From contig NZ_BATR01000044.1 of assembly GCF_000739655.1 (NCBI RefSeq), forward strand, positions 1 to 51,030: a stretch of DNA of 51,030 nt. The letters are read 5' to 3'. Shown here piece after piece: positions 1 to 51,030 of this stretch (position 1 is the stretch's first letter; every line of letters starts with the position of its first letter). The notes under the pieces are model-generated. The model had not been told where the DNA came from. It saw only the letters and a program-made list of their open reading frames with translations, and ran no database searches. Position numbers and translations under genes: made by a program. Source of the DNA: Verrucomicrobium sp. BvORR106 (GTDB lineage: Bacteria; Verrucomicrobiota; Verrucomicrobiia; Verrucomicrobiales; Verrucomicrobiaceae).

Positions 1-7
1 CCTCCTC

Positions 8-189
8 TTTCTCGGTGAACTACCAAAAAGGGTGTCTATGGTGTCATAGGGAACTGTTGATTGCCTTCCAAAAGCAACCCGTCGGCTGCGGTCCACCTGA
101 GCTAGCAGTTCGTTCCTGAAACCCCGAGGCGACTGAGCCGGTTGGGACAACCGGACTACGCCCGTGGCGACGCAGCAGGAGTAGTCCGA
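8..189. repeat. direct repeat, copy 1
   Basis: This stretch recurs at 379-561 with roughly 90% identity by eye; the offset is 371-372 bases and includes a one-base length difference near the middle. No protein-coding potential is convincing here. The shared segment contains the left terminal inverted repeat of the 25-348 element and two hairpins (138-154 and 153-187). Confidence 0.85.
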
Positions 190-348
190 CGGTCCCCGTC
201 GGTTTGGGAGCGGAGAGGTTGATGGTAATCACCCCAGACCCACTTGCTCCTCAACACGCCGCCGGCATCTAGACGAGCAATCTCCCTGCCTCAGCCATCC
301 TCATACCGCATTTCCCACCGCGGTTATGACACCATAGACACCCTTTTT
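25..348. mobile_element. MITE-like element with 24-bp terminal inverted repeats
   Basis: Bases 25-48 are a perfect 24-base reverse complement of 325-348; both ends share the core GGTGTCTATGGTGTCATA. The 324-bp interior has no credible gene. Terminal inverted repeats around a short non-coding core, plus a second partial copy nearby, are the usual signs of a non-autonomous transposable element or a REP/BIME-like dispersed repeat. I could not define a target-site duplication. No transposase gene is in the window. Confidence 0.6.
138..188. repeat. two overlapping hairpins in repeat copy 1
   Basis: CCGGTTG (138-144) pairs with CAACCGG (148-154) around a 3-base loop. GGACTAC (153-159) pairs with GTAGTCC (181-187). 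The two stems share bases 153-154, so only one can be complete at a time. Copy 2 keeps both stems, including one compensatory base-pair change. Confidence 0.6.
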
Positions 349-378
349 CCAAGTTACGCCAAAAAACACCCCCCTCTC

Positions 379-561
379 TTTCTCGGTGAACTACCAAAAA
401 AGGTGTCTATGGTGTCATAAGGAACCGTTGATCGCCTTCCAAAGGCAACCAGCCGGGCTGCGGTCCACCTGAGCTAGCAGCTTGTTCCTGAAACCCCGAG
501 GCGACTGAGCCGGATGGCACATCCGGACTACGCCCGAGGCGACGCAGCAGGAGTAGTCCGA
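379..561. repeat. direct repeat, copy 2 (partial element)
   Basis: This is the second copy of the 8-189 segment. It contains a near-identical terminal repeat at 396-419 with one mismatch to 25-48. Similarity stops just after GTAGTCCGA at 561, and the right-hand inverted terminus seen at 325-348 is not found before the regulator gene at 663. It therefore looks like a truncated element. Its hairpin is CCGGATG (510-516) with CATCCGG (520-526). Confidence 0.8.
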
Positions 562-662
562 TTCGTTCTCCTCACGTCCTCGCGCCAAAGCCATCTCCTG
601 CCTTGACGCCTTTCCTATTCTCGGGCTTTGTGCCATTCTGACGCGCTCGCGCTCACAACCCC

Positions 663-2096
663 ATGACCACGCCTGCCACCATCCTCATTGTCGATGACGA
701 GAAGCACACCCGGGAGGGGTTGCGACTGTCGCTGGAGGATGATTTCGACGTCTATGTGGCGGGCAACTCCGCCGAGGCGATGGAGATCCTCAAAGGGGAT
801 CCGGTGGATGTGATGCTCACGGACCTCCGCCTGGGTGGGGAGAGCGGGATGGACCTTATCGGGCAGGCCTTGAAGCTGCCCCACGCGCCCATCTGCATCA
901 TGATGACCGCCTACGGCTCCGTGGACACGGCCGTGGAGGCGATGAAGCGCGGGGCGTACGATTTTGTCACCAAGCCGCTGAACCTGGATGAGGTGGAAAT
1001 CCTCATCAAACGGGCGCTGCGCAGCCGGACGCTGGAGAAGGAGAACTCCGAGCTGAAGCGGCAGGTGGAGAAGAAGTTCTCCATCGAGGGCATCCTGGGC
1101 CAGAGCGAGGTGATGAAGCCAGTGTTCGAGGTCATCGAGCAGGTGGCACCGACCAAGGCCACCGTTCTAATCGAGGGCGAGAGCGGCACCGGCAAGGAAC
1201 TGGTGGCCAAGGCTATCCACCACCTGAGTGGTCGCCCGGCGGCGAAGCTGGTGACGGTGCACTGTGCAGCTCTGGCGGCGAATGTGCTGGAGAGCGAGCT
1301 TTTCGGTCACGAGAAAGGCTCCTTCACCGGGGCCACAGAGCGTCGGATTGGTCGCTTCGAACTGGCAGATGGGGGCACCCTTTTCCTGGATGAGATCGGG
1401 GAGATCGACGCCAATATCCAGGTCAAGCTGCTGAGGGCGCTTGGAGAGCACACCATCGAGAGGGTGGGTGGGAACAAGCCCATCAAGGTGGAGGTCCGCC
1501 TCGTGGCCGCCACGAACAAAGATCTCTGGAAGCTGGTCCAGGAAGGCAAGTTCCGCGAAGATCTCTACTATCGCCTTCGCGTCGTGCAGGTGAAGCTGCC
1601 GCCTCTGCGGGAGCGCAAGAGTGACATCCCTGTGCTGGCGGATGCCTTTTTACATGAGCTGGCCAAGACGAATGGTAAGCCGTTCAAGCCCCTCTCGGAT
1701 GAGGCCCTGCAGGCGCTGCTGGCCTACTCCTGGCCGGGGAATGTGCGGGAACTGCGCACGGCGCTGGAGCATGGCGTCGTGATGTGCAATACCCCGCGGG
1801 TGGGTTTGAAGCATCTGCCCGGCTATCTCCTCCAGTCTCGACCAGGGGCCGGTGCAGGTGCCTCGTCGATTGCCGCAGGCGGGACCGCCCGAGAGGGGGA
1901 CCTTCCTGAAACCCTCGCCATCGGTGACGACCTGAACTTGGAGAAAATGGAGCGGGCGCTCATTGAGGAGGCGCTGCGACGGACGGGAGACAACCGGACT
2001 GAAGCGGCTGAGGTGTTGGGTCTGAGCCGGCGCACCCTCCAACGCAAGCTCAAGGAAATGAACCGGGTGAAGAAGATCCGGCGGCTGCGCGATTGA
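663..2096 (+). CDS. sigma-54-dependent NtrC-family response regulator
   Basis: A cytoplasmic activator of sigma-54 promoters, 477 aa and full length for the family. Residues about 5-116 are a receiver domain with the acidic pair D11/D12 and predicted phospho-acceptor D54 (LTDLR), followed by MMTAYGS and the conserved Lys of FVTKPL. Residues about 143-370 are an AAA+ domain: Walker A GESGTGKE, sigma-54-contacting loop as GSFTGA (a variant of GAFTGA), and Walker B GGTLFLDEIGE. The C-terminus has a Fis-type helix-turn-helix (NRTEAAEVLGLSRRTLQRKL). No ribosome-binding site stands out before the ATG. No histidine kinase is next to it in the window, so its partner and targets are unknown. Not named more precisely because NtrC, AtoC and ZraR types look alike. 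Confidence 0.93.
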   Translation: MTTPATILIVDDEKHTREGLRLSLEDDFDVYVAGNSAEAMEILKGDPVDVMLTDLRLGGESGMDLIGQALKLPHAPICIMMTAYGSVDTAVEAMKRGAYDFVTKPLNLDEVEILIKRALRSRTLEKENSELKRQVEKKFSIEGILGQSEVMKPVFEVIEQVAPTKATVLIEGESGTGKELVAKAIHHLSGRPAAKLVTVHCAALAANVLESELFGHEKGSFTGATERRIGRFELADGGTLFLDEIGEIDANIQVKLLRALGEHTIERVGGNKPIKVEVRLVAATNKDLWKLVQEGKFREDLYYRLRVVQVKLPPLRERKSDIPVLADAFLHELAKTNGKPFKPLSDEALQALLAYSWPGNVRELRTALEHGVVMCNTPRVGLKHLPGYLLQSRPGAGAGASSIAAGGTAREGDLPETLAIGDDLNLEKMERALIEEALRRTGDNRTEAAEVLGLSRRTLQRKLKEMNRVKKIRRLRD

Positions 2097-2187
2097 AATT
2101 GTTTCCGCCAAATTGTCTTGGAATTCGCGGGATCAAGTTCATGCTGGGCGCAGATCAGACCTCAAACCACGCCGATCCGGAATCAGG

Positions 2188-3987
2188 ATGATGGACTCTC
2201 AAGATCAAACCAGCCGCGGTGGAGGGGTTAGCGGGCCTTCGTGGGGAGTGGTACTGGTGTTCTTTGCCGTGCTGGTGGCCTTGTTTTTTGTGCAGCTTTT
2301 TGCCACTTTCAGGGGCATCTCCTCCCCTGCGACCATGGACGCGGCGCAAGTGGCCCGGGAGATCGTCCGCGGCAATGGCTTCCATACCAAGCTGATCCGG
2401 CCCTACGCCTGGCAGCAGCAGTTGCAGGCGGGTAAAGACGCTCCTCTGGAGCAGATGGTGGACACCCACCAGCCGCCTCTGCCGACCCTGCTCATGGTGC
2501 CGCTGATGCAGACCTTCAAGGGGCACTGGGCCTTCCCCGAGGGGTCGCGGATCTACCCGCTGGACCGGGTCATCATTGGGGCCTCGTTGTTGCTTTTCGT
2601 GGCCTCCATCGGGCTGACGTATCTGACCGTGCAGCGGGTGTTTGATGCCTGGATCGCGGGCTGGACGGTGATCCTGATGCTGCTGTGCCAGTACTTCTGG
2701 GAGGTGGGGCGCATTGGCCTGACTCCCATGCTGCTGCTCTTCTTTTTCAGCCTGGCGCTCTATTGGCTGGTGGGGGCTATGGAGGCGGTGCTGGAGGGCC
2801 GCCCTGGTGTGGCTCGCTATGCGGTGGGACTGGGCTTGGTGACCGCCTGCATGGTGATGACGCACTGGATGGCGATCTGGTTGATGATCGGGCTGACGGT
2901 GGCTGCGGCCCTCTGGCTGCGGCCGCGGGCGCTGGCGCTGGCGGTGCTGCTGCCCTCCGTGCTGGCGCTGGGGGCCTGGGGCTGGCGTAACCAGATGGTG
3001 GGGGGAGATGCCCTGGGCTCCAGCAAGGCGATGCTTCAGGCGGCTCTGATGATGCCTGGTGACACCTGGCTGCTGCGGGACTTCTCAGGCATCAGTCCGC
3101 CGGTGGATGTCGGCTTCCTCCTTCGTAAGACGTTGAGCAACCTCATCGACCAGCTGGGCACGCTGTACCTCCACCTTGGTTCCATTTTGCCAGCAGGGAT
3201 GTTCTTCCTGGCGTTGCTCCACCCCTTCAAGCGGGGGGAGACCAGAAACCTGCGCTGGGCGCTGGCGATTGTGTGGGGCATGGCCCTGGTGGGCATGAGC
3301 CTGGTGGGACTGCCGGAGAAGGAGTTCGATGAAAACCAGCTCCACCAGATCTTCATCCCGCTGTTTGCGGCCTATGGTCTGGCGTTTCTCACCGTGTTGT
3401 GGGCCCGGCTGGGCTTCACCCACGCCGGGTGGTGGGGGAAGAACGCTCTCGTGGTGGCCGCCGTGCTCATCAGCATCCTGCCCATGGCCCGCGCTCTGCC
3501 CCTGGAGGTGCTGGCGGGCCTCTATAACAAGGGGCAGTTCGCCCACTGGCCGCCTTATCTGCCGGACCGGATCGCCAAGGTGAAGGATTTTGTGGAGGAG
3601 CGGGAACTGGTGTACACCGACATGCCTTGGGCCGTCGCGTGGTACGCGGACCGCAAGGCCGTGTGGCTCCCGATGGAGGTGGCGCAGTTCAACGAGATGC
3701 GGGAGCGCTCCAAGGCGCACGGGGAGGAAGTGGCGGGCATGCTCTTCACTCCCTTTTCTTCCAAGGTCTCAAACGTGACCGATGTCTTCTCCAGCGAGTA
3801 CCGGGCCTGGGCTCCAGAGGTGTATCGGGGCTCTGGTATCGGGCTGGGGCTGGATACGCTGAGTACGGGCGAGTTCCCGTTTAAGGAGATCTTTCCCTTG
3901 GCGGGGCAGCCGGTGGGGGCCCGCTTTCTCGTCCAGATGTCCTTCATGTCGGACCGGCGTCGCTGGGAGGTGGAGGCGGCAAAGTAG
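2188..3987 (+). CDS. GT-C-type (family 39-like) membrane glycosyltransferase
   Basis: A polytopic inner-membrane protein of about 599 aa. The first membrane segment is followed by SSPATMDAAQVAREIVRGNG, typical of the first periplasmic loop of dolichyl-phosphate-mannose/ArnT-like GT-C enzymes, where an acidic residue acts in catalysis. Around ten further hydrophobic segments follow, then a soluble C-terminal domain. Family members move sugars from polyprenyl-phosphate donors onto lipids or proteins; the substrate here cannot be inferred. A longer reading from a TTG at 2113 is possible, but the tandem ATGs at 2188/2191 have an upstream GG-rich stretch and give a sensible short N-terminus. It lies 91 bases after the regulator and may be co-transcribed. 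Confidence 0.7.
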   Translation: MMDSQDQTSRGGGVSGPSWGVVLVFFAVLVALFFVQLFATFRGISSPATMDAAQVAREIVRGNGFHTKLIRPYAWQQQLQAGKDAPLEQMVDTHQPPLPTLLMVPLMQTFKGHWAFPEGSRIYPLDRVIIGASLLLFVASIGLTYLTVQRVFDAWIAGWTVILMLLCQYFWEVGRIGLTPMLLLFFFSLALYWLVGAMEAVLEGRPGVARYAVGLGLVTACMVMTHWMAIWLMIGLTVAAALWLRPRALALAVLLPSVLALGAWGWRNQMVGGDALGSSKAMLQAALMMPGDTWLLRDFSGISPPVDVGFLLRKTLSNLIDQLGTLYLHLGSILPAGMFFLALLHPFKRGETRNLRWALAIVWGMALVGMSLVGLPEKEFDENQLHQIFIPLFAAYGLAFLTVLWARLGFTHAGWWGKNALVVAAVLISILPMARALPLEVLAGLYNKGQFAHWPPYLPDRIAKVKDFVEERELVYTDMPWAVAWYADRKAVWLPMEVAQFNEMRERSKAHGEEVAGMLFTPFSSKVSNVTDVFSSEYRAWAPEVYRGSGIGLGLDTLSTGEFPFKEIFPLAGQPVGARFLVQMSFMSDRRRWEVEAAK

Positions 3988-4097
3988 GCCGGGGCCACCC
4001 CCGCGCCTTCTCAAGTTGGAGAAAGGGGGCCTCAGGTGACAGCGCATTCCGCTTGCGAGGATGGCGCGAAGCGGCAAAGTATCCGACTCGCCGCACC

Positions 4098-4469
4098 ATG
4101 ACCGAAGAAGAACGCCTGCCCGAAGACCTTAGCTTTGAAGAAGCGATGGAGTCGCTGGAGGCTATTGTGTCCTCGCTGGAGAGCGAGCGCATGCCTCTGG
4201 AGGAGATGGTGCAGAGCTATGAGCGCGGTGCCCGGCTGTTGAGCCAGTGCCGTTCCCGTATTGAGAGCGCCCGCCAGCGGGTGGAGATGATCACTGCCGA
4301 TTTGGATGGCCGTGGCCGCGTCTCTCTCAGTGATTTCGCCGCCTTGGAGGAGACGACTGCTCCCACTGCCAGCGGCAATTCAGCTTCAGAAGACAGCCCG
4401 AAGACCCGAGTGCCGAGAAAAAAACCGGCCCAAGAAGAGTCGAACGAAGGTGAGATCCGATTGTTTTAG
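4098..4469 (+). CDS. xseB: exodeoxyribonuclease VII small subunit
   Basis: 123 aa, slightly longer than the usual 70-90 aa because of a Ser/Thr/Lys-rich tail. The core LSFEEAMESLEAIVSSLES, then MPLEEMVQSYERGARLL and the region CRSRIESARQRVEMI are the classic helical hairpin of XseB. It assembles with XseA into exonuclease VII, which degrades single-stranded DNA in the cytoplasm. An upstream in-frame ATG at 4053 would add 15 atypical residues, so 4098 is chosen. It is followed by dxs after 32 bases; an xseB-dxs pair (often with ispA) is a common bacterial arrangement, which supports both calls. No xseA is in the window. Confidence 0.92.
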   Translation: MTEEERLPEDLSFEEAMESLEAIVSSLESERMPLEEMVQSYERGARLLSQCRSRIESARQRVEMITADLDGRGRVSLSDFAALEETTAPTASGNSASEDSPKTRVPRKKPAQEESNEGEIRLF

Positions 4470-4501
4470 CCAGCCCGCCCAGCTTATTTGATCATACTAC
4501 C

Positions 4502-6388
4502 ATGCCGGAACTGCCCGACATTCACTCGCCTGCCGACCTCAAAGCACTGCCTCAGGAGCAACTGCCCGAGCTGGCAGAACGGATTCGCCAGACCCTGATC
4601 ACCACCCTGGCGGAAACCGGCGGGCACTTGGGGCCCAACCTGGGCGTCGTGGAGCTGACTCTGGCCCTGCATCGCGTCTTTGACACGCCGAAGGACAAGT
4701 TCATCTTTGACGTGGCCCACCAGGGGTACGTGCACAAGATGCTGACCCATCGCTGGGACCGCATTCACACCATCCGCCAGTACGAGGGGCTCAACGGCTT
4801 CCTGCTCCGCTCCGAGAGCGAGCACGACTCCTATGGCGCGGGCCATGCCGGCACCGCCCTCTCTGCCGCCCTCGGCATGGCCGTCGGCCGTGACCTCCGT
4901 GGCTCTGACGAGCACGTCGTGTGTGTGGCGGGCGACGCCGCCTTCACCTGCGGCCCTACGTTTGAGGCGCTGAACAACGCCGCCGCGCAGACCAAGCGAC
5001 TCATCGTGGTGCTCAACGACAACGAGTGGAGCATCGACCGGAACGTGGGTGCCCTCGCGAAGTACTTCAATCACATCGCCACCCATCCCACCTATGCGCA
5101 TCTGCACCAGACGGCCGCCGGCCTGCTGGAGATGATCGGGGGCAAGGTGATCCGCCGTCTGGCGGGCAAGGTGGAAGAGAGCGCCAAGGGCTTCCTCTTG
5201 GCGACCAATTCCCAGCCCAGCGCCTCCACCTCCGTCATCTTTGAGGAGTTTGGCTTCCGCTACTACGGTCCCATCGACGGGCATGACCTGCCGCTGCTGG
5301 TCAAGACCTTTGAGTTTCTCAAGACGCAGAACGAACCCGTCCTCCTGCACATCATCACGGAGAAGGGCCGCGGCTACAAACCGGCGCTGGAAGATCCGGG
5401 CAAGTTCCACGGGCTGGGCAAGTACAAGATCGAGACCGGCGAGGCCATCGCTGGCGGCACCCCTACGTTCTCGCAGATCTATGCGCGCAGCGTGACGGAC
5501 TTTGCCAAGGCGGACCAGAAGATCGTGGCCATCACGGCCGCCATGCCGGGAGGCACGGGGCTGAGCGTCTTTAAGAAAGAGATCCCCGAGCGCTACTATG
5601 ATGTGGGTATCGCGGAAGAGCACGCCGCCCTGTTTGCCTGTGGTCTGGCCACGCAGGGGCTGAAGCCGTTCCTCACGATCTACTCCACCTTCATGCAGCG
5701 GGCCTATGACATGATCATTCATGACATGGCCATCCAGAAGCTGCCCGTGCGCCTGTGCATGGACCGCGGCGGCCTGAGCGGTGATGACGGCCCCACCCAC
5801 CACGGTCTCTTTGACATCGGTTACCTGCGTCCTGTGCCAAACCTTGTGCACATGCAGGCCAAGGATGAGGACGAGTTTGTGGACATGCTTTGGACCATGG
5901 CCCACTACGAGGACGGTCCCATCGCCATTCGCTACCCGCGTGGCAGCGGCACTGGGGTCACCCCGAAGGATAAGCCCGTGCTCCTGGAGATCGGCAAGGC
6001 CGAAGTGGTCGAGTCTCAAGGCCAGGTGGCCCTGATCGGCCTGGGCTCCATGTTCGAGGTGGCAGAGCAGACCCGGCAGCTGCTGGCAGCCCGGGGTATC
6101 GAAGCCGCTCTGATCAACCCACGCTGGATCAAGCCGATGGATACGGCGGTCCTTGAGCAGTTCGGCAGGCAGTGCAAGGTGATCTGCACCTTTGAAGATC
6201 ACGTGCTGCGCAACGGCTTCGGCTGCGGCGTCATCGAGCACCTCAACGACGCTGGCATCAAAACGCCGGTGGCCCGCGTGGGCTGGCCGGATGAGTTCAT
6301 CGAGCACGGCACCCCCGCGATCCTCCGCAAGAAGCACGGCATGACGGCCGAGGCGGCAGTGGAGAAGATCCTCGCCCTGCTGCAGTAG
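4502..6388 (+). CDS. dxs: 1-deoxy-D-xylulose-5-phosphate synthase
   Basis: 628 aa, normal length. A thiamine-diphosphate enzyme that condenses pyruvate and glyceraldehyde-3-phosphate in the first step of the MEP isoprenoid pathway. Visible landmarks are HQGYVHKMLTHR, the GAGHAGTALSAALG stretch, the ThDP/Mg site GDAAFTCG followed by NDNEWSI, YYGPIDGHDL, then the transketolase-like pyrimidine domain (VGIAEEHAALFACGLA, DRGGLSGDDGPTHHG) and the C-terminal transketolase domain. The Mg site reads GDAAF instead of the commoner GDGAMT, and the histidine loop reads GDDGPTHHG instead of GADGPTHHG. The metal-binding Asp/Asn and histidines are retained, so activity is expected. A strong terminator follows at 6403. 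Confidence 0.96.
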   Translation: MPELPDIHSPADLKALPQEQLPELAERIRQTLITTLAETGGHLGPNLGVVELTLALHRVFDTPKDKFIFDVAHQGYVHKMLTHRWDRIHTIRQYEGLNGFLLRSESEHDSYGAGHAGTALSAALGMAVGRDLRGSDEHVVCVAGDAAFTCGPTFEALNNAAAQTKRLIVVLNDNEWSIDRNVGALAKYFNHIATHPTYAHLHQTAAGLLEMIGGKVIRRLAGKVEESAKGFLLATNSQPSASTSVIFEEFGFRYYGPIDGHDLPLLVKTFEFLKTQNEPVLLHIITEKGRGYKPALEDPGKFHGLGKYKIETGEAIAGGTPTFSQIYARSVTDFAKADQKIVAITAAMPGGTGLSVFKKEIPERYYDVGIAEEHAALFACGLATQGLKPFLTIYSTFMQRAYDMIIHDMAIQKLPVRLCMDRGGLSGDDGPTHHGLFDIGYLRPVPNLVHMQAKDEDEFVDMLWTMAHYEDGPIAIRYPRGSGTGVTPKDKPVLLEIGKAEVVESQGQVALIGLGSMFEVAEQTRQLLAARGIEAALINPRWIKPMDTAVLEQFGRQCKVICTFEDHVLRNGFGCGVIEHLNDAGIKTPVARVGWPDEFIEHGTPAILRKKHGMTAEAAVEKILALLQ

Positions 6389-6402
6389 CTCTTTTCAAGG
6401 AA

Positions 6403-6431
6403 GGCCGTCTGGGAGACCAGGCGGCCTTTTT
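6403..6431 (+). terminator. intrinsic terminator after dxs
   Basis: GGCCGTCTGG (6403-6412) pairs with CCAGGCGGCC (6417-6426) with one G-T mismatch and a 4-base loop, followed immediately by TTTTT. It starts 15 bases after the dxs stop codon. Confidence 0.88.
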
Positions 6432-6623
6432 CTTTTGGGGCATGCTTTCGGATAATTCTTATTTCTCCACAGCATGTGGTGTTCCATCCGGAAAGTGCAC
6501 ACTCCAAAAAAACGTGCGTGAAGGATGGCCATGCCTTTGCTACTGTGCGGCGTTCTTGCCAAGAGTCGGAATGCGGACCTCCCTGGTTGGTGACCCGTGG
6601 CATGAAGGAGCCGCCTCTGAATC

Positions 6624-7700
6624 GTGAATGTAGCAAGTGTCAGCCCGCTCTCCGTCCGCTCTGCCAAGCGGACCTGGTCCCGATTTAAGCGGGGCTTGGC
6701 GGCACTGGCCCCCAAGTGGGGCTACGTGCTGGGTAGGAGGCTTTTTCATGGGGCGCTACTCTACACGGGCTGGCCCCAGGTGCCGTATTGGGCGCTGTCC
6801 CAGTACATGCGCCGCCAGGAGTTTTGCCTGAGCAAAGAACTGGCCGATCTGCCCGTGAAGGACGGTGAGCCCCGGTTTGAGATTCACATGATGCTCTGTG
6901 AAGGACACGTGGTCATGGCGGAGTGGGCCATCTGGTCGTTCGTGAGATATGTGGAGGTGCCTTACAAGATCATCGTTCACGATGACGGGTCCCTGACCTA
7001 TGCGAGTGTCTCAAGACTGAAGGCACTGTTCCCGTGCCTCACGGTCTTGTCGCGGGAGGAGACGGATGCCCGCGCCCGGCAGTACTTTGAAGGCCTGCCG
7101 CTCTGCCGGGAGGCCCGCACCCAGTTCGACTTCTCCTTGAAGCTCTTCAACCTGGGGTGCACCGCCGGCGCCAGATCCATCCTCATGCTGGACAGTGATG
7201 TCATCACCGTCGCGCGTCCGGTCGAGCTGCTGGAGGCCCTGGAGCAACCGGAGTCGGGGCTCCAGTACAATGAGCATTTCCGCGAACCACTGGAGACCAT
7301 CGCCTCGGAGTTTCGTCTTCCGGATCTACAGGCTCGCGTGGAGCGCGCCTGTGAGACGCACGTCCAGCCGTTGTTCAACTCCGGGGTGATGTCTTTCAAC
7401 AAGGACGAGATCCTGGACTATGCCGTGATAGAGCGCTGGCTGGGCCGGATGAAAGAGCAAGGCGTGACCATCCCGATCCTAAGTGAGCAGACGCTGTTTG
7501 GCATGCTCGCCCACCGCTCCGGCCGGGCGCGACCGCTCCCGGAAGACTACCGGGTTGGTCGCGGTGCAATGAAACTTCGCGGAACCCATCCTGACACAAA
7601 GATGTTTCACTTCATGGCCTCCACGAAAAACTACTTCTTTTCCCTGGGCATCCCAGCCGCCCTCCGGGCAGAGGGCGCCGTGAAGAACGACGCTGCTTGA
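6624..7700 (+). CDS. putative GT-A-fold glycosyltransferase-like protein
   Basis: 358 aa, apparently cytoplasmic. The middle of the protein has the layout of a GT-A nucleotide-sugar transferase: MLCEGHVVMAEWAIWSF, then VPYKIIVHDDGSLT, and an acidic cluster ILMLDSDVITVARP near residue 188 that resembles the metal-binding DxD motif, followed by a region with conserved-looking FNSGVMSFNK. The family relation is inferred from these patterns, and donor and acceptor are unknown. The start is a GTG at 6624 with AAGGAG about 13 bases upstream. It is separated from dxs by a terminator and 235 bases, so it is its own unit. It converges with the VWA gene; their stops are 16 bases apart. Confidence 0.6.
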   Translation: MNVASVSPLSVRSAKRTWSRFKRGLAALAPKWGYVLGRRLFHGALLYTGWPQVPYWALSQYMRRQEFCLSKELADLPVKDGEPRFEIHMMLCEGHVVMAEWAIWSFVRYVEVPYKIIVHDDGSLTYASVSRLKALFPCLTVLSREETDARARQYFEGLPLCREARTQFDFSLKLFNLGCTAGARSILMLDSDVITVARPVELLEALEQPESGLQYNEHFREPLETIASEFRLPDLQARVERACETHVQPLFNSGVMSFNKDEILDYAVIERWLGRMKEQGVTIPILSEQTLFGMLAHRSGRARPLPEDYRVGRGAMKLRGTHPDTKMFHFMASTKNYFFSLGIPAALRAEGAVKNDAA

Positions 7701-7716
7701 ACGGAGGCGCTGAAGG

Positions 7717-8766
7717 TCAGCGCCCCATCTCCCGGAACTTGCCCCCGCTGCGCTGGGCGAGGCGACGCCAGGTGGCGTTGTCCTCCGGCCGCATCTGGAA
7801 GCCGATGAAGTGGATGGGCACCTCCTTACCGGCGGCGGCCTGGAGACGCTTGAGTTGTGCCTCGAACTCATCGCCCGGCACCTTGCGGTTGCCATCGGTG
7901 GGGGTGGTCTGCTCGAAGCTCCCGTCGGAGATCAAGAAGATGGTGTCGGGCTTCAGGCTGAAGGCGTAGTCCAGCACAAAAGGAAGCCCGTTGGGGATGG
8001 TGGACTTCACCCCCTGACCACCGGCGGGCATCATGCCGCTCTCGTCCCACTGGGTTTCGATCCACTGGTGTGCCAGATCCTTGTTGGTGGGGCTGGCGGC
8101 CACCAGCTCTTCGCTGAAGGGCTTGAAGTTGCGCACGAACTGGATGATCGAGTAGCGGCAGTTCACGGGCAGCTTGCTGATGAGTTCAGAAGTTTCCTCC
8201 TTGATCCGCTCCAAGGGCACTCCCGAGGCCTTGGCCTTGTTCACCACAGAACCGGAAACGTCAAACAGGAGGAGGATGCGCCGGGCCTCGGTCTTGATGC
8301 CGAAGAAGCTGAGCCCCGTGCCACCCATGCCGCCGCTGCCGCGCCCCCCACCACTGCCCATGCCAGAACCCAAGCCGCCGCTGCCCACCATGCCGGAGAT
8401 CTGGTCGGATACGATCTGGCTCGGATCCAGCGGCAGGAGTTGGTCCATGTCGATCCTGGGCATCTCAGGCAGGGAGAAGGCAGTGGGCCGGGTGCTGACG
8501 ATGCGGTCGCTGAAGGTGGGCTTCGGTGCCATGGCCTCGTGCTTGGCCATGGTCATCTTGTGCTCACGGCTCTGCACCGGCACCCGGATGTCGCGGGTTG
8601 GCACGGTGAAGGTGGCCGGAGGTTCGGCGAAATAGCGGGCCACAATCCAGACCCCGGCCACGAACAGGCCGGCGATGTGCAGCCCCAGAGCCACAAGGAA
8701 AACGGTGACCAGCAGGCCGCGACGGCGGGGGCTGTGGCTGGCGGGGGCAGAGAGGGCGGCTTGCAT
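7717..8766 (-). CDS. TonB-like membrane-anchored VWA-domain protein
   Basis: 349 aa. A basic N-terminus (SPRRRG) and one membrane segment at about residues 17-44 give a TonB-like topology with the rest in the periplasm. Residues about 50-125 are a Pro-rich linker, 126-150 are a Gly/Ser/Met-rich spacer, and from about 163 there is a von Willebrand factor A domain with MIDAS motif D169-V-S-G-S173 and a later acidic LISDGSFE (D281). The gene is 12 bases after the second exbD. In ExbBD operons this place normally holds TonB or TolA. The sequence therefore suggests a proton-motive-force-coupled protein with a metal-dependent adhesion or assembly domain in place of the TonB C-terminus. VWA assignment is by motif; the coupling is inference. 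Confidence 0.75.
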   Translation of the reverse strand: MQAALSAPASHSPRRRGLLVTVFLVALGLHIAGLFVAGVWIVARYFAEPPATFTVPTRDIRVPVQSREHKMTMAKHEAMAPKPTFSDRIVSTRPTAFSLPEMPRIDMDQLLPLDPSQIVSDQISGMVGSGGLGSGMGSGGGRGSGGMGGTGLSFFGIKTEARRILLLFDVSGSVVNKAKASGVPLERIKEETSELISKLPVNCRYSIIQFVRNFKPFSEELVAASPTNKDLAHQWIETQWDESGMMPAGGQGVKSTIPNGLPFVLDYAFSLKPDTIFLISDGSFEQTTPTDGNRKVPGDEFEAQLKRLQAAAGKEVPIHFIGFQMRPEDNATWRRLAQRSGGKFREMGR

Positions 8767-8778
8767 GGGTATTAGGAA

Positions 8779-9231
8779 TTACTCAACCGAGGCCTCCACG
8801 GCCCCGCCGAAGGTGACGGCGCTGATGTGGGCCCGGGCACAGGCGTTCAACACATCCACAATGCGCTGGTGGGGCACGTCGTCATGGGGCACGAGGGTCA
8901 CCAGGGCCTGGCTGCGGGCGGCATCGGCGCTTTCCTTGAACCGCTTCAAGGTGGAGATCAGCTGGGGCATGTCCTTGTCGCCGGGGGCGCCCACTTTCAT
9001 CTCGTTGAGCAGGACCACACCCTTCTCATCGATCTCAATCCGCTGCTCGTCTGGGATCTCCACGGCCTCCGTCTGGGCCACAGTGCCCGGGAGCGTCATG
9101 CTCATGTCTCCCTCGGGCTTGGTCGGCTTGGAGGTCAGGATGTAGAAGAAGAGCAGCAGGAAGCACACGTCGATCATCGGTGCGATCTGCAGTTCCACCT
9201 GGGGATGTTCAATACGGCGGGGGACGGCCAT
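8779..9231 (-). CDS. ExbD/TolR family transport protein (second copy)
   Basis: 150 aa. One N-terminal membrane segment contains the family signature LQIAPMIDVCFLLLFF with the proton-path Asp at residue 21; the rest is a periplasmic domain. ExbD/TolR dimers sit inside the ExbB/TolQ pentamer and use the proton gradient to drive a periplasm-spanning partner. A GTG at 9258 would add nine residues and overlap the upstream exbD by 17 bases. The ATG at 9231 leaves a 10-base gap and gives the usual short basic N-terminus (MAVPRR), so it is preferred. It differs clearly from the other exbD, so the two may form a heterodimer. Confidence 0.88.
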   Translation of the reverse strand: MAVPRRIEHPQVELQIAPMIDVCFLLLFFYILTSKPTKPEGDMSMTLPGTVAQTEAVEIPDEQRIEIDEKGVVLLNEMKVGAPGDKDMPQLISTLKRFKESADAARSQALVTLVPHDDVPHQRIVDVLNACARAHISAVTFGGAVEASVE

Positions 9232-9241
9232 GGCAGGGGAG

Positions 9242-9685
9242 CTATTTGTTGTGGGCACCGAAGATGACGGTCACGGCCCCTGCTTCAGCAGCCATGTTCA
9301 TGACCTGCTTGATGCGTTTGGCCGGGGTGCGGCTGTCGGCGCGCACATAGACCTTGAGCGGCGGCACTTCTTTGAGCCGGTTCTTGAGGTGGGCCACGGC
9401 TTCCTTGTCGGTGACTTGACGGTCCCCGCTGAAGAGCTGGCCGTGCTCGTCGATGTTCAGCACATCGCGGTCACCTTTTTCCTTCTGCTCCGTGGCGGTG
9501 GCGGCCTTGGGCAGATCCACCTGCATCAATTTCATGCCCTGGGTCAGCTTGCCGGTGAGCATGAAGAAGAAGAGCAGCAGCATGGTGACGTCCACCATGG
9601 GGGCGATCTGCAGACCCACCTCCTCCACATGCAGCCGCTTCAGCGGGCGACGTGCGACTTCCTCGTCATTGTGATGCTCGGACAT
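9242..9685 (-). CDS. ExbD/TolR family transport protein (first copy)
   Basis: 147 aa. After a charged cytosolic N-terminus comes the membrane segment LQIAPMVDVTMLLLFFFML with the conserved Asp at residue 32, then a periplasmic domain of about 100 residues (NIDEHGQLFSGDRQVTDKE). It is the channel partner of the ExbB homologue encoded 42 bases upstream. Two dissimilar ExbD proteins in one operon occur in several phyla and suggest a specialised energised complex, not a simple TonB system. Confidence 0.9.
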   Translation of the reverse strand: MSEHHNDEEVARRPLKRLHVEEVGLQIAPMVDVTMLLLFFFMLTGKLTQGMKLMQVDLPKAATATEQKEKGDRDVLNIDEHGQLFSGDRQVTDKEAVAHLKNRLKEVPPLKVYVRADSRTPAKRIKQVMNMAAEAGAVTVIFGAHNK

Positions 9686-9727
9686 GGTGGTCGGTCAGGT
9701 GCGTGGCGTGCGGCTTCTTGATCCGGA

Positions 9728-10525
9728 TCAGGCGACGGCTTCGGCTTCGGCGTTCTGAGCTGCGGTGGAAAGGGTGTCCACCAGGTCATTGAGCGTCTTG
9801 TGCACGTCGGCCATGCCGCTCTGCACCATGCCGCGGAAGTAGAAGTACATGAACATGGCCGGGATGGCGAGCATGAGGCCGCCCGCGGTGGCCACGAGCG
9901 CCTCACCGATGCCGCCTGCCAGCTCCGTGGCCTCCGCCTTGCCGGCGGTGAGGGCGGAGAAGCTGGTGATCATGCCGCCCACCGTGCCGAGCAGACCGAT
10001 CATCGGGGCCATGACGGCGAAGGTGTTCAGGTAGTTCACCGTCACCATCATCTTCGTCTCCTCGCGGAAGCACTCGTCCGCCACGGCATTCTCCATGCCC
10101 ACCTTGCCCAGATCATGGCGGTGGTAGTTGATCTTCCCAAGGGCCGCCAGCATGGCGCGGCCGAAGAGGCCCGGGCGGCTGTTGCAATACTGGGCGGCAG
10201 ACTGCACATCGCGCTGCTGCAGGTGATTGCGCAGCGTGGTGACCATGTCATTGGGCATCAGCTTGCTCTTGGACTGGGTAAGCAGGCAGTAGAGGCCCAG
10301 CGCCAGGGTGGCGACGGAGCAGGCAGCGATGACGTGCATGATGGGCCCGCCTTCCTTATACAGGTCCAGCAGGGATTTGTCGGACTTGTGCGTGGTGTGG
10401 GCCGGGGCTTCGGCACCTGTCGGTGCCGATTGCTGGGCCACCGTGAAGCTCACGGAGCTGAACATGAGGAACATGCCGCCGACAATGGCCAGCGGGAGAA
10501 GGGTGGGGCGGAGCAGGTGCTTCAT
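9728..10525 (-). CDS. MotA/TolQ/ExbB proton channel family protein
   Basis: 265 aa. An N-terminal signal-like hydrophobic segment (residues about 8-30, ending SFTVAQQ) precedes the standard three-helix ExbB architecture: first helix IMHVIAACSVATLALGLYCL, a cytosolic loop with CNSRPGLFGRAMLAALGKI, then the two C-terminal helices including MAPMIGLLGTVGGMITSF and ATAGGLMLAIPAMFMYF. These carry the Thr and small-residue motifs that line the proton path. The extra N-terminal segment with a Ser/Ala/His linker is a known variation of ExbB. It works with the two ExbD proteins downstream. Confidence 0.92.
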   Translation of the reverse strand: MKHLLRPTLLPLAIVGGMFLMFSSVSFTVAQQSAPTGAEAPAHTTHKSDKSLLDLYKEGGPIMHVIAACSVATLALGLYCLLTQSKSKLMPNDMVTTLRNHLQQRDVQSAAQYCNSRPGLFGRAMLAALGKINYHRHDLGKVGMENAVADECFREETKMMVTVNYLNTFAVMAPMIGLLGTVGGMITSFSALTAGKAEATELAGGIGEALVATAGGLMLAIPAMFMYFYFRGMVQSGMADVHKTLNDLVDTLSTAAQNAEAEAVA

Positions 10526-10572
10526 GGCGGCTTGGGAAACAGGAAATAAAGGAAGGACAATGGGCGCTGGGT

Positions 10573-11646
10573 TCAGGGAGCGGGGGGCTTGCTGTTGCTC
10601 TCGGGTTTCGCGTAGCGTTTGCGGCGGGCGGATTCCGGCTCCTTGGAGGCTTCAGCAGCGGGCTTCTCCATGGGCTTGGCGGGTTCCTCGGGAAGCTCTG
10701 GAAGGGTGACAGGCACCTCCAACGGCAGCTTGTGCTTTACCAGAAACTCGCGTGCTTCCCCGGCCTCTTTGGCTTTGGGATAGAGATGCAGGATGTCCTG
10801 CGCACAATCAGCGGCCGCAGAGACGTTGCCATCAAACTCAAGCACAGCGGCGGCCTGCCACAGCCCTGCAGTGGCGGACTCCTCCTGCGTGCCGTGGAAG
10901 AGGGAGGGTTTGACGGAGCATTCGACCGATTCATGAAACAACCGATTGCGCTCCGGCACCACGAGATCGTCCTCCTCCCAGCGCGGGTTCTCTGACTGGA
11001 TTTGCTTCAGCGCTTCAAAGCTGTGTTTGCCCGTGAAGAGCAGCACGCGCACTGCCAGCCATTCGTCGGTGCTGTGGTCAGCCAGGATCTTTCTGGACTC
11101 GGCCAGGGCATCCTGGGAGCGGTTCAAGGCAACAAGCGTCTGTATCCTGGTCCAGCGGGCCTGGGCCCGGCGCTGGGGATTCCAGTCGTTGGAGATGATG
11201 ACGTCACAGATCTCCAGAGCTTTGGCGCGGACGGTTGGGGTGGGGCTGGCCATGCAGGCGCTGGCAAAGGCCAGGCCCAAGTCGCCACCGGGGTGATTGG
11301 GGCGGGCCAACAGCGGCAGGACCGTTTCCCAGCGGCTGGCCAGACGGGCTCCGTCCCTGGCGGCATCTGTCGTGCGCAACAGGGCGTGGAACTCTTCATC
11401 CATGACAAAATCGGCCGACCGGATCTCTGTCCAGGGCACGTCGCGGGTCATGAGGCCCGCGGCTCCCGCAGGCCGGTATTCAATGCGCAGCATTTCGGCG
11501 GTGCTGCTGACAATGCGGCAGGGTACGGCGGCACCGTTTTGCAGCACCACCACGTCGGACTTGGGGCCAGTGGGGGCTTGAGCAGAGAGCTGGCTCGCCG
11601 CAAGTCCAAGGCAAAAGCAGATGCTGAGGGCGGACAGCGTTCTCAT
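10573..11646 (-). CDS. secreted helical-repeat protein of the ExbBD operon
   Basis: 357 aa with a signal peptide (MRTLSALSICFCLGLAASQL, then SAQAP). Residues about 30-90 form a small beta-rich domain (VVVLQNGAAVPCRIVSSTAE, ending VPWTEIRSADFV), a pattern common in secreted proteins of this phylum. Residues about 100-300 are helical and TPR-like. The tail is Pro/Glu/Lys-rich. The ATG overlaps the stop of the preceding TPR gene by four bases (ATGA), showing translational coupling. Function is unknown; by position it is a periplasmic accessory of the ExbB-ExbD complex. Confidence 0.7.
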   Translation of the reverse strand: MRTLSALSICFCLGLAASQLSAQAPTGPKSDVVVLQNGAAVPCRIVSSTAEMLRIEYRPAGAAGLMTRDVPWTEIRSADFVMDEEFHALLRTTDAARDGARLASRWETVLPLLARPNHPGGDLGLAFASACMASPTPTVRAKALEICDVIISNDWNPQRRAQARWTRIQTLVALNRSQDALAESRKILADHSTDEWLAVRVLLFTGKHSFEALKQIQSENPRWEEDDLVVPERNRLFHESVECSVKPSLFHGTQEESATAGLWQAAAVLEFDGNVSAAADCAQDILHLYPKAKEAGEAREFLVKHKLPLEVPVTLPELPEEPAKPMEKPAAEASKEPESARRKRYAKPESNSKPPAP

Positions 11647-14534
11647 GGAATGGAGGAGGTGGAAGCCTGTGGTGTTTCGGCGCCTTCCTCAGGCCGACGA
11701 TCCCGCCAGGAGGGATCCCGCGAGTCCAGTAGGACGATCGCCTTCTGGTGCACGGGCTGGGCGGAGAGTTCCAGCCGCTCTGCGAGTTCACGGTAAACGG
11801 CCTCCGCCTTGCGCGGTTCATTCAGGCGGTCCAGTGCTTCGGCTCTTTTGAAGTAGGCCAGGGCCACTTCAGGGAGATACTTGCCATAGGAGACGTACAC
11901 GCGCTCAAAGTAGGCGGTGGCTTTGAGGTCCTGCTTCTGAGCGGTCATGAGGTCACCCAGCTTGAGCAGGGTGGTGGCCTTGAGCTGCCTCGGCACGGTG
12001 GGCATTTCCAGGATCTTTTCCATCTCGGCCTGGGCCTCTTTGTATTTGCCCTGGTCAACGAACAGCCCGCTTTTGATGGAGGCAACCTCCCCAAGCAGCG
12101 GGGAGTTGAGGGTTTCGGTCTCGAACCGGGCAAGCGCCTTGAGCGCCTCCTCAGGTTTCTTCTCTGACAGGGCAATCAAGCCGAGGCCGAGAAAGACGCG
12201 GTCTTTTTCAAAGGCTCGCGGATGCCACTTGCGCAGATCCACGTAGAGCTTGCGTGCCTCGTCCAGCCGGCCGGATTCGCGCAGGGCGTCCGCCACGTCC
12301 GCCACGATTCGGGGGCTGTGCTCCTTCGCGTTGAGGCGGGGGGCGAGTTCGAGGAGCCAGCGACGGCAGTTGTCAGGATCTGCCTTGCGCCAGAGCACCG
12401 CGCGGGCCCATCCGGTGCGCAGAGCCAGGAGGGGGCGCAGCGTGGCTGCCTTCTGCGTCAGATCACCCAGCCGGACCTGTAGTTCCTGCCTTCCCTCCGG
12501 ACCGGGATAGAGCCTGGGCAGGGCGGTCAGAATGTCTTCCACCCCTGGAGTGTCGGCCGTGTTGCCATGCTTCTCGATGGCGTCCCAGTAGGCAGTGCGG
12601 GCTTCTTCGCGTTTCCCGGCGCTGTCGTAGGTCCATCCGATCCAGTACACGGCCTCCGCTATGCGCATGCTGCGGGGGTTCTCCAGGATGAACCGCTCGT
12701 AGTGGGAGCGCATGGCGTCGAAGCGCTCGGCCAGATTGTAAATGTTGCCGGTACGGAACCAGGCGTCCTCGTGGAAGCGGGGATTGGCCACCCGGTCGAT
12801 GGTCTGGTAGGCGGCGATCGCCTCGTCAATGCGGCCCTCGGCCCCGAGAGCATCTCCCAGCAGGAGTTTGCCCTCCTCCGCGTACTGGGAGCCACGATTG
12901 GCGGAGATGAATGACTGGAGTTCGCGGATGGCGCGTGGATACTCAGCCAGGCCGAAGCTGGAGAAGGCGATGCGGAACTGGGCATCCTGCGTGTAGCGGG
13001 CGTGCTGGGGGTAGCGCTTCAGATACGCCTCCATCTGGCTGCGGGCCTGGGCGTGCTGCTTGTCGAAGGATCTGCCCATCCCCGTCCAGTAGAAGGATTC
13101 CTCAATCAGATCCGTGGCGTTGGGATGTTTCTTGGGCAGCTCAGAGAAGGCATCTTCCGCCTCCCGGTTGAGATCCTGCTCCAGCAGGCAGATGCCTTCC
13201 ATGAACAGGGCTCGTGCTGCCATCTCGTGCTGTGGGTGTTTCTGGTGCACCTCGGCGAAGATCATCTCCGCGGCGTCTGGACGATGGTCGCCCTGCAGCG
13301 CGCTGGCTTTGAGGAAGAGCACCGTGGGCAGTTCGTCGGGGCTGGTGGGGCCGAACTTCTCAATCCACGTGTCCGCGGCGGTGACGGCCTTGTCCCAGCG
13401 CTGGATCTGCATCCAGCACTGCACCAGGCTGAGAGTGGCCTTTTTCACCACGTCATCGGGCGGCATGCGCTGCAGCATGTCATCCAGGATGAGGGCGCAC
13501 TCACGATAGCGCCCCAGATCCCGGTAGGCGCTGGCGATGCGAAGCCTGAGGGCAGGATCGAAACTGGGTAGTTTCTCGAACTGCTCCAGCTCGCGCTGGA
13601 TGCGGGAGATGAGAGACTCGTACTGAAACGCCAGATACTCCTGACCAGGCGTCTTCCTGGCCACCTCCAGTCGCGTGGTAAAGGAGGCCAGGGAGGCCTG
13701 CTGCGTGCTCAGGAGTTTCTCCCGGTTCCAGATCCTCTGGAGCACGTAGATCGCGTCATAGCTCTTTCCCGACTCCAGCAGGCGGGAGCCGAGCTGCAGA
13801 CAGAGGGTGTGGTAGGCCACCGCTTGGGTAATTTCCTGAACATGCGGGGCGGAGTCTTTTACCAGCGCCAGCGCTGCCGCATCATCATTGCTTTCCAGCA
13901 GGGCATGGAGCCTGAGTACCGTGGCCCGGCCCGCGGCCTCGCGGTTGACCTGACGGAGCGGGGCGATCTGGCTTCCGAAGAAAGTGGCTGCGCCCTTGAA
14001 GTCGTCCTTCATAATGAAGCACATGCCGTACAGGACCACGGACTCTGTCCTGCGCCCGGCATGCACTCGCCGCTGGACCTCGTTGAGGCGGACGACGTAG
14101 GGCAGTTTCTCCCCGTAGAACTCTCCAAATGCCTTTTGGGCTGCATCAAAGTCCTGCACCTGGAACTGGCAGATGCCTTTCCAAAAGGCAAGCTCATCAC
14201 TGGAGCCGGGATCAAGTTGCGGATCCTTGAGCACCTCTTCCAGCAACGGCAGCGTCTCGGCGTACTTTTTCTGCCGGAGCTTGGTGCTCACAAGAAGGGG
14301 CTTCATGCGCTTGGCGGCCTCGGCTGTCTCCGCCACGCCTCCGTAGGTGTCGATGAACTTGGTGAAGAGCGTTTCCGCTTGGGCCCAGTCCCCTGCATCA
14401 AATGCGGAACGCGCCGCATTGAAGAGCTCCGTGGGAGTCAGTTCCGTCGCATCCTGGGCTTCAGCATGGCGGGGTAGTGCGAAATTGAGCCACCACAACA
14501 GGAGCAGGATGAAGGAGGTGGTGGGCTTCAGCAT
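11643..14534 (-). CDS. large periplasmic TPR protein of the ExbBD operon
   Basis: 963 aa with a signal peptide (MLKPTTSFILLLLWWLNFAL, cleavage near HAEAQ). Almost the whole length is tetratricopeptide-like helical hairpins, for example LFNAARSAFDAGDWAQAETL at the N-terminus and AYFERVYVSYGKYLPEVALA near the C-terminus. It is the first gene of the operon. TPR proteins accompany Tol systems (CpoB/YbgF) and are frequent beside exbB/exbD in Verrucomicrobiota and Planctomycetota; they act as periplasmic scaffolds. A scaffold role here is inferred. The C-terminal about 30 residues (RDRRPEEGAETPQ) look unstructured. Confidence 0.8.
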   Translation of the reverse strand: MLKPTTSFILLLLWWLNFALPRHAEAQDATELTPTELFNAARSAFDAGDWAQAETLFTKFIDTYGGVAETAEAAKRMKPLLVSTKLRQKKYAETLPLLEEVLKDPQLDPGSSDELAFWKGICQFQVQDFDAAQKAFGEFYGEKLPYVVRLNEVQRRVHAGRRTESVVLYGMCFIMKDDFKGAATFFGSQIAPLRQVNREAAGRATVLRLHALLESNDDAAALALVKDSAPHVQEITQAVAYHTLCLQLGSRLLESGKSYDAIYVLQRIWNREKLLSTQQASLASFTTRLEVARKTPGQEYLAFQYESLISRIQRELEQFEKLPSFDPALRLRIASAYRDLGRYRECALILDDMLQRMPPDDVVKKATLSLVQCWMQIQRWDKAVTAADTWIEKFGPTSPDELPTVLFLKASALQGDHRPDAAEMIFAEVHQKHPQHEMAARALFMEGICLLEQDLNREAEDAFSELPKKHPNATDLIEESFYWTGMGRSFDKQHAQARSQMEAYLKRYPQHARYTQDAQFRIAFSSFGLAEYPRAIRELQSFISANRGSQYAEEGKLLLGDALGAEGRIDEAIAAYQTIDRVANPRFHEDAWFRTGNIYNLAERFDAMRSHYERFILENPRSMRIAEAVYWIGWTYDSAGKREEARTAYWDAIEKHGNTADTPGVEDILTALPRLYPGPEGRQELQVRLGDLTQKAATLRPLLALRTGWARAVLWRKADPDNCRRWLLELAPRLNAKEHSPRIVADVADALRESGRLDEARKLYVDLRKWHPRAFEKDRVFLGLGLIALSEKKPEEALKALARFETETLNSPLLGEVASIKSGLFVDQGKYKEAQAEMEKILEMPTVPRQLKATTLLKLGDLMTAQKQDLKATAYFERVYVSYGKYLPEVALAYFKRAEALDRLNEPRKAEAVYRELAERLELSAQPVHQKAIVLLDSRDPSWRDRRPEEGAETPQASTSSIP

Positions 14535-14664
14535 GGCGGGGGCCGATCTATTGGATACAGCGGCAGAAGTGGCAAGCCGGTCCGGGTTAAGAATTTGTCA
14601 GAAGGAAAAGGGCGATGTTAGGGATAGAACCAGTGCGGCGCTCAAAGCGGTATCGAGCGACGGT

Positions 14665-16455
14665 CTAGCGGCCTGCTTCCTGCTGTTTGCGTTTCTCCTG
14701 CGCTGCCGCACGAGCGTTCGACCTCTCCTGGGTTTTGCGATCCAGTTCGCTGAGCACCGTTTCAGCCGCGGCTTTTTCACGGGTCACTTTTTGATGGACT
14801 TCCTGTCGCAGCAGTTCGTCCTCAAGCACCTGCCCGTCGGCCACGAGTCGCGACCGGAGCAGTGAGTACTCGAGTTCGGCCACGTCCACCTTGTGCTCGA
14901 CAGCCAGGGCGGCGGCGGTGCCAGCGCTTTGACCCAGCACCATGAGGACCACTTCATTGCGGAATGCGGCCTCGGCCACGTGGGAGGCGCTCACACAAAC
15001 CGGAACCAGAAGATTGGTGCACTCTTCGGGTTTGGGCAACAACGCCTGGAAGCCGACCGGTTGGGGAGGGAAATCCAGCTTTGTGGGTGCCTCAATGGCG
15101 ATGCGACCTTCCTTTGTGGCGAAAGGCAGAGAGGGGCTCCATTGAGCGCTGCCAAAATTCATCCCCACCGGGTCTCCGGAGGACTCCTCACCCCGCAGGT
15201 GCTTTTCGGTCAGCACCAAGGTTCCGACGAGTCGGCGGATGCCTGGCACGCTTGTAGACGATGGCCAGGATCCTTGGTCACGCCATTCATCCCGACACAG
15301 GCCCCACTCCTGCAACCGCTTGCGAATGGGCTCTGGAACTCGTTCGTCGTTCGCGAGGGTCCAGAACAGGCCCATCAGATGCTCCCGCTGGCGGCGTGTG
15401 TTTGTGCGATTCGTCTGGCGATCGGCGGAGGGCAGTTCTGCCGGTGCGGTGTTGAACAGCGGAGCCAGTTCCAGTCCAGGAACCAACCTCGCCTTGCCAT
15501 TGGGAAGGGGTTCAAGGTGAAACAGTGACTTGGCATCCAGCTTTCCCGCTACGCGGACGAGCAGTTCATAGTCTGCGAGATCGTACTTTTCGGGCTTGGG
15601 CCAGGGCAGGCGATTCGCAGCTTCTTTGGTCACACAAAGCGCCAGCGTGGCTGTTGGAGGGGCGGGGCTGTCGGCACCCGCTTCACCAGCGGCGGAAGCG
15701 GCGACGCCAGGGAGGAGCGGACTCTTGGCGTCCCCTTCAATGACATGGGCGTCGAGGTTCCACTTGGCCCATTTGCCTTCGGCATCGACGGGGCGGATGC
15801 CATTGAGCGTCTCTCCATAGGTCACATTGGCCTCCCTGCCGGTGCGGAATGTCACGCCCGCCTGGGCCATGAGCTGGCCGTCGTGGCTGGCATCGAGGAA
15901 GACCTTGCCTGCATACACATCGTCACCTCCAAGGTGAATCGAAGTGAGACGTCGTTCCTCTTTTGCCACGCCATCCTTCGCGTTCAGGGAACGCCCCAAA
16001 ATGACGTGAACCCGGGCTTCGCGAAGCATGTCATCCAGCACCCGCCCCGCCACATGGGGCTCACAGGTCCACATCCGCTGGTTGTCCGGCTCTGATGTTG
16101 CGGGTGAGAACCCCGCAAAAGAATCGCGCTTCTGGAAGGTCCAGTGTGCATCGTCAGTATACCAGCTCCAGATGCGATGGTGGAACTCGCGGGCGATGCC
16201 TCCGACCAGATGGGAGTACTTCGGCTCCATGACGGTGCCGCCGTTCGTGAGCTGACCGCCCAGATGACGGGAGGGTTCGATCAATGCCACCTTGCGCCCC
16301 ATTCGTGCTGCTTGAATGCTGGCCGCAATGCCTGCGGGGCTGCCGCCATAGACCACCACGTCATATTCATAGGTGGCGGCGGTTGCACCGGTGAGGCCAA
16401 AAGCAGATGCCGCCAGCAGCGGGATCAGGCGAAGGGGGACTGAGGAAAGAATCAT
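14665..16455 (-). CDS. secreted FAD-dependent oxidoreductase with charged C-terminal tail
   Basis: 596 aa. A signal peptide (to about residue 25, GATAA) is followed by the FAD-binding Rossmann start YDVVVYGGSPAGIAASIQAA with the GxxxxG pattern GGSPAG, then RKVALIEPSRHLGGQLTNGG. This matches the FAD_oxidored family that is expanded in Verrucomicrobiota and Planctomycetota; substrates are mostly unknown. Residues 550-596 form a highly charged, probably coiled-coil tail (ETVLSELDRKTQERSNARAA) that is not part of the catalytic family and is shared with the protein encoded directly upstream. It starts 45 bases after that gene, so the two are co-transcribed. Confidence 0.85.
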   Translation of the reverse strand: MILSSVPLRLIPLLAASAFGLTGATAATYEYDVVVYGGSPAGIAASIQAARMGRKVALIEPSRHLGGQLTNGGTVMEPKYSHLVGGIAREFHHRIWSWYTDDAHWTFQKRDSFAGFSPATSEPDNQRMWTCEPHVAGRVLDDMLREARVHVILGRSLNAKDGVAKEERRLTSIHLGGDDVYAGKVFLDASHDGQLMAQAGVTFRTGREANVTYGETLNGIRPVDAEGKWAKWNLDAHVIEGDAKSPLLPGVAASAAGEAGADSPAPPTATLALCVTKEAANRLPWPKPEKYDLADYELLVRVAGKLDAKSLFHLEPLPNGKARLVPGLELAPLFNTAPAELPSADRQTNRTNTRRQREHLMGLFWTLANDERVPEPIRKRLQEWGLCRDEWRDQGSWPSSTSVPGIRRLVGTLVLTEKHLRGEESSGDPVGMNFGSAQWSPSLPFATKEGRIAIEAPTKLDFPPQPVGFQALLPKPEECTNLLVPVCVSASHVAEAAFRNEVVLMVLGQSAGTAAALAVEHKVDVAELEYSLLRSRLVADGQVLEDELLRQEVHQKVTREKAAAETVLSELDRKTQERSNARAAAQEKRKQQEAGR

Positions 16456-16500
16456 GAGGACGGATCAGTAAGTCGTCGGGGTGAATCGCTGCGGCCCAGC

Positions 16501-17340
16501 TCACCTTTTGATTTCGGGAGCGCGTTGTTTCTGCCGCTGTGCCCGGGCCTCTGCCCTTTCCTGGGTCTTGCGTTCAAGTTCCTTCAGCACCCATTCCGCA
16601 GCCTTGCGCTCGCGGGCGATCCGTTGGGCCACTTCCTTCTTCTTCAGATCCAGTTCTTCATCGACGGTGCCACGTTTCCGATCAGTGATCACCACTCCGT
16701 TCAATCGTGGGTTCTCCAGGTCCACGTAGACCACGAGATAGACGTGGTCCTCTGTCAGAGGCTCGTAAGGAGCCATGATCTCACTGCCCTTGAAGGTCAG
16801 GGTAAACCTGCCAGCGGCTGCCAGCTCGGTCAGGTGCATGGGCTGAAGGGGCTCAAGCGTCAACTCCGCTCCATTCAATGCCAGAGACTGGGCGCGTGAC
16901 TGAGCGTCGCAGTTGAGCAGCGTGAGCGTGGTTTTGCCTGGCGAAGGAAGATGCTGAAGCGGGAGCAGAACGAGCTTGGTGATCGGGGCGCTGCCGTTTT
17001 CTCCTTTCACGACGAGCGCGTGCACCAGGAGATTGAGCCGCTCGTTGACCTTCAAGACGAACTTCTGCTCCACATCGGCAGGGCATGTGGGATGAGACAC
17101 CTTGACCGTCACAGAACCGGGCGTGACGGCGCATTCTCCTGTTTCACCGCCTTTGGACAGAGCCCGGGATTCATCCTGCTTGTTATTGGTGAGGACCGTC
17201 ACCTCACCTTCCAGACCGGTGACGTTCACCACATTCACATAGGCCGACGGCGGCGGTGGCGCAGATTCGCTGGGCGATTGTGCCAGCAAGCCCCGGGTCG
17301 TCAGGCTGCAGGCAAGCACGAGGAGCATGAGAGTGCGCAT
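16501..17340 (-). CDS. secreted protein of unknown function with shared C-terminal tail
   Basis: 279 aa from the ATG at 17340. An ATG at 17367 would add nine residues and overlap the previous gene by 17 bases. The signal peptide is MRTLMLLVLACSLTTRGLLA. The body is beta-rich and I recognise no family. The last 46 residues (from about 234) align without gaps to the tail of the FAD oxidoreductase, identical at about 23 of the first 40 positions, with the core EL(E/D)RKTQER in both. The gene follows pseudopilin A by 10 bases and so belongs to the pseudopilin operon. Confidence 0.7.
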   Translation of the reverse strand: MRTLMLLVLACSLTTRGLLAQSPSESAPPPPSAYVNVVNVTGLEGEVTVLTNNKQDESRALSKGGETGECAVTPGSVTVKVSHPTCPADVEQKFVLKVNERLNLLVHALVVKGENGSAPITKLVLLPLQHLPSPGKTTLTLLNCDAQSRAQSLALNGAELTLEPLQPMHLTELAAAGRFTLTFKGSEIMAPYEPLTEDHVYLVVYVDLENPRLNGVVITDRKRGTVDEELDLKKKEVAQRIARERKAAEWVLKELERKTQERAEARAQRQKQRAPEIKR

Positions 17341-17350
17341 GGCGACGAGA

Positions 17351-20300
17351 TCAAAGGTTCTTTTCATAGGCTATCTGAACGTCCTGACCGATGACTTTGC
17401 CGGCGGTGTCGTATATAGGTTCTAGGAGAATATCCAAGACCTTGGGGCGCATGCCGACCACATTGCTGTTCTTGTCCAGCACCTGGGTGACCAGATACAT
17501 CCTGAAGGTCCGGCTCTGGAAAGTGACCAGCGGCAGAAGACGCCGGTAGAACTCCTCACGACCACGATCATCCAGACTTGGGTCCGCCCCGACCACCGCG
17601 GGTCGCATGGTTGGCGGACTGGGAATGTCTGCGGTGGCCACAGTCGGCCATGTGTTCACATTCCCGAAGTAGGGGATCTGCGTGGTGGGTGAAGAAGGAT
17701 TGGCAACCATGAGAGCAGAGAGATCGCCCGGCGTGGCCAGTACGGTGCCAGGGTTGGCAGTGGCCAGGTCTGAGATGCCCTTGGCCAAAACGCTGCCCGC
17801 TCCAGTGTTGATGTTGCTACAAGGGTGGAACACCGCGCCGCTGGTTGCCCCTCCATTGCGAATGATGCCGTCCGTGGTGGTTTCCACCCCGTTGAGGATG
17901 GCTCTTTCGCTGCGAATTTCGACTCCTGCGACCAGGGAACGGATGACCTCCGGTGAGGCGCTGTTGATGTTCACCAAGCCCTTGAAAGTCCTCTTTTCAT
18001 CCAGACAGAGAATGTCCAGGAGATCTGAGGCCCGTGTTCCCGGAGTGTTAAACGGGGTCAGCTCGGGAGACCCGATGCGCAGCGTGCTGCCACCACCTTG
18101 AAAGTGTTGGGATCCACCCCCAGAGGCGCGAGTCCATGCGTTCGGGTCAAAGACATTGCCCAGTTCAGCGAGTGATTCGTAGTACCCCGGGCCCGTATAG
18201 TTGGGCGGGTAGTCATCGATCGGGTGTTTCAAGTGGGAGGGTGCTTTTTCGGGCAGAGGAGGCGTTGTCACCGGCCGCTGTTGAAGGTGGATGTCCGGCG
18301 TTTCAGTTTCCAGCGGAGCAGAGTTGAACTGATTGGACTGGACCTGATGCCCAGGATCGCTCAGCCATTGAGCAGGATTGAAGCTGTCACCAAAGGTGCT
18401 CTTCACCGCGCCACCGCCCCAGAAGCAGTTGTTAATGTACTTGGCCTCCCGGTAGTAGTAGCCGCGGTTGCCCGATGCATCACCGCCGCTGGATGCCAGA
18501 CCCGCCGTATAGAGCGTGCCACGAGGATCCCCCGCGGGTTGCGAACTGTCGCCAATACCCGAGCTGGCGAAGAACCATTTGCCCAGTCCAGCTTTGTCAT
18601 TCGTGCTGCTCGGTTGCCTGTAGGGGCGGTTGATGCCGTCAGGTCTGCGAGTGCGGTCGGCCAGCTTGCCATTCCAGAAGATCTGGTATCCGCCGTCGAA
18701 AAGAGACTGGATCCCGGCTGCATCGTCCGGACACATGCGGAAGTTGGGATCTTGGATACGGGCCTTCGTCAGACCGGTGGCCCGAAGGGTATGAACATCA
18801 TACCATGGCACGTGAATGCATTCGTTGGGTCCCAGACTGATGTGTTTCAAAGGGAGATTCAGGTGCGGCAACACTGGTCGGCTGCCTCCAGCAATGTTCT
18901 CGCCCTGTAGCATGCAGTTCACCACGGTACGCCCTTCCGTGAAGCGGACCTCCAGATCCCCTTCAATCTCACGATCTGTCGGATTCCACAGTGCCACCCA
19001 GACGGAGACCTGCATGGTGACGGAAGAGTCGTCCCAAGCGGAGTTCAGGAACCGAGTAGCATACCCAACGCAGAATGGCTGCAAATCAATGCCACGGTAT
19101 TTGGGTACATTCGTATCACCCAGGCCGTAGCCGGTTGTGGTCGTGCTCTTGACCCAGGAAGGATCCACAGATGGAGTCTGGTCCCGGTCCGCGTAGTCGA
19201 TGATGTTCGCAGCGAGGGAGTAAACATACTCGTCCTCCGTCATGAGCTTGCCGTACGGTGCACCTTGATAAGCACTGTTGAGTCCCGTGTTCATCACATT
19301 GCCCCCGGCCCGGGTTCTGGCAAAGTTGGGCAGCGAGCTTTTGATATGTTCCGCGAGCTCGGTGATGGCGGCATGGCGTTCGCCAGAGCCTGTGGCCGAA
19401 GTGTCGCTTTCAGCCCTTTCGATAAGTTTGTTGATGGCAAGCTTGGGTTTGCCCCACATGGAGGAAGCAATGCTTGCCTTTCTTGGAATGACCTCATGTT
19501 CCATGCCGGCTGGCAGGCTGAAGTTGATGTTCTTCTTGAGCATCAATTCGGCCGCCGAGGTGCTCATACCGACCTGTTTGTAGGTGTCGTTGGTCAGTGC
19601 ATAGTGCCGTTTGTTGATGAGGTCGTTGTCCTGGAGGGAGGTGGTGCTGTTGTCCAGGTTCGGGAACGTGGTGCCCGGCACACCTGGCGTGGGGGGAAAG
19701 AGCGTGAAAAGGGCCACTTGACGAAGCTGATCCTCACTCTTCGCGAGCTGGCCGCGCAGGTGAGTGGAGTTGGGCCCACTGGTGTTGCCCACCAGATCGC
19801 CGTCGAGTTTGCCCGCCAGATCTTCTACCCAGTAGCAATAGCGCACCCGCAGATCCTGTCCCTTCGCCCGTGGATCATTGGGGTTCGCGGTAAGTGGAGC
19901 TGTGCCTGCGGCGTCAGGGCGAAAGTCGAGGTACTCCCAACGTGGTGCCAGCGGTGTGTCCGACCAGCCTCCAGCGCCGGTGCCGGGGATAAACTTCGTG
20001 AACTCGTTGAACTTTTCGCCGGTGTCCATGACGGCAGTTTCCAGAGTATTGCCACCGGGTCTGGGTACGAGAGTGGGGGTGGTCAGGGTAGTCTTGGCAC
20101 CGCTGATGAGCGGTTGATACTGCCACTGGTTGGTGGCGGGATCGTAGGCCGCCGTGAGATAGACCACGGGGCGCAGGTGAGAGGCGGATGAGCCTGTCTG
20201 CTGACGGCGGAATACGACGAAGTCCCCCGACTTTTCGATCTGGCGAAACGCCTTCCTCGTCGCGGCCCGGAAAGCGGATTCCACGGCCAGGGTGGTGCGG

Positions 20301-20470
20301 TAGTCGTTGAAGTGTGAACGCGAAACGGCAAGTTCCGTGTTGTTGGTGGCGAACGAGCCGACCAGCAGCACGACAAGAAGCGCCAAGATCATGATCGTGG
20401 CGATGAGGGTGAAGCCTTTCTGGCTTCGCTTTCGGCGCTGCGCCGATGACGCAGGGGATGGCAGCTTCAT
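17351..20470 (-). CDS. Verru_Chthon cassette protein A, GspK-like pseudopilin
   Basis: 1039 aa. A prepilin leader ends RSQKG, followed by FTLIATIMILALLVVLLVGS. The position normally held by Glu5 is Ala, as in GspK/PilX minor pilins that cap a pseudopilus. After the helix comes SRSHFNDYRTTLAVESAFRA. A C-terminal segment GLVNINSASPEVIRSLVAGV resembles the helix-hairpin-helix (SAM-like) region of GspK. The protein is far larger than GspK (about 320 aa), with long polar inserts. Start and the stop of cassette gene C overlap as ATGA (20467-20470). Verru_Chthon cassette A to D families are known from Verrucomicrobiota genomes without assigned function; the GspK relation is my inference. Confidence 0.85.
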   Translation of the reverse strand: MKLPSPASSAQRRKRSQKGFTLIATIMILALLVVLLVGSFATNNTELAVSRSHFNDYRTTLAVESAFRAATRKAFRQIEKSGDFVVFRRQQTGSSASHLRPVVYLTAAYDPATNQWQYQPLISGAKTTLTTPTLVPRPGGNTLETAVMDTGEKFNEFTKFIPGTGAGGWSDTPLAPRWEYLDFRPDAAGTAPLTANPNDPRAKGQDLRVRYCYWVEDLAGKLDGDLVGNTSGPNSTHLRGQLAKSEDQLRQVALFTLFPPTPGVPGTTFPNLDNSTTSLQDNDLINKRHYALTNDTYKQVGMSTSAAELMLKKNINFSLPAGMEHEVIPRKASIASSMWGKPKLAINKLIERAESDTSATGSGERHAAITELAEHIKSSLPNFARTRAGGNVMNTGLNSAYQGAPYGKLMTEDEYVYSLAANIIDYADRDQTPSVDPSWVKSTTTTGYGLGDTNVPKYRGIDLQPFCVGYATRFLNSAWDDSSVTMQVSVWVALWNPTDREIEGDLEVRFTEGRTVVNCMLQGENIAGGSRPVLPHLNLPLKHISLGPNECIHVPWYDVHTLRATGLTKARIQDPNFRMCPDDAAGIQSLFDGGYQIFWNGKLADRTRRPDGINRPYRQPSSTNDKAGLGKWFFASSGIGDSSQPAGDPRGTLYTAGLASSGGDASGNRGYYYREAKYINNCFWGGGAVKSTFGDSFNPAQWLSDPGHQVQSNQFNSAPLETETPDIHLQQRPVTTPPLPEKAPSHLKHPIDDYPPNYTGPGYYESLAELGNVFDPNAWTRASGGGSQHFQGGGSTLRIGSPELTPFNTPGTRASDLLDILCLDEKRTFKGLVNINSASPEVIRSLVAGVEIRSERAILNGVETTTDGIIRNGGATSGAVFHPCSNINTGAGSVLAKGISDLATANPGTVLATPGDLSALMVANPSSPTTQIPYFGNVNTWPTVATADIPSPPTMRPAVVGADPSLDDRGREEFYRRLLPLVTFQSRTFRMYLVTQVLDKNSNVVGMRPKVLDILLEPIYDTAGKVIGQDVQIAYEKNL

Positions 20471-21498
20471 GGTTTGTTGATGGCGACGGAAGTATTGGCA
20501 AAAGAGAGCCCTTGGAGCTCGGCAGGAGTGAGCACCTGATCGGCACCGGCAAATCCATCGAGCTTGCCGTCGCTGATGTCCCGCTGGGCATTGGTGCCGA
20601 GCGTGGCAATGGTGGAAGGCGTCATGCGGGCCAGTTTGGCAGCGTCCGCGACGACGAGGCGTACTTCGATGACATCCGGTGCGGAGTAGTCGGGATCGTA
20701 CTCAGCTGACTTGGGCAGCGGGCCGACGTGCTCCGGGGAGAGGTTGGGCCGGGGCCAGGGATCTGTGGCTACGCCGGCGATTCTCCCAGTAAGGATGTTC
20801 TGCAATTGCAAAGGGGTCATGGGAGCTCCTGTTGGTGAAGCTACCTGTCGGCGCAGCCGCATGGGAACCACCTCGAATGCCATGACCCGCATTCCCAGGT
20901 TCTCGGAAACTGCCTCCGGGACGGAGGTGCCAGTGCCGGAGGGAATGCTGGCGTCTTTCCAGGGCTGGTCTGCCAGACTCGGCGTTGTGGGCACCTGGGG
21001 GGTGACGGTGGGGGCGGCTGCATTGATGAAGCCGTCAATGCGTGCTTTCACAGCCTTGTAGGTGGCGTTGCTGTCACTGAAAGTTCGGACCAGCGGACGG
21101 TCTGGATGCGTGGTGTCGAGTCTGTAGGAAATAATGCAAAGATCGCTCTTGGGGGTGGTGGCCGCCTGGGAGGAGGGATCTTGAGAAAGCTGGTCCTGGA
21201 CGGCCAGGAAAGAGATCACCGAAGGGCTGCCCGGCCCGCCGGGAACGATATAAAACGGGACCAGCCCTTTCTTGCGGTCACCACGGGTGAACATCGCTTT
21301 GACGTCTGACTGAATGAGGCCGAGAAGGGACCGGGTTTCCTGGGCTGCGTCCGTCTTGCGCCGCAAGTTCACCCAGAGATCCTGTGAGGAACCCAGCACC
21401 TGCACAAGCAGGAGCAGGAGCACTGAAGATACCGATGCTGCCACCATGATTTCCACCAAGGTGAAACCACGGAGCGGGCGCAGGGGTTGAGTAGTCAT
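20467..21498 (-). CDS. Verru_Chthon cassette protein C, GspJ-like pseudopilin
   Basis: 343 aa from the ATG at 21498. The open frame runs further upstream but those residues overlap gene B in another frame and have no family character. The prepilin site is PLRG then FTLVEIMVAASVSSVLLLLL, with Glu5 present. The following helix (DLWVNLRRKTDAAQETRSLL) and the pattern of an aligned LIQSDVKAMF match the GspJ/PilW type. It lies 58 bases after gene B and overlaps gene A by four bases. Confidence 0.87.
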   Translation of the reverse strand: MTTQPLRPLRGFTLVEIMVAASVSSVLLLLLVQVLGSSQDLWVNLRRKTDAAQETRSLLGLIQSDVKAMFTRGDRKKGLVPFYIVPGGPGSPSVISFLAVQDQLSQDPSSQAATTPKSDLCIISYRLDTTHPDRPLVRTFSDSNATYKAVKARIDGFINAAAPTVTPQVPTTPSLADQPWKDASIPSGTGTSVPEAVSENLGMRVMAFEVVPMRLRRQVASPTGAPMTPLQLQNILTGRIAGVATDPWPRPNLSPEHVGPLPKSAEYDPDYSAPDVIEVRLVVADAAKLARMTPSTIATLGTNAQRDISDGKLDGFAGADQVLTPAELQGLSFANTSVAINKP

Positions 21499-21556
21499 GC
21501 CAGAGGGGATGAAGGAGTGAATGCAGAGGCGGAAGCGGCTCGCGGGAGTGTCCGGA

Positions 21557-22183
21557 TCAACGGAACTCCATAATCCTGTAGAACTCGTATTTGCGGCGGT
21601 ACTGCCGGGCGAGATTCGCGGGGGCTTCGACGCTGACCATGACCCTTTTGACAACTCCGGTGCCAGCGGGCGGGGCCACGGGGGGCGTTGCTGGGGTTTG
21701 ATAGCGGGACTCGTCTGCAAACGAGAGGCCCACCAGGTACCGGCCATCAAGCTGATCGGAACCATTTTCATACAGGGTGGACGAATCCGTGCCACCAACG
21801 GAGATGGCAGCAAGGTTCTCAGAAAATACCCATGTGAACGGCGTGTTGTCGTACCGTTCTGTCGCAGGCGCAATCTGGACGCCGTACGGAGTTGTCGGGC
21901 TGGTGGCAGGGTTCAGGGTGCGGTTACGGTCATCGTTTGCGGCACCGCTTTGTGGCTGGGAAAGGTCTGTGAACACCTTTGCGGCGAGTTGACTGGCCGC
22001 TGTCATTTCGCGGTTGGTCATGGCGAACTCTGTGGTGATGGCAGTGAGGCCCATCAGCACCAAGATGGAGCCACCAAAGATGCCCATGGCGATGGTCACT
22101 TCGATAAGAGAGAAACCACTGGCCACCAGGCGGGAGAGCTGGGTGCGAGAACCCGGCCCGGGTTTGCAAGTCATGATCTTCAT
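21557..22183 (-). CDS. Verru_Chthon cassette protein B, GspI-like pseudopilin
   Basis: 208 aa. The leader ends SRLVASG and the mature start is FSLIEVTIAMGIFGGSILVL, a canonical type IV prepilin site with Glu5. The sequence following (TTEFAMTNREMTAASQLAAK) resembles GspI/PilV minor pilins. Its ATG overlaps the stop of gene D by four bases (22180-22183). Confidence 0.87.
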   Translation of the reverse strand: MKIMTCKPGPGSRTQLSRLVASGFSLIEVTIAMGIFGGSILVLMGLTAITTEFAMTNREMTAASQLAAKVFTDLSQPQSGAANDDRNRTLNPATSPTTPYGVQIAPATERYDNTPFTWVFSENLAAISVGGTDSSTLYENGSDQLDGRYLVGLSFADESRYQTPATPPVAPPAGTGVVKRVMVSVEAPANLARQYRRKYEFYRIMEFR

Positions 22184-22956
22184 GGGACGTTTGGAGTTGG
22201 TAATCCCGCAGCGGTGTCATCGTAGTACCGGCTGATGCCGGTAAGGCGGGTCATGCGGACACCTTCAATTCTTGGAGGGTTGTGGCTCGGGGCCACGCTG
22301 GTAGCTGTTCCGGCTAAATCCACATTTCCTTCAACTAGCAGCACATCCAGATTCGGCACCACAGCTGAAAGCCGGGGGGATGCCACGGCCCCGTTGGGAG
22401 CAAAGACGATTCCTGGCAGCATCTGGGTGGCATTGCCGGACATGAAGCGAAGCTCGACCTCCGGGTATCCGGCACCTGAGATGCCACGGACCCTGTATTG
22501 GTCCAGCGTCAGAGGGAGGTCGAAAATCGTTGGTTTTCCTGCCAGACCTTTGGCAAAACAAACTCCGTCGGGCAGACTTTTCCATTCCGTCACTTGTTGT
22601 GAAATGGTGGCGTACTGACCATCCGTGCCGGGAGCACCCACTTCAAACACTGCGTACTTGGAGAGGTTCAACGGCTCAACGGACTCTGGCGGCACCCCGT
22701 CAACCACCATCAGTGCCACATACTTGCGCGTGGCGATGGCGTGGGCGCGAGCCTGGTCCAGCGTCCCTTTCAGCGAAGTTACTGCTGTCTTCCGCCTGGG
22801 GGTGGACATGTTGGAGAGGCCGGCGATGCTCACTCCCATCAGGATGGCGATGATCGCCATCACAACAGTGACTTCCACCAGCGTCATGCCAGCGGAGCGG
22901 GTGCGGAGATGCGGTTGCAGGTAACAACCAAATGAGCCTGAGCGAGGGGGTCTCAT
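22180..22956 (-). CDS. Verru_Chthon cassette protein D, GspH-like pseudopilin
   Basis: 258 aa, first gene of the cassette. The prepilin site is RSAG then MTLVEVTVVMAIIAILMGVS (Met in place of Phe1, Glu5 present). The continuation LKGTLDQARAHAIATRKYVA is the hallmark of GspH/FimT minor pseudopilins. The prepilin peptidase and assembly ATPase are not in the window, so the cassette must use machinery encoded elsewhere. Confidence 0.88.
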   Translation of the reverse strand: MRPPRSGSFGCYLQPHLRTRSAGMTLVEVTVVMAIIAILMGVSIAGLSNMSTPRRKTAVTSLKGTLDQARAHAIATRKYVALMVVDGVPPESVEPLNLSKYAVFEVGAPGTDGQYATISQQVTEWKSLPDGVCFAKGLAGKPTIFDLPLTLDQYRVRGISGAGYPEVELRFMSGNATQMLPGIVFAPNGAVASPRLSAVVPNLDVLLVEGNVDLAGTATSVAPSHNPPRIEGVRMTRLTGISRYYDDTAAGLPTPNVP

Positions 22957-23395
22957 GAACGGGCCGTGGGGGTTGGAAGGAAGGGCCGCAGCTTATAACG
23001 TTCCGCCAGGGGGAATGTAAACACAGGGCATGTAAGCCTTTCGTGACATGTTACATCACCTGTTGATGGAGACGTCTGGGATCCGATGGAGCGTGAGTTG
23101 TTCCATGGGAAAACAAAGTTGTGCGAGACCGGGGCGGATCTCCTGCGATTGCGTTTGTTGACCGTAACTCATTGAACCGACGCGCCGAATCGACCCGGGC
23201 GGGGGCGAGATCTTCCAGCTATGCACGGATATTGCGTGATAAGAGGCTCGTCTCGCGTTCGCCAGATGTATCGCAACAACTGCTGAATACGACGGATCGT
23301 CACGCCCCCGGTTTGCCGGCAGGAAACGTGACGCCCTTGTGACTTTGATGTAGCGAGTTACAGTTTCTCCAAGCGAACGAGCCTGATATACCGTT
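22957..23395. other. intergenic region upstream of the pseudopilin operon
   Basis: About 440 bases between the 3' end of the S1/P1 nuclease gene and the pseudopilin operon, both transcribed leftward. It must hold the operon promoter. A 7-base inverted repeat, CGTCACG and CGTGACG around 23299-23334, lies near the nuclease end. A short ATGTTACAT palindrome lies near 23047. A 73-codon open frame at 23121-23342 has no credible features. No RNA gene was recognised. Confidence 0.5.
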
Positions 23396-24367
23396 TCAGT
23401 TGGAAGCGCTTTGCGGTCCTGTCGTGGACATCACGAGCAGCCGTTTCAACATGTCCGCCAGGCGATATCCCGCCAGAGTCACGCGCCGTTCAGAGATCGC
23501 CCTGGCTTTCTTGGTGTACCCTTCGGGCAGAACCGGTGCATTGAGTTGTTTCCCAACGGCATACCGCAGGTTGCCCTGGAGATAGGCTTCCTGAATGGCG
23601 AGTTCTCTTCCTTCAAGGCTCCAGGAGACGGGGGATGGATTCTTCTGCAGCTCTGCAGCGGCGCTCCGGGGATGTTCGGCCTCAAGCTGAATGGCCTTGT
23701 TGAGTGCTTCACGGGAACTCCCCGCATCAGCAACCCGGGCCCCGCCCAACTGGCTGTCCCACACCATGTGAAGGTTGATGGCCTTGGCGTCCTTGTCCGG
23801 TCGGACAAAGGTGCTGTTGCCTCCACGATCCCCTTCAGGTGCAGGGAAGTCGTTGTTGGTCAACGAGGCACAGTGAAGCGGTTGATGAACATCTCCCACC
23901 AGATGAATGAGCCAGCTGACCATCTCACCCTTCTCCCGGGTGGATGTTGTCGGGCTGGCGATCACGCGTTCACATTCTTTGATGCCGACCAGCACATCGT
24001 TGGTGGGATTGGGGGCTGGCTCTTTGGGAAACAGTGGCGGCACCAGCGGATAGTCGACGTAGTGCCACTCGGGGTGAGTGGCAGGGTTGTTCTTGTCGCG
24101 GATGTCATCGGCCCAGAGGCTGGCTGCCATGGCGGCATACATGCCCTTGCTCAATCCTGGAACGTCCGCAGGATAGGATGACATCCAGTCATTGTATTTG
24201 GGGTGGGCCTTCAAGAGTGCGTGTGCCTGCTCCTGTTCCTGCTGGCTCAACTGACGCCATGCCACGGAGGTGACAACCATGTGACCTGTGCCCCACCATG
24301 CTGAGGCGGGAGTGATGGAGGCGGCAAAGAGCGACAAGGTGCAGACGAGAGCGGCGATGGGTTTCAC
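23396..24367 (-). CDS. secreted S1/P1-type nuclease
   Basis: 323 aa. The signal peptide MKPIAALVCTLSLFAASITP ends ASA, and the mature protein starts WWGTGHMVV. In this family a Trp at or next to the mature N-terminus and the nearby His bind zinc. Further zinc-ligand motifs are visible in order: LWADDIRD, WHYVDYPL, HLVGDVHQPLHCAS and NLHMVWDS. Together they give the tri-zinc site of S1/P1 nucleases, which cut single-stranded nucleic acids and 3'-nucleotides. The second Trp at the start (WW) means the exact cleavage site should be read with care. It is divergent from the PEP-CTERM gene. Confidence 0.93.
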   Translation of the reverse strand: MKPIAALVCTLSLFAASITPASAWWGTGHMVVTSVAWRQLSQQEQEQAHALLKAHPKYNDWMSSYPADVPGLSKGMYAAMAASLWADDIRDKNNPATHPEWHYVDYPLVPPLFPKEPAPNPTNDVLVGIKECERVIASPTTSTREKGEMVSWLIHLVGDVHQPLHCASLTNNDFPAPEGDRGGNSTFVRPDKDAKAINLHMVWDSQLGGARVADAGSSREALNKAIQLEAEHPRSAAAELQKNPSPVSWSLEGRELAIQEAYLQGNLRYAVGKQLNAPVLPEGYTKKARAISERRVTLAGYRLADMLKRLLVMSTTGPQSASN

Positions 24368-24662
24368 AGTGAGATGGGTGAAGTGGATTTGTCGGACAGA
24401 TTTCGTGTTATCTGCACGGGAGTTGATCAGCAGGTGAAGAGCCTAGGGGAAGTCGGGTGACGGAAACAACACTGCCAAGGTGAAGAAGTTGTTGCATGCG
24501 TAAGATGGATTCATGGCGTGTGAAAGCAATGTGACGGTAACTTCTGGTGGATGTGAAAGTTCGTGGAGTAACTCACTCAAGGGTGACGTGAACGTTGGTT
24601 GATGGGGGTGCCATGCGAATGGAACTAGCTATGCGCTCATCCATCCCCAAAGCCCTCCACAC
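24368..24662. promoter_or_regulatory. divergent promoter region, nuclease and PEP-CTERM gene
   Basis: 295 bases between two divergently transcribed genes, lower in GC than its surroundings. It contains partly repeated GTGAAAG...GTAACT stretches (about 24519-24543 and 24554-24580), which could be binding sites. No promoter hexamers could be assigned with confidence, and no gene is seen. Confidence 0.4.
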
Positions 24663-27317
24663 ATGGACAAGTTTGTTTACTCCTCTGACAAAGAAATGTG
24701 CCGATCAAGAAGATCCGCAGATCGAAATAGCACGCCAAGAAAGGTGGGTCACATCCAGAAGTCCCTGTTAGTCAGTGGACTTGTGGCTTTGTCGGTCATC
24801 CTGACGGGCACTGTGGCCTCCGCGGTATCATTGACAGTTGGCGATGCCGGAACACACTCTGTTCTGTACACAGACTTCACACTTGGGAGCAACCCCATCG
24901 CAAATCATACTGGTTCGATCAGTTCTTCACAAGCTGGCGGCTCTTATGGGATCGGGAGCCAGAATGCAGTCGCGTCTGTGGCATCCGGCAGCTTTGCAAC
25001 CCCGGGGTTTTCGCTGACCATTACCAATAATACGGGGTCCATCCTCAATTCGCTGACCTTTGAGGGGAGCCTCATTGTCTTCAAGGACAACAGCAGCAAC
25101 CTCAATGAGGCGTTGACGGCGTCCGTGGCTTCAGGACCCGCGGTGGATGTCAGTGCACTAACTCTCCGTTTGGGGCCATTCAATGACGGGAATGGTACAT
25201 CGACCGTGTTCACAACTCCCAAGACCGCTGCATTTGATGTGGACATTCTCGGGCTCAACCTCGGAGTCGGACAGTCCATCACTATTCGGTGGTTGGATTC
25301 AAATGACGGCGGTACTGACGGTATGTTTGGTATCAAGGATCTGTCGCTGAAGTGGGACGTGGCCACAGTTTCGGTTGTCAACTACTGGGACAGCAATGGA
25401 GCCTCGGCAGGTGTTGGCGGAAGTGGTGTTTGGACTCCGTCCAGCCTCAACTGGAACAACGACGTTGGTACCGGAACGCCGGCGGCGTTTGATCCGACGA
25501 AGGAATTGGTTTTTGGTGGTACAGCAGGAACGATAGCACTGGATGATTCAGCTGGGGTGATTGAACACGATCACAATCTTAAGTTTGCATCCGATGGCTA
25601 TGTTCTCGAAGGTGGCGCACTGGGGCTTGTCGGATCATCGGGTTCGCCGACAATCTCAGTCGCTACCGCAGGCCACACTGCGACAATCAACAGCATCATT
25701 TCGGGATTCAGCGGCCTCACCAAAGCTGGTCTGGGCAAGCTGGTGCTGGGTGGTGACAACTCTTCCACCTTGATTGGTGATATTGGCATCAATGGTGGGG
25801 TGCTTCAGATCAGTACCGAAGAAAATCTCGGGGATGTCAGCAACAAGATTGTTTTCGGAGGGGGTACACTTGCCACTACGGAGGACATCAGTCTGGACGC
25901 CGCCAGAGAGCTCGCCGGCAGTGGCGGGCTTGATGTGGCTGACGGGAAAACTCTGACGGTGAATGGAGGAGCCACTTTCACCGCGATGACCTTCTCCAAT
26001 TCCGGCACGGTCGATCTTCAAGGTGCCACCAACGACTTGGGCGCAGTCACCTTCTCAGGCAATGCCACTCTGAAGGGCAATGACGCCATCGCGGCCAACA
26101 TCACGGCCAACCAGACAGGGACGGCAACCATTCAGAACAACCTCCTCCTCGGGGCTGTTGATCGCACCATCACCGTGAGCAACGCGGCAGCTGTGCTGGC
26201 CTTGCAAGGCACCCTGACAGGAAGCCGGATCATCAAGGCCGGCGCTGGTACGCTGGAAGCTACTGGAGACAACGCAGGACTCTCCCTTGGTTTCCAGTTG
26301 GGCTCTTCAGCTGCCGCTCCCACCAATGGCGGCACACTCAAGATTGGACATAAGAACGGCCTGGGCACCACCGCTCAGTTTCGGTTCAACTACGGCACCC
26401 TGCATGCAGTGACGGATTTGACGGGAGAGAATGCGTTGGCCAACAGCCTCAGCATTGGGGGGCGTGCAGGTGCGGCGGCAAATTTTGACGGTAGCAACAT
26501 GGAGATCAACGGTACGGTGGGCTTCTTCCGTGGTACAGGCACCACGGGGCAACTGGAGTTGAACACCATGAATACGACCACTCTCAGCGGTGACAGGGCG
26601 GCGGACTCTGGTACGGGAACCGTGACAGGCATCACTCTTGGCGGCACGGGCAAGCTGATCCTAAACGGCAACTGGAGCACCAACACCTATGCCGTCACTC
26701 TCGCCCAGTCCGTCACCACAGAAATCAACAACCTCTTCACTGGCAATGTCACGGTGGGGGATGGCAATGCCTCCGGTGGCACGACGCCGACTCTCCAGGG
26801 GCGGGGCACGCTCACGGGTGCGGTGACGATCAACTCCGATGGCCGTCTTAAGATCGGGAGCACGGGGGACACCACGGCGCGGGTCATGACCATCTCTGGC
26901 AACCTGACCAGCTCCGGCACCATGGAGTTTGATCTGTTCTCCGGCAGCAACGGCGGCGAGGCGGGGTCATCGGACAAGCTGGCCTTCGGCAGTGGCACCA
27001 CGTCCGTCAATTTGTCCGGCACCCTGGTGATCAACAATGCGGACCTCAATTTTGGCACCCAGCCTTGGGCCAACGGTTCCTTCTGGCAGCTCATTGACTG
27101 GGGCACGGTGCAGCAGGCCAACCGCACCGTGAACTACAGCACGATCACGCTTCCGGAGATCGCTGGCTATGAGTGGATCAACACGCTGGGCACGGACGGG
27201 CGCATCACTCTTTCGGCGGTGCCGGAGCCGGGCCGCATGGTACTGCTGCTTCTGGGCGGTGGCCTCATGCTGATCCAGCGCCGCCGTCGCCGTCAGGAGC
27301 GTCTTGCCGTAGTTTAA
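24663..27317 (+). CDS. PEP-CTERM protein with autotransporter-type beta-strand repeats
   Basis: 884 aa. The N-terminus is an extended signal peptide: about 30 polar residues, then QKSLLVSGLVALSVILTGTV. The body is Gly/Asn/Thr-rich with repeated beta-strand units typical of the autotransporter-associated strand repeat, such as GLTKAGLGKLVLGGDNSST and RIIKAGAGTLEATGDNAG, so a parallel beta-helix is likely. The C-terminus has the three-part sorting signal: VPEPGR, hydrophobic MVLLLLGGGLMLIQ, and a basic RRRRR cluster. Such proteins are processed by exosortase and placed on the surface or in the extracellular matrix. No outer-membrane barrel domain is present, so it is not an autotransporter. It is less GC-rich at its 5' end than neighbouring genes. 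Confidence 0.87.
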   Translation: MDKFVYSSDKEMCRSRRSADRNSTPRKVGHIQKSLLVSGLVALSVILTGTVASAVSLTVGDAGTHSVLYTDFTLGSNPIANHTGSISSSQAGGSYGIGSQNAVASVASGSFATPGFSLTITNNTGSILNSLTFEGSLIVFKDNSSNLNEALTASVASGPAVDVSALTLRLGPFNDGNGTSTVFTTPKTAAFDVDILGLNLGVGQSITIRWLDSNDGGTDGMFGIKDLSLKWDVATVSVVNYWDSNGASAGVGGSGVWTPSSLNWNNDVGTGTPAAFDPTKELVFGGTAGTIALDDSAGVIEHDHNLKFASDGYVLEGGALGLVGSSGSPTISVATAGHTATINSIISGFSGLTKAGLGKLVLGGDNSSTLIGDIGINGGVLQISTEENLGDVSNKIVFGGGTLATTEDISLDAARELAGSGGLDVADGKTLTVNGGATFTAMTFSNSGTVDLQGATNDLGAVTFSGNATLKGNDAIAANITANQTGTATIQNNLLLGAVDRTITVSNAAAVLALQGTLTGSRIIKAGAGTLEATGDNAGLSLGFQLGSSAAAPTNGGTLKIGHKNGLGTTAQFRFNYGTLHAVTDLTGENALANSLSIGGRAGAAANFDGSNMEINGTVGFFRGTGTTGQLELNTMNTTTLSGDRAADSGTGTVTGITLGGTGKLILNGNWSTNTYAVTLAQSVTTEINNLFTGNVTVGDGNASGGTTPTLQGRGTLTGAVTINSDGRLKIGSTGDTTARVMTISGNLTSSGTMEFDLFSGSNGGEAGSSDKLAFGSGTTSVNLSGTLVINNADLNFGTQPWANGSFWQLIDWGTVQQANRTVNYSTITLPEIAGYEWINTLGTDGRITLSAVPEPGRMVLLLLGGGLMLIQRRRRRQERLAVV

Positions 27318-27358
27318 GTTCACGATCAAACCATCACCATCACCCATCCCTTCCCGCC

Positions 27359-28936
27359 ATGACTGCTGTCACTTCACGCTATGAGCTCCTGGAACAGCTC
27401 GGTCAGGGCGGGTCGGGGGTGGTGTACAAAGCCACGGATCTACAGCTCCAGCGTCCGGTGGCCATCAAACGGTTGATGCGTCCTGCAGGTGCCAGTGAAA
27501 CGCATGAAGATGCAGGTCAGCTGCGACAGGAGGCCCTGTCCTTGTCAGCCCTGCAGCATCCCAACATCGTGACGATCCATGACATCGGCACGGATGAAGA
27601 CGGGCCGTATGTGGTCATGGAGTATCTGGAAGGCCAGACGCTGGAACAGGTGGTGGAGGGCGCGCCGCTTCCCCTGGAGGAGTTCACCACCCTGGTGCAG
27701 GACACCCTGGGCGGTCTGGGCGCCGCGCATGCCCGCGGCATGCTCCACCGGGATTTGAAGCCCTCCAACATCATGCTGGTATGGCTGCCCACCTGTGAGA
27801 TGCGGTTCAAGCTGCTGGACTTCGGCATCGCCAAGTACTGCCCCGCCCCCACCACGCAGACCACAGACGTGGAGGGGAGCGTGATGGGCACGGTTTATTT
27901 CATGGCTCCCGAGCAGTTCGAACGCGGCACCCTTGACCAGCGCACGGATCTCTACTCGCTGGGATGTTCCTTCTACCACGCCCTCACTGGCAACTATCCC
28001 TTCACGGCTGACAGTGCTGCCGGGGTGATGGCCGCTCACCTGACGCATACCCCCGGGCCGCTGGCCGAGTGGCGGCCGGATCTGCCGACCGCGGTGGTCG
28101 ATTGGGTGCTCAGGCTCATGAGCCGCCTGCCTGAAGACCGACCGGACAGCGCGGCGCAGGCCCTGGCGCTGTTCAAGCTGGCCCTGCAACCCCCGGCCCG
28201 CCCTCTGCCCAAGTCTTCCGTTTCCGCGAACCCGCAAGTGATCCGTCCCGTGATCCAGCCGGTGCGCCTGCCCCAGCCAGAAGAGACCCCTTCCGCAGGT
28301 CATGCCACGTCGATCACGGTATCCGTGATCTGCTGCCTCCTGCTTTCCGCGGCAGCATTCGGGTACTGGCACTTTCAGGAGTCGAAGAAAAAGTACCAGC
28401 CTGCGCCAGCCTCGAATCGTCCCGTCAAAGTAGTGGCCGCTTCCGGCTCGGGCGAGTCTGCTCCGGAGCAGACGCAGACGCCAGAGGCAACCTCCCCACC
28501 GGAACCTGTCGCCAGCATGATCGCGGTGGCGGATCAGATGCCCGCCAGCCCGCCGGTGGCGATGCAGGAAACAACAGCGCCAGCTCCTGTCGCCCCTTCT
28601 CCTCCGCCAGCCATGGTGGCAACGGGTGCGCCACTGGATCCCCATGCCCTGGAACAGTTGCGGGCGAGCCTCAACCAGCCGGTGGAGGTGGAGGGCGTGA
28701 TCGTGAGCGTGGGAGAGAGCAAGTCGGGGAAAACCCGCTACTTGAACTTTGCCAGGAAACCCGGAGAAACCATCTCACTGGCTTTCCGAACGGCGGAGAC
28801 GGATTCAATATTTCCTAAATCCCGGCTTGAGTCTCTACAGGGCGCGAAAGTGCGGGCGCGCGGCGTCGTGACGGAGCTCAATGGCGGACTGCTGATCTAT
28901 ATCAAGGAGGAGTCGGCACTGGTCAGAGTGGATTGA
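27359..28936 (+). CDS. transmembrane Ser/Thr protein kinase with C-terminal OB-fold-like domain
   Basis: 525 aa from the ATG at 27359, 41 bases after the PEP-CTERM gene. Residues about 8-275 form a Hanks-type kinase: glycine loop GQGGSGVVYKA, catalytic Lys37 (VAIKRL), HRDLKPSN, DFG, then GTVYFMAPEQ. All catalytic residues are present. A Pro-rich linker leads to one membrane helix (about 318-340, VSVICCLLLSAAAFGYW), then an Ala/Pro/Glu-rich stretch. The last about 85 residues (VEVEGVIVSVGESKSGKTRY, then AKVRARGVVTELNGGLLIYI) look like a small OB fold placed outside the membrane. Most bacterial kinases of this type carry PASTA, WD40 or TPR sensors, so this ending is unusual. Confidence 0.88.
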   Translation: MTAVTSRYELLEQLGQGGSGVVYKATDLQLQRPVAIKRLMRPAGASETHEDAGQLRQEALSLSALQHPNIVTIHDIGTDEDGPYVVMEYLEGQTLEQVVEGAPLPLEEFTTLVQDTLGGLGAAHARGMLHRDLKPSNIMLVWLPTCEMRFKLLDFGIAKYCPAPTTQTTDVEGSVMGTVYFMAPEQFERGTLDQRTDLYSLGCSFYHALTGNYPFTADSAAGVMAAHLTHTPGPLAEWRPDLPTAVVDWVLRLMSRLPEDRPDSAAQALALFKLALQPPARPLPKSSVSANPQVIRPVIQPVRLPQPEETPSAGHATSITVSVICCLLLSAAAFGYWHFQESKKKYQPAPASNRPVKVVAASGSGESAPEQTQTPEATSPPEPVASMIAVADQMPASPPVAMQETTAPAPVAPSPPPAMVATGAPLDPHALEQLRASLNQPVEVEGVIVSVGESKSGKTRYLNFARKPGETISLAFRTAETDSIFPKSRLESLQGAKVRARGVVTELNGGLLIYIKEESALVRVD

Positions 28937-29094
28937 GGTTGGGGGTTGGCTGAGCTGGGTCAAGTGCCCTGCTGCTGTGTTTGGGTTCGATCCTATCACA
29001 AGGGGTGCGAAAGCGGCGTCGAGCCGCACGCACTCCAAGACGCTGGCGCGACGATGGGCGAGCCGTGGCGGGAAGGGGCCGGTTTGGGGGCGTC

Positions 29095-31755
29095 CTATTC
29101 CAGGGGCTCTTCATGCCGGTGGTCGGCCTTCTCAAACTTTTTCCAGAGCCTCTCGATGGCCTCCTCCGGATCCTCCAGGAGCATGCTTTCCTTGATCTTG
29201 CTGGCATAGATGCCGAACGAGAAGGGCGTCACCACGGGCACCTCGATGAGCTGCCACTGCATCTGATGGGCTTCCTGGAGAAAGCGGGCGGCCCGCGGCA
29301 GGTCGAGGAACACATGAGTGGCCTCCCGGATCGACTGCTCCAGCAGTGGGTGGTCCGGTTCGTGTTTACTCAGCACCTGGAACAAAATTTCTCCGCTCCA
29401 GCGGAGTTGTTTCAGACGTCTCTCCGCCCCCGGCAGGTTGCGCGGCACCATCAGGCCGGTCTGGGCCACGCCCCGGAACTGCCATTTCACGAGCTGGCTC
29501 TCCGCCAGGGCGCTGCGCAGGTCTGCCTCCAGGTTCTCGGCATGAAACAGATCGCGCCATTCCTCCAGACCCAGGTCCTGAAATTGACGGACGGAAAGGA
29601 GGAACCCGTAGTCGTCGATCGTCACCAGGGCATTGCCGCCCACGGCCTCCTTCACCCGGTGGGCGATGATGCGGGAGAGTGCATCATTGGCGGACCGGCC
29701 GATGAGGGAGTGGAAGAAGAAGTGACAGCGCTCTGGATCCGGCTTCCGCATGGCCCGGCCCGCGCCGCGTTTGGGAGGCATGAGGCTGGGCTCCGGTTCG
29801 CGGAAATCCTCCCCATCATCTTCGGGCTCGCGATAGAGTTCGATGAGAAACAGTGAATCGGTGGGAATGGCGGAGAAGCGGCATTGGTTGCGGCAGTGCT
29901 TCACAATAGCGTCCGCATTCACGCTGCTGATGAGGTAGTCCTCCACGAGCCAGTCGGACGTTTCCGCGGGCGGCTCGTTCGCCTCCAGCCGGGCCGCGAG
30001 GCGGGTGCGCAGCCGCGTCACCTCCTGGGCGAGACCGCTGGCGAGCGGCATCTTGTTGGCGTTCCAGCTGGGGACAGTGGGCAGACGGCCGTCGGCGGCC
30101 TCGACGGTAATTTCCATGACCCCGGTCTCCACCAGCCTCACCGTGCGCCCGGCCAGCACGAAGATGTCGCCGTACTTGAGGTTCTTCACGAAACTCTCCT
30201 CCACCTCCCCGAGCCTGCGGCTGCCCAGGTACACGCGCACGGCTCCCTCGCTCGCGATGGTGCCGACGTTCACCAGGTAGTCCCGCTCCACCTTGCGGTT
30301 CGGCGTCACCAGCAGGCCCTGTTGATCTTCGACAATCTTGCCAAAGACCTCGCGATAGTTCTCCTCCAGGCTTTTGCCGCCACCCATCACATACTGCAGC
30401 ACCCGGTCAAACTCCGCACGGCTGAGCTCATGGTAGGGCCAGGCCTGGAGCACCGTCGTGTACGCCGTGTCGCGGGTGTAGCCCTTTTGCATGGCCATGC
30501 CGACCAGATGCTGGGCCAGTACATCGTAAGGCTTCTGCAGCACGCGGATGGCATCCAGCTGGGTGCGGCGGGTCATGTCGGCACACACCACGCACTCCAT
30601 GAGGTCGTTCACGTTCGTGGCGACGAGCACGCCATGGCTTTCCTCATGGATGTTGTGCCCGCTTCGTCCGATCCGCTGGATGGCCCGGCTGACGCCCTTG
30701 GGCGTGGAGATCATCACGGCGCAATCCACGGCTCCGATGTCGATGCCCAGCTCCAGGCTGGTCGAGCACACCACGGCCCGCAGTTCGCCCGCCTTGAGTC
30801 GGTCTTCCACCTCCAGGCGCAGGTCCCGGTCGAGGGAGGAGTGATGGGTCTCGATGACTGAGGCCAGTTCTGGCAGCGCCTGCTTGAGTCGGAGGGACAT
30901 GCTCTCCGCCCCGCTGCGAGTGTTGCAAAAGATGATGGTGCTTCGCTTCTGCTCGACCAGCCGCGCCAGATCCTTCATCACCCGCTGGGCCGTCCATCCC
31001 GCAGGAGGGTAGGGCTCCCGACGCAGGGGAGAAAGCACCTCCACGCGACGTCTTCGCTCCACCCGGCCCTGCACGATGGCGCAGTCGCGATGGGTTCCGC
31101 AGAGGAATCTTGCCAGCTCATCCAGGGGAGCCGCCGTGGCGCTCAGGCCAATGCGCACCAGCCCGGCCGGGGCTGGCTCTGCATCCGCCTCCGTTGGTGG
31201 GGCGGTCACCATTTTTTCCAGCCGCTCCAGCGTCAGACTGAGATGAGAGCCGCGCTTGTTCTCCGCCAGCGCGTGCAGTTCATCCACGATGACATGGCGG
31301 CAGCCGCTGAGAATCTCCCGGTAACCTTCCTGGGGCAGCAGGATGGCCAGACTCTCCGGGGTCGTCAGCAGGATGTGGGGCGGTTGCTTGCGGAACTTCG
31401 CCCGCTCCGAGGCTGGGGTGTCTCCATTGCGCAGCCCGATGCGGATGTCCCGGGCCAGCCCCAGTTCCCGCAAGGGCTCCGAGAGATTCTTTTGCATGTC
31501 ATACGTCAGCGCCCGCAGGGGCGAGATGTAGATGGCCAGGGTCTGATGGGGGAGCTGCCCCTTGTCCAGGCGGTGCAGCAGGCCGTCCAGCACCCCGAGG
31601 AATCCCGCCAGCGTCTTCCCACTGCCCGTGGGGGAGGTTAGCAACACTGACTGACCCGCCAGCACATGCGGCAGTGTGACCTCCTGCGCGTGGGTGGGCT
31701 TGCCAAAACGCCCGGTGAACCAGGCAGCGAGAGCCGGGTGCAGGGAGTCAATCAT
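29095..31755 (-). CDS. Lhr-type DEXH-box helicase
   Basis: 886 aa, matching the Lhr-core length. Motifs in order: LTSPTGSGKTLAGFLG (Walker A), DELHAL (motif II), LSATAAPLDELARF (motif III), IIFCNTRSGAESM (motif IV), CSTSLELGIDIGAVD (motif V) and RAIQRIGRSGH (motif VI), followed by the winged-helix and Lhr-specific C-terminal domains. Lhr-core enzymes are 3'-5' DNA helicases linked to DNA repair. One subgroup is encoded beside an ATP-dependent ligase, an exonuclease and a metallophosphoesterase; none of those is adjacent here. The distant phosphatase at 45743 is a PPP-type enzyme and not the partner. Confidence 0.9.
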   Translation of the reverse strand: MIDSLHPALAAWFTGRFGKPTHAQEVTLPHVLAGQSVLLTSPTGSGKTLAGFLGVLDGLLHRLDKGQLPHQTLAIYISPLRALTYDMQKNLSEPLRELGLARDIRIGLRNGDTPASERAKFRKQPPHILLTTPESLAILLPQEGYREILSGCRHVIVDELHALAENKRGSHLSLTLERLEKMVTAPPTEADAEPAPAGLVRIGLSATAAPLDELARFLCGTHRDCAIVQGRVERRRRVEVLSPLRREPYPPAGWTAQRVMKDLARLVEQKRSTIIFCNTRSGAESMSLRLKQALPELASVIETHHSSLDRDLRLEVEDRLKAGELRAVVCSTSLELGIDIGAVDCAVMISTPKGVSRAIQRIGRSGHNIHEESHGVLVATNVNDLMECVVCADMTRRTQLDAIRVLQKPYDVLAQHLVGMAMQKGYTRDTAYTTVLQAWPYHELSRAEFDRVLQYVMGGGKSLEENYREVFGKIVEDQQGLLVTPNRKVERDYLVNVGTIASEGAVRVYLGSRRLGEVEESFVKNLKYGDIFVLAGRTVRLVETGVMEITVEAADGRLPTVPSWNANKMPLASGLAQEVTRLRTRLAARLEANEPPAETSDWLVEDYLISSVNADAIVKHCRNQCRFSAIPTDSLFLIELYREPEDDGEDFREPEPSLMPPKRGAGRAMRKPDPERCHFFFHSLIGRSANDALSRIIAHRVKEAVGGNALVTIDDYGFLLSVRQFQDLGLEEWRDLFHAENLEADLRSALAESQLVKWQFRGVAQTGLMVPRNLPGAERRLKQLRWSGEILFQVLSKHEPDHPLLEQSIREATHVFLDLPRAARFLQEAHQMQWQLIEVPVVTPFSFGIYASKIKESMLLEDPEEAIERLWKKFEKADHRHEEPLE

Positions 31756-31870
31756 CGGTCCAACATGGCTGGGAACAGGGCCAATCCGCCAGAGGGCTAC
31801 GTCTTGCCCGTCTTTGCTGGCCGTAGCAAGTCACTTGTGTACGGCAAAACCTTCGCTAGCTTCCGCGCCG

Positions 31871-32269
31871 ATGAATCTGTCCCGTCTCGCCCACTCCGCA
31901 GCCTGCCTGGCTCTAGTCGCCGGTCTCAGCGCCTGCTCCATGTTTGGCTCCAAGTCTTCCGTCTCCCAATCCGCCCCGGTGGGCGCGCAGGAATTCGACC
32001 CCTTCTCCAACACTTGGCGTCCTGTGTCCCGCGTCGTGGTGCCGCCACCCTCAGAGCCCAATCCTGAGATCGCCGCCCAGCAGGAGCAGGTGAAGAAGCA
32101 AAACAGCGTGGTGAACAAGATGGGCCGTAGCGCTGGCAAGGTGGGCAATGCCGCAGGAGCCGTGGGCAAGACCCTCGCCAAGCCGCTCAAGTGGATCCCG
32201 TTCGTGGGTGGCAAAAAGAGCGCTGAGGACGAGGTGGATCCCGCCTACTCTCCGGCCAGCCCGCAGTAA
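31871..32269 (+). CDS. small predicted lipoprotein
   Basis: 132 aa from the ATG at 31871; the open frame extends upstream to 31676, but that part overlaps the helicase gene and lacks a signal sequence. The N-terminus MNLSRLAHSAACLALVAGLS followed by AC gives a lipobox (LSAC). The rest is a polar, Pro-rich and then basic/Gly-rich low-complexity chain (GRSAGKVGNAAGAVGKTLAK). No family is recognised. It is divergent from the helicase gene, 115 bases away. Confidence 0.65.
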   Translation: MNLSRLAHSAACLALVAGLSACSMFGSKSSVSQSAPVGAQEFDPFSNTWRPVSRVVVPPPSEPNPEIAAQQEQVKKQNSVVNKMGRSAGKVGNAAGAVGKTLAKPLKWIPFVGGKKSAEDEVDPAYSPASPQ

Positions 32270-32464
32270 GCACGCGTTTTTAGATCACCCCCGGCTGGGA
32301 TGGGACAGGCGACCCGCCGGGTGGAGCAAATGTTGATGTTCTTGCGCCGGTCGCCGGGTGAGGATCGTTTTTGCATTGGAGAGCGGTAGATTTTGCATTC
32401 TCTTGAGGGGCATCGTCCGCATTCCAACTTAACGTTTAGCCAGGCGGTTTGACCGCTCCGCCCT

Positions 32465-33925
32465 ATGCCTACTGCCTCATGCTCCCGTCTGGGCCCGGTG
32501 TGCTTGTGCCTCGGTCTCGTGCTGGCGGTCGCCAGTTCAGCCCTGGCCGTAGTCCCTCTCCGTGCTGCTGGCGGCAAGCCGTTGGGCTTCGGAGCTGCCA
32601 CAGAAGGCGGCTCGGGCGGGCGGGTGCTGCTGGTGACCCGTCTGGATGACGATGTCAAAAAGCCGGCGAAGGGCACCTTGCGCTGGGCGCTCCGGCAGAA
32701 GGGACCGCGCGTGGTGAAGTTCAGCGTCGGCGGCACCATCACGCTGAAAGACCGCATCGAGGTGAAGGATTCCTTCCTCACGGTGGATGGCACCGATGCT
32801 CCTGACGGCGGCATCACCATCCGTGGCGGCAGCCTGGAGTTCGAGGGCGTCGAGGAAATCATCCTGCGGCATCTCCGGATCCGCCTGGGGGACGAGAACG
32901 TACTGCGCCGGAACAAGGCGGAAAAACGGGAGCGGCCCAAGGGCTCCAACGGCCTGGATTGCGTGACGCTCAAGAACACCAACCAGGTGCTCATCGATCA
33001 TTGCTCGCTCTCCTGGAGCTGTGACGAGCTCATCGGCATCACCCGCTGTCGCAACGTGACCGTGCAGTGGTGCATCCTGAGTGAGCCGCTGGGGCGCAAG
33101 GAACTGCATCCGTATGGGGATGACCACGCCTTCGGGGTGAACGCGAGTGCCAGCACTCTGAGCATCCACCACTGTCTCTTTGCCCGGTTCGTCATGCGAG
33201 GGCCGCAGTTTGAGTGCAACGATCTCCGGCCCAAGGACCGCTACACCGTGCAGATGGAAGCGGTGAACAACGTGATCTTCGACTACGGGCGCAGTGGCTC
33301 CCGCTACTCCACCGGTGTGGAGAAGGGCTCCGGCACCGGAGAAGGGAAGAAATTCGAATTCCAGTTCCTGAATAATCTCTATCTCTCGTCCCGCGCATCG
33401 CGCAGTCCCATCGAGGCCTTCACACGACATGGGCACACCCCCGGCATGAAGGCAGGCGTGGCGGGCAATGAGGTGCGGGTGGCCGAGGTGCCCCGTCTGG
33501 TGGCTGGCATTCGGCTGCCAGCTTTCTCGATCAAAGGTCCCCACCTGCACTGGCGCACCAAGACGTCGTCCCGGGCAGATCTGGTCACCCGGCCAAAGGC
33601 ACGGGACAACGCTCCGGAATCTGACGACGAGGAGACAGGAGTAGTCGGGTCGGGGCCGTCGTCCGCAGGGCCAGCAGGCGTGATTTTGCGCGTGCCCTTG
33701 CCGGAGGGTGCCGTCACACGGCGTCTCTTTGCCGCACCGGTGCCCGTGAAGCCTGAACCCATCTCCACCGTCTGGCAGTCTGTGATTGGCTCCGCAGGTG
33801 CAGGTCCGGATCGTGACGCCGTGGACCTGCGCGTGGTTCAGGACGTCGAAGGCATGCTCTTTCGCAAGACCTTGCAGTCCCAGGAGCAGGTGGGGGGCTG
33901 GCCGGATGATCGCCGGCTGCCCTGA
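32465..33925 (+). CDS. secreted pectate-lyase-like parallel beta-helix protein
   Basis: 486 aa with a signal peptide (CLCLGLVLAVASSALA). The opening GGKPLGFGAATEGGSGG and VTRLDDD is the classic start of polysaccharide lyase family 1 proteins, followed by GTLRWALRQKGPRVVKFSVG, DSFLTVDGTDAPDGGITIRG, GLDCVTLKNTNQVLIDHCSL and VTVQWCILSEPLG, the stacked strands of a beta-helix. Pectate lyases cleave polygalacturonate by beta-elimination with calcium. I cannot confirm the catalytic Arg, so substrate and activity are open. The C-terminal about 110 residues are a low-complexity region not typical of the family. Confidence 0.82.
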   Translation: MPTASCSRLGPVCLCLGLVLAVASSALAVVPLRAAGGKPLGFGAATEGGSGGRVLLVTRLDDDVKKPAKGTLRWALRQKGPRVVKFSVGGTITLKDRIEVKDSFLTVDGTDAPDGGITIRGGSLEFEGVEEIILRHLRIRLGDENVLRRNKAEKRERPKGSNGLDCVTLKNTNQVLIDHCSLSWSCDELIGITRCRNVTVQWCILSEPLGRKELHPYGDDHAFGVNASASTLSIHHCLFARFVMRGPQFECNDLRPKDRYTVQMEAVNNVIFDYGRSGSRYSTGVEKGSGTGEGKKFEFQFLNNLYLSSRASRSPIEAFTRHGHTPGMKAGVAGNEVRVAEVPRLVAGIRLPAFSIKGPHLHWRTKTSSRADLVTRPKARDNAPESDDEETGVVGSGPSSAGPAGVILRVPLPEGAVTRRLFAAPVPVKPEPISTVWQSVIGSAGAGPDRDAVDLRVVQDVEGMLFRKTLQSQEQVGGWPDDRRLP

Positions 33926-33939
33926 GGCAGAGCAGCCGG
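33913..33939. terminator. hairpin at the 3' end of the pectate-lyase-like gene
   Basis: CCGGCTG (33913-33919) pairs with CAGCCGG (33933-33939), with an inner alternative CTGCC/GGCAG stem; it spans the stop codon. There is no strong T tract, so it may be a weak terminator between convergent genes. Confidence 0.4.
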
Positions 33940-33992
33940 AAAGTTGTTAGTTATCCACAAGAGCCAGCGGGAGACAGACTCTGGATCCCGGA

Positions 33993-34277
33993 TCAGGAGG
34001 GGTTCTCTGCCGTGGTCTTGGAGGCACCGTCTGCCACGCGGGACTGCACGGGAGCTTCGGCGGGGACAGGGTTCAGATTGGCGGGCACGCGGTTATCCTC
34101 GATCTCACGCTGCTGCAGACGGATTGGCGTGGAGACAGGGGCGTTCTGGTTGTCGGCCATTTTCAAAGTACGGCCCACGGCCTGGAGCATGCGTGCGGGC
34201 ATCTGGGCGAGGGCACAGCTGGCAAGGGTAGAAGCGACAAGGCAGAGCGCGGCGGCCTGAATGAAAGACTTAATCAT
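33993..34277 (-). CDS. small predicted lipoprotein
   Basis: 94 aa. The N-terminus MIKSFIQAAALCLVASTLAS then C gives a good lipobox (LASC). The remaining 70 residues are polar with no recognised domain. It is convergent with the pectate-lyase-like gene and lies downstream of the peroxidase gene on the same strand, with a 128-base gap, so joint transcription is possible. Function is unknown. Confidence 0.6.
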   Translation of the reverse strand: MIKSFIQAAALCLVASTLASCALAQMPARMLQAVGRTLKMADNQNAPVSTPIRLQQREIEDNRVPANLNPVPAEAPVQSRVADGASKTTAENPS

Positions 34278-34405
34278 GGCCGCTGGTTTATCATAGGAGC
34301 GGCGGGATGGGAAGGGGGAATGACCAGCGTCACAAGGTAAGGGTTAGGAGCGAAGAGGTAGGGCCAACTGTTAGGCCTGCGGGCCCACCTCTCCGCGGGT
34401 CACGC

Positions 34406-34954
34406 TTAGCCCTTCTCGCCCAACGCCTTCTCGATCGCTGCCACCACGGCCGGATCATCGGGTTCCGTGCCGGGCTCAATGCGCTGGATGGGTTTGCCAT
34501 CGCGGCCAATGAGGAATTTGCCAAAGTTCCACTTCACATTCCCGGGGAAAGCTCCCTGCGGGCCGGTCAGCGCCGTGAAGAGGGGGTGCTGCTCCGGGCC
34601 TTTGACATGGACCTTGTCGTACATGGGGAAGGTCACCTTGTAGTTGGTGGAGCAGAATTCCTTGATCTCCGCATTCGAGCCAGGCTCCTGGGCGCCGAAG
34701 TCGTTGCAGGGGAAGCCCAGCACCACCAGGCCCTTGTCACCGTACTTCTTGTACAGATCCTGCAGGCCCTGATACTGCGGCGTGTTTCCGCACTGGGAGG
34801 CCACATTGACGATCAGCAGCACCTTTCCGGCGAGGGGTTTCAGGGTGGTATCTTTGCCCTCGATGTCTTTGACGGGGATGTCGTAGAGGGAGGGGGCGTC
34901 GGCGGCGAATGCCGTGGTGACGGCCAGGACAGCGGTGAGCAACAGCTTCTTCAT
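34406..34954 (-). CDS. periplasmic glutathione-peroxidase-family thiol peroxidase
   Basis: 182 aa with a signal peptide (MKKLLLTAVLAVTTAFAADA), so probably periplasmic. The peroxidatic Cys55 is in NVASQCGNTPQY. The usual CNQFG motif, which supplies the catalytic Gln, reads CNDFGAQEPG here, placing Asp85 at that position. The Trp/Asn pair is kept in VKWNFGKFLI (Trp142, Asn143). Non-animal members mostly use thioredoxin instead of glutathione, which is likely here too. Its first codons and upstream region are part of the 168-bp repeat that recurs at 37866-38033. Confidence 0.92.
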   Translation of the reverse strand: MKKLLLTAVLAVTTAFAADAPSLYDIPVKDIEGKDTTLKPLAGKVLLIVNVASQCGNTPQYQGLQDLYKKYGDKGLVVLGFPCNDFGAQEPGSNAEIKEFCSTNYKVTFPMYDKVHVKGPEQHPLFTALTGPQGAFPGNVKWNFGKFLIGRDGKPIQRIEPGTEPDDPAVVAAIEKALGEKG

Positions 34955-35104
34955 GCGGGGGACAACACGGGATTTCCGGGGTAAACTTTCAAGCCGCAGC
35001 CCTGCATGGAGAATTCAGTTTTTCTGCCGGGGCGAACCCGCTAGGCTGCTCCTGTGGCAGAAGACATCCTCACTCCCGAGCAGACGGTGGCCGCCTATGT
35101 GGGG
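34937..35104. repeat. 168-bp direct repeat, left copy
   Basis: Bases 34937-35104 recur at 37866-38033 with a constant offset of 2929 and about seven substitutions. The unit comprises the first six codons of the peroxidase gene (minus strand), the whole divergent intergenic region, and the first 17 codons of the small gene whose intact copy starts at 37983. The copies bracket 2761 bp of unrelated DNA. Confidence 0.93.
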
Positions 35105-35176
35105 CAACCCAACCGCAGTCTAGCTTTTCATCAGGTTGTGAAACTGGCGAGCCGCAAGCGTAACAGTGGCGCGTAG
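35054..35176 (+). pseudogene. truncated 5' end of the 37983 gene
   Basis: GTG at 35054 starts MAEDILTPEQTVAAYVG, identical in its first 17 codons to the intact gene at 37983. The match stops at 35104, where the unrelated insert starts. The frame then runs through 23 unrelated codons to a TAG at 35174. The upstream region is also duplicated, so the fragment may still be transcribed. Confidence 0.85.
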
Positions 35177-35250
35177 TGAGGGCTGGCGCAAGCTGCCGAA
35201 GCATGGTTTTGAATTCATGCGAGCTACATTTTTTTCTATTGCCGTTAGGT
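35107..35250. other. attC-like imperfect palindrome at insert edge
   Basis: ACCCAAC at 35107-35113 fits the integron R'' consensus RYYYAAC, and GTTAGGT at 35244-35250 fits the R' consensus GTTRRRY. The flanking 13-mers (35107-35119 and 35238-35250) pair at ten Watson-Crick positions plus one G-T. The spacing of 144 bases is just above the usual attC size range. The site begins two bases inside the insert. A second RYYYAAC, GCCTAAC, lies at 37853-37859, six bases before the right repeat copy. Chance resemblance cannot be excluded. Confidence 0.35.
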
Positions 35251-35273
35251 GATTTCGTTGCCTAGTGCTCGTG

Positions 35274-36497
35274 ATGGGAGACGCTCGTCGCGAACGCCGC
35301 GCTTTAGAACGAACAAACCGCAAGGCTGCAGAGTCTGCGGGAGGCGTTCCTTCATCGCCTGCTGCTTCCACCGCGAAGTCTCCCCCGCTTTGGACTGCCG
35401 GAATTTTCCTGGGAGGGATGGTGCTCGGTATTGGAATTGCCTTTTGGATTGCCGCAGACAAAAAGTCCCCCAAGGCTGTTCCTCCCGTTGTCGCGGTGAA
35501 CACAAATGGAAGCGGGCCACCTCTCACTATGGGACGGCTTGCTGAACTATCCGAAAGCGAACTGGCGGGTGTGGACATCGCCTTGATGAACTTGCTGTGT
35601 GCGGAAGGGCTGCCCGGACATGGTGCAGTCACTCTTCAAGACGGTTTGAAGAACCTCGAACAGATGGTCCAAGCAGTTCGTTCCGAGACGGCAAGAAATT
35701 TCCACCAGTTCACTTCCGATCCGGCCGGGTTTGAGAACTCCGAGGAATTCTATCGCATCGTGATGCTCAATACGGTTCTGGGGCAGGATTTCAGCCTGCG
35801 CTACAATCCAAAGAAAATCGCAGCCGCAACTGCTGAAAGCCTGCAAGACCAGTCCTTCTATGAACAAGCCGACGATGTTTTTCTCTCAGGGTTGCTCGGA
35901 GAACATCGGATGGGCACTTGTACTTCCATGCCGGTGCTGCTTGTCGCTGTAGGACGAAAGCTTGGCTACCCTTTGAAGCTGGTCCCCGCCAAAGGGCATC
36001 TTTTCCTACGGTGGGATGATGGCAAGACCCGGCGCAACTTTGAATGCACGAATGGCATCACTTGCTACCCTGATGCCCACTATCAGAAGTGGCCCTTTCC
36101 CATTTCTGATGAGGAAGTAAAACAAGGCTGGTATTTGCGTTCACTTTCACCGCGCGAGGAACTGGCCGCGTTCTTCGCCCTGCGTGGTCAGGTGCTGCAA
36201 TTTCACCGGAGAAGCATTGAGGCTCTGATTGCCCATGCGCAGGCGAATTTGCTGCACCCAGGACATCCCGATTATGGAGCGGGACTGGCTATTGCCTGCA
36301 ACCAGTATGGTGGTGCGATGGGAATATTTCCTGCGATGCAAGTCCCCTCGGGGCCTCGCTTCGACGACGCCCCTCTTTCAAATATCGGAGAGGTAGAAGC
36401 CTTCAATGCACAGAGCCAACGACGCATGTTCGCACCTCCTGCACAAAATCCTGCTTTCCGTCGGAACACTCCAGTCTCCGGAAGATTTCCTCGATAG
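35274..36497 (+). CDS. membrane-anchored transglutaminase-like (SirB1-type) protein
   Basis: 407 aa from the ATG at 35274; GTGs at 35265 and 35271 are also possible. A basic N-terminus precedes one membrane helix (about residues 40-60, TAGIFLGGMVLGIGIAFWIA), so the bulk is periplasmic. Around residues 200-262 the order DVFLSGLLGEHRMGTCTSMP, LGYPLKLVPAKGHLFLRW, then NFECTNG matches the Cys-His-acid triad of the transglutaminase/SirB1-like superfamily (Cys216, His242). The role is unknown. It sits inside the lower-GC insert, 30 bases before the mini-RHS gene, so it could process or activate that protein; this is inference. Confidence 0.65.
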   Translation: MGDARRERRALERTNRKAAESAGGVPSSPAASTAKSPPLWTAGIFLGGMVLGIGIAFWIAADKKSPKAVPPVVAVNTNGSGPPLTMGRLAELSESELAGVDIALMNLLCAEGLPGHGAVTLQDGLKNLEQMVQAVRSETARNFHQFTSDPAGFENSEEFYRIVMLNTVLGQDFSLRYNPKKIAAATAESLQDQSFYEQADDVFLSGLLGEHRMGTCTSMPVLLVAVGRKLGYPLKLVPAKGHLFLRWDDGKTRRNFECTNGITCYPDAHYQKWPFPISDEEVKQGWYLRSLSPREELAAFFALRGQVLQFHRRSIEALIAHAQANLLHPGHPDYGAGLAIACNQYGGAMGIFPAMQVPSGPRFDDAPLSNIGEVEAFNAQSQRRMFAPPAQNPAFRRNTPVSGRFPR

Positions 36498-36527
36498 ACT
36501 CCTCTGCAACCCGGATCATTTAAATTC

Positions 36528-37376
36528 ATGAATGTCATCTTTTCCTGCCTCCGCTTTGCCGTGCTGCTTGGATTCCTCTTGGTTGGGCAAGACCTCTTGG
36601 CATACTACAACCCAGCCACTGGCACATGGCTCTCTCGCGATCCAATTGAGGAACAAGGAGGACTGAACCTCTACGGTTTTGTGGCAAACAATCCGATAAA
36701 CGACGTTGACGTCAATGGATTGTCCGGGCGAGCCGACATCCTCACGCGTCGATTGGAGTATACGTGCGCATGCGGTTGGATTGACTGGAGCCATGCGGGG
36801 CCAGACAATGCGCGAGAACTTTGGAAGCAAGTCAATCACGACGGTCTGAGACCACATGCTGTCCGCTCACGAGGTAGGGATGGATTTTCCGTATGGGCAG
36901 TGCAAAGTCAAGGCGGGTTGGGGATTCGAGTGCCGTTCGGGGGAGGAATGTATTTCGTGAGCAATGGCCTTGACGAGAGTGGAAAAAAGTCCGCAGCCCT
37001 GTCAATTTGGAAAGATGTCTCGGTCCGTTTCGAAGGTTCGCAATCAAGGATGGGGCAGAGTTCCGGCTTCTCGGAGGAGGATTTGCCATCGAACCTAATC
37101 GGCTTCTATCGCACAGTGCAGGGCATGTCCCAATTGACGATTCGCCTCATGTGTCGCGCGATTGGTAAAGACAAGTCCTTGGAGCTTTGGGACGATACTT
37201 ACGGCGTAGACGGACAACTAGGAAAAAACCACACCTTTAAGCCCATTTACCACGCGTGCGCGCCATGCGAAGGGCGGCATGGGCCGTGGCCTACACAGTT
37301 GGACACTATACAGGATGCCGTCAAGGGAACGAGTTGGGATGACTGGAAGCGAGAAACTGATGAAGCAGGTCGATGA
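36528..37376 (+). CDS. mini-RHS protein: signal peptide, RHS-core end, unknown C-terminal domain
   Basis: 282 aa. Residues 1-25 are a signal peptide ([16 protein letters not shown]). Residues 26-65 are the terminal segment of an RHS-repeat-associated core: [40 protein letters not shown]. In full RHS proteins this segment ends the shell and is followed by a variable toxin. Here the whole shell is missing. The C-terminal about 215 residues are not recognised; notable are C80-x-C-G-W-I-D-W-S-H89, [15 protein letters not shown] (181-195) and [11 protein letters not shown]. There is a faint resemblance to DUF4056-type proteins, of low confidence. The stop overlaps the start of a membrane-protein gene, as in toxin-immunity pairs. 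Confidence 0.72.
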
Positions 37377-37830
37377 AAAGGATGCTCTTTCTTTTTTGAC
37401 TGTGAAACGGCTCCTTCAAATTCTTGGCGCACTACTGCTCATTGCGGGAATTGCGTGCGTCGCGTTGTTTGCCTACGCGATGTTTATCGTTGACTCCACA
37501 GTTGAGTTGCATCGCGGAACACTCATGGGTGAACTGCTGCTAAGAAGTCGTGCTGTAAGGGCGTTCCCTCCTGACCTCATACCGGGCGAAAAACACTATT
37601 TTTACTCTCCAGGCGAACCGACTGGCAAGAGCGCAAACATTTTGCTGATTCATGTCCCCAAATATGATCCCGCAATGATGCAGCAGTGTGAGGAGTGGTT
37701 TTCCCAATTTGGATTCGCCAAGACACAAAGCAATCTCGCACGTGTGAATGTAGTCCTCAGGGAACCTAGTGGTCGAGAAGCGCGAATAGAGGTTGATGGA
37801 AACGATATCATTATCAACGTTGAACACTGA
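37339..37830 (+). CDS. single-TM protein, candidate immunity partner of the mini-RHS protein
   Basis: 163 aa from the ATG at 37339 (overlap 38 bases) or 156 aa from the ATG at 37360 (overlap 17 bases); either way it overlaps the mini-RHS gene in another frame. One membrane helix ([20 protein letters not shown]) is followed by a periplasmic domain of about 105 residues with no recognised family ([20 protein letters not shown]). Placement, overlap and topology fit an immunity protein acting in the periplasm or membrane. Only position supports the role. The GC content is visibly lower than in surrounding genes. Confidence 0.6.
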
Positions 37831-37852
37831 GAGTGAGTTGTGAAAACCGTTT

Positions 37853-37859
37853 GCCTAAC
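37853..37859. other. RYYYAAC half-site at the right edge of the insert
   Basis: GCCTAAC fits the integron R'' core consensus. It lies 23 bases after the candidate immunity gene and six bases before the right copy of the 168-bp repeat. A full matching GTTRRRY partner is not found downstream; the nearest is GCTAGGC with one mismatch at about 37968. If real, it is a truncated attC site. Confidence 0.25.
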
Positions 37860-37865
37860 GCGAAC

Positions 37866-38033
37866 GAGCAAAAGTTTCTTCATGCGGGGTACAACACGGG
37901 ATTTCCGGGGTAAACTTTCAAGCCCCAGACCTGCATGGAGAATTCAGTTTTTCTGTCGGGGCGAACCCGCTAGGCTGCTCCCGTGGCAGAAGACATCCTC
38001 ACTCCCGAGCAGACGGTGGCCGCCTATGTGGGG
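37866..38033. repeat. 168-bp direct repeat, right copy
   Basis: Right-hand copy of the 34937-35104 segment, about 96% identical. It includes six codons of the peroxidase start (MKKLLL on the minus strand, 37883 leftward), after which the frame continues into unrelated insert sequence, and the start of the intact 37983 gene. The peroxidase fragment here is a non-functional remnant. Confidence 0.93.
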
Positions 38034-38375
38034 GCCATGCGTGAGCAGGCGCTGAAGTTCAAGGCCATGGCGGACGCGGGCAAGATCAATGGCCTGGCCC
38101 AGATGACGCTGCTCATGCAGGAGGCCTCACTGGTAGCCGAGGACTACTGGCTCCAGCCAGAGCGCTGCTTCGCAGGGGGCAGCGTGGGGTGGGGGAATGG
38201 GGCAGAGGCACCACCAGATGCTGAGCCCACTTTCATCACCCGCTCCCAGTCCGACACCACGGCAGAGGTCGAGGTGGCAGTGGTCGTTGAAGGGCGGAAG
38301 ATCGCGTCTGATGCCTACCGTCTGCAGTTTCAGGGCGGACGCTGGTGGATCGAGGGACAGCTGGCGCGGAAATAA
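37983..38375 (+). CDS. small protein of unknown function, NTF2-like ending
   Basis: 130 aa starting at a GTG (MAEDILTPEQTVAAYVGAMR). The C-terminal pattern DAYRLQFQGGRWWIEGQLA resembles the last strands of NTF2-like/SnoaL-type folds, a weak hint. The first 17 codons and the upstream region are duplicated at 35054. Before the insertion this gene was most likely the divergent neighbour of the peroxidase gene. It is intact, and its promoter region was preserved by the duplication. Confidence 0.65.
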   Translation: MAEDILTPEQTVAAYVGAMREQALKFKAMADAGKINGLAQMTLLMQEASLVAEDYWLQPERCFAGGSVGWGNGAEAPPDAEPTFITRSQSDTTAEVEVAVVVEGRKIASDAYRLQFQGGRWWIEGQLARK

Positions 38376-38523
38376 CCCTGAGCGAGGTCCTTCATGTCGC
38401 CGTCGGGCAACTTGAAGATGAAAAAACGTCTGATCGTGAACGAGGTCGCGGTTGGCGGGCGTTTGTGTGCCTCCGGCGAATTGGGCCGTGGATCGTGCTC
38501 GTTTTGACCTTCTCACCTCTCAC

Positions 38524-39807
38524 ATGAAACTGAATCTTCGTTTCCTCGCCCTGCCGCTGCTCCTCGTGGGTCTGGCTCCGGTGCTCTCCGCCCGTGAGCC
38601 TGCCGCAGTCTCCCAGCTTCCTCCCAATGCCCGCGTGGCCATCATTGGAGACTCCATCACGGAGCAGAAGCTGTACTCCCGTTACATCGAGGCGTACCTC
38701 CTGGCCTGTCTCGGTCGCCAGGACATCAAGGTCTTCCAGTTCGGTTGGGGTGGGGAAACCGCTGGCGGATTTGCGCAACGCGCCATCAATGACTTGACCG
38801 CCTTCAATCCGACCGTCGCCACCCTTTGCTACGGCATGAATGATGGGCGCTACGTACCCTTCGCCGATGCCATCGGGGCGGACTATGAGAAGAACATGCG
38901 GCTCGTGCTGGCCAAGCTCCAGGAGCTGGGCGTGAAGAACGTGGTCGTGGGCTCTCCCGGTGCCGTGGATACGAAGTACTTCGTCCGCGCGGGTGCCACC
39001 CCGGCCCAGTACAATGACAACCTTGCCCACCTGCGGGACATTGATCAGAAGCTGGCTCTGGAGTCCAAGTACTCCTTTGCCAACGTGCATGACAACATGG
39101 TGAGCGTCATGGCCAAGGCCAAAGCAGGTCTGGGTGATGAGTACGACGTCTGTGGTCGTGATGGCGTGCACCCCAACTCCAACGGCCATCTCCTCATGGC
39201 CCAGTCCTTCTTGAAAGGTCTCGGCGTGAGCGGTGACATCGGCGAGATCACGGTGGATCTCAAGGGTACTGGCTCCGCCATCGGCGGGCACAAGGTGCTG
39301 GGCGGCAAGGACGGCACCGTGGAGCTGGAGAGCGCCACCTGGCCGTTCTGCTTCGATACCAATGCCGTCGGCTCCGGCAGCACCCGCAGCATTCTCCCTT
39401 ACACCAGCTTCAACCAGGATCTGAACCGCCTGATCTTGAAGGTGAAGAACCTGGACGCCCCCAAGGCCAAGGTCACCTGGGGCACGGAGTCCAAGGAATT
39501 CACCAAGGAGCAACTCACGGCCGGGATCAACCTTCCGGCGGAGTTCGCCAAGACCCCGTTCGACGCAGCCTTCCAGGGCCTGCTGAGTGCCCTCGGGGCC
39601 AAGCAGGGGTATGAAACCCCCATGATCAAGGGCATGATCACCAACTTCCGCAACTTCGCGGAGGACATCAAGACGGACGCCGAGTTCGCCGCCGCGATCT
39701 CGACCCTGAAGCAGAAGATGCTGGCCAAGCAGGAAAAGCTGGACGCCCAGGTGCGCACCAAGGTGGCCCCTGTGAAGCACACGCTCAAGGTGGAGCCAGT
39801 GCGCTAG
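38524..39807 (+). CDS. secreted SGNH/GDSL-type hydrolase
   Basis: 427 aa from the ATG at 38524; the open frame extends upstream to 38452 but without a signal sequence. The signal peptide MKLNLRFLALPLLLVGLAPV ends LSA. The four SGNH blocks are visible: IIGDSIT (nucleophile Ser44), the Gly of FGWGGETAGGF, YGMND, and DGVHPNSNGH with the Asp/His pair. The C-terminal about 190 residues are an extra beta-rich and helical domain. Esterases of this type in Verrucomicrobiota often act on carbohydrate esters; the substrate is unknown. A strong hairpin terminator follows. Confidence 0.9.
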   Translation: MKLNLRFLALPLLLVGLAPVLSAREPAAVSQLPPNARVAIIGDSITEQKLYSRYIEAYLLACLGRQDIKVFQFGWGGETAGGFAQRAINDLTAFNPTVATLCYGMNDGRYVPFADAIGADYEKNMRLVLAKLQELGVKNVVVGSPGAVDTKYFVRAGATPAQYNDNLAHLRDIDQKLALESKYSFANVHDNMVSVMAKAKAGLGDEYDVCGRDGVHPNSNGHLLMAQSFLKGLGVSGDIGEITVDLKGTGSAIGGHKVLGGKDGTVELESATWPFCFDTNAVGSGSTRSILPYTSFNQDLNRLILKVKNLDAPKAKVTWGTESKEFTKEQLTAGINLPAEFAKTPFDAAFQGLLSALGAKQGYETPMIKGMITNFRNFAEDIKTDAEFAAAISTLKQKMLAKQEKLDAQVRTKVAPVKHTLKVEPVR

Positions 39808-39843
39808 TTGCCCGGGAGCAATCCATCCCTCTCAGTCACCCTG

Positions 39844-39876
39844 CCGGGGACGGAACGACCAGTTCCGTCCCCGGTT
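39844..39876 (+). terminator. hairpin terminator after the SGNH hydrolase gene
   Basis: CCGGGGACGGAAC (39844-39856) pairs perfectly over 13 bases with GTTCCGTCCCCGG (39862-39874) around a 5-base loop, 37 bases after the stop. The T tract is weak (TTCCGTTT). Confidence 0.75.
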
Positions 39877-40010
39877 CCGTTTCAGGGTGGACGGGGGCGT
39901 GTCACAGATCTTTGGCATTGAACATGCATGGGCAACGGGGGCTCCCGCGACTCCCGCCTTGAAAAGACCTTTCTTCCGCGCATTCTACCGGCCCACTTCC
40001 GTCCCGAATC

Positions 40011-41015
40011 ATGAGCTCGATGCCCACTACCTCCCCACTGCAACCTCCGGCCTCCAAGGGGCTGGCAGTCGCACTGGGGTCTTCGTTCTTCGGCTTTTAT
40101 TCGCACACGGCCTTCATGCGGGCCTTGCATGACCAGGGCATTTTCCCCTCGCACATGTCCGGCACCTCGGCCGGAGCGGTGGCGGCAGCGCTCTGTGGGG
40201 TCGGGCTGCAGGGGGCGGATCTGGAGGCGTTTGTCATGCAGCGTGGGCTGCGGCGGGCCTTTCTGGACTGGGCGGCACCGCTGCGGTTTCCTGGCGTGGT
40301 GAGCACGCTGGTCTGCTCGGGCATCCTTTCCGGGCACAATTTTGTCCAGTTCCTCCGCAAACATCTGCCCAAGCAACGGCTGGAGGAGTGCACCCATCCG
40401 CGCGTGCAACTGGCCGTGACCAACCTGACCCGCCGCGAGTGCGTGCTCGTGGAGGAGGGCGACATCGCCCAGTGGGTGATGGCGAGCTGCGCCGTGCCCG
40501 GGCTCTTCTGCAATCAGGTCATCGATGGCATGCGCTGGTGCGACGGTGGCGTGGCCCTGGAGATCCCTTTTGATCACTGGCTGGAGGATCCTGAGATCCA
40601 CACCATTGTGCTGCACCGGATTGAGCACGTCCGTGGCACGGAGTGTGTCCCGCGCTGGCCCTCCGTGGCCACCGGTTTCGCCGCTTCTCACGACACCATC
40701 AACGGCACTCTGCACCAGATGCGCATGCGTCAGGCCCGGGAGTCGGGCAAGCGCGTGATCGAGGTGGTCACCGAGACCCCGCATCCTGGCCTGCTGCCGG
40801 GCAAGGTCCGGTCCCTGCTCTTGGAGGCAGGTTATCAGTCCGGTGCCAAAGCCGTGACGCGTCTTCTGGAAGGTGCGGGCCAGCCAGCGGTCAGCACCGA
40901 TGCGGTACCGGCAGCCGTGCACAATCCCATCCTCAGCCAGATCCGGCATGCTTGTCGCGGCGGCGAAGAGCAGATGCTGCCCGGCTTTTCCACAGCCACC
41001 GTGGCCGGACGATAG
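40011..41015 (+). CDS. patatin-like phospholipase family protein
   Basis: 334 aa, no signal peptide. The nucleophile elbow is MSGTSAGAVAAAL (GxSxG) and the catalytic Asp is in WCDGGVALEIPF (DGG), the Ser-Asp dyad of patatins. The oxyanion region, usually GGGxRG, reads ALGSSFFGFYSH, a variant. Family members hydrolyse membrane phospholipids or act as esterases. It is transcribed alone, with about 200 bases before it and 175 after. Confidence 0.87.
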   Translation: MSSMPTTSPLQPPASKGLAVALGSSFFGFYSHTAFMRALHDQGIFPSHMSGTSAGAVAAALCGVGLQGADLEAFVMQRGLRRAFLDWAAPLRFPGVVSTLVCSGILSGHNFVQFLRKHLPKQRLEECTHPRVQLAVTNLTRRECVLVEEGDIAQWVMASCAVPGLFCNQVIDGMRWCDGGVALEIPFDHWLEDPEIHTIVLHRIEHVRGTECVPRWPSVATGFAASHDTINGTLHQMRMRQARESGKRVIEVVTETPHPGLLPGKVRSLLLEAGYQSGAKAVTRLLEGAGQPAVSTDAVPAAVHNPILSQIRHACRGGEEQMLPGFSTATVAGR

Positions 41016-41142
41016 CTCCACCACGGAGACGGTCACAGCGCACGTGCGGCAGGGGACCGCCCGCATGGTAAATCGCGTCCCAGCGTTGCTGCGCCCGACA
41101 TCCCTTTGAACTCCGTATTCCAGCATCGCCTCATTGCGATGG

Positions 41143-41170
41143 TTGAAGTTTGTTGTTTGAAGTTTGTCAT
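41143..41170. repeat. short tandem repeat upstream of the aminopeptidase gene
   Basis: TTGAAGTTTG occurs at 41143-41152 and 41157-41166 with a 14-base period, followed by a partial third unit. It lies about 20 bases before the aminopeptidase start. Its role is unknown. Confidence 0.5.
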
Positions 41171-41190
41171 TTGAGTCTTCCTTCCCCGCC

Positions 41191-42567
41191 ATGCGCTACC
41201 GTCCCATGCCCCCGACAGTTTTTGCCGCATCCCGCAAGCGTCTCTACAAATCCCTGCCGCCGGGTTCATTGGTCATCCTGCATGCCAATGACGTGTATCC
41301 CACCAACGCGGACGGCACCCTGGGCTTCGTCCAGAGCAGTGATCTCTACTACCTCAGCGGGGTGGACCAGGAAGAGACCATCCTCATGCTCTTCCCGGAT
41401 GCGCCGGATCCCTCCATGCGGGAGATGATCTTTCTTCGCGAGACCAGCGAGATGATCGCGGTATGGGAAGGGGAACGGCTGACCAAGGACCAGGCGTCTG
41501 CCGCCAGCGGGGTGGCCGCGGGCTCCATCCACTGGCTTGACCAGTTTGACCGCTTCTTCCGCATGGCCATGTGCCAGGCCAAGCAGGTTTTCCTGAATAC
41601 GAATGAATCCTTGCGTGCCACCGTGGAGGTGGAGACCCGGGAGCGTCGTTTCATCACGCGCTGTCAGCAGGAGTTTCCTCTGCACCGCTATGAGCGTCTG
41701 GCCCCGCTCATGCACGAGCTGCGGATCATCAAGGCCCCGGCCGAGGTCACCGCACTGAAGGAGGCCATCGCCGTCACCGAGTCTGCCTTCCGTCGCATCC
41801 TGGGTTTTGTGAAGCCCGGGGTCATGGAGTACGAGGTGGAGGCGGAGATGATCCACGAGTTCATCCGCCACGGCGCCCAGGGGCACGCCTTCAGCCCCAT
41901 CGTTGGCAGCGGGAAGAACGCCTGTGTCCTGCACTACATCATCAACAACGCCCGCTGCCATGACGGGGATCTCCTGCTGCTGGACTTCGGCGCGAAGTTA
42001 GGAAACTACCACGCCGATCTCACCCGGACCATTCCGGTGAACGGCCGGTACACTCCCCGCCAGCGGGACGTGTACAACGCCGTGCTCCGCACCCACAAGC
42101 ACGCGCGCAAGCTCCTGAAACCGGGCGTGCAGATCAAGGCCTATCAGGAGGAGGTCGGCGCGTTTGTGGAGGAGGAGCTCATCAAGCTCAAACTGCTGAC
42201 CCGTTCGGACGTGAAGACCGCCCGGGACCGCGATCCCAGCCGCCCGGCGTACAAGAAGTACTTCATGCACGGCACCAGCCATCATCTGGGGCTGGATGTG
42301 CACGACGTGGGCAACATGTGGCAGAAGCTCTCCCCGGGCATGGTGCTGACCGTGGAGCCCGGGATCTACATCCGCGAGGAAGGCATCGGCGTGCGCATCG
42401 AGAACGATGTCGTCATCACCGCCAGAGGGAACACGGACCTCATGCCAACGATGCCGATTGAGGTGGAGGAGATCGAGGAACTGATGGCGGGCGGGAGTGG
42501 GAGCGCAGGTGGAAATGGAAGCGGAAGCAGGAAAGTGAAGAAGAAGGCGGGGGCGAAAGGGGAGTGA
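41191..42567 (+). CDS. pepP: Xaa-Pro aminopeptidase (M24B)
   Basis: 458 aa from the ATG at 41191. The N-terminal about 170 residues are the creatinase-like domain. The pita-bread catalytic domain follows, with the five dinuclear-metal ligands in order: two Asp in LLDFGAKLGNYHADLTRT, His in HGTSHHLGLDVHD, Glu in LTVEPGIYI and Glu in GVRIENDVV. It removes N-terminal residues that precede proline in the cytoplasm. The C-terminus carries an extra Gly/Ser and Lys-rich tail (GGSGSAGGNGSGSRKVKKKA). Confidence 0.93.
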   Translation: MRYRPMPPTVFAASRKRLYKSLPPGSLVILHANDVYPTNADGTLGFVQSSDLYYLSGVDQEETILMLFPDAPDPSMREMIFLRETSEMIAVWEGERLTKDQASAASGVAAGSIHWLDQFDRFFRMAMCQAKQVFLNTNESLRATVEVETRERRFITRCQQEFPLHRYERLAPLMHELRIIKAPAEVTALKEAIAVTESAFRRILGFVKPGVMEYEVEAEMIHEFIRHGAQGHAFSPIVGSGKNACVLHYIINNARCHDGDLLLLDFGAKLGNYHADLTRTIPVNGRYTPRQRDVYNAVLRTHKHARKLLKPGVQIKAYQEEVGAFVEEELIKLKLLTRSDVKTARDRDPSRPAYKKYFMHGTSHHLGLDVHDVGNMWQKLSPGMVLTVEPGIYIREEGIGVRIENDVVITARGNTDLMPTMPIEVEEIEELMAGGSGSAGGNGSGSRKVKKKAGAKGE

Positions 42568-42589
42568 GATGATGAGTTTCAGGATTAAC

Positions 42590-42625
42590 CACAGAGGCGC
42601 AGAGGGCGCAGAGGGCACAGAGGGT
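42590..42625. repeat. four-unit tandem repeat CRCAGAGGG
   Basis: About four 9-base units of the type (C)RCAGAGGG in a row, preceded by TTAAC. From memory this CACAGAGG-type string is dispersed through intergenic regions of several phyla. Function is unknown. Confidence 0.6.
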
Positions 42626-42730
42626 TGAGTGATGGGCTGAAGGGGAGGCGGCGACTCCTCAGCTTGCCTCAAGCCACAGTAGCTCCAGCGCGTTTCCTTC
42701 TGCTGAGGAAGGCCCAACACCGATCGTAGC

Positions 42731-42902
42731 TGACGACGTGAGGAGACATCAGCTGAAGCTTCTGTGACTTAGATCTCGCTACACAGACGTCCGCCCACCA
42801 AACGCCCCGCTTTCGCCTGCCCTGAAGTGTTCGTTGGATCCTTGGTCTAGGTTCCAGCCGCATCATTGCAGACCGGGAAATTAGTGTCTCCTCACGTCGT
42901 CA
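42731..42902. mobile_element. 172-bp segment with 18-bp perfect terminal inverted repeats
   Basis: TGACGACGTGAGGAGACA at 42731-42748 is the exact reverse complement of 42885-42902. A second, overlapping inverted pair AGCTGA/TCAGCT (42728-42733, 42749-42754) flanks the left arm. The interior is non-coding. This fits a small non-autonomous element or a structured repeat. No target duplication could be defined. Confidence 0.45.
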
Positions 42903-43036
42903 ACTACACCGGCTTTGGGAGGTCGGCGGCAGAGGGGATGCGCTGAAACCTGTTGGGAGCTGAGGCAGGCTGAAGAATCCTGCCGCCGGCTCTTCCACTT
43001 TCCTTGAACCGGCCAGTGCCGCGCCCATCTGCGTTT

Positions 43037-44713
43037 CTACTCCAGCACCGCACCCGTGTCCGCGCTGTTCACTAGCTTGGCATACCTGGCCAAATAGCCT
43101 CTCGCAGCCACTTTCGGTTGAGGCGGCTGCCAGTTGGCGCGGCGTTCGGCGAGCGTGGCCTCATCCACCAGGAGGTTCATGCTGCGGGCGGGGATGTCGA
43201 TCTCAATGAGATCTCCCGGTTCCACCAGGGCGATGGGGCCGCCAGCGGCGGCTTCTGGGGAAACGTGACCAATGGAACCGCCGCGGGTGGCACCAGAGAA
43301 ACGGCCATCCGTGATGAGAGCTACGGAGTCGCCCAGGCCGCGACCGGCAATGGCGGCGGTGGGGGCGAGCATCTCCTGCATGCCCGGACCGCCGCGAGGT
43401 CCTTCGTAGCGGATCACCACCACATCGCCAGATTTCACCTTGCCGGTGAGGATGCCTTGGTTGGCCTCGTCTTGGGATTCAAAGATCACAGCCGGGCCGG
43501 TGAACTTCATCATGGCAGGGGACACGCCGGCTGCTTTCACCACGCTGCCGTTAGGGGCCAGGTTGCCAAAGAGCACCGCCAGTCCGCCCCGTTCCGAGTA
43601 GGCGTTTTCAATGGGACGAATCACCTCGGCATCTTTCACTTCGGCATCGGCGATGGTCTGCCCCAGGGTGCGACCGGTCACGGTCAGGGCATTGAGATGC
43701 AGCACCCCAGGCTTGCGGCTCAGGGCTTTGAGGATCGCGGAAATACCGCCGGCACGGTCGATGTCCTCCATGTGATGGATGCCGGAAGGGGCCACCTTGC
43801 AGAGGTGGGGCACGCGATCGCTGAAGGTGTTGAAGTCCGCCATGGTGATCGGCACCCCGGCTTCACGGGCGATGGCCAGCGTATGCAGCACGGTGTTGGA
43901 AGATCCGCCCATGGCCATGTCCAGCGCCAGGGCGTTTTCAAATGCCTGACGGGTGAGAATATGGGAGGGGCGCAGGTTGTGTTTTACCAGCTCCACGATG
44001 GTGCGGCCTGCCTCGGCAAAGAGGCGGTCGCGTCCGGGGTCGGTGGCCAGGATGGAGCCGTTGCCGGGCAGGGCCAGACCGAGCGCCTCGGAGAGGCAGT
44101 TCATGGAGTTCGCGGTAAACATGCCAGAGCAGGAGCCGCAGGTGGGGCAGGCATGCTGCTCGATCTCAGTTAGTTCCTCTTCCGTGATGCGATCGGCGGA
44201 GAGGGCGCCCACCGCTTCAAACACGGAGGTCAGGTTCAGGGCCTTGCCAGTGGAGGGCTGGATCCCCGCCTTCATGGGGCCGCCGGAAACGAACACGGTG
44301 GGAATGTCCACGCGCGCCGCCGCCATGAGCATGCCTGGCACAATCTTGTCGCAGTTGGGAATGCACACCACGCCGTCGAAGCAGTGAGCGCGGAGCATCG
44401 TCTCCACGCTGTCAGCGATGATCTCGCGGGAGGCGAGGGAGTACTTCATGCCGCCGTGACCCATGGCGATGCCGTCATCCACCCCGATGGTGTTGAACTC
44501 AAAAGGCACGCCGCCAGCAGCGCGCACCGCTTCCCGCACTTTGCGCCCCACCACGTCCAGATGGGCGTGACCGGGGATGATCTGCACAAAGGAATTGGCG
44601 ATGGCGATGAAGGGCTTGTCCCAGTCGGCTTCGCTCTGAATGGCCCCCGTGGCACGGAGGAGGCTGCGGTGCGGGGCGCGGTGGGCGCCTTTTTTGATGG
44701 TGTGGGAATTCAT
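43037..44713 (-). CDS. ilvD: dihydroxy-acid dehydratase
   Basis: 558 aa, typical of the shorter IlvD class. It dehydrates 2,3-dihydroxy-isovalerate and 2,3-dihydroxy-3-methylvalerate in valine, isoleucine and leucine synthesis. Cluster-binding cysteines are visible in [15 protein letters not shown] and [19 protein letters not shown]; other family blocks are [54 protein letters not shown] and [10 protein letters not shown] short hydrophilic N-terminus ([20 protein letters not shown]) supports the start. No other branched-chain gene is adjacent. A LysR-type regulator is divergent, 126 bases away. Confidence 0.96.
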
Positions 44714-44839
44714 GGAAGGCAGCAGGGGTCAGGAGTGATGAGGGAGGGGGTGAAGAGCAGAGGTGTGGATGAGTAGAAACTGGCCTGGCGTTGCCATATT
44801 GGAATGACGGCTTTGGTCGTGGTATGATACCGTTTTGAT
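44714..44839. promoter_or_regulatory. divergent promoter region of ilvD and the LysR gene
   Basis: 126 bases between divergent genes, the usual place for LysR binding. It contains the interrupted palindrome GGTATGATACC (44821-44831), nine bases before the LysR start, and CCATAT (44804-44809) with ATATGG (44838-44843) as a wider inverted pair. Binding is inferred from position and symmetry only. Confidence 0.5.
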
Positions 44840-45751
44840 ATGGACTACTCGTTGCGCGAACTGGAGTGCTTCGTGGCGGTGGCGGAGGAGCTCTCCTTCA
44901 CGCGCGCGGCACGTCGGCTGCATCTGGCCCAGCCACCGCTCTCCCGGCACATCCGGGTGCTGGAAGAGAAGATCGGCGCCCCGCTGTTTGAGAGGTCGCA
45001 GAAAGGGGTGGCGCTGACAGCAGCTGGGGCAGTGTTTCAGGATGAGACGAAGGGGATCTTGCCGCAGTTGCTCCGGGCGGGAGAGGCGGTGCGTCGGCAG
45101 GTGCAGGGGGAGACAGCCCGGCTGCGTCTGGGATTTGTCAGTGCGGTCTTGAGTGAAAAGCTGGTGGAGACGTTTCGGCGCTTTCGCCAGCTGCATCCTC
45201 AGGTGCAGGTCATGCTCCATGACATGCCGCCGGCAGAGCAGTGGCTGGGGATCATGCAGGGCACGCTGGATGGGGGCTTCGTCGGACTCATGCCCGATGA
45301 GAAAGACCGCCCGGCAGGCATGCAGCATGTCCCCTGGCGGGAGGAGCCTCTGGTGGCATTTGTCCCATCCGGCCATCGATTGGGGCCAAGTGGGTCCAAC
45401 TCCTCCCGCAAACCGATCTCCATCAAGGAATTTGCCCGGGAGCCGTTTGTCGCGGTTTCCAGTGAGGCAGCCCCGGTCTTTGCCAGCCTGTTGCGGGAAC
45501 TGTGCTCCGCCGCAGGGTTCCGCCCCCGGATTGTGCTGGAATCCCCCCGGGCCCAGGCGGTGGCGGTGATGGTGGCCGCGGGCTCAGGCGTGGCCTTTCT
45601 CCCGGAAAGCCTGGCCCATGTGCTGGGTGGGAGTGTGGAGGTGGTGCGGCTCAGGGAGGCACCCGTGATCACGCACGTGTTTGCCCACCCGGCCGGTGGT
45701 TCGACTACTCCCGCGATGAAGGCCTTCTTGGAACTGCTTTCGTCAGACTGA
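44840..45751 (+). CDS. LysR-family transcriptional regulator
   Basis: 303 aa. The N-terminal winged helix-turn-helix is clear: LRELECFVAVAEELSFTRAA, then RRLHLAQPPLSRHIRVLEEK and GAPLFERSQKGVALTAAG. The remainder is the two-lobed effector-binding domain (RLRLGFVSAVLSEKLVETF). The N-terminal pattern resembles the CatR/BenM/AlsR group. It is divergent from ilvD and may regulate it and itself. Its 3' end overlaps the convergent phosphatase gene by nine bases. Confidence 0.93.
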   Translation: MDYSLRELECFVAVAEELSFTRAARRLHLAQPPLSRHIRVLEEKIGAPLFERSQKGVALTAAGAVFQDETKGILPQLLRAGEAVRRQVQGETARLRLGFVSAVLSEKLVETFRRFRQLHPQVQVMLHDMPPAEQWLGIMQGTLDGGFVGLMPDEKDRPAGMQHVPWREEPLVAFVPSGHRLGPSGSNSSRKPISIKEFAREPFVAVSSEAAPVFASLLRELCSAAGFRPRIVLESPRAQAVAVMVAAGSGVAFLPESLAHVLGGSVEVVRLREAPVITHVFAHPAGGSTTPAMKAFLELLSSD

Positions 45752-46429
45752 GCCGATCCGGCTCACCGGGATGAGTTTTCCGGTGCGGAACTCGCCCAGC
45801 TGATTGGCCTGCCAGTAGGTGCCGTCTTCGGAATCCACGTCCAGGCAGGTGAGCCAGCCAGTGCCGTAGGCGTAGGTGTCTATCCCCACGGCGTAGCCGA
45901 AGTTGAGCGGCACCCCTTCGTGCTGCGGGGTGTGGCCGCAGATCATGCGCCGGCCAGAAATGTGCGGATGGCAGATGATGAGACGCTCCCAGTAGATCAC
46001 GTTCTCAGACTGTTGGTCGAGGGGCAGGTGAGCCCGGAGATTGGCGTGGACGAAGATCTCCTTGGCCGTTTCATGCCACGGGCGGGTGCTTTCGAGAAAG
46101 GCCCAGTGGTGTTCCGGCACGTCTTCCAGCAGCGTGGTGCCATAGGAGGCGAGGGTCTCGGCCCCGCCACAGTCCTTCCAAGCATCCAGTGTCTTCCAGT
46201 CAGTGCGGGACTTGAGCATCATCACCTCATGGTTCCCGCGTAGTGGCACCAAGGTGGCCCGTTGGGAGAGCCCTAGGAGGTGGTCGATGACCCCACAGGA
46301 GTCGGGTCCGCGGTCCACGTAGTCGCCCAGCGTGACGATGACATCGTCGGAACCAAACTTTAGCTCCTCGTCCAGCACTTGAAGGGCAGTCTGGCAGCCG
46401 TGAATGTCTCCGATGGCAAAGGTACGCAT
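45743..46429 (-). CDS. PPP-type metallophosphoesterase (Ser/Thr phosphatase family)
   Basis: 228 aa. The metal-binding signature of the PPP family is complete: GDIHG at residues 7-11, GDYVDRG, and GNHE, with later His residues in the GHTPQ motif (ICGHTPQHEG). Bacterial members such as PrpA/PrpE-like enzymes dephosphorylate proteins or act as diadenosine tetraphosphatases; the two cannot be told apart here. It could counteract the kinase at 27359, but nothing in the sequence links them. Confidence 0.9.
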   Translation of the reverse strand: MRTFAIGDIHGCQTALQVLDEELKFGSDDVIVTLGDYVDRGPDSCGVIDHLLGLSQRATLVPLRGNHEVMMLKSRTDWKTLDAWKDCGGAETLASYGTTLLEDVPEHHWAFLESTRPWHETAKEIFVHANLRAHLPLDQQSENVIYWERLIICHPHISGRRMICGHTPQHEGVPLNFGYAVGIDTYAYGTGWLTCLDVDSEDGTYWQANQLGEFRTGKLIPVSRIGSV

Positions 46430-46492
46430 GAGGTTCAGAGCCCATGATTCCTTGGGGCTCCCGGTGCGTCAAACGACTTGCTGCTCACCTCA

Positions 46493-47071
46493 TCAACCTT
46501 TGTTGAGGAGGGAGCGGATCTGGCCTTCTGAGTAGTCAGGGCCACGGTCCTCCACGATGGGGCGCTTGCTGTTTTCCAGGCCCTTGGTGCCCATGCGGTT
46601 GTCGTGCGTGCGGAAGACATCATCATCCAGGGAGGAGGTCTTTCCTGCATCCCGGGTTTCTTGCCGGCTGAAGCGGCTTTCGTTGGTCTTGTAGGTGCTG
46701 TTGCCCAGCTTGCTCTTGTCGTCCGCTCCGGAGAAGACCTTGTTGCGGTCGTATGCGGTTTTGTGGGACTGGCCAAAGCTCTTGGCGTTGAACTTGTCGT
46801 CCGCCCCAGAGAAGGAAGAGCCGGTGTGGAAGTCGCTCTGCCGGTGGAAGTTTGAAGTTTTGAAGCCCTTGTTGCTGCCTGCCGTACCCAGACTCTTTTC
46901 AAAGTTGCTGCGCTTGCCCATGTCCCATTTCCCCATGCGCTCCGACATGGTCTGGCCCATTTTCTCCTTCTTGCTCACGGCTTGGGATCCTTGGCTTTTG
47001 CTGGCACAGGCACAGGGTAGGAGGCAGAGCAGCAGCGAGCTGAAAAGGGGGGCAAGGGAAAGGTGCTTCAT
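46493..47071 (-). CDS. secreted low-complexity protein with FSGADDK repeats
   Basis: 192 aa. The N-terminal signal sequence MKHLSLAPLFSSLLLCLLPC ends in a Cys-rich stretch (PCACAS); a lipoprotein is possible but the lipobox is not canonical. The rest is very polar with Lys, Ser, Asn and Phe spaced at regular intervals. FSGADDK occurs twice (residues 87-93 and 113-119), and related F-x-x-S/G patterns suggest degenerate repeats of about 26 residues. No family is recognised. Its ATG overlaps the stop of the upstream TPR gene (ATGA, 47068-47071), so the two are translationally coupled. Confidence 0.65.
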   Translation of the reverse strand: MKHLSLAPLFSSLLLCLLPCACASKSQGSQAVSKKEKMGQTMSERMGKWDMGKRSNFEKSLGTAGSNKGFKTSNFHRQSDFHTGSSFSGADDKFNAKSFGQSHKTAYDRNKVFSGADDKSKLGNSTYKTNESRFSRQETRDAGKTSSLDDDVFRTHDNRMGTKGLENSKRPIVEDRGPDYSEGQIRSLLNKG

Positions 47072-50000
47072 GAAGGAGGAAGGGGGGTCTGGCTCTGCCG
47101 CAGGAAGAGCACTTCACTGATGATCCCGTCGGGGAGGTGGAATTTTGCCAGCTCTTGGGGAAGTCGGTCAAGCTTGTTCCAGCCCTGATACAGGTCCAGC
47201 AGGAGAGCGGGGAGACCCTCCGTCATGCCCTGATGTTCAATCAAGAGTACCGATTCCGCCTCCTCGTACCGATGCTGCCGGATGAGGAACTGGGCGTAGC
47301 TCTGCACCACCTTGGGCAGGGATTCCCCTTTGGAGCGGAGGCGTTCGACCGCCAGCGCGTAAAACTCTTCTGCCAGCCCGGTCTGTCCCGTCTTGGCAAA
47401 GGCTTCCGCAAAGGCTTGGGTGTCGCTCCCTCCCGGGAAGGCCATGCGTACCACTCGGGCAAAGAGTTCCTTCATGCTGTGCTCGTCCTGAAGGGCGGCG
47501 AACACCTCAACCATGACGGGTGAATCGGCCAAGGCGCGTCCCTCACCGGTGAGCGCCACCTGCCGGGCCCACAGAGGCCGGTTCTGCGCCAGAAGCGTCT
47601 GAACCGCCAGCCGCTGGATCAGGGCTGTCTTGGAGGAAGCTTCCTGCCAGGGGCGCACCAGTCTGGGCAGCACCTCTGCCTCAGAGAGTCGGGAGGCGAG
47701 GCTGCAGAAGGCCACGGCGGGTGTGGTCCCGTGGGCGGGGCAGGTCTTGAGCACCTCCACCCAGGCGCCCCCCCGTGAGCCGGCGCCTTCCTTGGTGAGG
47801 AAGGTGGAAAACTCGCTCATGGATTCGGGCTCCAGATTCTCCAGCAACAGGAGGCTGTGAATGCGGGCCACATCGCGGGCAGGGGTCCAGGTGGGGTCCT
47901 CGGCGGCCAGTTTGAGCTGGGTCAGCCGCAGGCGGAAGCGGTCGAGCGTGTCTTTGGAAGCCCGCTCGGCCCGGAGCAGGAGGCTCTGGGCCTCACTCCG
48001 GCGGTCATGGTCCACGAGGACCTTGCTGATGGCCACCACACTGGGTGTGTGGGGCACGGTGCCGTTCTTGCCCCCGGCGGTGCCGGTGACCACGTTCATC
48101 ATGAGGCGGACCTCGTCCCAAAGCCCGGTGGATGCGGCCAGCTTCACCCGTAGCAGGAGGGATTCCCGGATGGGGTCGTTCCAGAGGTTGGTGTAGTCCA
48201 CCTTGCGAAGCAGCTCCAGCGCCCGCGTCTTGTTGCCCTGCTCAGCCAGAATAGTGGCGGCATGGAGGGCGGCATCCATGTCCTGAGGCCACAGACTGTA
48301 AAGCTGTTCCCAGGCGGCGAGAGCGCCCGGCTTGTCATTCAGCCGTTCCAGCAACTGGGCGAGCTCCCGCAGGTAGGGCACCTCATCCGGCACTCGGCCC
48401 AGCATGGGCTTGACGCTGGCGGTGCCGCGGAAGGAGAGCAGCCGCAAACGGGTCACATCATGCAGGCGAGCCAGGAACCGGGCGTGCTTCTCTTCCAGCA
48501 GCCCTTCGGCAAGGTTCTGCGGCTTGAACTGGGGCTCGGCGACAAACAGCTTCTCGATGAAGGGGATGGCGGCCTCACATTCCCAGGAGTTCTCCGCCAC
48601 CCGCAGGTACTGCTCGCAGTACTCCACATTCGACGGGGCGCGCTCGGGCAGGCGGCGATACACCTCCATGCATTCTCTCGCGTAGCCCTGAGATTCAAGG
48701 AACGGGCCCAGCTCCAGCAGGGTGTCCACCTGGTCATCCGCCTCAAGGAACTCCTTGAGCATGCGCACCCGCTCCGGGTAGCTGACCGGTCTCATGCGGC
48801 GTGCCAGCGTGAGATTGCGCCAGACGCCGAATTCATAGTTGGACTTCGGTCCGAGCGGTACTCCGCCCAAGCGTTGATCCAGCGTGCGCTCCACCTGCAC
48901 GAGCGGGCCCGCCAGGCCCTCCTGGCGGATGAGATCGCCCCATTCCCGCAGGTCATCCCAGTAGTGCCGGAGATGGGTGGTTTCATCAATCCTTGGGCCG
49001 GGAGCTTGGGCGCCGGGGGGCAGCCGGCCACCCAGCATGGGCTCCACAAAGGCTTGGGCCGCCAGGAATCCATTGCTGAAGTAGGCTGCCATCTCCGCGG
49101 CGGCCGCCTGCTCTGCGCCCACGGTGCCGAGCACGATGGTCTCCCGCAAGGTCCCCTGTCCTGAAGGCGGCAGCGCCCGCAGGCGCGCCCAGCTCTGGCG
49201 GACCAGTTGTTCCCGTTCTGTCGGCGTCTCGCAGAGGCGCAACAGCCTGACAAAGCTGTAGAGGAAGGGGTCAAATGCCTGAGGGGGGCCGGCCTTGACC
49301 GGCATGCTCCAGGCCATCTGCAGGTACTGCTTTTGCGCAGCGGTTCTGCCCATCACTTCCGCCAGATTGGCGATGAACAGGACATCCACCGGCTGCGGGG
49401 TGGGATCCCGTTCCAGCGCCAGCAGGCGCAATTCGATCGACAGAGGGTAACGCTGCCGGCTCTCCAGTTTCCGGGCGATGTCGATGAGTTCGATATTGCT
49501 CAGCAGTCCCGATTTCCCGAGCGCGATGAGGTCGCCGGGGGTGAACTCAAACATCTCATCTTCTGCCAGCAGATGGGTGGCTGCCTGGAGCAGGCCCTTG
49601 CGCTGCTGCATCGCTGCTTCGCCCACACCCTTCTGGCGGGCCCACGCCAGCATGTCGGCCATGCCGTGGGAGCGCAGTCCCATCCAGACCTTGAGAAAGC
49701 GCAGCTCCAGCGAGTCTGCCTTGCTGGACTTCTGCGCGAGCACGGCGCGGAAACCGGGGCCGTCGCCCATGTAGAACAGAGCCCAGGCCTTCTCCATCTC
49801 CGAGAGCACGGCACCCGGGGCCAGTTGAGCCCAGCCCGACTTGCCGGCATTCATGCGAGCCAGTTCTTCCACGGCCCGCAACCGGATCGCGCTCACGTCA
49901 TCCGGCACCTCGGAAAACTCGCTGCGGGGCATGGTCAGGAACTGACGGAGGCGGTCGCGTTCCTGCTGCTCCAGACCCGGGACATTGTCCAGAGCGCTGA

Positions 50001-51030
50001 GCAGGGTGGTGGGTGCCGTGGCAGCCCCTTTGCGGCCATCCATGAGGGGCCAGGGCAGGCGCTCCACGGCCACGTTGTCCGTCTTTTTCGGCTCAGGAGG
50101 AGGGGCGGCGCCCAGCACCTGTCGCAACGTGCGTTGGGCGGCCTTGTTGTCCCCCAGCTGCTTTTGCTGCAGGGCCAGACGCAGCAGGTTCTTCACGTCC
50201 CAGGAGCGGACGCGGGCCACCTGCTCCTGCACACGGCGGGCCGCTTCGTCCTGCCCCGTCTCCACGTAGTAGCGGGCCAGTTCTTCGAGCGCGGCGGAAT
50301 CCTGCGAGAACTTGGCCTCCAGACGGCGGCGGGCCTGGTCGGCCTCCACCATGCGGAAGTCCTGCTCCAGCAACTCCACCAGCTCGCGCCACTCTTCGGC
50401 ACCGGACTTGGCCGAGGCGGCGGCGGCAATCTGCTTCTGAAAGTAAATGGCGCTCTTGATATCACCCACGCGCATCGCTGCCGCCCGCAGCTGCTCCAGG
50501 GAGAAGGGTGTCTCCGGGGCGGTGTAGTAAGCGTGCTTCATTTCCTCGAACGCCCGGGTGGCATCGCCCTGGCGCTCATACACGGCGGCCAGCGCCTCGT
50601 GCCAGAAGCCGTCAAACGGGGCGCGGCGGGAACGTTCCTCCAGCGCGGAAAGCAGCAGCTTCAGGCGGAGCTGCACCTGGTCGTCCGGCAGGGTGCCCTG
50701 CACGATGTCCGCCCACATGAGGCGCTCCACCGCGCGCTGGAAGATCTCCCGCCGGCGTTTCACGTCGGCCTCGTTCTCCAGCAGGCGCATCTGCACGTCG
50801 GTAAATTCCTTGAACTTGCGCTGGGACACCAGCACCTCGGCATAGCGCTCCAGGAGTGGCCCAGCGGCGGTGCCTCTGGCATCCCGCGCGGCTTTCTCCC
50901 AGATGGCGGTGGCTTCTTCACGACGGCCGTCCTCGAGATACAGCGGAGCCAGCATGGAGATGATGGACTCGTTCAGCGGATCCGCCCGCAGCAGGTCCTC
51001 CATGATGTGGATGGCCACATCCAGCCCGCG
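47068..51030 (-). CDS. very large TPR-like helical-repeat protein (5' end outside window)
   Basis: At least 1320 residues; the frame stays open to the last base of the window (RGLDVAIHIMEDLL), so the true start lies beyond it. A GTG at 51018 would give 1316 aa but is only an internal codon if the gene continues. Tetratricopeptide-like hairpins run through the whole length, for example LARYYVETGQDEAARRVQEQ, LWPQDMDAALHAATILAEQG and AFAKTGQTGLAEEFYALAVE. No catalytic motif is seen. Proteins like this serve as scaffolds; a periplasmic place is guessed from the coupled secreted protein downstream. Confidence 0.75.
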   Translation of the reverse strand, partial: RGLDVAIHIMEDLLRADPLNESIISMLAPLYLEDGRREEATAIWEKAARDARGTAAGPLLERYAEVLVSQRKFKEFTDVQMRLLENEADVKRRREIFQRAVERLMWADIVQGTLPDDQVQLRLKLLLSALEERSRRAPFDGFWHEALAAVYERQGDATRAFEEMKHAYYTAPETPFSLEQLRAAAMRVGDIKSAIYFQKQIAAAASAKSGAEEWRELVELLEQDFRMVEADQARRRLEAKFSQDSAALEELARYYVETGQDEAARRVQEQVARVRSWDVKNLLRLALQQKQLGDNKAAQRTLRQVLGAAPPPEPKKTDNVAVERLPWPLMDGRKGAATAPTTLLSALDNVPGLEQQERDRLRQFLTMPRSEFSEVPDDVSAIRLRAVEELARMNAGKSGWAQLAPGAVLSEMEKAWALFYMGDGPGFRAVLAQKSSKADSLELRFLKVWMGLRSHGMADMLAWARQKGVGEAAMQQRKGLLQAATHLLAEDEMFEFTPGDLIALGKSGLLSNIELIDIARKLESRQRYPLSIELRLLALERDPTPQPVDVLFIANLAEVMGRTAAQKQYLQMAWSMPVKAGPPQAFDPFLYSFVRLLRLCETPTEREQLVRQSWARLRALPPSGQGTLRETIVLGTVGAEQAAAAEMAAYFSNGFLAAQAFVEPMLGGRLPPGAQAPGPRIDETTHLRHYWDDLREWGDLIRQEGLAGPLVQVERTLDQRLGGVPLGPKSNYEFGVWRNLTLARRMRPVSYPERVRMLKEFLEADDQVDTLLELGPFLESQGYARECMEVYRRLPERAPSNVEYCEQYLRVAENSWECEAAIPFIEKLFVAEPQFKPQNLAEGLLEEKHARFLARLHDVTRLRLLSFRGTASVKPMLGRVPDEVPYLRELAQLLERLNDKPGALAAWEQLYSLWPQDMDAALHAATILAEQGNKTRALELLRKVDYTNLWNDPIRESLLLRVKLAASTGLWDEVRLMMNVVTGTAGGKNGTVPHTPSVVAISKVLVDHDRRSEAQSLLLRAERASKDTLDRFRLRLTQLKLAAEDPTWTPARDVARIHSLLLLENLEPESMSEFSTFLTKEGAGSRGGAWVEVLKTCPAHGTTPAVAFCSLASRLSEAEVLPRLVRPWQEASSKTALIQRLAVQTLLAQNRPLWARQVALTGEGRALADSPVMVEVFAALQDEHSMKELFARVVRMAFPGGSDTQAFAEAFAKTGQTGLAEEFYALAVERLRSKGESLPKVVQSYAQFLIRQHRYEEAESVLLIEHQGMTEGLPALLLDLYQGWNKLDRLPQELAKFHLPDGIISEVLFLRQSQTPLPPS

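Follow-up and report, generated by a model that had tools for sequence, protein, structure and literature searches.

Why two neighbouring proteins with unrelated bodies should end in the same C-terminal tail is the question raised by a pseudopilin operon of Verrucomicrobium sp. BvORR106. To our knowledge, no tested role has been assigned to the many pseudopilin cassettes of Verrucomicrobiota. The window, by which is meant the whole stretch of 51,030 bases analysed here, is one contig of the 8.69 Mb genome of this strain (G000), and it carries a minus-strand gene run in which four prepilin-like genes (22956 to 17351) are followed by the genes of protein B and of an FAD-dependent oxidoreductase (the FAD protein), and then by a TPR/ExbB/ExbD/vWA-like group (Table 1). 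The end of the VcA-like gene overlaps the start of the protein B gene by 17 bases, and 45 bases lie between the protein B and FAD genes. Between 14300 and 17600, the promoter scan found none where 0.7 were expected, and the terminator scan found three against an expectation of 2.5. The FAD protein and protein B are both probably exported.

Table 1. Coordinates of the features of the operon in the window, with the evidence for each.
Feature	Position	Strand	Evidence
VcD-like pseudopilin	22180..22956	-	ORF list, profile match
VcB-like pseudopilin	21557..22183	-	ORF list, profile match
VcC-like pseudopilin	20467..21534	-	Profile match; the mechanical ORF begins at 21873, start chosen by the analyst
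VcA-like / GspK-like large pseudopilin, 1039 aa	17351..20470	-	TIGR02600 24.4/332.3 bits; GspK 17.8/130 (score/cut-off)
Protein B, cassette companion, 288 aa	16501..17367	-	Weakly DUF4397-like body, residues 1-230; signal peptide by inspection
Tail B, C-terminal tail of protein B, residues 238-288 (aligned core 238-282)	16504..16656	-	Alignment and predicted helix
FAD-dependent oxidoreductase, 596 aa	14665..16455	-	PF12831 FAD_oxidored, residues 32-537; signal peptide by inspection
Tail A, C-terminal tail of the FAD protein, residues 545-596 (aligned core 545-589)	14668..14823	-	Alignment and predicted helix
TPR-protein/ExbB/ExbD/vWA-like group	14534 down to 7717	-	Gene run after the FAD gene

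Several neighbours of the operon deserve mention in their own right. An S1/P1 nuclease gene (PF02265, 23396-24367) adjoins the cassette, and in locus L110 such a gene (4612-5799) comes directly after a relative of B; upstream of both cassette and nuclease, on the opposite strand, lies a PEP-CTERM protein with an autotransporter-type repeat (24663-27317, plus strand). The TPR/ExbB/ExbD group (7717-14534) is 43-67% identical to its counterpart in the congener G003 (locus L016, 10262-17077), with 84% for the vWA-like protein, while the adjoining pseudopilins and B reach 89-95% in the same comparison and the group itself reaches 91-100% against a further congener, G001; it may have been exchanged as a block.

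The original prediction held that the two tails align without gaps (about 23 of 40 residues identical) on bodies that are otherwise unrelated, and both statements are borne out. In a composition-adjusted BLASTP comparison of this pair, the aligned cores match ungapped with 25 of 45 residues identical and 35 of 45 similar (E 9e-11); measured from the first aligned residue, the tail has 52 residues in the FAD protein and 51 in B, of which 45 are aligned. Outside the tails, BLASTP between the two proteins gives nothing better than E 2.6, and no likeness was read by eye in the flanks beyond the stop codons. Residues R, K, E, D, Q and A account for 69% and 76% of the tails, a bias from which two such ends might resemble each other by chance or low complexity alone, as the original prediction had itself considered. 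Yet 35 residues still align after low-complexity masking (E 4.5e-8), and the local score of 120 is reached by none of 5000 shuffles (mean 37.8, sd 6.2, maximum 74). When 294 segments of 55 residues, each at least 60% R/K/E/D/Q/A, were drawn from 2565 ORF translations (duplicates included), the highest score apart from that of B's own tail was only 54 against tail A and 49 against tail B. The similarity is moreover conserved in three species. Chance or composition was rejected as its source, and the tails have a common origin.

How old this likeness is can be read from the codons. Tail A and tail B agree at 28, 34 and 18 of 45 first, second and third positions, respectively (18-19 at the third position over the comparisons), and dS between them is 1.4-2.1, which is saturated, with dN 0.41-0.44. 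A recent duplication of DNA was rejected on the third positions. Between species, dN/dS in three comparisons is 0.03, 0.10 and 0.15 for tail A against 0.14, 0.21 and 0.16 for the FAD body, and 0.08, 0.12 and 0.06 for tail B against 0.05, 0.11 and 0.07 for the B body; the tails are short and single values therefore noisy, but the overall level is similar to that of the bodies and not below it, tail B being slightly higher than its body in two of three comparisons. Because the tails are about as constrained as the bodies while synonymous sites are saturated, an old copying event is indicated, after which both copies were kept at the protein level; one gene end was apparently copied onto the other long ago. 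Adjacent genes in the same orientation are the simplest place for a gene end to be copied, which would also suit a non-functional remnant of a local duplication; such a remnant is, however, very improbable when the tails are held about as tightly as the bodies and their residues persist in spite of saturated third positions.

The distribution of the tail is narrow. A search of the BvORR106 genome with tail B at E<=10 matched these two genes and no others. In the genus-mates G001 and G003, the latter a single contig of 8.22 Mb, the same operon carries both tails on the same two genes, and a search of genome contigs with B returned one locus, in the genome of Verrucomicrobium sp. BvORR034. Tail profile A1, built from the six tails of the two genes in G000, G001 and G003, matched three of 68 family genomes at E<=0.1 and no third gene of these three. 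Among 387 genomes of the phylum, convincing matches were found in G000 and G001 only, G003 presumably not having been drawn into this sample. Four further genomes of the phylum gave five matches (E 0.0027-0.0068 per genome), which were set aside as chance among 387; four of the five contain stop codons, and the fifth, in G287, lies in an open frame of 1013 aa. A fourth genome of the genus (G002, 76% complete) yielded neither tail, nor B, nor a TIGR02600 match. Comparison of the tail with Pfam gave nothing better than E 0.03, and with PDB nothing better than E 1. Thus, the tail is neither widespread nor unlinked to cassettes, and a Verrucomicrobial sorting tag of wide use was rejected, the tail being limited, among convincing matches in the genomes searched, to two adjacent genes in three Verrucomicrobium genomes.

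The FAD protein itself belongs to a common family. It matches PF12831 (FAD_oxidored) well above the gathering score (243.8 bits against 27, profile positions 1-416 of 416), and 47 of 57 genomes, G000 included, match it at E<=1e-20; apart from the orthologues of the congeners, these relatives are at most 41% identical among the matches listed. The 28 related hits in 27 opened loci all pass from a '...DGQVL'-like end into other sequence, which is Golvesin_C in L021, the one scanned, and tail A begins where this passage occurs; a shorter relative, in L206, ends at about the same point. Body relatives are absent at E<=1e-5 from the 23 stretches that carry other cassettes of G003. The idea that the FAD protein is generally tied to B was rejected, a FAD_oxidored gene being found near B just once outside the genus (L206), where it is tail-less and separated from B by an opposite-strand ORF of 466 codons.

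Profile searches indicate that the body of protein B is a wider, unnamed family of its own. A profile from six members (A3) matches 14 of 96 genomes, G000 included, and one from sixteen members (A6) matches 73 of the 288 genomes searched in the order, which is a lower bound because at most ten candidates were scored per genome. Weak whole-B matches in G023 and G008 proved to be true relatives; one in G021 (residues 207-269, E 0.003) was set aside, with no match to the tail profile at E<=0.1 and none to the B-body profiles. The 82 copies of B collected lie in 74 loci, and a VcA-like pseudopilin gene is found on the same strand at 68 of these (72 of 82 copies), a count to be read with the VcA profile having been drawn from 12 of the 74 loci, which match by construction, and with the loci themselves having been picked by B alone. 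In most such loci the open frames of B and the VcA-like protein touch or overlap; the six without a same-strand VcA-like gene are L181, L201, L202, L206, L207 and L210. From this recurrent neighbourhood it may be inferred that B works with pseudopilins.

The tail is no part of that wider family. Tail B begins where the family body ends, a point that is uncertain in weak B matches, and the tail profile matches none of 79 copies of B in the 71 loci outside Verrucomicrobium (E<=0.01; the copies in L114, L166 and L191 are cut by contig ends). A tail-bearing FAD protein in the operon is likewise found at none of these 71 loci and at the three Verrucomicrobium loci only, with the proviso that 16 of the 74 loci (L155-L170) extend just about 1.5 kb past the match and others stop at contig ends, so that a distant flavoprotein would escape. 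Because these 71 loci lack both the tail and an operon flavoprotein, the tail is not what generally gives B access to the pseudopilus, and its distribution points to its having come with the recruited flavoenzyme.

Whether other proteins near such cassettes share an end in this manner was asked with a control set of 334 genes (548,754 bases) made up of the window, L016 and, from G003, two flanking stretches together with the 23 that carry other cassettes; the set covers the G003 cassettes that were fetched and not every one of that genome. At E<=1e-3, it yields 21 pairs of proteins that are alike at the end but not in the body. Four of them are the FAD/B pair within and across two species, the sole pair found inside one locus. 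Seventeen proteins make up the remaining 17 pairs, L135|6413 alone taking part in 13; fifteen of these proteins exceed the TIGR02595 PEP-CTERM cut-off, and L116 (14.1) and L118|64 (15.6) fall just under its 16 bits and also read PEP, hydrophobic, basic. In this set, therefore, shared ends other than those of the FAD/B pair are PEP-CTERM ends. A passage of PMC1569441 gives sixty-five PEP-CTERM for V. spinosum. The FAD/B tails resemble PEP-CTERM as a C-terminal tail common to unrelated proteins, and differ from it in having neither a PEP motif nor a hydrophobic helix and in having two carriers only; the last 80 residues of the FAD protein and of B match no NCBIfam family at E<=0.1.

These distributions weaken one of the two uses first proposed for the tail, that of a tag which the pseudopilus would read for sorting or docking. 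Both tails might dock to the same third partner, for instance a pseudopilin of the operon, and thus serve in cargo delivery or localisation; one tail on two proteins is just what a tag looks like, the genes of the operon overlap or are separated by short gaps, and a VcA-like gene accompanies B on its strand at nearly all loci. However, a tag would be expected to label a range of clients or to be indispensable to B wherever it occurs, and neither is the case: the tail profile finds no copy of B at the 71 loci outside the genus and no third gene within the three genomes, and the ends shared in the 23 stretches with other cassettes of G003 are PEP-CTERM only. Two users in one operon make a poor tag, and docking to a common partner is accordingly a rather doubtful, though still considerable, alternative.

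The predicted structure of the tails leaves more than one use conceivable. AlphaFold2 gives one continuous helix per tail, at residues 235-282 in B (block-mean pLDDT up to 90) and 543-595 in the FAD protein (up to 87); the runs used two-row alignments, with useful confidence only in the tails and partly in B's signal helix, and the body models (mean pLDDT 42.3 and 31.7) are unusable. In one register, V, V/I, A, V and L line up on the same side of either tail, but 213 of 2000 shuffles attain this hydrophobic heptad contrast when the tails are pooled (400 for A alone, 246 for B alone); for the first 35 residues the numbers are 351, 887 and 228 of 2000 for both, A and B, respectively. The hydrophobic moment is reached by 97 of 2000 for tail B and 471 of 2000 for tail A. 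For the coiled coil that had been suggested, continuous helices are thus predicted, while the heptad contrast is not significant and so does not support a classical coiled coil. As to charge, tail B is clearly basic (about +7) and tail A nearly neutral (+0.9), and both finish in a basic end (net +3 for the last 17 residues of the one and +4 for the last 16 of the other).

Such charges would also suit binding to something anionic, which counts against an association of the tails with each other. The tails might then be charged helical extensions, spread by a convenient copying event, that bind an anionic surface loosely (LPS, polysaccharide or nucleic acid) or aid stability. The C-terminus of B seems to be clade-specific: ten f2 relatives (L201, L202, L204-L207 and L210-L213) carry a conserved LPPWM motif at the end, in most cases with Lys or Arg after it, and many f3 members have short, mostly acidic ends. 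Because these ends differ by clade, B's C-terminus appears to tolerate various additions. No LPPWM-type end was found on a second protein in the stretches scanned, except for an evidently spurious frame of 71 codons in L107. What speaks against a loose extension is that 22 columns are invariant across all six tails, uncharged ones among them, and that the likeness sits at specific residues, which is more than loose electrostatics needs; this alternative is unlikely.

The reading preferred here, with a probability of roughly 0.4, is that the tail is an association module that joins the flavoenzyme and protein B and arose by gene-end copying. Before the lineages of the three Verrucomicrobium genomes diverged, a gene for the flavoenzyme would have come to sit behind B in the pseudopilin operon; a helical tail of about 50 residues would then have become common to both proteins by copying of gene end onto gene end, in either direction, and selection would since have kept both. 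Tail would meet tail, A with B and perhaps each also with its own kind, and the flavoenzyme would thus be held on B, the usual partner of pseudopilin genes. The dimerisation module of the original prediction is favoured to this extent because the tail occurs where the flavoprotein does and nowhere else, a co-occurrence that amounts to one evolutionary event in three related genomes and not to a repeated association; the pairing itself we only infer. Since the tail arrived with the flavoprotein and is common to exactly two neighbours, joining these two is its simplest use.

With regard to known systems, the Verru_Chthon label first given to the cassette is not borne out by the NCBI cut-offs, by which it is a distant relative and not a member. 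Like Verru_Chthon (TIGR02600, TIGR02599, TIGR02598 and TIGR02596), it has four adjacent prepilin-like genes in the order D-B-C-A, with partial, mostly N-terminal matches to the models; unlike it, it has B as a companion and scores far below all four curated cut-offs, the VcA-like protein as given in Table 1 and the VcB-, VcC- and VcD-like proteins at 15.2/51.4, 29/256.5 and 25.7/70 bits. Pfam N_methyl is above its cut-off for the VcC- and VcD-like proteins only and below it for the other two. Elsewhere, the BvORR106 genome carries many TIGR02600 members above the cut-off; TIGR02600 matches number 34-38 per genome in G000, G001 and G003, some of them fragments of a single gene. An open-access literature search returned nothing on the Verru_Chthon cassette, on pseudopilins of Verrucomicrobium spinosum or on DUF4397 in Verrucomicrobia.

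The cassette can instead be described, from its profile matches, as a distant GspH/I/J/K-like set. With the GspH-I-J-K proteins of type II secretion and the minor pilins of type IV pili it shares weak matches, in the window or in relatives, to GspH, GspI, GspJ, GspK and PilX_N; it differs in that cut-offs are reached just by the generic N_methyl/IV_pilin motifs and by GspH in L013, at threshold (21/21 bits). VcA relatives from L012 and L108 score slightly higher with GspK than with TIGR02600, and that from L013 the reverse, all below cut-off; VcA relatives also match PilX_N or T2SSK weakly. For protein B, DUF4397 (PF14344) is the sole Pfam match at E<=0.1 and the PilY1 families give none; the body of B resembles DUF4397 weakly (E 0.015), as do two of sixteen B relatives at E<=0.01 (best 5.7e-5), and the B of the window remains below the gathering score (16.3 against 30.6 bits).

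As a frequent non-pilin companion, B gives this type of cassette a fifth part to study, and one genus that seemingly ties an enzyme to B provides a natural experiment, a direct and cheap test of what the cassette handles. A parallel is PilY1, which forms a tip or priming complex with minor pilins (PMC7541494), and B is likewise a non-pilin protein encoded with minor-pilin-like genes. A bolder and quite improbable proposal is that B would serve as the fifth core component, and as a tip partner resembling PilY1, in a GspHIJK-like pseudopilus not described before; in Verrucomicrobium the duplicated helix would fasten the flavoenzyme to B, and the pseudopilus would thereby bear an oxidoreductase, either in the periplasm or at its tip. 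Should B stand at the tip as PilY1 does in type IV pili (PMC7541494), the pseudopilus would have the flavoenzyme as its passenger.
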